Source of the DNA: Trissonchulus latispiculum
Lineage: Eukaryota; Nematoda; Enoplea; Enoplida; Ironidae
DNA length: 64,000 bases
Assembly: GCA_030248195.1 (NCBI GenBank)
Contig: JASAND010021268.1
Location: 1 to 64,000, forward strand
Direction: 5' to 3'
Part shown: one piece after another, positions 1 through 64,000 of the stretch
Layout: every line of letters starts with the position of its first letter
Position numbering within the stretch: the stretch's first letter is position 1
Notes under the pieces: generated by a model
The model's input: only the letters and a program-made list of their open reading frames with translations
Databases searched by the model: none
Told to the model about the DNA's origin: nothing
Program-made: the position numbers and the translations under genes

Positions 1-1015
1 ATTTTGTATGTAAAATCCCCCTAAAATACTGTGCAGTGCTAACTTTATGCTCACGTCTTGAAAATTATTTAAAACCACCTATTTTTGAGCGTAAACTTAA
101 CATTGCACGTATTTCCAATCCTTGTTGGCTTAGGGAAGATAGACCCTCCCGTTCCCAACGCATGACAAAATTCTCCTTGAATGATTACATCACCTTTTCG
201 TCGGTTGGGGAGTTCTCAAGTTACTGAGCGGTCGGTTCCGAGAGTTGGGGGCCCCCCACCCATAGCACTTCTACACCTAAAGCGTAAGTTCTTTTTATTT
301 CCTGTCTCTTCTAAAAACTAACCTAAATTCACCCTTGTTAATCCATTTTCGTCTAACTCCTAACTCTCCCCTTCCCCTTCCCCTTCCTGTATTGCGGGGT
401 TGCCCCCCGTCCCCCCCGGTTTATCTTTACTAGCTAACTCTCCCTCCCCCTATTTTATTGCATCCTCGTGCAGTCCAATTTGTTGCTGGTCCCCTTTCCT
501 TTGTTTGTGTCCCCCTTTGTGCCCCTTTTCCTGTTATTGTGCGGGTAGCCCGCTGTAATTTGCTTGTCATGTCTGGATACCGCCGGACGGACTTCCTTGT
601 CATATCCTTGCCCTGTGCCGTCCCAGTAAACCTGCCAGTTGTCTGTTATTTACTTTAATTAATTAATTTTACTAAGCTTTAATTAGTTTGACCTCTTTTC
701 TTAGCTAGGTAGAGCTCTGGGATTAGCCCGGAGTTGACTTGTATCTGAGACTATTTTTGTGTGTGTGTTCCCCCCAATTTTGTTAGGCGCCCCGTTGGCG
801 TCCCCCAAAAATTACCCATCCCCCTTGGCGAGGCAAGTCGGTGGTAGAGAGCCGCCTGGACTAAATATCTCCACCCGCAGTCACAGGTCAGCGTCCTTGC
901 GCACGGTTCCACTTGTAAAATTGGGGCTTGAGCTCGACGGTTAAAATCCCTAGCTCCCTCATATTTTACACTGTGACACGTAATTGCAAGAGTTCATAGT
1001 TCTATTATATATTAG
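1..1015. other. Gene-free stretch, nothing recognised
   Basis: No reading frame here resembles a known protein. The plus strand is C- and T-rich between about 360 and 660 with short C runs. No tRNA, terminal repeat or splice-flanked exon could be made out. Confidence 0.5.
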
Positions 1016-1420
1016 AAGAAGAGTGAGCCACTAGAGGGCTCCTCTTCTTGGCATTGCATAACGGTGCTCCGCCCACAATTACGTGAATGCTCCCCCGTTT
1101 GGTGGGGGGTTGACGGGTTACCCCCTCCCCGTTTGGCGGGGGGGGGGGTAGCCAAAAGAGGTCCCCGATTGGTGGGGGGAGTAGCAAAAAGAGGTCCCCG
1201 TTTGGTGGGGGATTAGGCAGAAAAGGGTCCCCGTTTAGTCCAAACGGGGAGAGGGTCTCTGCAATCTGATTGGCTGTTGGCTACCCCCCCCCCCCCCACC
1301 GGGGACCACTTTTCTGCTACCCCCTCCCCCACCACCAAACGGGGGAACATTCGCATATTGTGGGCGGAGCACCGTTACGCAATGCAGTGAAGAGAAGCCC
1401 TCTAGTGGCTTGCTCTTCTT
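1016..1420. repeat. Foldback element with poly-G/C arms
   Basis: The ends are inverted copies: left AAGAAGAGTGAGCCACTAGA and right, read in reverse, AAGAAGAGCAAGCCACTAGA. The arms continue inward through a shared GGTGCTCCGCCCAC-type block and several copies of a CCCCGTTTGGTGGGG motif, meeting near 1245. There is no coding capacity. A lone right arm of the same family is at about 51545-51620, and the terminal motif resembles the ends of the foldbacks at 13254 and 25833. It is a non-autonomous foldback or MITE; the superfamily is not known. Confidence 0.75.
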
Positions 1421-1452
1421 AGTGCAATTATGCACTCTTGGTAATTGTATAC

Positions 1453-1625
1453 TAAAGTCTGACCAAAAAATGTAGAAAGCGAAATTGTTTTCTTTATATC
1501 TCAAAAACGCTTCATGATAGCTACCACAAAGTATATATTTTCTGAACCGGACAGATGAGATCTTTCTTTTCGTGAAAAATTTTTTGAATTCTTTTGAAAT
1601 TTCCCGTGCACGATTTCAATGGGTG
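1453..1625 (+). repeat. Dispersed repeat, copy 1 (inverted partner at 6430-6598)
   Basis: This block is found again in reverse orientation at 6430-6598. Shared landmarks are AAAGTCTGACCAAAAAATGT, a TATCTCAAAAACGCTT block and GAACCGGAC followed by GATCTTTCTTTTCG. The two copies flank the 2586 palindrome and the 3564-6420 element. There is no coding signal. Confidence 0.7.
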
Positions 1626-2585
1626 CTGCTTTTATATGTCCAGAAAAATTGGTACATGGTACTACCGCGTTTTTTCAGGAAAATTTTCCCTTGTTTGAAA
1701 GTCCTACACAGCTGTAGTAGCGACGCTATATCAGGCACAAACGTCTGATCACTATCACTACATCAAAGGATCAATAACCCTAAAGTTATTTATTTTTTTT
1801 AAGTAGCTTCATTCAATTCTACATTTTCCTCTCTTGTAAAATGATTAACGCCCTCTTCGTCCACGTCGTCCATATTTCCTGATCTCATATTCCAAGGGGT
1901 CAACAGGTTCTCGTGCTCGTCTAGGGTGTCGCAAATTGTAGCGTTGGTCAAGGATTGGAACATGTGGTAGGTTTAGCAGCATTTCGTTATGTCGCTCCAT
2001 CTGTACGGGCATTTCCTCTGGCCGAACTTCCTGGGTCAGGTTTTAGCTTCATTCATGTTGTGAAGTTAGCACCGACAGGAAAGATATAAATTATTTCTGA
2101 GCTGCTAAGCCTAAGTGAATTTAGAGTTCTATTTCGACAAACGTTCAATGTTTCTCGTTTCTCTTGACTAAATTCCTAAGTCAGTTAATAGTTGATACTC
2201 GCCATTTTGGGTAGTCGCAAGTTCAGTTGTAGTGGGGTTTGCGAATGAGTAAGTTGGGTTCGAGTTTCTGGGGGAGAAATATTTTGGGTAGTTCGGGTAA
2301 TTCTTTGTGCGCTGTTGGTAGTTGCCGGAATTTGGTATTTGCTCTACTTTTTGTCAAAGTTTATTTGATCGTTTGAAGTTTATATTTCGTATTAATTTTG
2401 TCATCAGGTTTTGTTGAAATTACTAATAAACCGTTATAATCGTTTCCCGGAGTTCTAGTCGGTCAGGATCCTCCATTCCTCCAGCATCACACACCACCGG
2501 TATTCACCTATAGTCTAGTCTTATCCTAGTAGTTAAAAGTCAGGCAACAGCATTTTACTAAGTTTCATATAGTCAAACTTCACAA
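1626..2585. other. Gene-free stretch, nothing recognised
   Basis: AT-rich sequence without a supported reading frame, RNA gene or clear repeat boundary. Confidence 0.45.
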
Positions 2586-3490
2586 TGTCTACAACAGCAA
2601 ATGTCAACTTTTTGATTGGAAATTGCGTGAGTTATTCCATTTTTCCGATTTTCAAAATCCTTTGATGTTTGCCGGTTTTTCGACTTTGACTGGCTACTAC
2701 TCGTGACTCGCTCAGTGAAAAAATTTTTCGATTAGATTTTCAGGACCGCCTAGGCGTCAGCTATGATCTGATCCATGTGGTATTTCAAAATTTGAAAGTC
2801 GATTTTTTCTAAAAATACAACTTTTGACCCAAATTTTCGGCATATCGATTCCAGCAAAAGTGACAAGTAAAGTTCAATCTGATATGAATCTAACAATATA
2901 AACTTATCGCGGCTACGACAAATATTGCGCCAGCAATGAATTTTTAAACAATTTCCCTTATTTCAGCTGGTTTCTGGTAGTTGACACTGGCTCAGGAAAT
3001 CAAGGCGGCAACATCAAAGGCAGCCACAAACCAGCTGAAATAAGGGAAATTGTTTAAAAATTCATTGCTGGCGCAACATAAGTCGTAGCCGCGAAAACGT
3101 TATATCTTTGGATTCATCTCAGATTGAACTTTATGATTATGCTATTTTAACTCACTTTTGCTAGAATCGCTATGCCAAAATTTTGGGTCAAAAAGTGGTA
3201 TTTTTCGGAAAACTCGACTTTCAAATTTTGAAATACCAGATATCTCAGTTCAAAGCTTGGCGGTCCTGAAAATCTACTCGAAAAAGTTTTCCACTGATCG
3301 AGCCACGAGTAGTATACGTATATAAAGTATACTTGCCCAGTCTATATTTGCCCAGTCAAAGTCGGAAAAGCGGCAAAGATCAAAGGACTCTTAAAATCGG
3401 AAAATGTAATACTCACACGTAGTAGTAGTAGTACGTAGTAGTACTAACGTAATTTGCAACCAAGAAAGTTGAAATTTGCTGTGTACGACT
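2586..3490. repeat. Large imperfect palindrome (about 400-bp arms)
   Basis: The left arm (about 2586-2985) and right arm (about 3025-3490) are inverted copies separated by about 40 bp. The central part of the arms, around AATTTCCCTTATTTCAGCTG and its complement, is almost perfect. Outer parts are diverged, and the right arm has gained a short CGTAGTAGTAGTAG expansion near 3418-3445. No reading frame spans it. It has the form of a foldback element or of two head-to-head copies of one repeat. Confidence 0.8.
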
Positions 3491-4538
3491 TTCAGACAAG
3501 GGGCAAATTTTCCTATAAAAATCTCGCTAGTACCAGTTACTAATCTTTCTGGATATATATATATGTAAAGAAAAGGGTATTTGGGGGTCGTTTTATTCCA
3601 CCTTCCTTCAGAGTTAGTCACTGATCTATGACGATCCACGTCGAGCACTGGCTTTATAATTGCTATTCCCTAATCATTCACGGGCCTATACAGGGGTCTC
3701 ACTTTTAACCTATCTAATATTAAGTCCAGATATTCGGTTCACAGTTATTTCCTACTTTAGAGTGATCTAGGTATCTAACTTCTTACTCTCTCTCGCTCAT
3801 ACGCAGGTAAAGCCAATTCACGCCTTAATTAAATTAAATTATTTGTTTAATGAGACTGTCAAGATTATAATTATACATAGCATAATATTATCTACAGCTT
3901 AAAACATGGGGTTACTGACATACAGATAAGAACAGACAGAGTACCAGATCAAACAAGGTTAGTACAAGCGGATACAAGGACAGACGAGCACGATACAAAC
4001 AGTTTGCGTTAGCCCCAAATTCAAGTTTCACTTCAAACCTAAAGTTTTAGACACTTTTCCTTTTAAAATCTCACTCACAGGCTCATAATAATATTAACCC
4101 TCTAGATCGATTAAACTCACGATTCAAGCTACCTGATTGATCCAGTTCCAAGTGTGATGCGCCAGGTCAGGATGGTTGGGTCTTTCGAAAGGCAGGCAGT
4201 GTAAGGTAAAGTAGAGCACAGTAAATAGGTGAAGGTTGGTTAGAGAAAACAAAAGACAGAGTCGTGGCCGGTCCCGAGTAAATCACTGAACAACAAAACA
4301 AGTATCAACCGGTCTCTCCCGTATTGGGCCCTCGGTTGTACCAAACACAAGCAAAGAGGTAAAACGCAAAACCAAGCAAAAAGCACGTCTGTATCCTACG
4401 GCGGCCAAACCACGACTGATTTGAAATTTTGGAAACTTTTCAGGGTTTGGGGAAGACCTGTCAATCATGTGTGCGTGACGTGTAAGGCGGAGCTTGCGGC
4501 TCCCTTTCGTGTAGTGCGTTTCTCGTGTGTCTGTGTTA

Positions 4539-4566
4539 TCATACGTCACTTCTCCGTGACGTATGA
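4539..4566. repeat. Perfect 11-bp hairpin in the dispersed element
   Basis: TCATACGTCAC, a 6-base loop, then GTGACGTATGA. The arms are perfectly complementary and contain TGACG, the half-site of a CREB/ATF element. The same hairpin recurs at 5851-5878 and 20761-20788 with at most a loop change, so the stem is conserved across three copies. Confidence 0.7.
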
Positions 4567-4932
4567 ACTCGGCTCTCGGGGTGAAGGAGGCTCCCAAAAG
4601 GTAGAGGGCCGTTAGAGCCAATCTATTGTAAGGCTTGATTTATGACCCCACTAATATTAGACAAATGGAACGACAGTGAGTGAGAGTAAGTAAATCAGGA
4701 GGGAGAGAGCATTTATTTAGAGAGTTTAAAGTTCACAACTGAAACGTAATTTCACTAATATGTTATGTACGGTTTCTAATTTTGTACAATTTGAAATTGT
4801 ACAAGAAATTTTATAGAACTTGAAATTGTACGTACAGTTTTCATTATTGTACAATTTCAAATTTTTAAGTTTTAAAAGAATTTAAGTTAAAATTTCAAAT
4901 TTTTCATTGCGATTTAATTTCTGTCAGTAAGC

Positions 4933-5163
4933 CAAGGTACCACCGTGGATTCAAAACATTTTTAGAGAAATATAATAAAAATATTTTAAAATTTTGTTAA
5001 TTTTTCCCAAAAATTTGTAAGGAGTTTTTCGGATATCCGTTTTTATTCAAACAAATTGACGAAACATTACCAAATTTTTAACAGCAACTGACGAAAATTA
5101 AAAATTTTAAAAATTTTTCATAAATGTCTCTATACATGTTTTTGAATCTAAGGTGGTAGCTGG
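4933..5163. repeat. Small foldback inside dispersed element copy A
   Basis: The left end (AAGGTACCACC, then ATTCAAAA) and right end (TTTTTGAAT, then AAGGTGGTAGC) are inverted copies. The interior is very AT-rich with further complementary runs. It separates the two 130-bp blocks of copy A and so is probably a later insertion. Confidence 0.5.
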
Positions 5164-5256
5164 ACTTCATGAGAAAAATTCAAAGTACAAACCTGTTTTG
5201 TATAATTTTAAATTGTACGTGGCATATACAAATATGAGATTGCGTTTTATGTTTTT

Positions 5257-5280
5257 CCTGCTGCGCCCCAGCGCAGCAGG
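5257..5280. repeat. Perfect 10-bp GC-rich hairpin (family member 1)
   Basis: CCTGCTGCGC, loop CCCA, GCGCAGCAGG. It is preceded by a T run and followed by TCT and an ATGTTTGCTC-like block. Diverged relatives are at 6957-6980 (same strand) and 40299-40322 (opposite strand), each next to similar flanking sequence. A subterminal hairpin beside an A/T run is known from Helitron-type ends, but no CTRR terminus was identified. Confidence 0.6.
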
Positions 5281-6429
5281 TCTTTATGTTTGCTCTGCCA
5301 TCTGCGTTCCATGCAACCACTATGCAAAAGATAGCTTTTTGCATAAATGCATGTAGCCAACGCTTTAAGATGGCAGAGCATGATTTACACGTAGATTTCA
5401 ATATTGGAACTTCCAACACAGGATGACTCACTAGACACTAAGTAAACAAGTTTATACCAATTTGAAAATATAGAATCAGCCAAAACTGGTTGCAAAGGAA
5501 ATGTGCAGCATTGCATTTTGCAGACCATAGCTGATTAATGATTAATTTTTATAACATAATAAGTGCAAAACTTATCCTGAACTAACTGTATTATGTCTTT
5601 AATGGGTTGACTCAGCAAAAAATTCAAAATCAAAGAATCACAAGTCAAAAAGCTTGAAATAACTTTTTATACAGTACAAGAATTCTACTGCGCAGCAGGC
5701 CTACAATTAGTGTAATTGTTACTAACTACTCTTAACCTTTTGCAGATACTTTTGCTTGTTAACTTAAATTTGGCATGACTTAAAGGTTTACCTTAAAATT
5801 AGAGGACTTAACCTTAAGTTGTAGTGCGTTTCTCGTGTGTGTGTGTGTTATCATACGTCACTTCTCCGTGACGTATGAACTCGGCTCTCAGGGTGAAGGA
5901 GGCTCCCAAAAATCCCAAATTTGGACGCATTAACCCCACTTAGTTTCCTGGGGAGATAAGTCCCCAAATTTTGAGCTTTTTCGTAAACAGACCCATAAAT
6001 CCTCTAAACGGACTTTCTTTTCAAACTTGCTTTTTCAAAGCCACGAAATCACAGTCCACTTAACGACTTCAAAACCAACACCGCAAAAATGGAGACAATA
6101 CTTAGACAACCACAAAATGGGCAAGCAACAGATAACAGAAGAAATGGTCAAACAGGACAATAATATTACCAATATGTACATTTTATGTTTAGCTACCGAA
6201 CTGAGCACAGAAAACGGTCAGAATACCGAAGACAAAAAGAATACCAAACACAGAAATTAATGTCAAATGCAAAAATTAATGCCGAATACAAAAATATCAC
6301 AATTACCAATCTGTCAGAATAACCAAAATAGAAACCAATTAAACCAATTCCCGATCATAGTTAAATTAACTTATCAATTCAATATCCGAACCTAACATTC
6401 CAAATTTTCTATCCTCCACATATATAAAA

Positions 6430-6598
6430 GCGGCGCCTTTTGAAATCGTACGGGAAATTTCAAAAACTTTTCGCGAAAAGAAAGATCTCATCAGTCCGGT
6501 TCAGAAAATATATACTTTATGGTAGCTATCTTAAAGCGTTTTTGAGATATATAGAAAACAATTTTGCTTTCTACATTTTTTGGTCAGACTTTAGTGAA
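6430..6598 (-). repeat. Dispersed repeat, copy 2 (inverted partner of 1453-1625)
   Basis: Reverse-complement relative of 1453-1625, sharing the AGATCTCATC/GGTTCAGAAAATATATACTT landmarks and the ACATTTTTTGGTCAGACTTT end. It starts directly after copy A of the TG...CA element. Confidence 0.7.
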
Positions 6599-6871
6599 TC
6601 CTTTATCCCCAATTTATAACTTGACCCTCCCATTTCCATTTTCAAAGCTCGTGACGTAATCTCATAAAATTAGCTTCCGTAATCAACGGGTGTTGTCTTC
6701 AACTGATGACTAGTCATAGCAGCTACTTAATTACAATCTAAAAGGTTTTATCTGGATCTAAAATGAGTTCTAGTTCTTATTTCGCAGCTAATTAGTTAGA
6801 AACATCTGCTTTATTACTGCGAAAATGCTAATATAAAATGAAACAGTCGGAAGAGCGTATTCGAATGTCAC

Positions 6872-6872
<1 letters not shown>

Positions 6873-6947
<75 letters not shown>

Positions 6948-6948
6948 C
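6873..6948 (+). repeat. (AAC)n microsatellite
   Basis: About 25 uninterrupted AAC units, immediately followed by a diverged member of the GC-rich hairpin family (6957-6980). In either direction it would only read as polyasparagine or polyleucine, which should not be taken as protein. Confidence 0.9.
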
Positions 6949-6956
6949 TTGTTTTT

Positions 6957-6980
6957 CCCGCTGGGCCTCAGCGCAGCAGG
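6957..6980. repeat. GC-rich hairpin (family member 2)
   Basis: Diverged copy of the hairpin at 5257, with CCCGCTG and CAGCGCAGCAGG recognisable. The sequence downstream (ACAAAGTTTGCATACC) again has the GTTTGC landmark seen beside the other copies. Confidence 0.5.
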
Positions 6981-9100
6981 TCTCCTAAGTTGCTCCGGGG
7001 ACAAAGTTTGCATACCCTGCACTCAAGCCAAGCTAACAGTAAAAACGTAAAGCCATTGTTGAAGGTGATAGGGAGCGCATCTGTAACATTTGGATTTTCT
7101 AGCGTCGACAAACCAAACGGAAAGAGAGACCAGAATTCAATAGTAGGCAGATACTCCTTGGACCTTTTCCTGGGACCATAACCACTTGTTTTACATAAAG
7201 TTTAGACTGACTAAGAAGTTGCATCTACAGCGACAGATAAGCTGCTAAAACTATTAGCATCACGCAACAATGTAGCTATTCGTTACTTTCTTTTCCTCAA
7301 ATGTGTGTACCAGTTCAAATCATATTAAGAGCTTTGCAGTTTATTCATCTAATAAGGCTACATTTTCTCCACAACAGACACCACTGTCAGACAACAATTT
7401 CGCACCTAGCTCGATATGAGAAACAGAATAGGACCATACGGTTCGGTGCAGCATCCATTCAAGTTGGACATGTGATGTTCCAACAAATACTCCAAACGAA
7501 AAGATTACAACACCACGACTGGGTGAGTCTCTTCTGCTCTTGTTTCACGCATATACAGCTAGCATTGATACTTGAAAACAAGCACATCCCTAATTTGCAC
7601 TATTGAAGATAAACCTAGAATCGATGCGGTGGCACAGAAACCACGGAACACCATTCTCTAGAAGATATTGAGAAACTGTCCAATTCTATAATGCAATGGA
7701 GTCAATTCGATGCTTGCTTCAACTTCATTTGGTTATGCTACTCTTGGCGACAAACGAGACATGAGGCAAGATGTGATTCAGTTTATCTTAATGGGTTAGA
7801 AGGGTTTTATCTTTCCTTCGAGTTAGGTCGAACCAAACTACCTTGAGAAAAATATCCTAGAGAAACTGCAAGATAGAGACCTGGATTTGTGAAATTTTGT
7901 GTCAAGAACAGAAAGAATGTTATTGAGGAGACTTAAGGGTAAGAATGGGTTCTGTGTAATTCCAAAGACAAGGCCATAAATCAGTCGACACAGGTCTATT
8001 GAATCTCATGAACACCTTGGAGATATAATTTTGTAATTAACAACTACTGATAGGAGGATTGATAATCTACTTAATGGCAGCAGATAGAGATAACTTGGAC
8101 GCACACAGTGTTAAGACTGGTTTTGCAATATCCAGTTTTGGCGTCTGTTCTTGGTGGGGCCGACATTACAGGCTTATCTTCACCAAACTTTAAGTGTCTT
8201 TGCCAAAGTAATTGTTTGACCACAGAGCTAGTTTCAAGAATTGATGAATCCCGGTTTGTCGTCACGCAGAATGCCATGTTTGCTTGGCAATCAAACCCTC
8301 TCAAACGGTCAACAAAAGGCTGACAATTGACAAGGCAGAATTTTAATTTTGGTGGCTATAAAACCGGGGGCGATTCTATACAAGCTCGACTCGCATGTGA
8401 GAACTCGCAACACCTGGAGGGCAGTTTCATAAAAGTTTTTTCCTACTCGACTCGACAACTAGACTCTGCTAGTTGTGGAGTCGAGTCGCTAATGTGTTTC
8501 ATAAAAGTTGTGTGGTCGAGTTCGTACTCGCACTGGGGCCGGTTCCATAAGTAACTACTAGCACTCGACTTGCGACTGGTCGAAGAGTTTGAACACTAGA
8601 AATTACGGTCGATATAGTTGCTGCCTTGCTAGTAGCTACACACCTAGTTCTCTAGTCTATTTTGACTAGAAACTACTAAAGTTGGATAACATTTTCATTT
8701 TTGCCAAGCTAGACTAAAAATCAGACTTATCGTTTCAAAACTATCGTTTCAGCCAATTTTGACTAGTATGTTTGAATGTTTATTCGGATCTCAGAAAGCA
8801 CAATTTTTTATGTGAAGGATTTTCTTAAATTTTGCACTATTACGGAATACAGTTCTTATATTCAAATTTTTTTGACACGAAGAATGACTTTATGTTCGGG
8901 GTAAACTGTTTCATAAAACTCTAGCTGCTGCTGCCGAACTCGTAACTAGCAGCCAATTTTGACTTGAGAAATCTCAGAAAAACAAAAATGACTTTTGCAC
9001 TGTTTACAGTTTTTATCAATCAAATTTTATGACACGAACAATGGTCTGTCTTGACTCTATGTTTAAATTTTAAATAGTTATCAACCAGCAGACTAGCAGA
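6981..9100. other. Gene-free stretch with CTCGACT-rich repeats
   Basis: No gene recognised. Between about 8350 and 8600 a GACTCGACTCG motif and TTTCATAAAAGTT recur several times, and GGGGCCGGTTCCATAAG occurs at about 8535. The complementary TTATGGAACCGGTCC occurs at about 23660, next to similar CTCGCACTCG-rich sequence, so this appears to be a dispersed element with GGCCGGTTCCATAAG-type ends. Confidence 0.4.
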
Positions 9101-9109
9101 CTACGCAAA

Positions 9110-9400
9110 TTAGACCTTAGTGACCCCGCAAATTGGTACCCAGTCGAAATGGGGTAAGCTCACTCGCAGTAAGCTTGTATATTAAAGCTCGAAAGCACAA
9201 GCTGCACGTACGCGAGTTTTGTGACTGTTTCAAGCTTTAGAAGCATAGCGGTCCAATTTCCTTGATGCACTAAGATCCAATTTGCGGGAAGTGGGCCGTT
9301 AGCATGCAGAGGATGTACCACGCTTACATTGCATAAAGAATATGACGGTTGCCAGACCATCATGCTTTGTGTATTCTTAGTTACTTTTGGTTAAAGTAAT
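9110..9400. repeat. Diverged foldback-family fragment
   Basis: CGCAAATTGGTACCCAGTCG followed by GGTAAGCTCACTCG and AAAGCTCGAAAGCACAAGC matches, in order, the reverse complement of the core of the foldback at 25833-26176. No clean termini are visible, so this is probably an old, truncated copy. Confidence 0.5.
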
Positions 9401-9741
9401 GTACAAACAAATGTAAAACTATTTGTAAGACAAATTTGATTTGATATATCAGTCAATAATGTGACGTGACATAGAATACAACGGATTCCAGCCACGCTTG
9501 AAAAATTGCAGAAGACAGCATGCTAGCAAAGTCTGTAAAGCAGATTCTTGTGAGGACGAATCCCAACTATTATCAGGACAACGGTCCCCTTTTCCTGGCA
9601 CCAGAAGCGTCCCCTCGTTTCTTCCGGTTTCCACCCTTCTTTCCTTCTTTTCTCCTTCGTTACCGTTCTTCTGCATGGTTCACTGCTTTGCACAATTTAG
9701 GCTTGGAATATTTGTGTGATTGCGTTTTCAATTGTGAGTTT

Positions 9742-12493
9742 CTATTGCTGTGACCGTTTCGTCTGACGAGTGTTTGCGCTCTGATGCGTCGAATAAACGC
9801 CGACCTGGTTGATCGGTTTCCCGCAGCACCGGCGAAGCACCATTCCCAATGTCTTTCTAAAGTTTTCATTGTCCAGATAGTATACGAAAAAGTTCCAGGT
9901 GCTGTTAGCGTGGGCGGCAAAAGCTCCAAATAGATAAACTGGAATGGGAATGCGTTCATCCACACCCCAAAGAAAAAGGAATGCGGCGGGGAGCCAGGAG
10001 ATTATGTAAAACACAAAAATTTTAAAGGACGTTTTCAACAGCTTAATCTCGACCAGAATCTGCTTGTCGCGACTCAGCGTGGTCCCAGGCTGACCCCGAC
10101 CGATGGCGACGGCGCTCGTGGCCCCCGCAATCAACTTCTTGGCTTGACTGCTCTTTCGAAGGGTGAAGTAAATGCGCACGTAGAATGCAAATGTGATACC
10201 AATGGCCACAAAGAGACAGAGTCCGTAGAATATGCTGTAGGATTGCACTTCCATGTCAAGGGTGCACAATCGGAACCCTCGACTGTATCGCGGCCGCCCC
10301 CAACCGACGTGGTTCGGCAGATGCATCAGCAGACACAGACACCACAGACAGAGAATAGACAGGGCAATAAACACAGGTTTGAACAAACGCAGGTACACCG
10401 GGTATCGGCAAATATAGAAGTACCTGAAAATAGGAAAACATCCATTAAGAATTAAGATTACTTGGTAGCAATTCAAAACGTGGTTCTGGTTTGCTGATGC
10501 CTCCAACCAAAACTCACACATGTGTAATACGACAATACTTTTGCAGTCACCATTCGAAATCTGAAATAGACATCCTTATGCGGCAAGACACGTGAGTCCA
10601 GTTATCCAATCAAAGTATAATGATTTAGTCAGTCAGTCTTGTTTGCGTTTTTTTCGACATACATTCCAGAAGAAATCCGTGCTAGCCAAAAAATGCCAAT
10701 GCCAAAAAATTATATATATATCCATTTCTATACTCAAGAACTCTCAGGTAGTCGTGGCTAAGTTGTTCATAACTCGAATTCCCACGGCAATATTATTAAT
10801 TGAAAAGAAGTACGGCCACATCTCCTCTGAACAAGGAAAGTAGTAAAGGAAGTGGCTGCCTTGTACCTGCTGGCAGCGATGCAACAGATGCTGTACATGG
10901 AGGCCAGACAGCCGGGCGCGCAGACGCTCGCGAGTAACGTGCACAGCCTCACGTGATCTTCGAAGTACTCTCTTCCCATCAACGCACCTGAAATCAGAAA
11001 TCTGAAATCATATATCAGAAGATATTCTTAAACATAGAAGAATTAGGTACTCTTGCTGTTATTCTGTACACAGAGGACTTAACTTTCCAGTCTCTTCTTA
11101 TACTCATTTCGGCGCTTCTCAACCTTGTGTAATCTTGTGTAAAGGTGTGGGTGTATCCTATGCCATCATATAGACATGGTGAGGGAATAGCTGACCTGCG
11201 ATGCTGGAGGGCATGACGACTCCGTTGACGAGGAGATCCGCCAAGGCGAGGTTCACCACGTACACGTTCCTGGAGACCCGGTTCGCCTGGATCATCGTCA
11301 GAGACAGCACCGTCTGAAACACAACAGTCCTACACTACACACCTTCTCCTTTATGTGGTCATAGGGACTAATCAGACTCCAAAATGGCTTCACTTCTAGT
11401 GATCTGACTAATTCGCTACACTGAGCTGGTGAGTGCACATGATTTACTGAGGTCCGTCACTTTTTAGATATTTTAGAAGTTCCGGAATACAGAATAAACT
11501 TAAGCACAATTTGTACTTCTTCATTAGTTTATGCTGAAGCCATTTAGGTGGTGGCTGATGGTATCGAGATTCTGTTTACAGAGAGACTTCTGCACCCCAA
11601 TAACCACGAAAGCTTAATTGGAGGTTAGAAGCTTTTCTTGGGTCTTGGTGAAGACTAGTTCTAAACTACACGAGCCTTCACGCGCCCCCCACGGATTCAT
11701 GTAAAATCCCTGTACTTTTGTGTCGGCCAGGGCAAGACTCTGAAAAGGTTGCGCATGGGCTGATTAATTCGGGACAGTTCCTGTATAGATTTAAACACGC
11801 AAATTATCAATGGCCCTATTTCTTTAAAGATTAAACGCATTAGATTAAAATTACTCCGTATTAAAGAAATAGCACTTCGGATTAAACGGATTAAAATTTA
11901 ATCCAGCGAGTTAAACGAGTTAAACGGATTAAATTTAATCCTATTTCTTTAATACACCTAGGATTAAAATCTTAATCTAATCCTGTTTCTTTATTCACAC
12001 TTCGGATTAAAAACTCAACGAGTTAATTTTAATCCGACCTGCTTAATCGCTGTTTCTTTAAAGATTAATATCAATCCATTTAATCATCCGCATGCATTTT
12101 CAACTAACTTTTAATCATCGTGCAGCTACGCGGATTAAACGGATTAAAAGTTGGTGGATTAAAATTTTTAATCGCTGTTTCTTTAATGGCGGATTAAATG
12201 GATTCAAATAAACTAGTTTAATCCGCGGATTAAAAATGGTCGGATTAAACGAGTTTATTTTAATCCGTTTAATCCGTTTAATCCTGCATTAAAGAAATAG
12301 AAATTAAAATTTTAATCCGGCTGATTTTTAATCCATTTAATCCGACCATTTTAATCTTTAAAGAAATAGGCCCAACGAAACAGGATAAACAAGCGAATGC
12401 ACTCACTAGGATATTCCCACATATTCCAGTAACGGACGCAAGTCCTAGTGCAATGGAGTACACAATGGCATAGCCTCCGTAGTCCACATCCAT
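9742..12493 (-). CDS. Class A GPCR, melatonin-receptor/moody-like, 4 exons
   Basis: Seven-helix plasma-membrane receptor coupling an unknown ligand to G proteins. Exons on the minus strand are 12493-12407, 11313-11196, 10987-10867 and 10423-9742. All introns are GT-AG with consistent phases, giving 335 residues. Helix 1 ends in GNILTVLSL, helix 2 has NLALADLL, and helix 3 starts at a cysteine (VRLC) and ends SRY in place of DRY. The second extracellular loop has the partner cysteine (FRLCTLD), helix 6 has SWLP, and helix 7 reads NSTWNFFVYYLDN instead of NPxxY. The RYFYICRY stretch after helix 3 recalls melatonin receptors (NRYCYICH), which also lack DRY. Only about 8 residues precede helix 1, so an upstream exon may be missing; the frame stays open 5' of this ATG beside a possible acceptor. 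Receptor fold is sure; subfamily is an inference. Confidence 0.85.
11812..12373. mobile_element. MITE in GPCR intron 1
   Basis: Ends are inverted copies: GGCCCTATTTCTTTAAAG at the left and CTTTAAAGAAATAGGCCC at the right. The body is an array of GGATTAAA, ACGGATTAAA and TTTAATCCG words in both orientations. There is no open frame. It lies wholly inside the 1093-bp first intron of the receptor gene, so it is spliced out. Target duplication is unclear (AAT against AAC), leaving the superfamily open. Confidence 0.75.
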
Positions 12494-12499
12494 CGCAAA

Positions 12500-13253
12500 A
12501 TTGTCAGAGAAATAGAAACTTCTAAAAGAATATGCTGTCCGATTAGAATTTATCTCTTGATTAGAACTTATCTATCTCACAAAAATTCCCGGAAATCGGA
12601 ATTGAAAAGAATATTAGACATCAACAAGTGCTGTTGTCGAGTAGAGTACTTTGTGTATGACTTCCAGCATATAATTTTACGTTAAAAAATAGACGCGGTG
12701 ATCTCCATTCCACCCGACACCTAGACGTGCAACGAATAATCACTGCGAAATATGTCATTATCAAAGATGGTCGTATTTGTGCTTCTTAGCAACGCTCGAA
12801 CTATGGGAGCTCAGAGTACTTAGATAGAATTTTGCGAATCCAACAAATGTTATGAATTTTAACAATTGATGGAGTGATTTATAGAAACGAAATTTTCGAA
12901 CAGATTCACATTCTAAGGGTACTATTATGTATTATGTATCTATTATATATCTACTATTATCTATTATGTACTCTTGATTTCACTGATTCTTGTCTGTGTT
13001 TCGAATTTAGTTTGTTTACAAAATTTGATCCGGTTTGAACCAAATTGCTCTATGCCTTTGAAATGGCAACCTCAATTTTCAACCTCAGTATGTCAACTGT
13101 ATACGGCTGACCCCCCAGCCCCAACTGGGTACCCTGTGTCAGAACACAATTATGTACCACGCTCGCTCGCTCTATGTTTATTTGTTATAGCTATTGCATT
13201 GCTGCGTTGTGGCTCCCATGCGCAACTACTCTGTCAGTGTAAATTACTACAAT
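12500..13253. other. Region 5' of the GPCR gene, no second gene seen
   Basis: It should hold the receptor promoter and possibly an N-terminal exon, but no TATA box or start region can be assigned with confidence. TATTATGTACTCTTGATTTC near 12963 matches the flank of a foldback end at about 13766. Confidence 0.4.
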
Positions 13254-13649
13254 CGAGAGTACATAATAATAAGAGTATGACAAGAGCATCACACTCTATG
13301 CAGTGAAAGCCAAAACTATGCTATGCGCGCTATCGGCTGACCCCCTCTCACACCGCCCCTAGGGTACATAGTCCAGAACGGGGTCGCTCACTCGCTTACC
13401 ATGTTTTCTACGTACAAGTGATAAACAGACACGCTTAAACCCCCTCCCCAAATTAGGCCCCTGTTAATTTCAGCATGTAATTATGCAAAGCAGTGAGCGA
13501 CCCCCGTTTGGACCACGTTCCCATATAGGGGCGGTGTGAGACGGGGTCAATTTGTGGGAGGGGGGTCAGCTGATAGCGCGCATAGCATAGTAGTACCACA
13601 ACTGCATAGAGAGTGACGCTTGTCATACTCTTATCATTATGTACTCTCG
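13254..13649. repeat. Foldback element, CGAGAGTACATAAT ends
   Basis: Left end CGAGAGTACATAATAATAAG and right end (reverse) CGAGAGTACATAATGATAAG. The arms continue through ACTATGCTATGCGCGCTATC, a CTCACACCGCCCCTA block and GGTCGCTCACTCG-type motifs. The spacer in the middle is about 100 bp. It belongs to the same family as 25833-26176. A further lone end (TTATTATGTACTCTTGG) is at about 13765. Confidence 0.75.
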
Positions 13650-13799
13650 CTACACCGGGCAAGCTTACGGGCGAAGATGTTAGAAGCGAAGGTACTCCGT
13701 TGTGGGGGAGTGAGCCGTTATTGTGGGTGATGTTTACTGCTTGACTCTTGCCACACGCTTTGTTATTATGTACTCTTGGTCTCACTGATTCTTGTCTGT

Positions 13800-16250
13800 G
13801 GGTGTCTTCTCAGACTTGAGTTGTTTGCCCGGCTACTGTAGAGCCTATCCGGCCAGCCAGCGGGCCGGCCCGGTCAGAAACAGCCGGCCGTCCGTCTGGA
13901 TCAAACCAATCCGTGATACATGTTATCTGTTATACAGAAACAAGAGTAACGTATCATTTAGTGCGATAACTTTTGCAAAATGCACCAAAAACAGGACAAA
14001 ACTGGTACCGGCTGGTCGAGTCACAACGACACTACTTCAGGCGTGGAAGAAAACGTGGTGTTCTGAGACCCTGGAAACATCCACGCAGTTGAAACAGAGG
14101 CGGTTTAACTCACCACGGAGGTCGCAGGGAGAGGAATCGTTGAAGTACTTTGAGTTGAGCACACATCTCCAAAATTAAGAATCTTGTTTCAAATTATTAG
14201 CCTTGGTTCTGCTAGCCGAGAAACCTTTCAGAGATGTTGGAGCCTTCCCGGATTTCTACTATGTAGCAAGCGGAATTATGAGATAGGCAATGGTTGTGGC
14301 ATGAAGCCCATGAAACCTTGTAAATAATTTACTTGAAACGTAGCAACATTGCGTGACAATATGAACTGACATTTGATGAAGGCTGGCTAATCAGAGCAAG
14401 GTTAATCTCTCTCTCAACACTCAATCCAATATCCAATAGACGCCAAACAATCCCTGTTCTGGAAAATTACAGCATAGTTTATTATCCCAATTATCACCTG
14501 GGAAATTGCCAGTTTGCTGGATTAAAATCCAACGAAACAGCGCTGAACGGATCCTGGCCAACGCCGGGGTAATTGGAGTGAGGTGGAGGGAAGGAACCCG
14601 AATCTGAATTGGATAACCCAGCCCCCCCCCCCCGGTTGAACCGGTCTCAAATTCCTCGCTCCTTCCAAATAAAAACAATCTACCTGCAGCACCTAACTTC
14701 TCTTGCTAATTAAGTTCACATGGAAAAGAAAGGGAAAATTAGTTGCAACAGTATGAAAACGTTAGTATTATAATTATCATAAAACACAAATACCATAAGC
14801 TGGATAATAGGTTGCCAACAGTCCACATGATGACAGTACTCGAATAATAATAAGAAGAGTAGGCAAACTGCCAGGTTAATCTTTTTTGTTATTGTGTAAT
14901 TGTGCCCCGGGCGGAATATACGAATTTTTCTCTCATTCTCACCGCAGGAATGGGAAAACTGCAGAAAGGTAATTAGGTTAACTGGGACGGATTTCTGTAA
15001 AATGATTGGTTGTGGGGACTCCTCCCGTTCCAACCGAGAATCGCCTTTCCCGGCCCTCGCCGACCTCTCACTCGAGTCGACCCGTAGCGAGACTCCGTTC
15101 TCTTGCACAGTTTATCCTGGCGATTTCTGAAAGGGACTCGCTCACGATGGACTACATTATTCAAAGTACAGACACAAGTGCTACTTATGCTAAAAGTACT
15201 AACTTCCTCCACGTCCAAATTGCCGAAGTTATATTTCTATCTCAGGGGGTCCATAATTTAGAGTTGCGATTGCAAGGAACGGTTACAAATTGTATATTGG
15301 GGATTGTGTCTCCTTTCTACAGTTTCCCTTCAAAGCAAACAGGTTGCGTTAGTGGTTCTTGGGTGATTTACATGCGTTCACACCTTTTGGAAGAGTTCTA
15401 TCAGAGCGTCAGTGATTGCAAAATTTTAGTAAAATAGAAACTTTTTTGGGCTTCAGTGAGCTAGATAATAATGCATGAACCTGAATGTGCACTTGAACAA
15501 AGACATGTGTGCTGTTCAGGGAGTGAGCGCATTCAAACATGATCCGAATTTTCTGGGCGAGAAGGCGACTAAAGACTCGTTAGTGGGGAGAGAACAGACG
15601 AAACTGGATATCAGAAGCATTAACGTTCATCACACGTCTATCAACAGTGCACACATAGTAAACAAATTTGTCCATTCCACTATTTCTGGGATGCTGTGAA
15701 GGATAAAAGGAGTATGTGTGTGAGCTCATGAAATAGTGTATATAAATTTTGTAAGTTCTCAGCCAAAGCACTGCTCTATCACTCCTGTGGGCATGCGGTT
15801 TAGATGAAGGCTGCCCCTCAGTCCAGTCTTGATTGCACACTGAAACTCCACAAACGGTGTCAATACGAACTGATAAGTGCCAACTCAACTGAAACATAGA
15901 AAACTAATTTCTACGACGAAAAGAAAGCTTAATCAAATTCCTGTACAATAAGCTTTTAAATTCGAACACTATACCTAATCAAATTTAAAATAGATTAACT
16001 TGTAGGCACATTAGCCCGTCAACCCAAGGCATGTGTCTCTTCTTTCGGAAAATTGCTGAAACACTGATCAGTCCACATATCAGGGTTCGTTAGTTTATTG
16101 GCCTCGTAAGGGATACTAGCCTGAGAACGCCCATAGGAATAATGGTGGGCGAAACGTCCCGACCCAAACTTTGACAGCTCCCGTGACAATGGACCAATCA
16201 GAGACAATGTGAGACATGCGACAGACACATGACTGATGCACTGTACCACA
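13800..16250. other. Gene-free stretch, nothing recognised
   Basis: Several short open frames exist but none shows a domain, signal peptide or repeat match. A C run lies at about 14620-14632. Confidence 0.4.
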
Positions 16251-16257
16251 TCGGTTC

Positions 16258-16432
16258 TGTTAAATATCAGCAACCCAGAAAGGTTGAAATCAGCGTAATA
16301 ATCTACTCTCAACGACCGGGGATGTGGCGCAGTGGTAGAGCGTTCTACTTCTTAAACCAAAGCTCGGCGGTTCGATTCCCGCCCTGGACACTTTTCTTCA
16401 CATCTATCAGATCCTGATTTCAACCCTTCACA
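16258..16432 (+). repeat. TRIM left (5') LTR
   Basis: Begins TGTTAAATATCAGCAACCC and ends AACCCTTCACA. It contains the tRNA-like unit at 16314-16390. About 97% identical to the right LTR, consistent with a fairly recent insertion. Confidence 0.9.
16314..16390 (+). ncRNA. tRNA-Ala-like Pol III unit in the left LTR
   Basis: The 5' half from 16318 (GGGGATGTGGCGCAGTGG, then TAGAGCG) reads like the 5' half of a eukaryotic tRNA-Ala. A box TGGCGCAGTGG is at 16325-16335 and a perfect B box GGTTCGATTCC at 16369-16379. A T4 Pol III terminator follows at 16392-16395. The D stem (GCGC/GCGT) and a T stem (GGCGG/CCGCC with an 8-base loop) can form, but the anticodon stem pairs poorly. It is therefore probably a transcribed tRNA-derived RNA rather than a working tRNA. 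Position 2 of the possible acceptor is mutated relative to the right copy. Confidence 0.7.
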
Positions 16433-16752
16433 TTTGGCGACCGTACCGTGTCCTTACCGCTCTGAGGAGATGAAGTCGTTTGTGATGCCTGGGAATGGTG
16501 GAATTGCAGGTCCTTGAGATAATTGGTTTGGTATATGGTGGTCCTCGTGGTGCTAAGGGTTAATATGATGGTTATTGGTTCTTGTGTGATTTGATAAGGC
16601 TCCCGGCTTTGAAGAAGAAAGAAGTAAAATATGGCCTCGGGATAGGAGGCAGCCGGGGAGCCGCCCTTAGACCACACTGGTGCTTTGATTTGAGGACCCG
16701 ACCTGCAATTCCTGGAAATTCGAGGCCGAATTTCAAATTAGTAAGGGGAGTA
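16433..16752 (+). other. TRIM internal region with PBS and PPT
   Basis: It starts TTTGGCGACCG, in which TGGCGACCG is a typical Ty3/gypsy-type primer binding site matching a tRNA 3' end. It ends GTAAGGGGAGTA, a polypurine tract for plus-strand priming. There is no Gag or Pol sequence in between. Confidence 0.85.
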
Positions 16753-16927
16753 TGTTAAATATCAGCAACCCAGAAAGGTTGAAATCAGCGTAATAATCTA
16801 CTCTCAACGTCCGGGGATGTGGCGCAGTGGTAGAGCGTTCTACTTCTTAAACCAAAGCTCGGCGGTTCGATTCCCGCCCTGGACACTTTTCTTCACAGCT
16901 TTCAGGTCCTGATTTCAACCTTTCACA
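16753..16927 (+). repeat. TRIM right (3') LTR
   Basis: Begins TGTTAAATATCAGCAACCC and ends CAACCTTTCACA, followed by the duplicated target GTTC. It contains the second tRNA-like unit. Confidence 0.9.
16809..16885 (+). ncRNA. tRNA-Ala-like Pol III unit in the right LTR
   Basis: Same sequence as the left unit apart from one base. Here GTCCGGG at the start and CCTGGAC at the end can form a seven-base acceptor-like stem with one G-T pair, followed by A. A box, B box and T4 terminator (16887-16890) are all intact. Conservation of this block between the two LTRs follows from reverse transcription and does not by itself prove function. Confidence 0.7.
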
Positions 16928-16929
16928 GT

Positions 16930-18387
16930 TCATGATATCGATTGATGGCCCTGCGAGCACTCGCGCAGGATGCGAAGGAAAGGAACCCTTGTTGCCTTCT
17001 CAGCCGCTTACAAGACGAATTCGGAATACAAAGGAGTATATGTGTGATTCGTGAAAATGCGAAAGACTAATTCCCAACTAGTTGTAGCAGGTTATTAGTT
17101 ACCTCAGTGAACATTAAAATAATGGCCTGAAATTAAGATGCGGAATCAAGGTGCCGATTATGTCTAGGATATGCCTACGCTGATTGGATGCATGAGTCTT
17201 CCATCAAACTAATTAATCATTAGTAAGGATTGTTCCGACCAATCCCTTAATAAACTGATCTTCATACAAACTAGACTCTTGCAAGGACTCAAAATTAACA
17301 TTTACTGTCTTGCTGCCCGGAATCCCAATCCCTGGAGCAAATTTAAGTGAAATAAGACTTACTCAAAGTAATTAGTGTGCTCTAATTTGCGCAGGCGGAT
17401 TTTATTTCCGTTACAGGAGAATACAATCCCGGTTTATTGCCTGCAGCTGTTTTGAGTGCATTTCCCATCTGTAGCTCGTCGGAGTTTCTGCATCGGAATT
17501 AGCTGGTGGCTGTCCTCTCCGAACGGGTGAGGGCGAATTTCGACAAACATCCCCGCCAAGTCAGGTTGCGTCTCCAACACCAACAGGAACCACTTAAGGT
17601 GCTAGTTTCCTTTCGGGTATTTTCACTCTCACGGTTTCAATCTTTTACGAAACAAGCCAAATCTGCGAATAACTCGTTTTCTTAATCTTTAACAATCTCG
17701 GGCCAGTCCCGTATTTTATGTAAAAAAGATAAGAAAAGATTTGGTGCAGATAACAAAGATTTGGTGGCTTCTTATGCTGTCAGCAGGCACTAGGGACACC
17801 GTATCGATTTTATTACACGAGCTTCCTGTAGAAACCTGTAGTTTTGTTCGACTTTTTTGACAATCCTAAATCAGATACCAAACTTGTGTAGTTTTTACAC
17901 CTGTTATTTCAGAAAAGGGGCAGGTGCGGGGGGCGGCCGCTCCCAAAATATTTTCGGCAGGGACCAAAAAAATTCACCCGCTTGAAATGCTTTTTTTAAA
18001 GAAAGCAAGCAAATTTGAAAAAATTCAGAAATTTCAGTCTTAAAAACTTATGGTCACTGTCGCATTTATATACTCAGTTTGCGTTGTCAGCGTGTCGAGT
18101 ACTTCCCTGTAGAATAAACATCTGAACCATTGAAAACTACAGGTTTCCTTTGTATTGAATACTGGTCAAACTTGTAATCCATTCTACCAAAGAAGATCCG
18201 GTAAAACTACCAACGATGTCCTGTAGAAATTACAAGACTTGACCTGTATTTTCTACAAATGCTTTTGTATTTATCATCTACAAAAGTGATTCTTGTAGTT
18301 TCTACTGGAACATTTCTAACTGTGAAATGAGCATTTTGCTTTTACAATGATTGAGCTACATTTGTAACGGTTATGTCAGTATATATA
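16930..18387. other. Gene-free stretch with a TTAA-type repeat end
   Basis: At about 17593, TTAAGGTGCTAGTTTC followed by TTTTCACTCTCACGG resembles the left end of the TTAA element at 33489. No matching right end was found. Nothing else recognised. Confidence 0.4.
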
Positions 18388-18741
18388 TGTAAAGAAAAGG
18401 CTATTTGGGGGTCGTTTCTTTATCAATATGCTTGACAAATTCACTATATTGTTTGGTTGACTATTCACATTCACGCCTCCCAGTTACTTACCCACGATCA
18501 CAGGGGTCATAAATCATCAATCCCAGATTGATTCTACCGAATGTTCCTTTCAAGCTTGCTCCCGGATCTCAAACTCTCATGAACTACCTAACTAAGTTTC
18601 GGTACTCGCTCGCTTCGACGCAGGTTAAGCCAAATAATCATTAGACTAAATTAAATTATTATTTTAATTGGATAGGTATAATGTACATACAATATAAGAT
18701 TATCTACACGTTTAAGAACGTAGGTAGCAATCATCACAATA

Positions 18742-19829
18742 GGGGAAGTGGCCCAAATATGGGCAAATCCAATTTAACCACATAGAGATAGCATGAAAAA
18801 GTTGCCTAATATGGGCACCGTGGTTCCTAATATGCGCCAAGTGGCCCAAATATGGGCACACACTTTATCATAGCGGCAACATCAAAGGAAATCAGTCAAA
18901 ACGTTAAAACTGACTATTTCACGTGCAAAGTTACTTGTTTTGATGTTGTCACTGCCTAGTAACTAATAATTAACAATTATACTTCTTGCTAACTGATAAT
19001 TATTAAGTATTAATAACTATGAGCCATTTACTGTTAATAACTAATAACTATTGACTATTAATAACTGCTATTATCTATTAACTAGTGATTAAACAAATAA
19101 TTAATGACTATAATCAATTAATAAATGATAATTATTAATTATTCGAAGCTTTTTAAAAGCAATTCTATAATTAAAGCGTGTTATGAGGTGTTCTTGTGAA
19201 TCTTGTACAAAAAGTCCGTTTTCTCACAAAATTTCTGTAGAATCCTCGTTAACTTAAATATAAAAATCACTATCGTGTATAAACTTTTCAAAATAAAGAT
19301 TTACAATTTTTGGAATTAAAAAATCGTTATTTGCATGTAAAAGGCCTATGTTTTACATGTAAAAAGACCATTGCCCATATTTGGGCACCAGTACATTTTG
19401 GCCTGCCTATATTAGGGCTCAAAATGAAAAATGGCACCAAAAATAGTTGTCCTGCATAAAATTTTTTACGGAAAAGACATAAAGCTTTGATTTTTTGCGA
19501 GTACAATCTACGAAGAATTATCTATAGATTGATATTAATTTTTCCAGGATTGGCCGAACTGAAGCCGAGAATCCTTCACGTGAAAAATTTGGTGTATTGA
19601 GGGAAAAGTTTGCTTTTTGGAAATTAAAAAATGACAGTAATTAGAAAATAAATATTAATTAATTATAGAAAGCAAAGCTTGTGTTGCAATTTGGCAGGTA
19701 CATTGTTAATTTAGAATCGAAGAAATTGCTAAAATTTTGTTTCCAAATTTGTAAGCAAACATGCACTGTACCTATCCGAAGTTGGAGTTGCCCATATTCG
19801 GCCCTTGCCCATATTCGGGCCACTTCCCC
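18742..19829. mobile_element. Inverted-repeat element, TA target, ATATGGGCA repeats
   Basis: Left end GGGGAAGTGGCCCAAATATG and right end, read in reverse, GGGGAAGTGGCCCGAATATG. A TA dinucleotide flanks both sides, as for Tc1/mariner-type elements. Inside, the CCCAAATATGGGC/TAATATGGGC word is repeated near both ends, and the 18955-19150 stretch is a degenerate TTAATAACTA array. No transposase is present. It is nested in copy B. Confidence 0.75.
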
Positions 19830-19926
19830 TACTAACAATATCTGAAAGAAATTGATTAACAACAAATACAAGTACGACAGAAACAATAACAATGGTTGGC
19901 GCTGCACAGAATAATTGATTCCTGAG

Positions 19927-20109
19927 CATACGTGTGCTTGGGGGGGGTTTGGGGGGAGGGGTTTCACCCCCCCCAGAGGGGTCCCTCACCCCCCCCCCAG
20001 ACCCCCAGAATCCGGATTTGTCCAGTAAAAAACCGGAAAAATCCGGTTTTTCGGCGGCCTTCGGCCGCCCTTCACCCCCCCCCAGAACTTCCCCTCCTGC
20101 ACATGTCTG
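19927..20109. mobile_element. hAT-like MITE with 8-bp target duplication
   Basis: Perfect 8-bp direct repeat TTCCTGAG at 19919-19926 and 20110-20117. Imperfect inverted ends are CATACGTGTGC and (reverse) CAGACATGTGC, followed by G runs on one side and C runs on the other. The centre has AAAAACCGGAAAAATCCGG and GGCGGCCTTCGGCCGCC hairpins. 183 bp, non-coding. An 8-bp duplication with CA-type ends fits the hAT superfamily. Confidence 0.8.
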
Positions 20110-20620
20110 TTCCTGAGTGTTCGGTTTAGTCCTCAACTTTTAGTTAACTCTTTAAAACCCTCGAGATTTTGCAATTAGAATTCTCTTTCACGATTTCATA
20201 AGTCTAACTTACAGCTCGGGTTACCTTGACGTTCCGGTGTCCTTGTGTGGTGTGAGATCCAATGGGTTGATGACAGGTCCTCCTCAAAAAAGGGAATGAG
20301 AAATCGCAGAACAAGCGTAGAATCAGAAAAATGTATAGAGAAACGCGAGTCGTGGCTGGCCCAAACGTGAAAGTAAAATACAGGTCGAAGACTAACCTTC
20401 CAACAATAATCCAAGTGTAGACCGGTCTCTCCCTCGTAGGGCCCTCGGTCGAAATCCAACGATACCAAGTAGAGCAAAAATAGTCCACCGTTCAGTTTGC
20501 CAGCACAACCACGACTGATTTTGAAAATTACTGAATTTTTGAGGTTCGGGGAAGACCTGTCAATCATGTGTGCGTGACGTGTAAGGCGGAGCTTGCGGCT
20601 CCCTTTCGTGTAGTGCGTTT

Positions 20621-20625
<5 letters not shown>

Positions 20626-20683
<58 letters not shown>

Positions 20684-20685
20684 TT

Positions 20686-20735
<50 letters not shown>

Positions 20736-20759
20736 TGTGTGTGTGTGTGTGTGTGTGTT
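20626..20759 (+). repeat. (TG)n microsatellite, two blocks
   Basis: Two TG arrays separated by CGTTTCTCG, the sequence that precedes the array. This looks like an internal slippage duplication of the unit GTGCGTTTCTCGTG. In copy A the same place has only a few TG units, so the array grew after the copies separated. Confidence 0.9.
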
Positions 20760-21341
20760 ATCATACGTCACTTCTCTGTGACGTATGAACTCGGCTCTCG
20801 GGGTGAAGGAGGCTCCCAAAAATCCCAAACTCGGACGCATTAACCCCACTTTGTGTCCTGGGGAGATAAGTCCCCAAATTTTGATCCATTTTGCAAATAA
20901 AAATGCCCATCACAAAACAGCCAGAATTTCTAACTTCTTTGTCAAAACTTCTCAAATAGCGAACAATAATCAACTTCAAATAGAGGCCGAATACTAAAGA
21001 CGACAATCACAGATCAAAGACTAAAATACCTTTTAGATTTACGTTCAACAGACCCAGAAAAGAAATACGGCTGTGTGACGTGTGAAGAAATACATAGCTA
21101 ACTATAAAATAGGACATGACTACAGATATACAAAATTTGTGTCAGAAATGCCAGAAATGCAAACAAAATGCAAACAGAATCTGTCAGAATATAAAATACA
21201 AAAGTCAAGAATACAAGGTATAAAAATCAGTTCAATATCAATTCAATATCAACTAAAAATTCAATTATTATTTCACTAATTTTAGTCATATTTCACGCAT
21301 TCCGGCCCGACCCTAGTATTACAAATTTTCTATCCTCCACA

Positions 21342-24100
21342 TATATACAACAAGTCAAAAGCCGCTGGGGTCTAAAAATTATCATTGTAGAGGAAATCAA
21401 TTTATTCAAAATTACTGGCTCTCATTTCCGTAACCTAAATAAACTAAATTGCACTTTTCAATAGCAACTTTAAATTTATTTGAATTATAGCCATAAGTTA
21501 AAAGGAAATGATAGTTTGGCTTAATCGATACTCCGTTCAAATGTACATTTTTCCGTATTACTTGTTTACGTATTACTTGGAGCTTATTGCTTCAAAGTGG
21601 AAATATGTATTGCCGAAAAATCATTTCGGCAAAGCTGCTTTTATTTCGTTTAGAACATCGAGTTTTCAAACATTATTTAACAGATTCGGGGAATTTTTGG
21701 TGGAGTGAAATTTCGCACTTCTACGGAGGGTCGTCTTTATCTCGCCTAAAGGGGAGATAGCTGTTTTCGTTTTTAGCGCAAAATGAGCTACATCTCTTCA
21801 CTGTTTTCAATCAGCAACTCAGCACTGCCCTGCAGTGAGAGGTTTGTAAGAAGGGGGCCGCGCGACTGACTTATCAGTTTGGTTCCGGCACTTTTTTATT
21901 TAATTTTTCCTTGCTGATTTATCAAATTTTTGAATTCGCAAGTTAAATATTCTTAGGTTGTTTCTTATTACATTAATTAATATGAGAATGTTTTCACAAG
22001 TCCCCCTTGGTTGACAAAGTTTCTACGCATTTTGTTGTAATATGCAAATTAAGTTTTGCGATTTACTACCAGATGTACTACAATTATTGACTTACTACAA
22101 TTAAACGTATTTTAATACCATATTAAATTAAACTCTATTGTTTTATTTTAAAACGTAATCAGAACCGTTGACGCACACTGACCCAAACGGCACACAAATT
22201 CTATGACCCAAGCAAAAATAACGACCCAAACAACTGTAGCGGGAATGCCGATTTGCTACGGATCCCGACAGGTGTGGTTGCAAGAGATTGAGGCTACAAG
22301 GCCGTGTTAAAGCGATCTAACAGTGACAACCTGCTACTAGAACGCGCCAGGAACCCACGATACGCACCTGGCCGATAGGAGAGCCAGTCCGGGCAACCTC
22401 GCCAGTAACAGATGTTACACGTACTAACTAACTAACAATATAGAATCAAAATCAGCTAAAGTTGGGAAAGTTTAGACGTTTTGAACGTGTGACACAATTT
22501 TGAAACATTTAGACGTGTTTTATCAGTAGACGTTTCGTCAGTAGACGTTATGAACGTTAGACGTTTTGACTTTAGACGTTTTGACTTTAGACGTAACCAG
22601 ATGTTTTTGATGCAGTATTACAATTAACTAACTAACAAATTAACAGTTTTAGCTCGCTTAAGCTCCACTCAAGCTTAACGCTTAACTCCACTTCCCTCGT
22701 TTAACTCTTCCATGAAAAGGATCGAGTTAATTTTAACTCTACTCCACCCTTTCTTGAAAAGGCCCTAAGCTGACTAATCCACACCATCCCTATGAATCTG
22801 AACACCAAATAATTCTTAAGTAATCCACGCCTGCACGACTTGTATTGATGGTAATCCACAGCGCTGCCACGAAAAAAATCATAAAGCCGATGCCGCAAAA
22901 TTAGCTTTTTTGATAGTTCAAAAAAGTCCACTGAGGGAAATTTAATCATTGTACACTTTAAAATGATGTTCAGCTCTTTCCGGCGCCAACAATGACAAAG
23001 TTATAGCGTTTCAAAAATACTACACAAAAGGATTCTGCCGCGTTAGGTCGCATATAACAATAATTTACCCAGATTATTGGAAAAATAAGGTAAGGGCACA
23101 GCTGCAATTTCTACACTGAAATTCCCATATTTTGCACAAGGAATGAGTCACAAATTCTGGCTTCCTCCACCCGGAAACGGAACTTTGCTGGACCGTCGTG
23201 AGGAGCGCTCTGTCTATGCGTTACGTTGCGCCTCTCCACCCGTTGTCAGCGTTGCCCTCTGCCAACTCCTGCTCTCTCCACGCTGTCTCTGTTCTGCTTC
23301 CCTTCACTTCAGGTCCATACAACTTCTCCTCTCCTTGCTAGTGCGCCACTAGCATTCGTCTAGTTTTCTCGTTTCTAGTTCATCGATATCAATTGGAATT
23401 CAGGGATTATTTCCAAACTTTTCTTGGGTGTCTGCAAATTTTGTTTGCAGTTTAAGTTTCATTTTTATTTGATCTTTTGCAAATTTTTGAATGATTATCT
23501 CGTGAGCTCGCACTCGCAGTTCTATTACTCGTACTAGCATGGTCAGCCTGTCAAGCTAGCGAACTAGTTTAACAAATTTAGTCGAGCTCAGCTAAAACTT
23601 CTATGGAACACTTGATTCGACGACTGATGCAACCGAGTTTTTGCATCCGAGTCAAAGGCTTATGGAACCGGTCCCACCAGATGCCATAGAGCAGCTTGGA
23701 GAGCGAAGCGGGGATGGCACAATTGCGTCCCCGCCCGTAGATCGCCGAGGCAGATCAACTAAATACCTATTAGTGCAAGTTCCTGCTTGAGAGGACCTAT
23801 TAATGCAAAGTTTTATTAGCCAAGTGGCTTGTAGGTTTCATTCAGTTAATCATGGGATGTCAATGCAGTTCCAATAGTATAGCTTGAAATTCAGCATGAT
23901 TTATTTTCTGGGATATAAATATATAATCATAAAAATCTGTCCTAACCTAGAGCAGTTGCTTTATGTTCATCTTAGATGAATCACAAAATCGGTACTGGAT
24001 TCAGTCAGCGAGGTATTGAGATTTAACGTGAAAGCAATTCATGAGTTGAATTCAAAAACTTTTAGCATAGATGGCGGTCTCTTCCTACTCTCCGATTTCA
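21342..24100. other. Gene-free stretch with TAGACGTT repeats
   Basis: Between about 22465 and 22605 the word TTAGACGTT(T/A)TGA(C/A) occurs in about seven diverged tandem copies. CTCGCACTCGC-rich sequence lies near 23500 and TTATGGAACCGGTCC at about 23660. No gene recognised. AATAAA on the minus strand at 23900-23905 could be the poly(A) signal of the aminopeptidase gene. Confidence 0.45.
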
Positions 24101-24206
24101 TCTCAGATGCACTGGAGGGGACGCTTTATGTAGTTTGCAATTTCTGAACCGGGGACCGCTTCCCAGGATAACGTGTGGGCACATTCAGTTTCATTCGGTT
24201 TCCCTG

Positions 24207-27200
24207 CTAGATTCGCTTCCAGAGCCACTGAGAAAGAAGTGGGGCACTCTGTTCCGCCCATTCGTACTCGGCTCTCACCTCTCTGATGAGGGAGTGGAGG
24301 GCCTTCGGAAAGAGGCCCATCAGGCGGTCCGTCTCCAGAGAAGTGCCCACCATCGTCCGAATCTTCTGTTTGAAGTAGTAGGTGTCCATCGTGAGGAAGT
24401 AGTCCTCCGCCTTGAGATGGCCTCCTCGCTCCAGTCGCTCCAGGAGGAGTCGGAATTTGAGCGGCTGCGGCTCCAGAGAGAACGGGTTCTCCAGATGGTC
24501 CATCCGGAGGGGACTCAGGGAGGAGTGGTCCAGAAGACCCTCCAGGAGATCCGGGTCAGTGGAACAGAGCAGCTGCTGATAGCCCAGATGGAGGAACGTC
24601 GGCGTCGTGAAGTCTCCCTTCAGAATGGACTTGGCCAACTCCAGGTCTGGTGGATGGAGATTGTGATGAATCCGGTGACAGAGATAGTACTGCCAACAGG
24701 AGTTCTCCAGAGACCCGATCAGAGTCATGCTCTGGAGAGGCCCGCCTCCCGCTGGGATCGCCGTCTCCGCTTGAGGACTCGTGGAGAAGGCGGACTGATT
24801 CAGGGCCCATCCCTGACAGGAGGACAGCTTTGTGACACAGAAAAGAAGACAGGCTGTGGAGACGTCTTCCCGGAAGAGCGTGGCCCGCTCCGAGTAGCCT
24901 CTCTCGGATCGGAGAAGGCGTTCCAGCTGGGCCAGGACGGGCCGGAAGTAGAGTTGGAGTGGAGTCAGCGCCACCGTACCGCGATACAGCTGGAAGATCT
25001 GTTTCGCGATCTGGGCGCCCACCCACCACGGCAAGGGATCCTCCTCCAGTCTGAGGTACTGGCACAGGTCCAGGAGCAATGTTATGTTGTTGTTGTACAG
25101 AAAGTAGTATTCACTATTGGAGAGGAGATGGGCCCGAGCTGTGGCGGACATTTCTCGGCGTCCATACTTGAGCTGATGAATGAGGGACTTCCAGTTGGGC
25201 AGATCGTAGTTGACTCGAAACGGGAAATCGCCACCACTGTTGAGGAGGTACCAGTCACTCTCTGATTCTGAACTGGCTAAACTAAAGACGTGTTGCTTTG
25301 ATTCCAGCCAGCGAATCTGGGCAGAGTCGTCCCTGTTGGCTTTGATGTTGCCGAATGTGAATGTCAGCGGAATCCTCCAGATCGGATTTTGAGCAGACTC
25401 GGACCGATTGCTCTTATCAGTGACTGAGAAAACTTCTGGTAGATAATGGTCGCTCTCTCCTCTGTTCTGCCAGACCGCCACCGAATGTTCTCCAACTATC
25501 CTTCTCACATGAACTTCTGGTAAACCAGGATTTCTAATCCATCCGTCCATTATCTAAACATTAAAATTCAGTTCTACACACTAGTCGTGATAGCAAGAGT
25601 TGTGGTGAAACCTATGATAATTATATTTTTCGAAAGTTAAAATTAATCTAAGGACAGTTTTTCTGATCCTTAACTTTGATGCTTATCTGATGTGTTTGTA
25701 ATGATTAGTTATGAGAAATGAAGATGCAGTTTAGTCGAGTTTCATGAGTTTGGAATTCAGAGATTTTCCGGGAATAAGATTGAGCTGATTCAAGTGACAT
25801 TCTTTATTGTGTGGTCCTCCCTTAGTTCGCCACAAGAGTACATAATATAAGAGTGTGCCACTAGGCACACTCTCTGTTATCAGAGCAAAAACTATGCTCT
25901 GCTCGCTAACGGCCCACACCCCCCCGCAAATAAGGCCCTTCACTTGAAAGAATTTTGTGCGCAATGCTTGTGTTCTAAAGCTCGAAGCAGGCACAAAATT
26001 CGCACACGCACTGCTTGTGTTATCGAGCTTAAGCACACAAACATAGACCGAGTGAGCGTACCCCCGTTTCGACTAGGTACTGATTTGCGGGGGGGGGGCG
26101 TTAGCGAGCAGAGCATAGTTTTTGCTCTGACAACATAGAGTGTGCCTAGTGGCACAATCTTATATTACGTACTCTTGGTGATAGTTAGTCTTTCCATAAA
26201 CTAAACACAATATAAATTCACTTTCACTCTAATGTTGTACCGCTTATGTGTTGGACAACAACACATTTAGTGAAAATGCAAACCAAGTCTTCTTATTTGC
26301 AACGAATCAGCAAACAGGAATCAGTCAAGTCACTAACCATGTCAGAGTTCAAAGCTTGGTTTTGGTCTGATCTGGTTTCGACTTTTTGGTTTCTTGACCT
26401 GATTTTTAATCGTAAAAGGTTTTAGATTTAACATTTGCTGAAATCAAAAATAATTTTTTGTGATTTAATTTCGAATTTTCAGCAAACTTTCCTTGGGTAG
26501 TACACTTAACAGTTTCCAAGAAAGAGTACATAATAATTGAGATTTCAACAAGCATCACACATTTAGTTATCATAGATTAGGGGCATGATCCGCTCCGCAC
26601 GAGCACTGAAACCCCGTATGTAGTGCGCTGCCTGAGTACATAGCAACTGAGTATCTACCCAGTACAAAATTGTGTATGCTTACTAGCTTGTACGCTTACG
26701 TGCTGAAGATCGAAATGTAAGGGAAGCAGGCATAGGAAAGATTGATACCTGCTTAGGGAGTTCAGCCGATGGCCCTGTGGTGTAGCGGTAGCATGTCTGT
26801 TTCCGGATCAGAAGGGCCGTGGTTCGATCCCCGGCTGGGCCAAATCTTTACTTTCAATGGTGAGTGAAAAGCTGAACCTCCCTCTTCCCTTCTCTCTTCT
26901 AGGTCCTGGTTTCATGGGTACGAGGGTGCCCGACGCCTCCCGTTCGGGCTTGTCCTCGGTTTCTTCTTAGTCCACCAGCCCTGGTAGAAGCGCTACATGC
27001 GCTACGCTACAGAAGCGCTATTCCCTTACAGAAATACCAAACTGCAGATAGAACCTTTGACGTTCAACATGCAAACATACACGCGAGTGAGCGTACACAA
27101 TTGTTTACTGGGCACTCAGTTGTCAGGAATTACCAGGTCAGAAGGGAGACGAGAGTTATCACGCACGCACTGATCATGTCCCCAGATCTAGTTAACCTTG

Positions 27201-29003
27201 CCTCACATTTAGTTGTTATGTAACCTTGTTGGTACTAACTTGTCCAATATCGAAAGGACTGCTGGCGTCTTGTAGAGCATCCCAAAGGTTTTGACTGGAC
27301 ACGGCTGAGTAGGCAAAACTGTCAAAATAGTGTCTTAGCTTCTGAAGGAGAACTGAGCGAGTCATCAACCTTTGAATCATCCTAACCATGGCGGCCCCTT
27401 TGATGTACAGATGGAAATATCCAGTACCATAGAAACCGGCGGAAAGAGAGATGCCGCTGGTGAAATTGCGCTGGAGAGGAATTTGATAGTCAGAATAGGA
27501 CTGAATATTGAGTAGTTGAATGAGGGCCCGCTGATATCCCGTCTCCACGATGAGGGGGTGTCGGTCCCGGAGGAAGTCGTAGGCGAAGTGCTGGGCGAAC
27601 CCCTCGTTGAGCCAGATGTCGTCCCACCAGGCCATCGTGACCAGATTCCCGAACCACTGATGGAGGAGCTCGTGGAGGATGATCCGAGTCGCGATGTGCT
27701 CCTTACCCAGCTGGTCCGCGCCGCCGCCAACGGAGCCCTCCTCCCCCGTCCCTCCACTGCCCTCTGTGATGAGAGTGAACACATTGTGCACAATCAGACC
27801 CCAGTGCTCCATCGCCGCAGTGGAGTACTTCTCTACGCCCACAAAGTCCAGTTTGGACAGGGGATAGGAGGCGCCGAACGCCTCGCATAGAATGTCAAAA
27901 TAGGTGGTGGCTTCCGATACGGCATACTGGATCGAATGGGAATAGCCCGGCTCCAGATACACACAAATCGGCAGACCGGTCCGACTGGATAGACACTGAG
28001 AATTGAATTGACCAATGACTATGGCCAGGAGATAGGTGGACATGGGAGGGGTGGGGAGGAACTGGATCTTGGTCCAATTCCCCTCCCGGGTTCTGGCGAG
28101 GACGGCCTCGTTGGAGAGGACGGTGAGATTGTCCCACTTCTGGGGAAGGAGGACCGTGACCTGGAACGTGGCCTTCGCGTCCGGCTCGTCCCAGCACGGG
28201 AACAGGTGGCGTCCCAGAGTCGGCTCCAGCTTCGTGGCCAGATGGAGCAAAGGATCCTCCCAGTCGCAGGTAACGGCAGAGTTGTTGCACAGCTCTGACT
28301 CAAACTCCAGATGCAGTGTATGGACCTCATCAGGCGGGAGGACTCGGCCCACCAGGATCGTGATCGTTTCGCGTTTGGGATTTGTGAGATGGATGAGATT
28401 GGACCATCGACGCTGACGACCCCCTCGCACTCCTCCTCCTCCTCCTTCCGTCAGAGACACGTTTCGGATCACCAAGTCTACCGAGTTCAACTCCACCTCC
28501 CTGAACGATTCATTGCTGTAGAACTGAATGGAGACACGAGCCAGATAGTGGACCTTCTGAGTTAGAGCAAAGGTGAGATCGTAATGAAGGGGTCGAATGT
28601 GGCGACTCAGTCTGTATATCTTACCGGATATCTTCGAATCATGTAACGGCTTCTGCTGAGCTTCCGCCGGAGACGACGAATTGGACAAGATGTGGTCTGA
28701 GGATTGGTTGCTCTCGTTGGCCGGGATGGAAGTGGTGGAGTGGAGGTGGTCTGCGCCGCATTGGATCAGTCTTCCCACTATTCCTCCACAGAGTCCCATC
28801 AGTGCCAAAAGGGCCACCAAGAGAACCGCTATCAGACACACATTCTTGCCGGAAGACTTCCTGCCGGAATAGTCCGGAAACTTGGAATCGGAGAGGGAGG
28901 AGGGACTTTGACGGAGGAGGAGAGTGGGCGGGTGGGGAGTGGAGTGGGAGTCCCCTGAGGCGCCGGAGACCAAAGTGTCAACCTCGTTGCTCCAGCCTGA
29001 CAT
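24207..29003 (-). CDS. M1-family zinc aminopeptidase, type II membrane protein, 2 exons
   Basis: Removes N-terminal residues from peptides, with the catalytic domain outside the cell. Exons are 29003-27240 and 25553-24207, joined across a 1686-bp GT-AG intron (phase 0), giving 1036 residues, normal for membrane M1 enzymes. ATG at 29003 is used because the frame further upstream has no ATG before GTG. A short cytoplasmic tail is followed by a membrane helix (about 53-75) and then the M1 beta domain. The exopeptidase motif near 394 reads AAMEHWG, where the family usually has GAMENWG. Zinc motif HELLHQWFGN is near 441 with its distal glutamate in WLNEGFAQ, and the catalytic tyrosine lies in LYIKGAAMV. 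Exon 2, starting IMDGWIRNPGLP, carries the helical ERAP1-C-like domain and ends WLWKRI. The aminopeptidase N/TRH-degrading enzyme group is the likeliest; substrate unknown. Confidence 0.93.
25833..26176. repeat. Foldback element in the aminopeptidase intron
   Basis: Left end CAAGAGTACATAATATAAGA and right end (reverse) CAAGAGTACGTAATATAAGA. The arms share GTGCCACTAGGCACACTCT and AGCAAAAACTATGCTCTGC, followed by G or C runs. The spacer has two direct copies of a GCTTGTGTT...AAGCTCGA block. Family relative of 13254-13649 and 9110-9400. It is removed with the intron. Confidence 0.8.
26523..27230. repeat. Diverged foldback carrying a tRNA-like insertion
   Basis: The left part begins AAGAGTACATAATAATTGAG, the family terminus. 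CAACTGAGT...CAGTACAAAATTGTG (about 26645-26680) is inverted at about 27085-27125 (CACAATTG...ACTGGGCACTCAGTTG). Between the arms lies a tRNA-like sequence (26771) with its downstream tail. It sits in the same intron as the foldback at 25833. Confidence 0.55.
26771..26842 (+). tRNA. tRNA-Arg(CCG)-like sequence, probably a SINE head or pseudogene
   Basis: 72 bases that can be laid out as a cloverleaf. Acceptor GGCCCTG/CTGGGCC has one T-T mismatch, the D arm is GTGT/GCAT, and the anticodon arm is TCTGT, TTCCGGA, TCAGA. Anticodon CCG would be arginine. The T stem CGTGG/CCCGG has two mismatches. The B box GGTTCGATCCC is intact. The mismatches and the absence of a T4 terminator directly downstream argue against a working tRNA. 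The tail has TAGGTCCTGGTTTCA, resembling TTCAGGTCCTGATTTCA in the TRIM LTR. Confidence 0.5.
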
Positions 29004-29099
29004 GGTCACGCCTCCGCTCTCACTACATTTCACTCTGTACAGTATTTCTCTCAGTTATATTGCAAATAGAGCAAAATTCGGACGAAAACTTCGTCGACT

Positions 29100-30455
29100 A
29101 TTCTTTCCAGGCATAAATCAGAAATGGTTTCGGTTCGTTGTGATCGGCAGGCTCGTTCTGTAATACAAAATAATATATGACTTTATACTGTACGAAAATA
29201 AATTAATATCTGCAATAGCAGGGTAACGCCTTCCCACTGCGTTTTTACTCTGCGCACGCTGGTATTCGATTCAACTTGTATTTCTTCTAAAAGCCCTAAC
29301 CCTGGAACCACGAGTTTGCAAGAGGAAGACTGAGCCCTTAATAAGTTCAGTTTACAACAAAAATGAGACAAATTGGGCTTCTGATGCTAAAAGGATAAGG
29401 ATATCTCCAGCATTATTCGTACTTGAGGCTATCTACATGTTACTGTGTACCTGGTCAAACATTTGTGAACATAGAATGTGAACACTATGTAAATACATTT
29501 CCGAGAAAATACTAAAATTTAAATAAGTTGAAATAGATTAATTTTCCAATCAGGGACAAAGAAATGGAGAGCGAGAGAAAATTACTCTTAATGTCAAATT
29601 GCGATTTGGAAGCTCTGCCGTAAAACCATTGCATACTTGTTGCTGCATCTAAAGGTTAGTCTCAAACATCAAGTCTAAAATCTTAGTGTAATTCATGTTA
29701 CCGAAGCCTTCAATCGAGAAGCCGGCTTCAGGATTGTTTTCAACGACTATTGCTTCCTGTACAAAATTGGAGGCAAAATGTTTTGGCTCATCTTGAGCTC
29801 CTCAACATAAAACATTTGAAAATTTGAACTTTTTAAAAGTTAACTGTTTGAACCAAAAATGCGTTGAGGTTCGCCCAACACTATGTTTTTAATCGATCAC
29901 GCTTCGTTGGTATGGGCATCACCAATTATCGAACATGTCTCAATAATCAACGAACCTGCATTAAACCATTGGTGTTGCAAATGTGTTCAAGTCAATTTTT
30001 TCAGAAAAACTAAAGTGTGCTTCAGAAATTTAAAAGCTACCTCAAAATAAGATATACCCATATAAAAATCGAGATGGGGTAAAAGTGAAGAGTATTGTGG
30101 AAGAAAGATTCTGAACAAGCTGGCTCGATAGCACATAACAAGGTCCGGGAGTAACAATTACAAATTCTTGGATGAAACAACTAATTGAAGCAAGCTAATA
30201 GGCGCATCCAGGGACGTTTGACATTTACTTAGGGAGGTGTAGAGAGATACAGCCTTACAATTTCCGGTGGAAGAGAAATCAGCTAACTAATTAAGTGAAG
30301 GATGGATAATAGGCATGTATGTGTAATAGACTAAGAATGTTAATGAATTATCATCTTGGGTGGCGCATTTTGCATTGCGACATGAATAAAAGGATTTTCA
30401 ATATTTCACTAAGCAATGATGTGCAGGCAATAAGCGTAGTGTAAAGAAAACACGG
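29100..30455. other. Region 5' of the aminopeptidase gene
   Basis: Expected to contain the aminopeptidase promoter and 5' leader, but no element can be assigned. No other gene recognised. Confidence 0.4.
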
Positions 30456-30959
30456 TGATACTCCGTTAGGCGCACACCTTACAATTTTTCGCAATTTTTT
30501 CGGGACTAAATACACAAGTTAAAAAAAGAAAAGTTGCACACCACCAGGCATCCGAAAAAATCGGGCGCATGGCGGGGTTCGAACCCACGTCTTATGATTT
30601 AAAAGATTTAAACACAACTCCATTGAAAATGTAAGTTCCGCCTTTGTTTCGTCAATTTTAGGAGACAACCACAATTAAGGGGCCACCACTTTCGGAGCCA
30701 TTTTTTCTACTTTCTCCGATCTCGCTGATTTTTACATATTTTATTGTCAAAACGGAGTATTTTAAAGAAATAAATTGAATTAACAAATAAATAAATTAAA
30801 GAAATTAATTAAATAATTTTATTTAATATTTAATTATGTATAAACTAAACAATACCTAATGACTACTATTTAATACAAAAGTAGCTCCAACAGTTTAGTA
30901 TATACATTAATGACGACAAGAAATCACTATTTGTAAGGTGTGCGCCTAACGGAGTATCA
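30456..30959. mobile_element. Inverted-repeat element with 29-bp perfect ends
   Basis: The left end starts TGATACTCCGTTAGGCGCAC and the right end is its exact complement over at least 29 bases, continuing CACCTTACAA inward. 504 bp, AT-rich interior with many TTAAATAA words and no transposase. The target duplication is not clear. On the minus strand at about 30560-30585 it contains GTGGGTTCGAACCCCGCC, a tRNA T-arm/B-box sequence. Confidence 0.8.
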
Positions 30960-33485
30960 TCGGGCACGGAAAAGTGAGCTGAGCTTGAAGGGGAAGGGTT
31001 ACCTGAGATAACCTAAAGAATCTCAGCTTATTTTGTCTATTTTTATATCTTCTTAGAATTCTACGCTTAGCGGCAATGTGCATGGTTGGCTGACTCGCAG
31101 AGATGCTGTGATTTGCAAACACGCATGGAAAGGAAATGCTGTGATAGATTGGACGTCAGACGAATTCATGTTTCACATTAAATTTAATTTCGGTTTCTGT
31201 TTCAGTCGGGGACTTTAAGTCGTTTCAATTAGCTTCAGTTTCACTTTAAACCGCTTGTATACGAACAGTAACTGCGTTGGGTTGACTCTTGTTACTACAC
31301 AGGGCACTCCTTAACTTGGTACGAGTATGTCCGTTGTTACTTGTTTCTTGTCTTCCTCTAACTTTAACCTGGGTTGACCGATTTGGCTAAAATTTTCTAG
31401 ATGGATTGCGATTGAGTGAAGTTTGAAGTGCTTCCGGACAGTTGAGATGGGCTCACACCGGCTGTCATGCGAAAGTATATCCAGGGTACAGTTATGCTGC
31501 AAATGGTCAAAATGGGAAGTTATGGAAACCGCTTAATATTCTTAATTATTTACGATGCTAAAGGAATCCTTCAGTCGAGACCAACACGTCAACTTGCACG
31601 GGGCCTCAAATATTGAAAATGGTGAAAATCGGTCAACATGGGTATTACTGTAATGCTGCAAGATGGTCAAATTGAAACGGATAGCTCCCAATCATTCGAA
31701 AGGTCACTATCGCCAAGGGTTTTATGCAACTTATTTTAGATTTTGACGGTTCATATTAAGGAAAAATCCAGAGTAACCCGTTCATAAAAATGAAATTGAT
31801 TTATCATCAGTTTTATTGAGAGAGCCACACACTATCAATTGAACTTTTACGTTCGAGTGTTCAGACATATTCCATGAAATCATACAAAACACTTTGTCTT
31901 CCATAAAGAAGGTTGTTCGAAAATTTACTTGGGCAACAGTTACCCTTTAGAACAACATGTAGATTGCAAACAACAGTTACAACAGTTTAATGGAATTCGA
32001 TACAGAAAGTAGAAGATAGAAACGGAGAGAGTGAACCCATTTTCTCAAGAGTAAACAAAGCGACGTTTCTCCCAGTCTCAAGTGTAATTGTTGTATAAGA
32101 AGAGCGTGTGAAACTGAAAACCATTCCTTTTCAACACACTGAATTTCAAATTCAGTCAGAAATTAAGTCATCTATTTGATGAAAATGTCATTTTTCCTTC
32201 TCTGGAAAAAACCAACGCTAGCCCTAGCACAATACGCTACAATTAATGTTCAGGAAATGGCTTCAATTTTTGGACCTCCCGTGCTCATCTACTTGCGCCG
32301 GGTAACCTCCGCTCTGGTTACCGGATAGTTCACATTAGTGTTCTAGATAATTTTGGGAGGACTCTATTACACAAGTTCCAAGTCTTAAAAAGTTAATTTT
32401 AAGTCTGTGTGAATTTGCAGGGAAAAGGAGTTAGTTATTCTAGTTTGGTCATTTTCATTTCACCAACTAAAAAGTTAGTTATATTTTAGTTAAAACTTAT
32501 TAATATTTAATAATAACTTGTTATATGGATAAACTTGGTGCAAATCTAATTAAGATAAGCTAAGATCTGGTAGTAACGTTTTACTTTTTACGTTACGTTT
32601 TTCGTTTTTAGTTTTAGAATTTAGTCTTCTTTGATGCAACCGGCAAAGGGCGGCAGAATATTATTTGAAGTCTGGTGCTTTCTGTTAAAGCTTATGGTCA
32701 GCTCATAAGCCAGGAACTGAACTGACGAAGATTTTGCTCCTGCAGTCCATACAACTTTTCAGCAAAATCGTAGGCAAAATCAGTAGGTATCAATCAATCG
32801 TAGGTATCAATTTTTGGTTACCCTGGTTCGAATTGTTAGACAAATGTTTGCTAAAAGTGTGTGTGATTAGGAATAGGAACTAATGAGAATGGAAATCTAA
32901 ACAGTTGGAGCCGGACAAAGCTATATTATTAGAAGTAACTATTTTAGACTAGACAAAGGCCATAGGATAACAGAAACAGAGAAGTAGAGAGCGCCTCGCG
33001 GCGAACGTTAGCGAAGGATTATTGCCGCAGCAATTGCAATCCTTTCCAGTGACGCAATCTTGACTGACACAAGAGTCAGTTGTCCTTCTCTTCAGAAAAT
33101 TAACAACTTTTCACTCTTCTCCCATTAATTTTAGGAGGCGGTGATAACTTCTGCCGAGAACCACAAACTCCAACTCACCATCATACAAACACATTGATTC
33201 TCGAAATAGTGGACTGACATTTCTAGATATCACCCACTTGCAATAAGCATGAAACGCAAGGCTTGTGCCGATGCAATTTATTCTCGTGTCAGCACCCCCC
33301 CAAACAAAAATAACTGACAATATCTGACGCAAGAAAACTGGTGCTATATTGATATAAGTCATGCTGCTGATCTTCATATTTATGATTACCAGTAGATTAA
33401 TACATTAAACTGAACTGATGTCTCTTTTTGGTAGCCTCATACATCACCTTGAAGAGGCCTGCTGATATTACAAAACCTTAACGCT
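30960..33485. other. Gene-poor stretch, no firm gene
   Basis: Mostly AT-rich sequence without recognisable frames, apart from the weak exon candidate at 33163-33377. Confidence 0.4.
33163..33377 (-). CDS. Possible exon of an unrecognised gene
   Basis: An open frame encodes GTSLAFHAYCKWVISRNV and SPLFRESMCLYD and is followed, at about 33178-33173 on the minus strand, by a textbook donor GTGAGT. The amino-acid mix looks more protein-like than that of neighbouring frames. No family recognised, no partner exon found and the acceptor side is unclear, so it may be chance. Confidence 0.2.
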
Positions 33486-33488
33486 TAA

Positions 33489-35899
33489 CGTGCTGGTTTC
33501 TTTCGAGTATTTTTCACTCTCACGCCTTTAATCCTTTGCGAAACTATCTAAAATTTACGAAATAAGTCATTTTCGTGCTCTTTTACAATCCGGAACCAGT
33601 CATGAATTTTCAGATGAAAAGATAGCCCCAAAAGCACCTTTTTGGCAAAATCGGAGACAAAAAATTTTTTGACCCCATTTTTACTGCGCTTAGCTAGCTT
33701 TTCAGGCTTAAAAATAAGGGCTATGTCTTAACAAAAAGTTTGCTAGCACACAAACCAGAAAACCAAAATCCTCGAAGCTCATAGACAGTTTGCCCCTATT
33801 AGAGCCTAATATTTGGTAAAAAGCTGGGTAGGCTGGAGGCTGTCCATTTTATTAGATCGAAAACGGCGCACGGTCAGTGGTCACATCGCAACTTTTTGTC
33901 AAATTTCAAACTTTGAGCTGTTGTAGCTGAAGAAGAAGCAACGCTCGAAAGCCGGAATACTTTTAATATTTAGCACGAGTAACAGTTAACATTTGTGGCA
34001 AAAAGTTTCAGAATTGGTCAAACCGTTAATCCACCAGAGTTCAGAAAAACTTTTTCAAAAAACCCACTTTTCGCACCAAAATTTCTACTTTGGCGTAGTA
34101 CCAGAATCGATGTTTGTTAGATATAATAATGCCCACTACGGACTATTTAACCTTGATATGTTAGCTAATCATATGCCAAAAGGTAGGTCTCTCTGAAGAA
34201 GTTGGGCTAAACCGTTCGTAGCCCCCCCCCTTAAAAACCCAAAGTTCAATCCGAAATCAAGACGCAGTGCACAACTGATAAGCAAAAAATGACAGAATTT
34301 TCTCATTGCTGTAGATATACCTATACGAACACGCAGAAAAGATGAAGGCAGGCACTAAACATACACACATACACCCTCCCACGTTTTTCCATGCATCTCT
34401 TAATCTGCTGCCTATTTCACCCTGAATCAAAATGTGAATCAAAATGTATCAAAAATCAAAAATAAAGATTCAACCTAAATACCTATTTTTGATTTGATGC
34501 AATTCGATTTTGCCATGAAAAGAGTTAGCAGAGATTTGATGCAGTTCGATTTTCTGCACTGCAGATTCGATTCGATGCATCAAAAATCAAAAGTCGCATC
34601 AAAAGTGTTTTGATTCGATTCGAAACGAAAATCAAAAACAACAGTAATATATATTCAATACAGCGCCCAAATGCACATTGACGAATGCCTATTAACCGGA
34701 CTTTATTGTTTTAAGGCCGGTTCACACGATCAAATTCTCGTCAAATAAATTTGATCAAATTTTTTGACAGCAAAATATTTGATCAAATTGCCTGTTTACA
34801 CTGTCAAAATTGCATCAAATAATTTGACCAAATTTTGATCAAATTAGGCGCCAGTTTGAATTTGCGCGCGTAGAGACTGATCAGTCAATAGCGCAAACTA
34901 GTGTTTTTCTTGTTATCTCAATGTGATTCTGAACCCAAACCTAAGCGCCCTTGGGTCAGAGGTTGGTACAAAGATCTAAAACAATTTACAGTTTCAAAAA
35001 CTTTTCATTCGCTATTTTTAAATAAAAATTATTTCATCAAATTTTTTGAACATTTGGAAATTTAAAATTATTTATTCATTTAAATCAAATTCAAAGTATA
35101 TGGAAGTGTATGCTATTACAGTCCTGTGATTTTGCACATTGTGTTGAAAGACCGTAGAGAAACTGCATGTGTGAAGAAAACAAAAGGCTATGCTTCAAAA
35201 TGATTTAGGGTCACATGATCCACGTTCTAAAATGTCATTGGACAAGCCGTCAAATATTTGATGGTTTTTGCGCACTAACCAAACCAATTTGATAGTTTGA
35301 CAGCAATTTGATGGCAAATTTGACGGGAATTTGATGCCCGTTCAAACCATCAAATTTGGTCAAATTGCCAGTTTGGTCAAATTTGATCAAATTTATTTGA
35401 CGAAAATTTGATCGTGTGAACCGGCCTTTAAGCTAGAGATTTTACCAAAAATCATTTTTGTTTTAAACATTTATTTCTCAAAACTACCCAACGGATTCGA
35501 ACGATTTTTGGCAGGATGCGAATTCGCACTATTGCAGTTTTTTCAACGTTTCCTGTCATCGAGAAAATTCAGTTCAAAGTTGCGAAATTTAGTGTCGCCG
35601 TGCATTTTGTGAATTTTCTGAACCATTAAGAGGCATTGAACCAAATCCAAAAACGTCCCTCGGCCTATTTAGCACAAAAAGTAATTTTGGCTGATTCCGC
35701 AGTTTTGAGAAATAGGTGTTTAAAAATCAACGATCTATATTTAACTGGTGTGTCAAAAAGGAAAGACAGTTTTCCTGTTAGCATATCCAGCCGAATGTAC
35801 TCCTTATAAAAGCTTTAAAACGGCGTATAGATTTCTTTCTCCAAAAATTGAGAACGTTATAGTGTTCCAAACACCACTGCATAAAAAGATACCACCACC
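33489..35899. mobile_element. TTAA-flanked element (with nested MITE)
   Basis: The left end is TTAA followed by CGTGCTGGTTTC, and the right end is GATACCACCACC followed by TTAA. The ends and part of the interior match the TTAA element at 41206-42211 in inverted orientation: ATTTCTCAAAACT...CCAACGGATTCG, TTTTTGGCAGGATGCGAATT and GTCCCTCGGCC recur there. The Harbinger-like MITE at 34714 interrupts it, so it is older than that MITE. No transposase recognised. Confidence 0.6.
34714..35427. mobile_element. PIF/Harbinger-like MITE
   Basis: Inverted ends AGGCCGGTTCACACGATC and, in reverse, the same sequence, followed by AAATT(C/T)TCGTCAAAT. Exact 3-bp duplication TTA at 34711-34713 and 35428-35430, the TWA target of PIF/Harbinger elements. 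ATCAAATTTGATCAAATT words fill both subterminal regions. 714 bp, no transposase. Confidence 0.85.
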
Positions 35900-37510
35900 T
35901 TAATATAATAAATCGAGCTAAAATTTAACATAGGCATATTTTCGAATACGCTTGGTCAAATACATACTATAATTCGATCTGCTGCACGAAATTGGAGTGA
36001 AACCGTTTTTGAAATGATAAGAAATGATCATGGAAAACAGCTTTTTGCAGTTTTGAAAGGGGGGGGGGGTACAGGTGTGGCTGCAGCGGCGGAGCTGTGA
36101 TTTTGCAAAAGGAGGAGCTCCACCTCGAAGGAGGATGGGAAATGGGAGTTACCTTTTCCACCTGCGGTCCGCCTAGGCCGCTTTGGAGCTTGATTCGTTT
36201 GTTTGCTCCCGTTAGATGACGTTCGTTCTTCGATTATGTTTTGTCTAAGCTGTGAACTAGTACTTTCCAAAAGCCTTACCTATTATATGTTTCATGCAAC
36301 TTCATGCCAGCCCACATCCTCTCATGATTTACAAAATTTTTGTGCCTGTTACCTTTTATCACATTCACATTAAACCTAAAATGCTCTTCTTCGATTAAAT
36401 GTACTCCGCAATCCGCATTGTACAATGACATTCTCCTAAAACAAATCAACACCTCAAGTTAACGATTGTTTTGAATTTCGGTTGAATTGAATTTCAATCA
36501 TCAAGCAAAGTCAAGCTACAATACAATTTCGATTTCAAAAATATTTTCAGAGAAGGTTTTGCAAGATATTTTTGAATTTCTAATTTTTTTGTCAAAAATT
36601 AGTTTATTCTATATGAACTGTAAACAGATATCTGGGTTTTTCACGTTCGTTTTTTGATGGAGCAACTGCACATTCTGCAAAAGAATTTAGTACAGCAGTT
36701 GTATATAGTTAATTCGGGTGATGCACCCTTAATATGTAGTTCCTCCAAATCTGAGTTTTCAATGGATGCTTTCTGCTCCCACAGACGAGCAGCAACGTGC
36801 ACCCTAGCTACGTAGACAGAGCGCAAGCAGTGTTTTTTGTCAAAAACTACTCATCAATTGAACTGCAGCAGGACAACCGTCATTTTTTGCTGATTCGAGA
36901 ACAGGTTTGGTTTTAATTGTAAAGTGTCGAAAAATCATCGACACTCCATTTAACTGCAATTGACTACATGAATTGTAATTGTATAAGGAACATGAAGCAA
37001 AGGAACAGATCTTAATGTCTCCTTCAAATTTCAATATAATTTTCTAATACTTTTCACAGTTAATTTAAGTCTTCAAACTTCATTCTTTCTTGACATAAAG
37101 GCTGTAAACGCATTTCAGCATGTAAAATTTGAAAACAGCGTGATTGTTCGTTTCCAGTGAGAACAGCACCAAGGAGGGGTGTGGGGTTTTGGATAATGAT
37201 AGTAGCAATGTTTTCTTAAAATTTTTTCGTCTTTACAATGAAGTTTTCTTTTGCAATTTTCCCTTTTCTTTGGCAATCAAATTTTTGGCAGGAAAATTAT
37301 CCAATTTTTAGTTAACATTCTCCAAAAACTGTTGTAGGGGATTTAAAAATATTTTAGGGCGGTCGGTCGTAGTTTCACGGGAAATCTTGGTTTAGGGGGG
37401 GTGGAAATATGGTGATCACTTCCGAAATGTAAGCGGGAGGTTCGAAACTCCCCCCTCAGAAATTCGGACCTTAGAAAATGCAAAAATAGTCTAAAACGCA
37501 AAATTTACAG
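35900..37510. other. Gene-free stretch, nothing recognised
   Basis: AT-rich, with a G run at 36059-36069. No frame, RNA or terminal repeat could be supported. Confidence 0.4.
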
Positions 37511-37518
37511 CATATAAG

Positions 37519-38379
37519 TAGAGTTGTTCGGGGGCTGGACTTCGGGCCGGCCCCCGGGGGGCTGGCCCCGGGGGCCGGCCCCCAACCGGCCCAGCCCCCT
37601 TCTTAAAATTGGGGGCCAGCCCGTGGCCCAGCCCCCAATTTTGGGGGCTGGCCCCCACAACGGCCCCGGGGGCCGTCCGCAACGACGGCCCCCGGAACGG
37701 CCCCCGGCCCCCAAACGGTTCTAAGCTTGACATTTCTGCATAAACGATTTGCTATTTCCACCAGTACATATATATACCTGATGTGTCTGCACGCCTTCTT
37801 GCGCTTTACTCCAACGCATAACAACGATGTATACACAAAGTTTTCTCAATGTTTCTGCAACCTTTTTCTATATGCCGTAGACTACAGGGAAGTCTACAGC
37901 CTGCTAAGCTTGCTGTCGTGCCGTCGTCTCTAGCTGAGCTGAGTCGAGTAAAGGACAATCACATAGGAAACAAACATGGTTTAGTTGCGGAAGTTGCTTC
38001 GCCTTTGCCAACTGCAGGTTAACGACTTGGTTCAGTTTTGCGATCGCATTAAATTTTTGTTTAACCTGCTTGTAATGGCAAGCAAATTATCCGAGTTGCT
38101 TGCTTGTACTGCTTCATTTTTGTTAGTAATTAATTAGACGGTTTTCTTAGGATAGGAAATAAAAACAATGTCTGTAGTTGTACTTCCTTAGAAAGCACAC
38201 ATTCATTGAGCCGGGGGCCGACTGGGGGCCGTCCATCCGGACGGCCCCGGGGGCCGGGTGGGGGCCGGGCCCCCGGGGCTGGCCCCCAAAGTAGTGGCCC
38301 AGCCCCCGGCCCAGCCCCCAAAATTCGGGGGGCCGGGGTCCGGCCCAGCCCCCTTTTTAACGAATCGAGGACAACTCTA
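37519..38379. mobile_element. hAT-like element with very GC-rich arms
   Basis: Perfect 8-bp target duplication CATATAAG at 37511-37518 and 38380-38387. Inverted ends TAGAGTTGTTCG and (reverse) TAGAGTTGTCCTCG, then long arms built of GGGGGCTGG, GGGCCGGCC and GGCCCCCGG words. Ends starting TAGAG with an 8-bp duplication fit hAT. The arms are far more GC-rich than the surroundings. The central 480 bp is ordinary-composition DNA and includes a possible receptor fragment. Confidence 0.85.
37727..37933 (+). pseudogene. Possible GPCR helix-7 fragment inside the hAT-like element
   Basis: The plus-strand frame contains FCNLFLYAVDYREVYSLL and ends in SCRRL and a stop. The spacing N-x-x-L-Y, acidic residue, R and then a cysteine resembles helix 7, helix 8 and the palmitoylation site of class A receptors. 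No other helix is present. If real, it is a captured terminal exon; it may also be chance. Confidence 0.25.
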
Positions 38380-38389
38380 CATATAAGCG

Positions 38390-39640
38390 CTTTTTACCGT
38401 TTTAATGCATTTTACGCGGTTTAAAAGCTATTTTAAGCTCAAATTTAAGAAACTGTTTTCAGAAAATGACCATTTTTGGCTACAGTTGACTAACTTTTGG
38501 CTTCTCAGAAAGATTGGGGATGGTGATGGTAGGTGAATCAGGCTACAGCTTGGGTCGACCACAGTTTGCCCCCTGTGAGACCCCGCCCTCTGAGAAGGCC
38601 AGACCCTCTCCCCCCAAAATAAGAAAACAAATTGGCCCTAAAAGGGGCAATATTCTTCACGGACCAATAAAAATTTGAAGTGGAAATACTCAAATTTGTC
38701 TTCGACATAATGCATATTTCTTATATATTTCTCATATATAAATGTCAATTAGCGTGTGAGTCAATTCAGTTTACCGATTATCTTCAGCATTGCTTTTTTG
38801 ACAGTTGAGCTGAGCTGACCAGCCAAGGTTAGCTAGGCGCTATCTTTGTGGTTAATTTTCGTGAAAGCTTCAAGATTACTGATTCTTTCATTAACTGTAA
38901 AGATAACACTACATCGAAATCGTTTTTACAGTCAGCTTACCCCAGTCGGTGCTCCGGTTAGGGGTAGTGTCCGCTTAGAAAGTATGCATTTTTGAAGGAA
39001 GGGGGATGCTGGCACTGAATAATTGCCATAGAAATTACCCGAGGTGTTCTATAAAACTATCAGGACCTCCATTATGTCCACTTTAATAGAGGTTCTGTGG
39101 TAGCTTAGCTAAACCTGACAGATGGTCACCCTCGATAAAATGCCCAAGAGTTCAGGAGAGATGTGAAATGGGTGCTAAAGCCTATTTTTGCAAGCTCTAG
39201 ACTTGACATGATCCTCCACTTATAGCGCAGTAAGAAACGACTGCGCTATCAGAGTCTCGGTAAATTGCCGAAGGTGAGAGGCCAGAAGAAGAATATATGT
39301 AGTGCGGCTGCTCCCGTTTGAAGCTGGAGTGAACAATGATCAGAGTAGATCGATTACTCAATTACGGATCCGTCTAAACTTTCATATTTGTGGCCGATGC
39401 CTGCAGAGAGTATAGTCAACATTCCTTTCTGAGCAACCTGTGTTCAGCGTTAAATGATACCAGTTAAATACTAATATAACAAGCAATATTTTGTGCAAAA
39501 GGTGTGTCTCCGTTGGACAAACATTTTAGTAAATTGTACGCCTGCTGTGCAGCCAATAATTGTTTATAACTGGCTTTCCTGATTATTAACAGAAACTATA
39601 CGCGCAAAACATTGTGTAATTTTTATAAAACGTTTGAACA
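38390..39640. other. Gene-free stretch, nothing recognised
   Basis: No supported frame or RNA gene. Confidence 0.4.
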
Positions 39641-39654
39641 AATTACCGATACAC

Positions 39655-40024
39655 CACAGGTGGACAAGGAGGGGGGGGAGGGGGGGGGAATTTCCCCCCC
39701 CCCCTCGGCGAAGTCCTCCACAAGGGGTCGCAAAATTGCTCCCACAAGGGGTAAGAAAATTGGCCACAAGGGGTAAGAAAATTGCCCAAAAAATAGGTTT
39801 TACGACTAAAATTTCCAAAAATTTTCCGGCGTCGCCGGAATTTTTCACTTAAAATCATTATTTTTGCGAAAAAACGTCCGAAAACGCGTTTTTGCTTAAA
39901 AACAGCTGTTTTTTGTTAAAAAATGGCAAAAATCGCCTTAAAAACTACCCCTAAGAAAAATCGCTTTCACAAGGGGTACCCAAATTTGCTTCCACAGTGA
40001 AATTTGGCCTCCCGTTCAGGTATG
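39655..40024. mobile_element. hAT-like MITE with CACAAGGGGT repeats
   Basis: Perfect 8-bp duplication CGATACAC at 39647-39654 and 40025-40032. Weak inverted ends are CACAGGTGGACAAGGAGG and (reverse) CATACCTGAACGGGAGG. Inside are G and C runs and three tandem units of about 22 bp of the form CACAAGGGGTAAGAAAATTG, with a further diverged unit at about 39968. 370 bp, non-coding. Confidence 0.75.
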
Positions 40025-40298
40025 CGATACACCGATAAATGATGAAAAGCTTGAAATTGTTAATGAAAAAATTGATGAGTCATCAGAATACAGAATATGG
40101 AACTGGTCGATTACCGAAACAATTTACTTTCACATATGCGTAATTACATTGATTAGAAGTAGAAACTTAGGAAATCAGTAATTCACTTGCAAAAGCTGCC
40201 GGCCCTATTTGAAACCACTGCACACGCGCTTTTATGGCGAAACCTATCTTTTTCAAGCAGAATGCGTGTGTGGGCATGGGTCGAGCAAACATAAGAGA

Positions 40299-40322
40299 CC
40301 TGCTGCGCTGAGGCGTAGCAGG
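40299..40322. repeat. GC-rich hairpin (family member 3, opposite strand)
   Basis: CCTGCTGCGC, TGAG, GCGTAGCAGG, followed by an A run and preceded by GAGCAAACATAAGAGA. This mirrors the flanks of the copy at 5257. Confidence 0.55.
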
Positions 40323-41205
40323 AAAAATGTGGTTTGTCTGATGTATCGCCATCGCAAGTCTTCACTCTTTCTGCGTAGTCTACATTTGCCAATCTAATAA
40401 AAATAACTTAAATACAAAAATAGAACACGATTACTTTAATTGTGGATCTCAAGTTAAATTTTATACATTTTCGAACTAATCGACAAAAGATGACCCAAAT
40501 AATTTAGAGTAACACATAACAGTTACTAAACTACCACACTCTTAGCTGCCAGACCAAGAACGGGAAACTTCTACAACCCTACCGACATACACCGCAAAAA
40601 AACCCGTACTGACTACATTTTAGCTAATTTCGTTAAGACGAAGAGCGGTTTCATAATAATTAAAAAAGGGTCCCTAGCTTTTTGATAGTGGAATCGAATC
40701 ATGTGGTCAATGCCTCACGAAAAAATTTACTTTAGTCTGCAAAAAATCTGGAAAATAAAATTACTTCGAAAATGCAGTAAAATAATTTCCAAAAACTAAA
40801 GTTAGTTTCGTTGTATTCATTAGAAAGAGCAAATACTAGGTTGCATTTTGCTATAAAAATGGCTTCATAACTCCAAGTAATGGTTGAGTAATAATGGTTC
40901 AAAGTTGATGTCTCCAGAAGGAATCACCACCTTAAATGATTTGGAAAGCAATCATTCAAAATTTTGGCGGATACGTCAAACTTTTAGAAAGGTAATTGTG
41001 ATAAGATAAAAAGCTATAGTTTACTTAAAACATTGATGGAGGGGGTGAGATTGTTTACTTAGTGTAGTTGTTTTTTATGGCCAAGATATACAAAATTCTG
41101 TATTTTGCTGTAAATTTGTTAATTATTGTTAGAATGATTCGGTCTTATATAATATTTTGTTCTATAAGTTTATTTTATTTGCTTACACTGCCAGTCTCAA
41201 TTTAA

Positions 41206-42211
41206 GGTGCTGGTATCGTTTTGTGCAGTGCTTTTGTGGGTATTTTTTGAAATGCCATAACTTTCGCACTTTTGTGAGTTGAAAAGAGCTTTATACATCA
41301 TTTTAAAGATTATAATCTGTAGATTTTCATGAGAGTAAGAAACTAGTAAAAATCCGCAAAAAATAGCGAAAATTTTCTGACATGCTGACATCTGACAGGC
41401 TGAATATAGACCGAAAATTTTTGAACATCGATTTCTCAAAACTGTGGAATCGGCCAAAATTTTTTCTTGTGCTGTCCTATAAAGGACATGTGGGCCGAGG
41501 GACATTTTTTGGATTTGGCTCAGCAGGTCTTAACGGTCAAGAAAATCCATTAAATGTGCGGTGACACGAAAGTTTGCAACTTTGCATTGAGTTTTTTCGC
41601 AGCTGGAGATGTTTTAGCTCAAACCAAGAAAAATGTCCCTCCGCAATAGTGCGAATTCTCATCCTGCCAAAAATCACGCGAATTCATTGGGTAGTTTTTG
41701 AGAAATCGATGTTCAAAACAAAATAATCGCAGTTTTGCCAAAATGGTTTTTCGGCCAAATCTCTAGCTTAGAGCAACAAACTCCGGCTAATAGGCATTGA
41801 TAAAATGTGCAATGAGACTGTGTATCGATCGAGTATAAATAAACCAAAATTGTCCGTACGATTTGGTAGTAATTTTGAAAAAACTGATTTTCTCGAAAAC
41901 GGCCATTTTTGGACCCCAAAAACCGTTTTTTTCTTATACTGACTAACCACAAGAGATAGCTCAAAAGTTGTAAAAGCAAAAATGTTCATTTTTGTGCCCT
42001 CTTTCTAGCTATACCAACCAATCTGGTGTCTCGACTATGTGCTGAGAGAATAATGGCAAAAACCAAAAATTTCCTATCTTTGCACTTAAAAATGCGGGAC
42101 TGGTCCCAGGTTGTTAAGGAGCACCGAAATAGTATATTTGGAAAGTTTCATCCACTTTCATAAAGAATTAAAGCCTATAGGGTCAAATTTACACAAAACG
42201 ATACCAGCACC
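41206..42211. mobile_element. TTAA-flanked inverted-repeat element
   Basis: Perfect 20-bp inverted ends: GGTGCTGGTATCGTTTTGTG and its complement. TTAA occurs at both junctions (41202-41205 and 42212-42215), the target used by piggyBac-type elements. 1006 bp with no transposase frame. Large parts of the interior are an inverted, diverged copy of the interior of 33489-35899. Confidence 0.85.
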
Positions 42212-42219
42212 TTAAGACC

Positions 42220-42447
42220 TAATTATCAGTTTATACTGATAGTTTTCCTACATTTAGCCCAACTTTTGAATGAATGATTCAGACTTTAGGATCTGAATGG
42301 TAAAAATTTCGAATTTAAGTTTTAATTTGAATTTTAATTTGAAATTAATTTTTAAAATTTGGGTAATCAGAATTGAATGTTTATGGGGTTTTTGGTGCGT
42401 TGGTTTCCGGGGAAAAAGAAAATTTAAGTATGAAAAATTTTGAATTT

Positions 42448-42478
<31 letters not shown>

Positions 42479-45400
42479 GTGATAATTTGTTTTGTTTTGA
42501 TTAAAAATCGCTTTTCCCTGGTTCTTTGTTCAACCTAGTCGGTTAGGGCTCCGGTAGCAACTTGCTCCTTTACACGGAGGGTCGGCGCGTCTGCTGAAAT
42601 CAGCAAACTTAGACACAGGATTCCCAAAAGGTGGTTTGTCCAAAATCGGGTATCCTTGTAGCCAACCTGGGTGGGGTCTTGGTTGTGAGTTCGTTTGGCA
42701 AGCGGGGAGTGATTCACAGAATATCAATGGAAACAAGCGGGGTCGATGCTTGTCTTTCCTTTGAGGTTTAACGGTATCAGTTCACAACAGTGAGTTCCGA
42801 TACGTATCTTGATAAACTGATCAAGATTTACAACTGGACAGTTCTTCTGGGCTCCTTCAATGATCAGGGATTAAGATCTCTAACTCGAGATCCTTCACTT
42901 ACTTGTACAGGGAAAAGATTGATCCTGATCCAGTAGCTTTATCCAACAGCTGTGCCCTAGATTAGACGCTTTCTAAAGGCACACTCTAATTTATTAAGAA
43001 TTAATATAATTCTCAACAGATACAATGACTATATAATAGAATAATAATAACAACAATAAACTGTGCTAATGATAATACCAACAATAGGGGTGAGACACTC
43101 TACCGAATATAGATTTACAGATACAAATACAGGTTACAGGGTTGCCAGAGTTGCCAGTTCTAAAGGTAAATTGTTAATTACTTTTAGCCGAGGGACAAGA
43201 CTTTAGCTTATGACTCTTCGTCGTTACCTCTTCTTCTTCTCTTTCTGCACTCTTATTCTCAGCTATGATATCCTACTGCTAAACTCTGTGCTTTCCCTAT
43301 ATGCTTGTGTTCTTGTAGTCTATCTCTTTATCAGTCCTTTAGAACAAGGACAATGCTAATAATAATTATCAACGATAATAATAATAGTAATAATTAATTA
43401 AATTTAACAGGCACACACAAATTCCGGTCCTTGGGTGAGCCCAAGAATGCTGTTCCAATCTCCTGTAGCGGAGCACACAGCGCACTGTTCCCGGATGCTA
43501 TTCGGAGAACCTGAGGGGTCTAACACAGGGGTCGGTCTGGTTGGGAGATGCCTGGTACGGTTATATAAACTTCAACAATTAAGTAATTTAAATAAATTAT
43601 TAATTTATCTTCTTTACAGTCTTCCTTGATTTGTTCCAAATCACAGAATACTTAAGCCAGAAGGGTGGGGATAACAATCCCCTCGGCAAGAATGACAAAA
43701 ATCAGAGTAAAACTCATCTTTTGGAATTGAAAGGATAACGTTCACTTTAGAGTAGCCAAAAATAGAATGTCAAATTCTTTTCTTTAGGTTTTAGGTCCCA
43801 AGCTAGATTCTGGTGCTGCACTTGTACTCGTCTCCGCCTTAACCGTTCCACAAAAAGTCCGAATCGGTTCTCAAAGTACCTTAATAAGCTGATTCTGATC
43901 CAATTAACTATCCAATATCTGTGTCCTTCACTGGACTGACCACAGGCAATCTGACCAACAAATAATAATTCACTGAGAGATCCAATGTACTGACAAGCTG
44001 AGCTAGATTCAGGCAGGAGACTGGTCTGAACTTCCGCACCTGAATCAAATGGGTTAAAACCCATTAGTTACACAATTATGGTGCGGGATTCGAACCCAGC
44101 AACCATTACTCACTTTCTGGCTTTCCAAGATCAAGGCTGAACTTGTGAGACTTAAATTAGCCAAAATAAGCGAAATTTCTGATGTTTTTGGTACAAAATT
44201 GAAAGAATTGAACGTTACATTCCAGTCCTGGAAGCATTTTAACAAAAATACCGTTTTTGAGCAATTTCCTGCCATTCCGTGCAGGAAATTGCAACAAGGA
44301 TGTGATTTCACTTCGTACATTCTGTTTTTACACTGTTCCGGGTTGGAACACCAAGATGAACGTAAATTCATAATCTGTAATGGCTTGACACTACTAGATA
44401 GTTTGTGGCTGTTCTCGTACTTATATAACATAGTTACTTAAATTTTATAACAACCTCAAAGCATTTGGGGCCCTTTTCTGGCCCCAGAGTTCAGGGCAGT
44501 AACAACTCCCTGTAATTGAAATATTGCATGATTTGAAACTAGAATAGTAAAAGATAAAAGGTTGGTTTGATTAGAAGATGGTTCATTCTACCCTATCCAT
44601 ATTTCCTACGTAATTATTTATTATTTTCTTTATTTCAGGTATACTGTTAATTATTACATAATACCGCACAAGATTGCTGATTTTCGATGTCTATTATTGC
44701 CATTTGTGAGTGGTTGACGTATCCTGGATTAATATTAAATGTGAACATTTGTACGGTTGATATTCCAACCGTACTAATTATTAGGTAGCCTGGGTTTGTT
44801 ACTTCTGTTCTCGAACATGGTGCAAAAATGTGAAGCAACACCTAATTATGGTTGCAGTCATTATTACAGGCTGAGCATGAACTGGATTCGGCTGAACGGA
44901 CCCAAAAATGGCAATAACGACCTTTGCTTGCTTCGGAAACAAAACAACAATACATTAGCTAAAGAACTACAATTAATACTATCCTTACGTAATATTACTA
45001 TACTTCTTCCAAATGGAAGGTCTGCAACTGTAGTCATTATTAAGAACTAACTATGAACAGGGCTTAGTCTAACTAATCGGTACCGGCAATAGGGACATCT
45101 ATTTAATTTGGAAATAGAATGACAATACATAACCGGTGAACATTATACTTCCGAGGGCCGTAACTATTCGGTGCGGAACGCGTTCAGTAATGCAAAACTG
45201 ACGGTTTATGGAATCCCTTTTATGCGATTCGTCCGCACTCTTGGTACAGAGTGACTTACGCGGACGAATCGAGGATGTCCCAATACAGACTATCATGGAC
45301 CCAAATACGGGGTCCTTGTGGCCTTAGATCCTGACGCCCACACCTCATTTGCATATTTCCTATTATGAACCAAAACCTAAACTGTTTCTGCATTCACAAC

Positions 45401-46461
45401 TTTCAGACATACATACAAAGTTTAATTACTGTTATTTTCCTGCATACTACCTGAGTTTTGGGATAATTTCGGTGCTTCGCACAATTCACACGTACAGACA
45501 ATCACTATACATTCAGACGATCGCACTCCCGACGATTACGGTGAATTGTATCATACAAATTGTAACATTTACGTACACCTTACACAACTTAATACTTAAC
45601 TACGTAATCTATTCCCTAGCTAAACAGTCTATAACAGCAGGTATACAAGCACTTGGACTACCGAGTAATAAACATTCGTGCTACATTTATACAACATTCG
45701 GACTAGGACACACTCATATCAAATCCTAGATACATTCGTCAACACAACCTCAAACACATCTTGATCCTGCTTAATACCTGAGTTCTCGCTCATTTGACAG
45801 CGCTCGCGACCTTCGTCAGACAGAAGGAATTTCTACGAGTCACAGCGTACACAATCACACAATTCCACAAGAAACATCATTCATACGTTCACACACAAAC
45901 ACACATACATACGGTTTTCTTAACTAACTATTACTTATCTATTCCTAACTATAAACATAATTACAGTTATAAGCAAGGCCTAAAACTAACTATAACTAAC
46001 ACTGTCAATTTCTTAGCTACCATTTTAAGTGTATCTTGATACTGTTAGTTACTAAATTTTAGGAAATTTGTGAAAACATTGAATGCGAGTTTTGGTGATT
46101 CAAAACTCGACTTTTAGCGCAGAAATTTAAGAAGTTTGCAGTATTTTTGGAAAAGGCATTTTGAGAACTTTATGAAAGCCATGTGAGTAATGATTGCCAA
46201 GCAATCATTACTACAAAAACTACTACAACACATTTATATTAATACACAGACAATGGGGCAGGGAAGCCGGTCATTCCCTTTTAAAACTTCTCAATAATTA
46301 ATTAAATATAAAATAACTCATAGCTTTTAGGATTCAGATTAAACATCCTAATTTTTAGAAACCTATTACTTTTAAGAACCGACCTAAAGCTGAAATGAAT
46401 GACATAATACAGAACAGTAAGATTTCTGGATTAACTGCGCCTGGATTAACAATATGGCCGG
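42220..46461. other. Gene-poor stretch, no firm gene
   Basis: Contains a run of more than 25 T at 42449-42478. It also holds degenerate sequence around 42830-42990 and 43855-43940 sharing a TGATCCTGATCCA...CAACAGCTGTG-like pattern. A strong hairpin lies at 45225-45271. On the minus strand at about 44070-44095 is GCTGGGTTCGAATCCCGCAC, a lone tRNA T-arm. No protein family recognised. Confidence 0.4.
45225..45271. repeat. Cruciform-capable hairpin
   Basis: CGATTCGTCCGC and GCGGACGAATCG are perfect 12-bp complements. Between them CACTCT and AGAGTG can form a second stem around TGGTAC. Not part of a recognised gene or element. Confidence 0.55.
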
Positions 46462-46584
46462 TGATGAGAGCGCGGCAACTTCTATCTGACTTAACTATAT
46501 TCCATACATATACATAAAGTAACTATAGGATTGAATCACATTTTTAAAACTAATTTCTTGGTATTCTTAGCATAGTTCACATCA
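46462..46584 (-). repeat. 3' LTR of the Ty3/gypsy element
   Basis: TG...CA bounded, 123 bp, about 98% identical to the 5' LTR. Confidence 0.9.
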
Positions 46585-46613
46585 TCTTCCTCTTCCCAAA
46601 TGGTTTTGTGGAG

Positions 46614-49600
46614 CTAGCGATTGGCTTGGCGTCGTTTTAGCAGTGCTTCGTATTCCATTGGGAGCAAAGGATTTCTTGGCTGTCTCTGTCTTAAGGGATA
46701 TCTTCTTTCTTGTGGTTGGATAGGTTCTGGCTGCGGTGCTTGTTCATGCTGACCAGGACCCTGATCAGCGGCAGGAAGAACATCTGGCATTTCGTCAAAG
46801 TTCCAAGCTCCGTCAGTCTGGGAGGCACCCCCGGTATTCCCGGCAGAACGGATTTGGTCGCAATGCCGAATGAAATTGCGGCCCCGTACCCGAACCTCGT
46901 ACATTAACCGACCTTTCTTTCTCACCACCTCACCCAACAGCCAGGATCCCTCTTTGCTTGATTTGGTCCAGACGCGTTGCCCAACTCGAAATCGTCTTTT
47001 TGGGTCCGCTGAACCAACTTCAAGTTCTTCTTTCTTGGTAAATGCCAAGCGAAGTCGAGTCTTGATTTCTCGACCAAGCAGGAGCTTGCTGGGGGTTTGT
47101 CCTGTTACGGTATGTGGAGTTGACCGATACGACAACAAAAACTGTTGAAGTTTCAAGGATGCAGAGCTCTGTTTCTTTAGGTGTGTCTTTAAGATCCTAA
47201 CAAATGATTCGGCTTCTCCGTTGGAACTTGGATGATATGGAGCCGTGGTAATGTGTCGAATCCCATTGTCTGCACAAAATGCTTTAAAGGCATGCCCAAC
47301 AAATGATGGGCCATTGTCGCTGACTATTGTGGTTGGCAACCCGAAACGAGAAAATACGCTTCTCAGAGCGGTTACCGTTACCTCCGCCGTTGACGAGTTG
47401 AGTGGAATTACCTCGGGCCATTTCGAGAATGCGTCTACCAAGATAAGGTACATCTTGCCGTCCACTGGACCTGCATAGTCTACATGTACCCTATCCCAAG
47501 GCGTAGCGGGTTTAGGCCAGGTCATTGTTTCGGAAGGCGGGAAACTTTGGCCTTTGGCACATTGACTGCATCCGGAAACTTTCTGTTCTATTTCCGAATT
47601 CATCGTGGGCCACCAGCAAAGCTGTCTAGCTAAGCTTTTAGTTTTGGCAATACCATGATGTCCGGCATGTAGTTCATTTAAAATGGTGGATTGGTACGTA
47701 ATCGGTACGATAATCCGATCTCTCCAGTATACGCATCCATTCTGGACGGAAATCTCTGATTTTCGCTGATGATATGGTCGGAAAGCGTCACCGTCTACCC
47801 TGAGTGGCCATCTTGTTTCCACATAGGACTTTATTTTCGACAGCACCGGATCTTCTAGGGAAGCCCTTTGTAGTTCGGCGAAAGAAACTTCCGTACCCTG
47901 GGCAACAAAACATATCTTTGTTATGTCTTTGGTTTCCAAACTTTCAGCTTCTTTCGTTGTAGCTACCGGAAGTCTTGATAAGCAATCTGCGTTCGCGTTG
48001 TTCGCAGAACTTTTGTACTCTATTGTGTAGTTGTATGCTGAAAGTAGAATTGCCCATCTTTGCAGTCGATTTGCAGCATATTGCGGTACTCCGGTTTGGG
48101 GAGCAAATATCTTCGTGAGCGGCTTGTGATCTGTATACAATGTGAATGATCTTCCGATGAGGTATCTGTAGAACTTTTTGAAGCCGAAGATTATGGCCAA
48201 GGCCTCCTTTTCTATTTGGGAGTACTTCCTTTCTGCATCAGACAAGGTTTTAGAAGCCGCGGATACTATCTTCTCTCCATCTTTAGTGCGATGTGAAAGA
48301 ATGGCTCCTACGCCCAGATCAGATGCGTCACAAGCCAATACCAAAGGCAATTTAGGGTCGTAGTGAGCTAAGACTTTGGTTGACGACAGACTACTTTTTA
48401 GGTCTTGGAAAGCTTGGCTGTGCTTCTGATCCCACTTCCACTGAACTCCTTTCTTTAGCAAATCTGTTAGTATAGCTGTAGTGGAAGATAGATTTGGTAT
48501 GAACTTCGCGTAGTAGTTTATCATCCCCAAAAAGCTTTTGAGTTGTGACGAGTTTTGTGGCTCGGGCAGATTTAGGATAGCCTTCACTTTGTGTTCAATT
48601 GGAGTGATGCCTTGCCCACTAAGGTTCAGCCCAAGATAAGGTATAGTTGGTTTCAGAAATTCGCACTTAGGCAGGCCTAAGCGAACTCCATGTTGTCTCA
48701 GGCGTCGAAACACTTGCTCCAAGTTTTTCAGATGATCCTGAGTCGTGGCACCCGTTATGACAATGTCGTCGAGAAACCAAGCAACACCCGGCAATCCAGT
48801 GAGCATTCGGTCCATCTGCTTCTGAAAAATGGCAGGGGCGCTGGAAACACCAAATGGCAATCGGCGGAATCTGAAAAGTCCAAGGTGGGTGTTGATGACG
48901 CAGAGTTGTTGACTTTCTACGTCCAATTCATACTGATTATATGCCCTTGACATGTCCAACTTTGAAAATTTGGTGCCTTTATCCAGTTTCATCACCAATT
49001 CTTCTCTTGTTGGTAGAGGATATTGATCCACAGCAAGGAATGGATTGATGGTGACTTTGAAGTCGGCACACACCCGTACCGAGCCATCTGGCTTTAAAAT
49101 TGGAACGATGGGAGCAGCCCAATCACTTGTATCAATTGGTTCCAAAATTCCATCGTTGATATCTCTTTGAATCGACTTTTTGACGCCATCTTCTAAAGCA
49201 TACGGAATTGGCCTTGGTCGGAAGAACTTTGGAGTTGCGCCCTCTTTCAGGGTAATGTGTGCTTTCGCATTGTCGAATTTTCCCAAATCTGGTTTGAATA
49301 AATCTTTATATTCATCCAGCAAATCATTCAATCTTGAGGCTTCTTGAGCTTCATTCTGTAGTTGAGATACTGACACTTTTTGCTTCAGACTTCCCCAATC
49401 CAACTGGATTCGATTTAACCAATCCCGACCAAAAAGAGGCGGTCCAGGTGATTTAGCCACCACTATCGGCAATTTAGGATAGAACTGATCCTGATAGAGG
49501 ACGTCGACTGTCGTTTCACCCAGAACAGGGATTTTGGATCCATCATATCCTTTAAGTTGAATCTGTGTCTTTGTTAGCTGCAGGTCATGAAATTTTTCTT

Positions 49601-50558
49601 CCCACACTTTGTTAGGAATGATCGTGATTCCTGCTCCAGTGTCCAGCTCCATAGACAGTGGCCGACCCTCCAGATTTAGGTTAACTGTTAGTGGTGCACT
49701 ACAGGTAACTGTATGCACATAATAGATTGGCGGATCTTCATCAAAGCTGTCTTCTTTAGGGTGACTTTCTGCCTGTTCATTTACAAAATGAGCGGTACCA
49801 ACCTTTTTGTGACCTTTCGGTTTTCTACAGGCTGCATTGATGTGTCCTTTAATGCCACAATTATGGCACGTTGCATTTTTGAAGTAACAGTCCTTGCTGT
49901 CATGGTTGTTTTTGCCGCATCGTGTGCAGATTTGAGTAGACTTGGTAGGTTTCGGAAATTTCGGGGGTCGCTTTGTATCTTTGTAGTGACCTGATGTGAC
50001 CTTGTTTACTTGTGACGTTGATTCACTTCCTTGTGACTTTTGTAGTAGTTTAGCATTACTGGCTGCCATTTCCATACTTTGTGCTAGTTCAAAGGCTCTG
50101 TTGAGGCATATATCCCTTTCACCCAGCAACTTGCGCTGAATACCGTCGTTGTTTAAGCCACAGATAAACCTGTCTCGTAGGGTTTCGTCAAGATCGTTGA
50201 ACTCGCAGTAAAGGGCCAATTTGCGCAGTTGGGCTAGGAATTGGCTAATGGATTCGCCACTTTGTTGTCGTCGATTGTGAAACTTGAATCTTTCAGCAAT
50301 CTTCAGTGGACGTGGCTCAAAGTGTTGACGAAGGGTTTCCTTTAATTGATCCAAAGGTAAGTCACCAGGATTGGCTGGGGCTACCAAGGATTTCAACAGT
50401 GAAAAAGTACTTGAGCCTATGGTGCTTAGAAACACCGCCCGTTTCCGAACATCTTCTTGGATATTGTTCGCTATAAGGAACTGATCCAATCTTTCCATAT
50501 ATGTGGTCCAGTTCTCTTCTGTACTGTCAAATGAATTTAGTTGGCCAATCATAGCCAT
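46614..50558 (-). CDS. gag-pol: Ty3/gypsy Gag-Pol polyprotein
   Basis: One uninterrupted frame for the structural and enzymatic proteins of the element. It is about 1314 residues from the ATG at 50558, which has a good context (CTGCCATGGCT). The frame itself stays open without ATG into the 5' LTR. A Gag domain is followed by two CCHC knuckles (CTRCGKNNHDSKDC and CHNCGIKGHINAAC, about residues 208-245), then an aspartic protease (ELDTGAG, about 305). Reverse transcriptase has FLDD instead of YxDD (about 595), and RNase H follows (ACDASDLGVG, about 740). Integrase has an HHCC zinc domain (about 965) and DDE residues in VDYAGP, SDNGPSF and NGEAESF (about 1025-1115). The tail is rich in P, Q and R. 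No stop or frameshift, so the copy could be active. Confidence 0.95.
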   Translation of the reverse strand: MAMIGQLNSFDSTEENWTTYMERLDQFLIANNIQEDVRKRAVFLSTIGSSTFSLLKSLVAPANPGDLPLDQLKETLRQHFEPRPLKIAERFKFHNRRQQSGESISQFLAQLRKLALYCEFNDLDETLRDRFICGLNNDGIQRKLLGERDICLNRAFELAQSMEMAASNAKLLQKSQGSESTSQVNKVTSGHYKDTKRPPKFPKPTKSTQICTRCGKNNHDSKDCYFKNATCHNCGIKGHINAACRKPKGHKKVGTAHFVNEQAESHPKEDSFDEDPPIYYVHTVTCSAPLTVNLNLEGRPLSMELDTGAGITIIPNKVWEEKFHDLQLTKTQIQLKGYDGSKIPVLGETTVDVLYQDQFYPKLPIVVAKSPGPPLFGRDWLNRIQLDWGSLKQKVSVSQLQNEAQEASRLNDLLDEYKDLFKPDLGKFDNAKAHITLKEGATPKFFRPRPIPYALEDGVKKSIQRDINDGILEPIDTSDWAAPIVPILKPDGSVRVCADFKVTINPFLAVDQYPLPTREELVMKLDKGTKFSKLDMSRAYNQYELDVESQQLCVINTHLGLFRFRRLPFGVSSAPAIFQKQMDRMLTGLPGVAWFLDDIVITGATTQDHLKNLEQVFRRLRQHGVRLGLPKCEFLKPTIPYLGLNLSGQGITPIEHKVKAILNLPEPQNSSQLKSFLGMINYYAKFIPNLSSTTAILTDLLKKGVQWKWDQKHSQAFQDLKSSLSSTKVLAHYDPKLPLVLACDASDLGVGAILSHRTKDGEKIVSAASKTLSDAERKYSQIEKEALAIIFGFKKFYRYLIGRSFTLYTDHKPLTKIFAPQTGVPQYAANRLQRWAILLSAYNYTIEYKSSANNANADCLSRLPVATTKEAESLETKDITKICFVAQGTEVSFAELQRASLEDPVLSKIKSYVETRWPLRVDGDAFRPYHQRKSEISVQNGCVYWRDRIIVPITYQSTILNELHAGHHGIAKTKSLARQLCWWPTMNSEIEQKVSGCSQCAKGQSFPPSETMTWPKPATPWDRVHVDYAGPVDGKMYLILVDAFSKWPEVIPLNSSTAEVTVTALRSVFSRFGLPTTIVSDNGPSFVGHAFKAFCADNGIRHITTAPYHPSSNGEAESFVRILKTHLKKQSSASLKLQQFLLSYRSTPHTVTGQTPSKLLLGREIKTRLRLAFTKKEELEVGSADPKRRFRVGQRVWTKSSKEGSWLLGEVVRKKGRLMYEVRVRGRNFIRHCDQIRSAGNTGGASQTDGAWNFDEMPDVLPAADQGPGQHEQAPQPEPIQPQERRYPLRQRQPRNPLLPMEYEALLKRRQANR

Positions 50559-50604
50559 GGCAGAAATTAGAGTCAAAGTACAGAACAGATTTCCAGTGCG
50601 CCAA

Positions 50605-50727
50605 TGATGAGAGCGCGGCAACTTCTATCTGACTTAACTATATTCCATACATATATATAAAGTAACTGTAGGATTGAATCACATTTTTAAAACTAATTTC
50701 TTGGTATTCTTAGCATAGTTCACATCA
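50605..50727 (-). repeat. 5' LTR of the Ty3/gypsy element
   Basis: TG...CA bounded, 123 bp. On the minus strand it contains TTTATATATATG, the likely TATA box. Confidence 0.9.
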
Positions 50728-50745
50728 TCCAAAAGCCACCATCAC

Positions 50746-51045
50746 ATGGTGACCTGTTTTGGCTACTCTCCCTGTGTGGGGGGGGAAGGTGCTTTGTTGC
50801 CCTTCCCGTGGGGGGGGGGGGAGAGGGTAGGTGTCGGTTTAAAGGGGCGTTGGGGGGGGGGGGGCACGTATATCGCCCCGCCGGCCCCCCGGGGGGGGGG
50901 GGGGCCCCCCCCGGAAGGTTGGGGGGCGGCGGGGGGTGGGGGTGTTGTTGGTTCTTGTTTTTGGTGGGGGGGGGGGGGTTGTGGTTGTGTATATGTTCTT
51001 TTTTTCTTTTTTTTTTTCCCTTCTTGTGTTTTTGGGGTTTATTTG
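50746..51045. other. Anomalous G-run tract, likely poor-quality assembly
   Basis: Repeated runs of 8-13 G mixed with T-rich words, ending in long T runs around 51000-51018. No terminal repeats and no coding sense. It starts within 20 bp of the outer LTR edge. Strong strand bias and homopolymers point to low-quality gap filling, though a true G-quadruplex-forming satellite cannot be excluded. Confidence 0.5.
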
Positions 51046-51544
51046 ATTCGAATTATTATTATTCGAATTATCACACCTGCTTGAAAGATCTAGGTTCTAT
51101 AACATTCCGCCGGCTATGAAAATTTTGATGATTTCAAGTCCTGTTCGAGCGCTGCATTCAAGCAAATCCAGAGCCGGCTGTAGTTCGTCGGCGGAAAAAT
51201 CGTTCGACCAGGTGATGTGGGAGGTGATATGCATTAAAATAACGTATAGTAACTCCGGCTTAGAATCAATACTTGCACCTAGAAATCAATAAGCTGCTTT
51301 TCTGCAATGAAAGTTTAGCAAAAATTTGTACTTTTCCCGAGTCTGACGGCTTTTAACTTTTTGTTGGTACATCGGAGACCCAAAATTGCGCATTCAAAAA
51401 TGGAGAGAATATAATTCTCTATCGATTGGTGGTAGTCCCATCTCTCTAGGTGGTCTCAGTGAAAAATGGCAGCCAAAAATGTAAAATTGGTCTTTTTGAG
51501 CTGATTTCTCCGAGAAGTCTTGGGCAGAAGAGGATTAATGTGGT

Positions 51545-51620
51545 AGGAGTATCGTTACTCAATGCACTGAAAAGGAGCCCGTTAGTGGCTTACTCTTCTT
51601 CTTCTTATGCATAGTGCAAT
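51545..51620. repeat. Lone foldback arm (family of 1016-1420)
   Basis: CGTTACTCAATGCACTGAA, then GCCCGTTAGTGGCTTACTCTTC and GTGCAATTA, follows in order the right arm of the element at 1016-1420. Confidence 0.6.
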
Positions 51621-51875
51621 TAACTGTTCTTTGAATGGAGTATGGTCAAGCTTTAGTTGAGTTCAAAGATCTAATTACAACTCTACTCTACACTACCCTT
51701 ACTCATTGTGGAAAAGGCCCCCAGTTATCGTTATGACTTTGGAAATCTTTGGTTGATTATGCCGCAGAAAATTGTCTTATTCAGTTCACCTCCCTAATAT
51801 TCAAGCCTCTTGCTTCGTCTTGAGTAAAACTTTACTGTCTGTTAATATATTTCGCTTTGACTGTGAAAATATTTC

Positions 51876-51881
51876 TTTATT
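51876..51881 (-). promoter_or_regulatory. Poly(A) signal abutting a stop codon
   Basis: On the minus strand AATAAA begins at the first base after the TAA of the secreted-protein gene. This implies a 3' untranslated region of only about 10-30 bases if it is used. Confidence 0.5.
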
Positions 51882-52250
51882 TTAGTCTTTTCTAGTTTTC
51901 CTACTTTTCATTCCACGTCTGTTTTTTCTTGCCTTTCCTGGCTTCCTCTGTTGTCTTCCTTTCCGACCCTTTCTTTGTTTATAGTCCTGTCGTCCCCCTT
52001 TTCCCGCTTTTCCTTTTCCTTCTTTCCTCTGTTTCCCCTTTCTTCTCCGATTTCGTTTTTTGCTGGCGGCAATATCAGTTGGTTCCAGCGGACAGCAGTA
52101 TCCGCAATCCGTTTGTATGGCACAATTCTTGTCTGGTTCTGTATCACAACTTTCCAAACAAGTGGCCTTTTGTTCCCAACAGGTTTCCTGCAGGCACCAA
52201 CTCCCGAAAATCAGAAAAAAGAAATAGAAATATAAGACTGAAGCTTTCAT
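51882..52250 (-). CDS. Small secreted cysteine-rich protein with Lys/Arg tail
   Basis: 122 residues in one exon, ATG to TAA. Residues 1-20 are a signal peptide (basic start, VLYFYFFFLIFG core). A compact module follows with cysteines at 19 or 24, 31, 35, 43, 49, 52 and 53, spacing C-x6-C-x3-C-x7-C-x5-C-x2-CC. From about residue 63 to the end the chain is almost only K, R, G and Q, with RKGK and KGRKGR-type repeats and many possible dibasic cleavage sites. The layout suggests an extracellular, heparin- or matrix-binding protein or a precursor. No named family recognised. Single-exon structure and AATAAA directly after the stop fit a real transcript, but an upstream exon is possible. Confidence 0.6.
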   Translation of the reverse strand: MKASVLYFYFFFLIFGSWCLQETCWEQKATCLESCDTEPDKNCAIQTDCGYCCPLEPTDIAASKKRNRRRKGKQRKEGKGKAGKGGRQDYKQRKGRKGRQQRKPGKARKNRRGMKSRKTRKD

Positions 52251-52319
52251 TGCTGAGACTGCAGACTGCGCTTTCTAACAAAACTGTGCAACACTCTACT
52301 GAATTTTAGCTCTAACATA

Positions 52320-53098
52320 AACTGCACACAACTAAGGAGATGATTTCTTGGTTTCGGATCATAAAATTCAATGCTTAAACAGATTCACTTTTAATGAGTA
52401 AAGTAGAATCTAACGTACGTAGCCTTTTATGTGCTTTAACATTCATTTCTTTTCAATACATTGCAACTGTTTTGCGATAGATAGTTGTTACTAGCACAGA
52501 ACACAATGAAAATAGCATTGTGTTAAAAAACATTTATGAATAAATTGCCGTAAGACTATCTGAGGCCACAAACGACAACGGTTATAACGTGACGAAATAT
52601 GAAGTAATAGGACAAAACAAATTTAGAAACTAGCACATCTTACAAAAAAGGCATTATTGAACCATTATTGTATCACATGTGTAAATAACAAGAAAATAGA
52701 AAAAGAAGATTAACGCTCAGTCATCAAATGATGCACTGTTAATGATTTATAAACACTGGGTTGGGATTATCAATAGGCCACGTGAATTGCATTTCCTTTT
52801 ACCAAAGTGTTCACAACCACATAACACCAAAAGAATGTAAGAAACCTAACCATTGTTATTGAATTAGCAAGAGGTTATTATTAATTAACTAACTAGTTTT
52901 GGCTCTGAGCTAACTACGCTAAGACTTAGAAAAGATTTCTTTTACTATGTATGTTTCGGTTTAATCGTGTCCGCAGCTAACATCTATTTTAGTCATCATC
53001 GGTTTTTGTTAATTTGGAATCTGAAATAAATACGGCAATATACACAAATTCTCAAGGGCCATCTGGCAGTTTACATAGAATGTTTCGCTGGTTAAAAA
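52320..53098. other. 5' flank of the secreted-protein gene
   Basis: AT-rich. No gene or clear promoter element recognised. Confidence 0.4.
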
Positions 53099-53595
53099 TT
53101 ATAGCTTGGATAAAAAAAAAAATGTGTGTGTGAGAGGAGTTTTGTATATATTGTAAGGGTGGTAATTGGGGTGTGATGGGTGTGTTTTTAGAGGATTTGG
53201 TCGGATGGGATGATGGGGGAGAGAAGGAATTGAATTGGCGAAGGCACGGGGGAGGGGAGGGATAGGGGAACCTGTTTGTACACTTCTTGGAGGGTACAAA
53301 TATATATTATGCTGTGGATATTGGTGAAGGGAGATTGAAGTCCAGGTGTTGAATAGCGAATCTTATAAGTTTCGGTTTGGGGTAGTGGGGGGGGGGGGGG
53401 GGTGTAGTTTTAAGGGGGGAGGGGGGGGGAGAGGAGAAGGGAGAGGGGGGGGTGGGGGAGGGGGGGGAGGAGGGGATGGGGGTGTGTGGGGGGAAAGGGG
53501 TATTAAATGTGAAGGGGGTGGGTGTGGGGGGAGGGGTTGGGGAGGGGGGGGGGGATTTTTTGGCTTGTGTTTTTATTTTTTTTTTTTTTGTTGTT
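53099..53595. other. Second anomalous G-run tract
   Basis: First GT-rich, then dominated by G runs (53390-53560), ending in a T run. Same character as 50746-51045 and equally without termini or coding sense. Together they bracket the 51.05-53.1 kb segment. Confidence 0.5.
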
Positions 53596-56500
53596 GTAAA
53601 GTTGGAAGTGTACGAACAACCAAACTTTACGAGTGGGAAACTGTGCACAAGGGTAACGTCGAACCTGGAGGAGATGTAGTTCCAGTCGACCTAACTAACC
53701 TCGCCAAATACTACCTAAGTGAAACCTACCGAACGGATTTAAACCGCCGATGAAGAGCAAAGACTCAATTAGAAACCTACCCCAAATTTGCTGAAAAATG
53801 CACACTTAAACAAACTAACTACCTACCCAATAAATTCTTAGAAAAAGCCCTACTTACCGAACATACAATTCTAATACAAAAACCTAAACTAAATAAGACA
53901 CCCTAAAATGGTCTAAAAGAGACCCCATTTACTTGAAAACAGTTATGCTTGATAATGGGGCGAACCCCGAAAATGCGTACAATAAATTTTGAAAGCAAAT
54001 TACAGAGTACAAAGTAGCCTAACTAAACAGTGAAGCAACAATAGAGCGTAAAAATACAAAGTACACAGTGATTTCTATTAACCCGGGATACTACAATAAA
54101 TAAACCAGAGAAAAACTACCCAAGTAAAAGAAACCTAAACTTATAGAGAAGTTTCAAAAGACTAAGAACAATAGATTTAAAAACAAATAGAGACAAGATA
54201 AATATGAAAAGTCTGGCTCAACAGGGTCAACCTGGAGCGACTAGAAGTCTAGAGGAGTAAACCCTTTAGACATATAAGGTAACTAGTAAATAAACACAGC
54301 TAATAGGGGCAGGATAAAGCACAGTAAATATAAAGAATACAAGGGGAGCACAGATAGAAAAACACGACCGCGCACGTTAACGTCAGGACACTAGACTGAC
54401 TAAGTTTTGAGACGTCTGGATAAGACCAGTTTTGAAAGAGCGTGGAAGAATTTGATTGGATAGTTTTGAGACCCCCTTGAGAAGTGAGATGCTGGGAGAG
54501 GCTTCGAGAGAAAATAGACGTCTCAACAGCGCCACCTATTGACTAGGCTGGCTGATACACACATGCATAATTTACACATACGCACACAAACACATCTCAA
54601 CTAGGAAACTTTCAACTAAATTTCAAGACACAATTTTAACATGAATTTCACACATTATAAATTACTTTCAAAATACCATTTCTAATATTATTTCCATCCA
54701 ACATAAATTCAAACACACACACATTAATACTTTTAGAGGACTGACGTCACGCCGCCCCATTACAACTCCCCAGGGCTTACCGCCCGAGCCCCTGCGAGGG
54801 ACAACATAACCAAAAAGTAGTTGAAAATTTAAACTCCGAAAATTTTTAACGAATTTTTGGTAAATGGGTCTCACAACATACGTACGATGAAAACGAATTA
54901 TAATACAAGACAAGTTATAAAAAGCAAAGAAACTAGCTAAACATGGCTAAATATTGGAACAAAGTTAGGGCTGACTTGGCGTCAGCGGACTAGTGGCGAC
55001 CAGCTAGAAAAATGCGCTTGGAAACTGCCATTATATTGCCACTGGGACGGTGCGCAATTGGGAAGAAGACCAGGTCCTCCAGCCGTCACGGCGAGGACAA
55101 GTACCCATAAAAAGAAAACTAATTATGAGACCAAGAAAAGAACCAGAATGTCAGCTTCATGAGGGCATCTTCAGGCTAAGGTACGGAGGTAACCTCTCGC
55201 ACAGCTCACAGAGCGCAAATTTCGGCTGGGTGGGAGGGTGGGCCTAAGCTCGCATCGACTACCTCACTTCCCTTCAGATCTTCCACAAAATTTAAGAACC
55301 CAATAGGTTATTAAAATAGGTTAATTTGGTAGAATTTAGAATTAAGTAAATAAATCCCAGTGTTTCGCGCAAGGTTAGGAGTAAGTTTATGGAGTCTTTA
55401 GGTAAAATATAAGTAATTAAAATTAAAGGTAGGACTACAAAGTAGTCCAAAACATGCTTAAGCATGTATAAAAAGAACCAAAAGGGTACGAAGAAGTCCC
55501 CAAGTACCCTCGTGGCACTTATAATATTAAATAAAATTAAATTAGGGGGGGGGTTAAATGGAGTCTAGAAGTTAACTAAAACGCGAAACACCGGTTAAAA
55601 TATAAGTAAAAGTCCTATAAAATAAGAAATTTTGTAGAAGATCCTCCCAACCGCGCTGCAGGCCCTAGAATGGAGGGGGCATATAAATCGGGAGCTACTT
55701 TGGCGCACTGGAGCGGGACACAAAACTGACATTAAATAGAATTTTAACCATAAAAACCAGATATTGGGTACGTTAGGGCAGGAACCGTTGGGACTACTAA
55801 ATTAAAGAAAATAACTTTGGTAAAAAGTGGCGGCAGAAAAGGAAGACCATAGGACCTAACTGGCACGTCACACGTCCTCTGACGTTACGCCAGGTAACAG
55901 GGAGTAACAAAACCCGCAAAGTGAATCAAACCCGTTAATAAAACAAAAAATAAAAAGAAATCTTCAAGAAAAGAATAAACGATGTTTTTAGTAAAATTTT
56001 TGAAATAAACTTTGGTTAAATGATTAAAATACACAAGATACACACATAAAGCTATATGACATGACAAGAATTATGCAAGAAAAACCACAGACGAAAAGAA
56101 TCACGACAAGATACATAAAATTTGGATTAAATTTTAAAATAATACTCAAGAAAAGGGTAAAATGGTAGTATGTAGTTAAGAAAACGTCTAAATTTTGAAA
56201 AGAATGCTCGGAAAAGGTTAGTTTTAAACCATTAATAACACCGCGACTAATAAAAGATGACAAGAACATACACATATTAAAGTATACATTTAGGTACTAG
56301 TCCAATCACAAAGTTAGGGAATCGTCTTCTGTAGGAAAGTATATATACATTAAGCGTCACTGTCGTTGGAATGCCAGAAATCTTTGGAAAGGTCATAAAA
56401 TTGAGCAAGTAAAGTCACCATAGGGTAAGTCACACTCGGGAAGGCAATAATTGAGCAATTTTAGTCCAAATAGAGGAATCTTCATAAATTGAGCATAAAA

Positions 56501-56615
56501 GTAAGTCCAAAGCAGATAATATAGTCAAAAATAGGGTGAGTCGCAGCCGGGAAATAGAGGCATCATAGGATTAATTACGTCCAGATAAAGGAGAGTCCAA
56601 TCCAGTAAATATATA
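53596..56615. other. A-rich region 3' of the large Ty3 element, LTR not located
   Basis: A-rich on the plus strand with no firm frame. The 3' LTR of the element that starts beyond the right edge should lie here or nearby, but its partner is outside the window. Around 56390-56560 a degenerate repeat is visible (CATAAATTGAGCA, AGTCCAAA and GGGTAAGTC/GGGTGAGTC, then CCGGGAA, twice). Confidence 0.4.
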
Positions 56616-56621
56616 TAAGCA

Positions 56622-57236
56622 TCACATAATGAAATATAAGTCCAAGTAAGGGAAAGTCAAATGATGGAATGGTGATAGGTAGGAACCTCCGCCGTAATGA
56701 TATACCTCCGCCGTTATGCTGAAAGGACCTAGAAAATAATCGTCACGATTATTAACTGTACAGAAGGTAGACCAGTCACTGGTGTTACCTTGATCTGGGC
56801 CGGGCAGCTCAGAAATCGAACCATAAGGGGCTGGAAGGATCGATAGGCAGGGTGGAATTGGCGCGATGGGCGTTGGCGGGGTCATAGTAGACCACGCCGA
56901 TGCAGGGATAGTAAACGTTGGTCTCTTCTCCAGGAGGTGCTAGACCCGCGATATGTTCACCCGTTCTATTAGTCTGCAATCGTAATGATGCAGTTCTCAT
57001 TTGGGGAGGCGGGTAATCCGTCCCAAAGAACGGTGGGGCGAGTTCATCGCACTCCCATGGTCAATCCGTTTACGGATGACTCTAATAAAAGCGTCATAGT
57101 CCACCGCGGACAGCGGGGTCCGCGCTTCCCAATCGTCATAGAAGTCTTGTGGTCCGGCCATACCCTGGACACCTCGTATCAAGATGTTGTCGGGTAGTGC
57201 CGGTTTGAAGCCCCAAAACGTCCTGCCTGAGGCTTC
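56622..57236 (-). pseudogene. Broken additional frame 3' of pol (ORF3-like)
   Basis: Three consecutive protein-like stretches in different frames. The first (about 57236-56997) contains PDNILIRGVQGMAGPQDFYD. The second starts at the ATG at 57000, overlapping the first stop as ATGA, and contains ETNVYYPCIGVVYYDPAN. The third continues after a stop at 56809 with PDQGNTSDWSTFCTVNN. The position between pol and the expected 3' LTR suggests an extra gene of the element, decayed by frameshifts. An acceptor-like CAG at about 57222 would also allow a host exon. No family recognised. Confidence 0.3.
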
Positions 57237-57239
57237 CGG

Positions 57240-58150
57240 TTAACAGCAGCATGGTTAACATGTGTTGCAAGAGAGTTCTGGCCTAAGAACTAGCTGAAGT
57301 GACTTCGACTAGATGCCAGTCAAAGCACGCAGTAAGGCACCCTTACTACGTATTCCCAAAACCGGTACCAAGCTGACTGTACAGTACCTTTCCTAACAGC
57401 TGTAGTACATGCAAAGTCGTGCAACGGGTTGCCCAGGGCTTAATGCGTTCCCAAGCAGGCACAGTAATCTAAGCTAAGCCTCAGAAAGATGTGAAAAATC
57501 TAACAGATGGTGAAAGCCTGATAGATGTGAAAGAACAGAATGAAAAGTGAAAGAAACTACACAAACAGAGAGGATGAACTACCTAATATTAGCCTACGTA
57601 AGGGGAGAGACCAGATAAACTACATACATAAGGATTAGAGACACGCATACCAGTATATACGGTTATATGAGTACATATAACCGTACATAATAGAAATAGA
57701 AAACAGGGCAGGACCTCCTTAAATAATTTGACACGAAACGAAGGAATCGTAAAAATTAGAAGAAAAACCCCCCTAGGTAAATTTTAGGAATTGTAGAAAC
57801 CCTGTAACTTAGGGTTTAAAGAAAATTAAGGTATAAAAAAAGGAATGAATAACCCCATGACTACATTTTAATAGCCATAGGGTAGGGAAAAGGGAATTAT
57901 AAAATTAGATAAAAACCCCACTTTGCGGCGAAACAATAAATCTAAAGGAGATCCTGAAAAGAATTTTACCCCACCCCCTGAAGGGTGTTATGCAACACAT
58001 ACTATGCTACCACCAAGTGCTAGGTTAAAACCCTAGCTACTAGTCCGACGGCCGTCGATTTAAAACCCGAATTAGTCCACAAGATACAAGAGCGCTCTTG
58101 TGTCATACAAGGCTTAGCTAGATTGTATGCTCTGTCCGAACGTTGTAGGT
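57240..58150. other. Non-coding stretch between pol and the ORF3-like remnant
   Basis: No supported frame. TATAACCGTA and TACGGTTATA lie as an inverted pair near 57658-57686. Confidence 0.35.
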
Positions 58151-58153
58151 AAC

Positions 58154-58275
58154 TTACAACGTGACTACGGGTAGCTTTACCGGAGCATCAACAAACGGTT
58201 TCAGTCTGTTGATATTAACAACGACTGGGTCGCTCAGCCCGTTGGTTCTAGCTATGCGATAATTCGCTAAATAAA
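58154..58275 (-). pseudogene. Shifted-frame end of the pol gene
   Basis: In the frame next to the main pol frame the minus strand reads NYRIARTNGLSDPVV, then NINRLKPF, up to a TAA at 58154. This is the usual C-terminal pattern of Ty3/gypsy integrase (the LKPF block). The main frame instead ends early at 58248 after an AT-rich stretch (58256-58288). An insertion or sequencing indel in that stretch therefore appears to have cut off the last about 35 residues. Confidence 0.65.
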
Positions 58276-61200
58276 TATAAATATCGATAAATCTTGTCCA
58301 AGATCCGGTACGGTCCTTCATACTTAGGCCGTAACTTCTTACTCAAGCCCGCCGGTACATTCTTTTGCTCTATATTAAGCATAACCAGGGTACCTGGTTT
58401 GTACTCGACCGGTGTAGCCTTGGTGTCATACCGTTCCTTGTTAACCAGAGCTGATTCCTGTAAAGCTTCGTGGGCAATCCGCCAAGCTTCGTTAAGCCGA
58501 GCCAGCAACTGGCTTCTTGCATCGCTGTAATTTTGTGTGGTACCTTCTTCACCAGGAAGCTGGAAGAAGTTGTCTAACGGATACCGGTAGTCCCTACCAG
58601 TCATCAAGAAATAGGGCGTTTCCTTTGTAGCACTATGAATTGTCGCTCTATAAATAGATAGGCCCCATGGCAGGTAGTCGTCCCAATCGGACTGGAAGCA
58701 ATTCACATATTGAGCTACTAGGCTTCGAAGCGTACGATTAAAGCGTTCCACTACGCCGTTCGTTTGCGGGTGATATGCAGTAGTTCGGAGTCGCTCTGAA
58801 CCACTCGCGTCCACCAACGCCTTCATGAAAACGGACATAAAGTTAGGACCTTGATCTGTTAATACTCGCGCGGGGACACCCCACCGAGCTACGAAGCCAT
58901 TAAAGTACCAGTATGCCGTGGTCTCAGCTCTCTCATTAGGCATAGCGAACGCCTCCGCGTAACGCGTGAGGTAGTCGACTATGCACAGAACGCAGGTATT
59001 GCCTCGATTTGTCTCCTTCTGCGTGAAATGCATTACGTCCATAGCGACCACGTCCAATGGCTGCCGTACCACTACCGTATTTTGCATGGTAGCTTGATGC
59101 CGACGAGGGCCTTGACTAAACTTGGCGCAAGATTTGCAGTTGGCAATATAATCCTCGAGGTCTTGTGACATACGTGGCCACCAGTACTTGGTTTCTAAAC
59201 TGGCCATGGCATTCTGTTGGGCCCGGTGCCCCCCTGTCGTGAAATCAGAATGCACTTCCTTCAGCAAATTTTCTCGTTGGACTTTCGGAACAACTACCGT
59301 AGGAAAGGGTAACCCTCTCCGTTCTGCGTGCTTATTCAAGTGCCAACGATAGAGCACCCCATCACGTATGAAAAAGGTAGAACGCAACTTTCTAACCTCT
59401 TGAGCCTCCTGGCGGTTAGCCGGTAACCGCTTTTGCTCGAGAAAGTCTAACAAAATCGCAAATTCCTCTTCGTCTCGAAGTTCGCGTTTCCAGGTAAGCA
59501 GGGTCGGTGGAGCCGGGAGGGCCGCCGTCAAAGCGTACACCTCTGGAGGGTACATGACTGCTGTAGCCTCCTGTTCACTGTCCTCGGGTTCGTCGATTGG
59601 GTCCAGTCTGGATAGACAATCTGGTCCAGCGTTCTCTTTGCCTGGGCGGTATTCCACGACAAAGTCGAATTCAAGCATACGTGTAGCAAACCTGGCCAGT
59701 TTGCCTTGTCCCAAGGCTTTAATATTATTCAGTAAGTCCCTTACTGCTTGATGGTCGGTGCGCAGGACAAACTGCTTAACGGACAAGTAATGCCGAAATT
59801 TCTGACATCCCCATAGGGCAGCGAAGGCTTCCATTTCAGTTGCAGAATAGCCCTTCTCGCCTTGGGTTAAGGTTCGACTCGCATACGCGACCGGCCGCTC
59901 GCGTAACACTCGCGGCCCGTTTGGCTTGTCCAAGCTCCGAGGCACCGAGAACTGTTGCTCTAAGATAGCTCCGAAACCCCGCTTACTAGCATCAGTCGAG
60001 ACGTAGAAGGTTTTGTCAAAATCAGGAAAAGCGAGGACTGGCGCTTGCGTCAAATGCCGTTTGAGTGCCTCAAAGGCTTGTTGGCAGGCGTCGGACCACA
60101 CAAAGGGTACCCCTTTTTTCAACAGGTCCGTCAGTGGCGCTGCGACTTTGGCGTAATTCGACACGAACCGCCTATAGTAGCCACACATCCCCAGAAAAGA
60201 CCGAATGCCTTTGACGTCTTTAGGTGGGCTAAGCTGGGACACTGCCCTCACCTTGTCTGGGTCAACGCTGATGCCATGACGGCCCACGTAATGGCCCAGA
60301 AAAGGCACCGCTTCCCGTGCAAAGCAACACTTCTTAAGCTTGATACGCAGCCCATTCTCTCGTAAACGCGTCAGGGTCGACCTGAGCATTGTCAAATGTG
60401 ATTCCTGATCCGTAGATGGAATCAGATCGTCATCTATATACACTGGTAAGTCTGTCAAGACTTTTTCCATTAGCCGTTGAAACGTTGCGGGTGCGTTGCA
60501 TAACCCGAACGGCATGACATTCATATGAAAAAGACCCATGTGTGACACAAAGGCTGTCTTTTCACGATGTTCTGGGTAGACCTCGACTTGCCAGTACCCT
60601 GCCGCTAGATCAATAGTTGAGAATATGACGGCACCCTGGAGTTGATCCAGGATCTCGTCAATCTTGGGTAAAGGGTAACTATCCTTTTTCGTAATTTTAT
60701 TCAATCGTCGGTAATCAATGACTAGACGCGTAGTACCGTCCTTTTTGCCGACCAGAATACAGGGTGAGGACCAGGGACTGGTAGAGGGTGAACAGACCCC
60801 TTCGTCTAGCATTGCACGGATATGCTTTTCAATCTCGGCTTTGTCCTTGGGATTATACCTGTAAGATCGTCCTTTCACAGGACCCTCTTTGCCTGTGTCG
60901 ATGACATGCTGGTCGACTTTGGTCCGGCCCGGGTTACCCGGTCGGGCGACCACGTCATAGAATTCGACCAGTATATCCCGCAACTTCGCTTTGCCTTCCT
61001 CGTCTAGGATCATAGAGTCGAAGTCGACGTTCTCGTCGACAAATTGCTGACGTTCTTCCAATGAGGGCATGGGCTGCGAAGTCATTTCGTCAGCCGAGTA
61101 GTGTAGGTCATTAAAAGCCTGCAAGCCTTTATCCGTCAATGCCGGTGGCTCTTCATAGCCCCATGTCTGGTCATCCTGGGCTACGCACACAGTAGGGTCA

Positions 61201-64000
61201 ACCCACCGTGGGACTGGTATAGCATTACCGACGCTATTGACCATTGGAACAGTATCGCCTGGATGGTAGGGTTCTAGTTTCTCGACCTCTGTGAGGGCAT
61301 GTCGTAGTTCTTTTTCCTGTACCTGGGTCGCTGGGTGGGTCGCCCACCCAGACAAATGCGGGTGAATCTGTGCAAAGTTCACTCCCAATTCGGCTGCGTA
61401 ACGGAACCCTTGTCGCTCAGTCACCGTAGTGACTGGTTCTGCTTGTCCTAGGGGTAACCCCTTAGGTAATTGCGCCGTTCTGTCCAAGGGATTGTAAACT
61501 TTGATATAGTTTACTTGAGAGGACACTTCCAAGACTCCAGGTACAGGATAGACCTCGTAGTCTACTAAGACCTCGTCTGATGGTTCGAATACAACTGCCT
61601 GGTTTGTAGCAGGTTTTGCTGCGCCGTCGAGCCAGCAACGAACCGGCACCATAACCTCGGATCGTGGAGGTAACTTGCATGTTTCCCTCATGCAGTAGTA
61701 GACTGTACACGAAACGGCTATACTGAATCGGTTAGCTAGAGCCTGCAGGTCACCTGGGGTTAGCAAAGGCACCTTCTTCTTGTCACAGAGCAGAAGATGT
61801 TGATGGGGGAAAATCACCCAATTATGATCCGCCTGGAAGTCATAGCCGATAATAAAGTCTTGTTGTAGGCTGTTCGTGACATTAAAGGTATATTCGTACC
61901 AGACACCATACAACTTAAACGAGATCTTAGTTGTACCCAATATAGCTAGGCTCCGATCATCGGCAGCCGTGGCTACCTCTGTAGCTTTTGTTTCATCCAG
62001 ATGTAAACGACCATTAACGTTAAGTTGGTCGAAGAATTGCTTGGACATCAAGCAAATATTAGCACCTGTGTCCAACAGGGCTAGAGTCTTGATGCCCTTC
62101 ACCTCCACTATAACGTACGGGCTTTTCTTCAAAGCTATATGGGTACATTGAGAAACGAAAAACGGTACCGTCCCATTCAAAACAGAGAGTACCGCTCTGT
62201 TTAGGTGTTTATTTGGAGTAGTGGGTTGCCCACTAGCTTCCTCACTGTCACTTGCTTCCGCATCCAGGTTAAACTCGACTCGTCTGCCTGGGGTGAGCGC
62301 AGCCCGAAGTTGTTCTTCTAGATCCCAGATGCCATACTTATCCCCAAGATCAGTAGAAGTCACTTCTTGCTGATTGACCGGGGTTGCGCCTTTTTCCGCT
62401 GAATTCGCTGTTATATCAGCCACTTCTGGGGTTGTTACTGTAGTGCCCGTTTGCTGGACTGTAGCGCCCTCCACTTCAGCGGAAGTAACTTCCTGCTGAA
62501 TAGGTGTGGGATCCTCTTCCAACGGCGTACTGTCCAGTACTATAATCTCGTTCGGGTCATTAAGTCGTACGCCACGTCTGCCTTTCCTAGGCTGTGGGGG
62601 GTCCTCGGACCAAATGGGTTGGTCCGGTTCACGGAGCACTCCCTTTTGTTGGAGCTCCAGTGTACGCTCGTAGTCCTTTTGGGCGAATTCCGCTAAGAGT
62701 TGTTCAAACTCTTGCATGGACTGGCGTACCTGGTCCGTCACGGACATTACGTTCACGGACAATTGTTGGATCTGTTCCCCAATAGACTGGGCTACCACGT
62801 GGGCCTGCTCGACTGCTTGTGTCACGACTGCCCAGCCATGTCTAATAGGCGCATAGTCCTGGACTTCTAGCAGAGCGAATCTGTTCTGAGTGGGAACCGC
62901 TGCCCGCTCAGTACCTGAGGAGGCTTTTGACTTCCGAGTTACTTGTTCCCATTCGCCGTCCGTGTCTTTTCGAAGTTTCAACGGCGTTACTGGTGTACCT
63001 CCAGTACCGTGAACTTCAACAGGGGCAAGAGTTAATCCTGAACCCTCTGTTTCATCATCCGAGGCGTCACTTTCCGTGAGTTCTCGCCTTGTTGGGTTAT
63101 TGGCCGTGGCCCAAGGCTGTAAGTTGCCTCCCCGTTGCGGAGGAGATGCATCAGTGACCACTATTCTGGGTGGTTTTCGTTTGCCCGCTGGAGTCTCGGG
63201 TACCACCTGGGTAGAGGTAGAAATGCCAGCTACTGGGGTATCCCCAGTGCTTACTGATGAAAGCCCATTACCCGTAGGTTGGCTGTCCCCAGGGCTTTTA
63301 GCTTGCTCCCCATTTACAGGGGCCTGGTCTTCCCCAGGGCTTTTGCGATTAGCCCCTACCTCAGGCTGGTCCTCGGTTTCCGACAGGGCCCAGCGCCGCA
63401 ACGGTACTAGAACTCTGATCGGATCTGTTTGAACCTCCTTGGATGTTGAGGTCTTACGTTGCCTCCGAGTCGTACCCGTCCCGGGTTGCCTGGCGCGGGT
63501 TTGAGCTGCCATGACGGCGTTATTTTCCTGCCACTTCATGGCCTTTCGTATGCTATTAAGCATATTCCATTCCGTTCCGGGTGCTCGCTTCCATTTCTTT
63601 CGAGCAGGCACGTTATAATTGCGTTCGGAGGCTCCTCCATCCCCGAAGGGTTTCACTTCCTTGCGCCATCTATTCCAATATTTGTATGGCCGCAGGTTAC
63701 CTTCGCCATCATAGATGACATCGCCCCCATCGGGGAAGCCACCATTAGCTAGGACCACTTCCTCAGTTGGAAACCATTCGGCCCGTCGCCGCACCTGCTT
63801 GCAGGATTTGCACGGGCACTTCCACGGGTTCACATCCTGATCTGTGTCTTTATTCAAATACAGGCACACAGGTTCCCGCTTTGCTTTGCAGGCCTTACAT
63901 TTACATTTCCATTGATTCAATGCTTGGGTCGCCCGAGCATTAAGTTCGAGAATTGGGTGAAGGTATTCTTTGTCTGGGAGGGGGTCAGCCCCTTCCAGAT
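58248..64000 (-). CDS. gag-pol: Large Ty3/gypsy Gag-Pol polyprotein, cut by window edge
   Basis: At least 1915 residues; the frame is still open at 64000, so the start is outside. Residues are counted from 63920. Two tandem cysteine modules (WKCKCKACK and WKCPCKSCK, about 4-45) stand where Gag is expected, with no CCHC knuckle. A long polar P/T/E/Q-rich region runs to about 600. Then come an aspartic protease (LLDTGAN, about 612), reverse transcriptase with YIDD (about 1160) and RNase H (STDASKRGFG, about 1305). Integrase follows, with a zinc domain (about 1555-1590) and DDE residues in MDVMHF, TDQGPNF and NGVVERF (about 1625-1725). The last residues after RPKYEGPYRIL are out of frame (see 58154). 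Otherwise undamaged. Not similar in layout to the element at 46462. Confidence 0.93.
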   Translation of the reverse strand, partial: LEGADPLPDKEYLHPILELNARATQALNQWKCKCKACKAKREPVCLYLNKDTDQDVNPWKCPCKSCKQVRRRAEWFPTEEVVLANGGFPDGGDVIYDGEGNLRPYKYWNRWRKEVKPFGDGGASERNYNVPARKKWKRAPGTEWNMLNSIRKAMKWQENNAVMAAQTRARQPGTGTTRRQRKTSTSKEVQTDPIRVLVPLRRWALSETEDQPEVGANRKSPGEDQAPVNGEQAKSPGDSQPTGNGLSSVSTGDTPVAGISTSTQVVPETPAGKRKPPRIVVTDASPPQRGGNLQPWATANNPTRRELTESDASDDETEGSGLTLAPVEVHGTGGTPVTPLKLRKDTDGEWEQVTRKSKASSGTERAAVPTQNRFALLEVQDYAPIRHGWAVVTQAVEQAHVVAQSIGEQIQQLSVNVMSVTDQVRQSMQEFEQLLAEFAQKDYERTLELQQKGVLREPDQPIWSEDPPQPRKGRRGVRLNDPNEIIVLDSTPLEEDPTPIQQEVTSAEVEGATVQQTGTTVTTPEVADITANSAEKGATPVNQQEVTSTDLGDKYGIWDLEEQLRAALTPGRRVEFNLDAEASDSEEASGQPTTPNKHLNRAVLSVLNGTVPFFVSQCTHIALKKSPYVIVEVKGIKTLALLDTGANICLMSKQFFDQLNVNGRLHLDETKATEVATAADDRSLAILGTTKISFKLYGVWYEYTFNVTNSLQQDFIIGYDFQADHNWVIFPHQHLLLCDKKKVPLLTPGDLQALANRFSIAVSCTVYYCMRETCKLPPRSEVMVPVRCWLDGAAKPATNQAVVFEPSDEVLVDYEVYPVPGVLEVSSQVNYIKVYNPLDRTAQLPKGLPLGQAEPVTTVTERQGFRYAAELGVNFAQIHPHLSGWATHPATQVQEKELRHALTEVEKLEPYHPGDTVPMVNSVGNAIPVPRWVDPTVCVAQDDQTWGYEEPPALTDKGLQAFNDLHYSADEMTSQPMPSLEERQQFVDENVDFDSMILDEEGKAKLRDILVEFYDVVARPGNPGRTKVDQHVIDTGKEGPVKGRSYRYNPKDKAEIEKHIRAMLDEGVCSPSTSPWSSPCILVGKKDGTTRLVIDYRRLNKITKKDSYPLPKIDEILDQLQGAVIFSTIDLAAGYWQVEVYPEHREKTAFVSHMGLFHMNVMPFGLCNAPATFQRLMEKVLTDLPVYIDDDLIPSTDQESHLTMLRSTLTRLRENGLRIKLKKCCFAREAVPFLGHYVGRHGISVDPDKVRAVSQLSPPKDVKGIRSFLGMCGYYRRFVSNYAKVAAPLTDLLKKGVPFVWSDACQQAFEALKRHLTQAPVLAFPDFDKTFYVSTDASKRGFGAILEQQFSVPRSLDKPNGPRVLRERPVAYASRTLTQGEKGYSATEMEAFAALWGCQKFRHYLSVKQFVLRTDHQAVRDLLNNIKALGQGKLARFATRMLEFDFVVEYRPGKENAGPDCLSRLDPIDEPEDSEQEATAVMYPPEVYALTAALPAPPTLLTWKRELRDEEEFAILLDFLEQKRLPANRQEAQEVRKLRSTFFIRDGVLYRWHLNKHAERRGLPFPTVVVPKVQRENLLKEVHSDFTTGGHRAQQNAMASLETKYWWPRMSQDLEDYIANCKSCAKFSQGPRRHQATMQNTVVVRQPLDVVAMDVMHFTQKETNRGNTCVLCIVDYLTRYAEAFAMPNERAETTAYWYFNGFVARWGVPARVLTDQGPNFMSVFMKALVDASGSERLRTTAYHPQTNGVVERFNRTLRSLVAQYVNCFQSDWDDYLPWGLSIYRATIHSATKETPYFLMTGRDYRYPLDNFFQLPGEEGTTQNYSDARSQLLARLNEAWRIAHEALQESALVNKERYDTKATPVEYKPGTLVMLNIEQKNVPAGLSKKLRPKYEGPYRILDKIYRYLYLFSELSHS

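Follow-up and report, generated by a model that had tools for sequence, protein, structure and literature searches.

The closest described relatives of the element reported here are the Helenus TRIMs (TRIMp3), which were described by Kojima in 2024 from fungi, animals and one plant (PMC10886601). According to the main text of that paper, animal Helenus/TRIMp3 elements are moved by a Gypsy-type autonomous element, and their use of Pol III is called unvalidated by its author (PMC10886601). Among the papers found under the names Helenus or TRIMp3, a 2026 meeting report cites the 2024 paper, and the others are unrelated.

The window analyzed here, 64,000 nucleotides of contig JASAND010021268.1 from the nematode Trissonchulus latispiculum, contains at 16258-16927 a 670-bp LTR element in which two 175-bp TG...CA repeats flank a 320-bp non-coding interior. 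This element is very probably one older copy of a large, recently active family of Helenus-type TRIMs (TRIMp3), for which we propose a Pol III-based mechanism. The Helenus-type kind has been known since 2024; new here are integrated tRNA-Arg copies, conserved arms within the LTRs and the placement of a T4 run. The features of the element, and of a Ty3/gypsy-like element elsewhere in the window, are as follows.

16254-16257, no strand: left TSD, GTTC (from the sequence)
16258-16432, plus strand: 5' LTR, 175 bp, TGTTAAAT...TTCACA (from LTR alignment and family copies)
16278-16293, plus strand: U3 arm (LTR 21-36) of a 16-nt inverted repeat, 5' LTR copy
16314-16391, plus strand: tRNA-like region of the 5' LTR, predicted start of R
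16325-16335, plus strand: A box TGGCGCAGTGG, 5' LTR
16369-16379, plus strand: B box GGTTCGATTCC, 5' LTR
16392-16395, plus strand: T4, predicted Pol III terminator, 5' LTR
16414-16429, plus strand: U5 arm (LTR 157-172), 15/16 complementary to the U3 arm at 16773-16788 in the predicted RNA
16433-16752, plus strand: interior, 320 bp, non-coding, without a T4 run
16435-16444, plus strand: PBS TGGCGACCGT, 10 nt complementary to the tRNA-Arg(UCG)-CCA 3' end
16500-16512, plus strand: left arm of a 13-bp inverted repeat in the interior
16700-16712, plus strand: right arm of the same 13-bp inverted repeat
16743-16752, plus strand: PPT AAGGGGAGTA (GGGGAGTA ends 59 of 63 family interiors)
16753-16927, plus strand: 3' LTR, 175 bp
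16773-16788, plus strand: U3 arm, 3' LTR copy, pairing with 16414-16429 in the predicted RNA
16820-16830, plus strand: A box, 3' LTR
16864-16874, plus strand: B box, 3' LTR
16887-16890, plus strand: T4, predicted end of the genomic RNA
16928-16931, no strand: right TSD, GTTC
46462-50729, minus strand: Ty3/gypsy-like element with a 1335-aa reading frame, 125-bp LTR-like repeats (98.4%) and PBS TGGCGCACTGG

Re-measurement at 16258-16927 recovered every structural part named in the preliminary description: the 175-bp TG...CA repeats, the PBS, the PPT, the GTTC duplication, the boxes and the T4 run. The two LTRs differ by 5 mismatches (97.1% identity), and each carries the A box at LTR position 68, the B box at 112 and T4 at 135. 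The only two occurrences of this A box/B box/T4 pattern in the window are those in the LTRs of the element, compared to 0.003 per dinucleotide shuffle (300 shuffles). The PBS TGGCGACCG begins two bases into the interior, which terminates in the PPT. The GTTC duplication lies outside the LTR pair and flanks neither single 175-bp unit; a 4-mer match at the same spacing is found at 326 of 63000 window positions. The longest stop-free stretch in the element is 105 codons. The interior folds better than shuffled sequence, with a stronger difference on the minus strand (z -5.2) than on the plus strand (z -2.1), and folding as good as this was found in 10 of 107 other 320-nt windows.

We then turned to the assembly (733.8 Mb, 21,732 contigs). 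The LTR query gave 1965 first-look candidates, the best 40 of which were scored and yielded 41 matches at 97-100%, and the interior query gave 745, of which again the best 40 were scored. The resulting 76 loci held 83 chains, deduplicated to 59 distinct ones, and these copies, drawn from the best-scoring matches, are biased to young copies and to the subfamily of the window element. Among the distinct chains, 32 are simple LTR-interior-LTR copies, 6 are LTR-interior-LTR-interior-LTR arrays and 2 are solo LTRs, counts that leave out chains touching a locus end (2 of 59); the remaining chains are truncated, longer arrays or cut by the locus end. A perfect 4-bp TSD flanks 25 of the 32 simple copies, all 6 arrays at their outer ends and both solo LTRs; the 7 simple copies without an exact 4-bp TSD include 2 that match at 3 of 4 bases. 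The further full copies, solo LTRs and 4-bp duplications that the preliminary description had proposed to look for are thus present in the genome. Identical LTRs in 13 of the 32 simple copies indicate that the family was recently active, and the five differences between its LTRs make the window copy older than these. The PBS TTTGGCGACCG is present in 61 of 63 family interiors. A pattern search found the exact family patterns absent from viral, prokaryote and plasmid collections; a loose B-box/T4/PBS pattern matched 51 viral and 20 prokaryote contigs, which are presumably chance or bacterial tRNA matches and were left out of the analysis.

A second LTR subfamily was searched with its own query (L086:1021-1194), and the best 40 of 2078 candidates yielded 41 matches at 95-100%, including 6 full copies, of which 4 have TSDs and 4 have identical LTRs. 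Four simple full copies (L129, L131, L116, L138) combine matching TSDs with an LTR pair drawn from different subfamilies. Within each of the 6 arrays the two interiors differ (84-99.7% identity) between matching outer TSDs, and some arrays have outer LTRs of one class and inner LTRs of another (L126, L086, and L147 at a locus edge). In total 12 of the 59 chains were flagged as mixed in LTR class, 4 of which, by reading, differ by one class-motif base only. Recombination of cDNA into resident copies is known for yeast Ty1, and arrays with differing interiors or LTR classes would fit the same process here.

Each LTR had been described as holding a complete, tRNA-Ala-like gene with a perfect B box. 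ARAGORN detected no tRNA in 60 distinct LTRs, in 12 LTRs of the second subfamily or in the window element, the Rfam tRNA model misses the tRNA-like part, and no Rfam family matches 16200-17000 at E<=1. Of the cloverleaf arms, the D arm is preserved, full closure of the T arm requires a loop of 8 nt, and by inspection the anticodon stem is lost. LTRs of the second subfamily carry ...GTTCTCGACTGCAGATCCAAAG... or ...GACTACAGATC...; aligned to tRNA structure, the first of these would read GCA (Cys), as would the anticodon loop GACTGCAGATC of this subfamily. When the window copy was compared to six animal tRNAs, Arg-TCT scored 75 and Ala and Lys 66. The tRNA-like part is degenerate, and its sequence looks like a promoter and not a working tRNA, much as Kojima depicts Helenus (PMC10886601). 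A functional tRNA is rejected, as neither program recognized a cloverleaf, and a "complete" gene is not supported; nor is an Ala origin, given the Cys reading of the other subfamily and the higher Arg-TCT score. A box, B box and T4 do stand in each LTR as described, but the B-box letters called perfect are private to the window copy, occurring exactly in only 2 of 96 LTRs, most of the others having GGTTCGATCCC.

T4 runs are confined almost entirely to the predicted Pol III terminator. Of 81 distinct LTRs, 80 have exactly one run, which begins at LTR 127-142, and all 60 distinct interiors lack one, even though 18 of them contain A4; one of six second-subfamily interiors has a T4 run (L150), and all of these counts come from copies sharing descent. 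For the window interior alone, the absence of T4 has P 0.06-0.07 in dinucleotide shuffles and 0.13-0.20 in single-base shuffles, and T4 is also absent from 11 of 120 windows of similar T content. A mutation-event count gave 4 apparent T4-creating changes, which we dropped, finding no T4 run in any context inspected. Since Pol III starting from a promoter in the 5' LTR would meet this terminator ahead of the PBS and stop there, a full-length RNA needs read-through. Terminators of four Ts are leaky, and the data fit a single weak Pol III terminator per LTR.

Two further stretches of the LTR, at positions 21-36 and 157-172, can form 16 base pairs with each other (15 with the left LTR of the window element). 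In an R-U5...U3-R transcript these arms would not form one hairpin but would link the PBS-side U5 with the PPT-side U3, and in the predicted RNA they pair with probability 0.94-0.998 over 12 pairs. Across 81 distinct LTRs arm pairing is kept in 1283 of 1296 cells, the two arms have the lowest and the fifth-lowest variability among 160 LTR 16-mers, and 11 of 12 second-subfamily LTRs retain 16/16 complementarity. This conservation suggests that the arms might cyclize the RNA, a hypothesis at this stage because arms that hardly vary offer no compensatory change to prove pairing.

To identify the primer, the genome was searched with a pattern for tRNA 3' ends fitting the PBS, which gave 27 matches compared to 4 for a backward control. 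The 25 matches that were fetched and classified comprise 8 tRNA-Arg genes without CCA, 14 partial copies with CCA and 3 partial copies without CCA. One gene (L155) was called Arg TCG by ARAGORN, and the other seven were assigned by whole-tRNA alignment at 96-100%. The window PBS matches tRNA-Arg(UCG) over 10 nt, or 11 nt with the L155 variant. At three family loci (L160, L161, L167), a tRNA copy with CCA begins exactly at the PBS, two bases past the family's LTR end, and comprises 39 nt of tRNA-Arg(UCG), running to tRNA nt 38. L160 (C9206:4100-5500, reverse strand 559-874) consists of LTR, PBS, tRNA and then an inverted truncated LTR, with an LTR terminus at both ends and the TSD ATAC/ATAC. 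In L161/L180 a partial LTR leads into the tRNA copy and then another LTR; at L167/L181, which is flanked by TATA and TTTA, interior sequence starting at position 197 comes after the tRNA copy, and then an LTR. Other CCA-bearing partial copies of tRNA-Arg were seen at L154, L156, L162, L163, L166, L169, L170, L172, L173, L174 and L178, and several of them have a common LTR-like terminus (..CCGGTAGTTAACA, ..GGGGATTGACA or variants of these) ahead of TTTGGCGACCG.

In terms of sequence, tRNA-Arg(UCG) joined to the PBS in these copies names the primer. In our reading, the three LTR-PBS-tRNA copies derive from plus-strand strong-stop DNA whose synthesis ran on into the primer tRNA before an erroneous template switch. 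The last copied tRNA nucleotide in the 14 CCA copies is 38 in 7, 37 in 2 and another position (27 to 46) in 5, one copy (L170) being cut by the contig end, which suggests either that base 37 blocks extension or that a 3' tRNA half serves as the primer. A candidate for such a block is m1G37. At the level of titles and abstract openings we found no description of integrated primer-tRNA copies; a 1994 title in the reference list of PMC5371799 states that the primer tRNA sequence is not inherited in Ty1.

Other explanations can be set against this evidence. That tRNA 3' fragments were inserted by a LINE or by repair, with no relation to priming, would agree with the CCA pieces that adjoin other sequence (for example L162, L172 and L178) and with L164/L182, where LTR position 168 runs straight into a tRNA piece and both PBS and CCA are missing. 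We think this very unlikely, given the precise start of the copy at the PBS in L160, L161 and L167 and, in L160, the 4-bp TSD and the LTR terminus at each end. The same three loci, where copied primer tRNA continues the PBS, also bear on the possibility, raised in the preliminary description itself, that two tRNA-derived SINEs lie in tandem. Two direct copies of the tRNA-like unit, each with both boxes and a T4, are indeed present, yet no duplication flanks each unit, and the LTR-interior-LTR structure recurs in the 32 simple copies, of which 25 are bounded by 4-bp TSDs. We regard tandem SINEs as refuted, with practically no chance left to them, and the element as a TRIM, as first described.

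The TRIM could still be transcribed by Pol II and its tRNA-like part be a passenger, left by a SINE or tRNA insertion into an ancestral LTR. Consistent with this, the A-box stretch (LTR 66-79, variability 0.049) is kept no better than the LTR mean of 0.041, and the A-box pattern is found in 72 of 81 distinct LTRs. However, the B box is found in 77 and a T4 in range after it in 79 of these LTRs, variability falls to 0.022 at the B box and 0.019 at T4 but rises to 0.082 between the boxes and 0.118 at LTR 37-56, and a motif scan of the element found no AATAAA, ATTAAA or TATAAA, so that Pol II transcription with a passenger tRNA-like part appears unlikely. It is quite possible, by comparison, that the arms serve DNA or protein recognition, through binding of integrase, TFIIIC or a transcription factor, and not RNA cyclization; their sequence is conserved, and compensatory changes are almost absent. 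Two separate binding sites, on the other hand, need no complementarity of such length, and the U5:U3 complementarity score was reached by 0 of 2000 shuffles.

Returning to a Helenus-type TRIM transcribed by Pol III, transcription would start near LTR position 57, driven by the A and B boxes of the 5' LTR, and would mostly stop at the weak T4 of the same LTR to give an RNA of ~80 nt. Occasional read-through to the T4 of the 3' LTR would produce a genomic RNA of ~577 nt, whose R region would be the tRNA-like part itself. Pairing of the U5 and U3 arms over 16 nt would join both R copies for minus-strand transfer, and Gag, RT and integrase would be supplied by an autonomous host LTR element sharing the primer. 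Several observations weigh against this model: the simple copies that lack an exact TSD, the A-box variability slightly above the LTR mean, the T4 run in the L150 interior, the clearer folding of the interior on the minus strand, and the CCA copies that end elsewhere than at tRNA nt 37-38. Taking everything together, we tentatively offer a joint account, possible though somewhat doubtful as a whole, in which the tRNA-like part is promoter and R behind a leaky T4, pairing of the arms circularizes the Pol III RNA for strand transfer, and the helper RT copies tRNA-Arg(UCG) past nt 58 to nt 38, where a modified base 37 or the end of a 3' half stops it. Failed transfers of this long plus-strand strong-stop DNA would then give tRNA-bearing, even inverted, molecules that are still integrated.

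Neither of the two LTR elements considered could be identified as the autonomous partner, which would combine PBS TGGCGACCGTG with an RT. The Ty3/gypsy element of the window at 46462-50729 was rejected in this role, its PBS TGGCGCACTGG differing from that of the TRIM. A second LTR family with the same PBS and two-base spacing gave 124 exact junction matches in the genome compared to 0 for the control, and one copy has, by eye, an 18-nt match to tRNA-Arg. Its junctions lie ~5.4 kb apart in L183 (C12419) and 1.5 kb apart, in tandem, in L184 (C11679). Eight reading pieces of one copy (L183) contained no Pfam domain at E<=0.1.

The window holds several other features. A second Ty3/gypsy-like reading frame of 1890 aa, named by eye, lies on the minus strand at 58248-63920, near the window end, and an M1 aminopeptidase gene has a tRNA-Arg(CCG) gene between its exons, at 26770-26843 and on the other strand. 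Of three protein searches, one gave only remote matches of about 30% identity in very different organisms, one gave none, and one gave three, to an unnamed protein, a mermithid nematode and a tardigrade. Imperfect palindromes at 2627-3416, 12131-12344, 13254-13649 and 25833-26177 are 68-76% identical to their own reverse complements and are possibly fold-back elements; the last has sequence in common with 9124-9314 and 13256-13406. A GC-rich tandem array of GGGCCGGCCCC-like units spans 37544-37692, within which a tRNA-Leu called by ARAGORN was unconfirmed by Rfam and is probably false.

These results show, from genome data, a large young animal LTR family with a tRNA-type promoter, in which the primer tRNA can be named directly from its integrated copies and the reach of reverse transcription into it can be read off. 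With a single conserved terminator and U5/U3 arms, the question of how a Pol III transcript can serve as an LTR-element genome becomes amenable to simple tests. In genome annotation, LTRs of this type can be mistaken for SINEs or tRNA pseudogenes.

Compared to known systems, the family resembles Helenus in being a TRIM with tRNA-derived A and B boxes in the LTR, a PBS and a PPT, in its 4-bp TSDs (as in animal Helenus), tandem arrays and solo LTRs, and in a tRNA mostly predicted to be non-working, and the window element falls within the Helenus range of 311-1263 bp (PMC10886601). It differs in that the available text on Helenus gives no conserved T4 terminator, U3/U5 arms or integrated primer-tRNA copies; the main text names a tRNA-Arg primer for Hymenoptera, not for vertebrates or bivalves (PMC10886601). 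The plant TRIM Cassandra likewise has a Pol III promoter and terminator within the LTR, with RNA that starts and ends in the small-RNA part, according to the available text of PMC10886601 and PMC7215508. The small RNA in Cassandra LTRs is 5S rRNA, whereas Rfam found no 5S rRNA match in the window element, whose sequence is tRNA-derived; with boxes in its LTRs, the element is an animal counterpart of Cassandra, as had been proposed. The nemertean Ajax is also an animal TRIMp3, differing by its 5S-derived promoter, 5-bp TSD and tRNA-Leu primer (PMC10886601). The biv-TRIMs of bivalves are animal TRIMs with terminal direct repeats and solo and tandem forms, but neither a clear PBS nor a tRNA promoter is reported in the available text (PMC6934838). 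In Ty3, as summarized in PMC5371799, a bipartite PBS with its 3' part in U3 joins the 5' and 3' UTRs, and the Ty5 primer is a tRNA cut in the anticodon loop. In the window family, by comparison, the 5'-3' contact would be direct U5:U3 pairing, and priming would proceed from the mature 3' CCA end.
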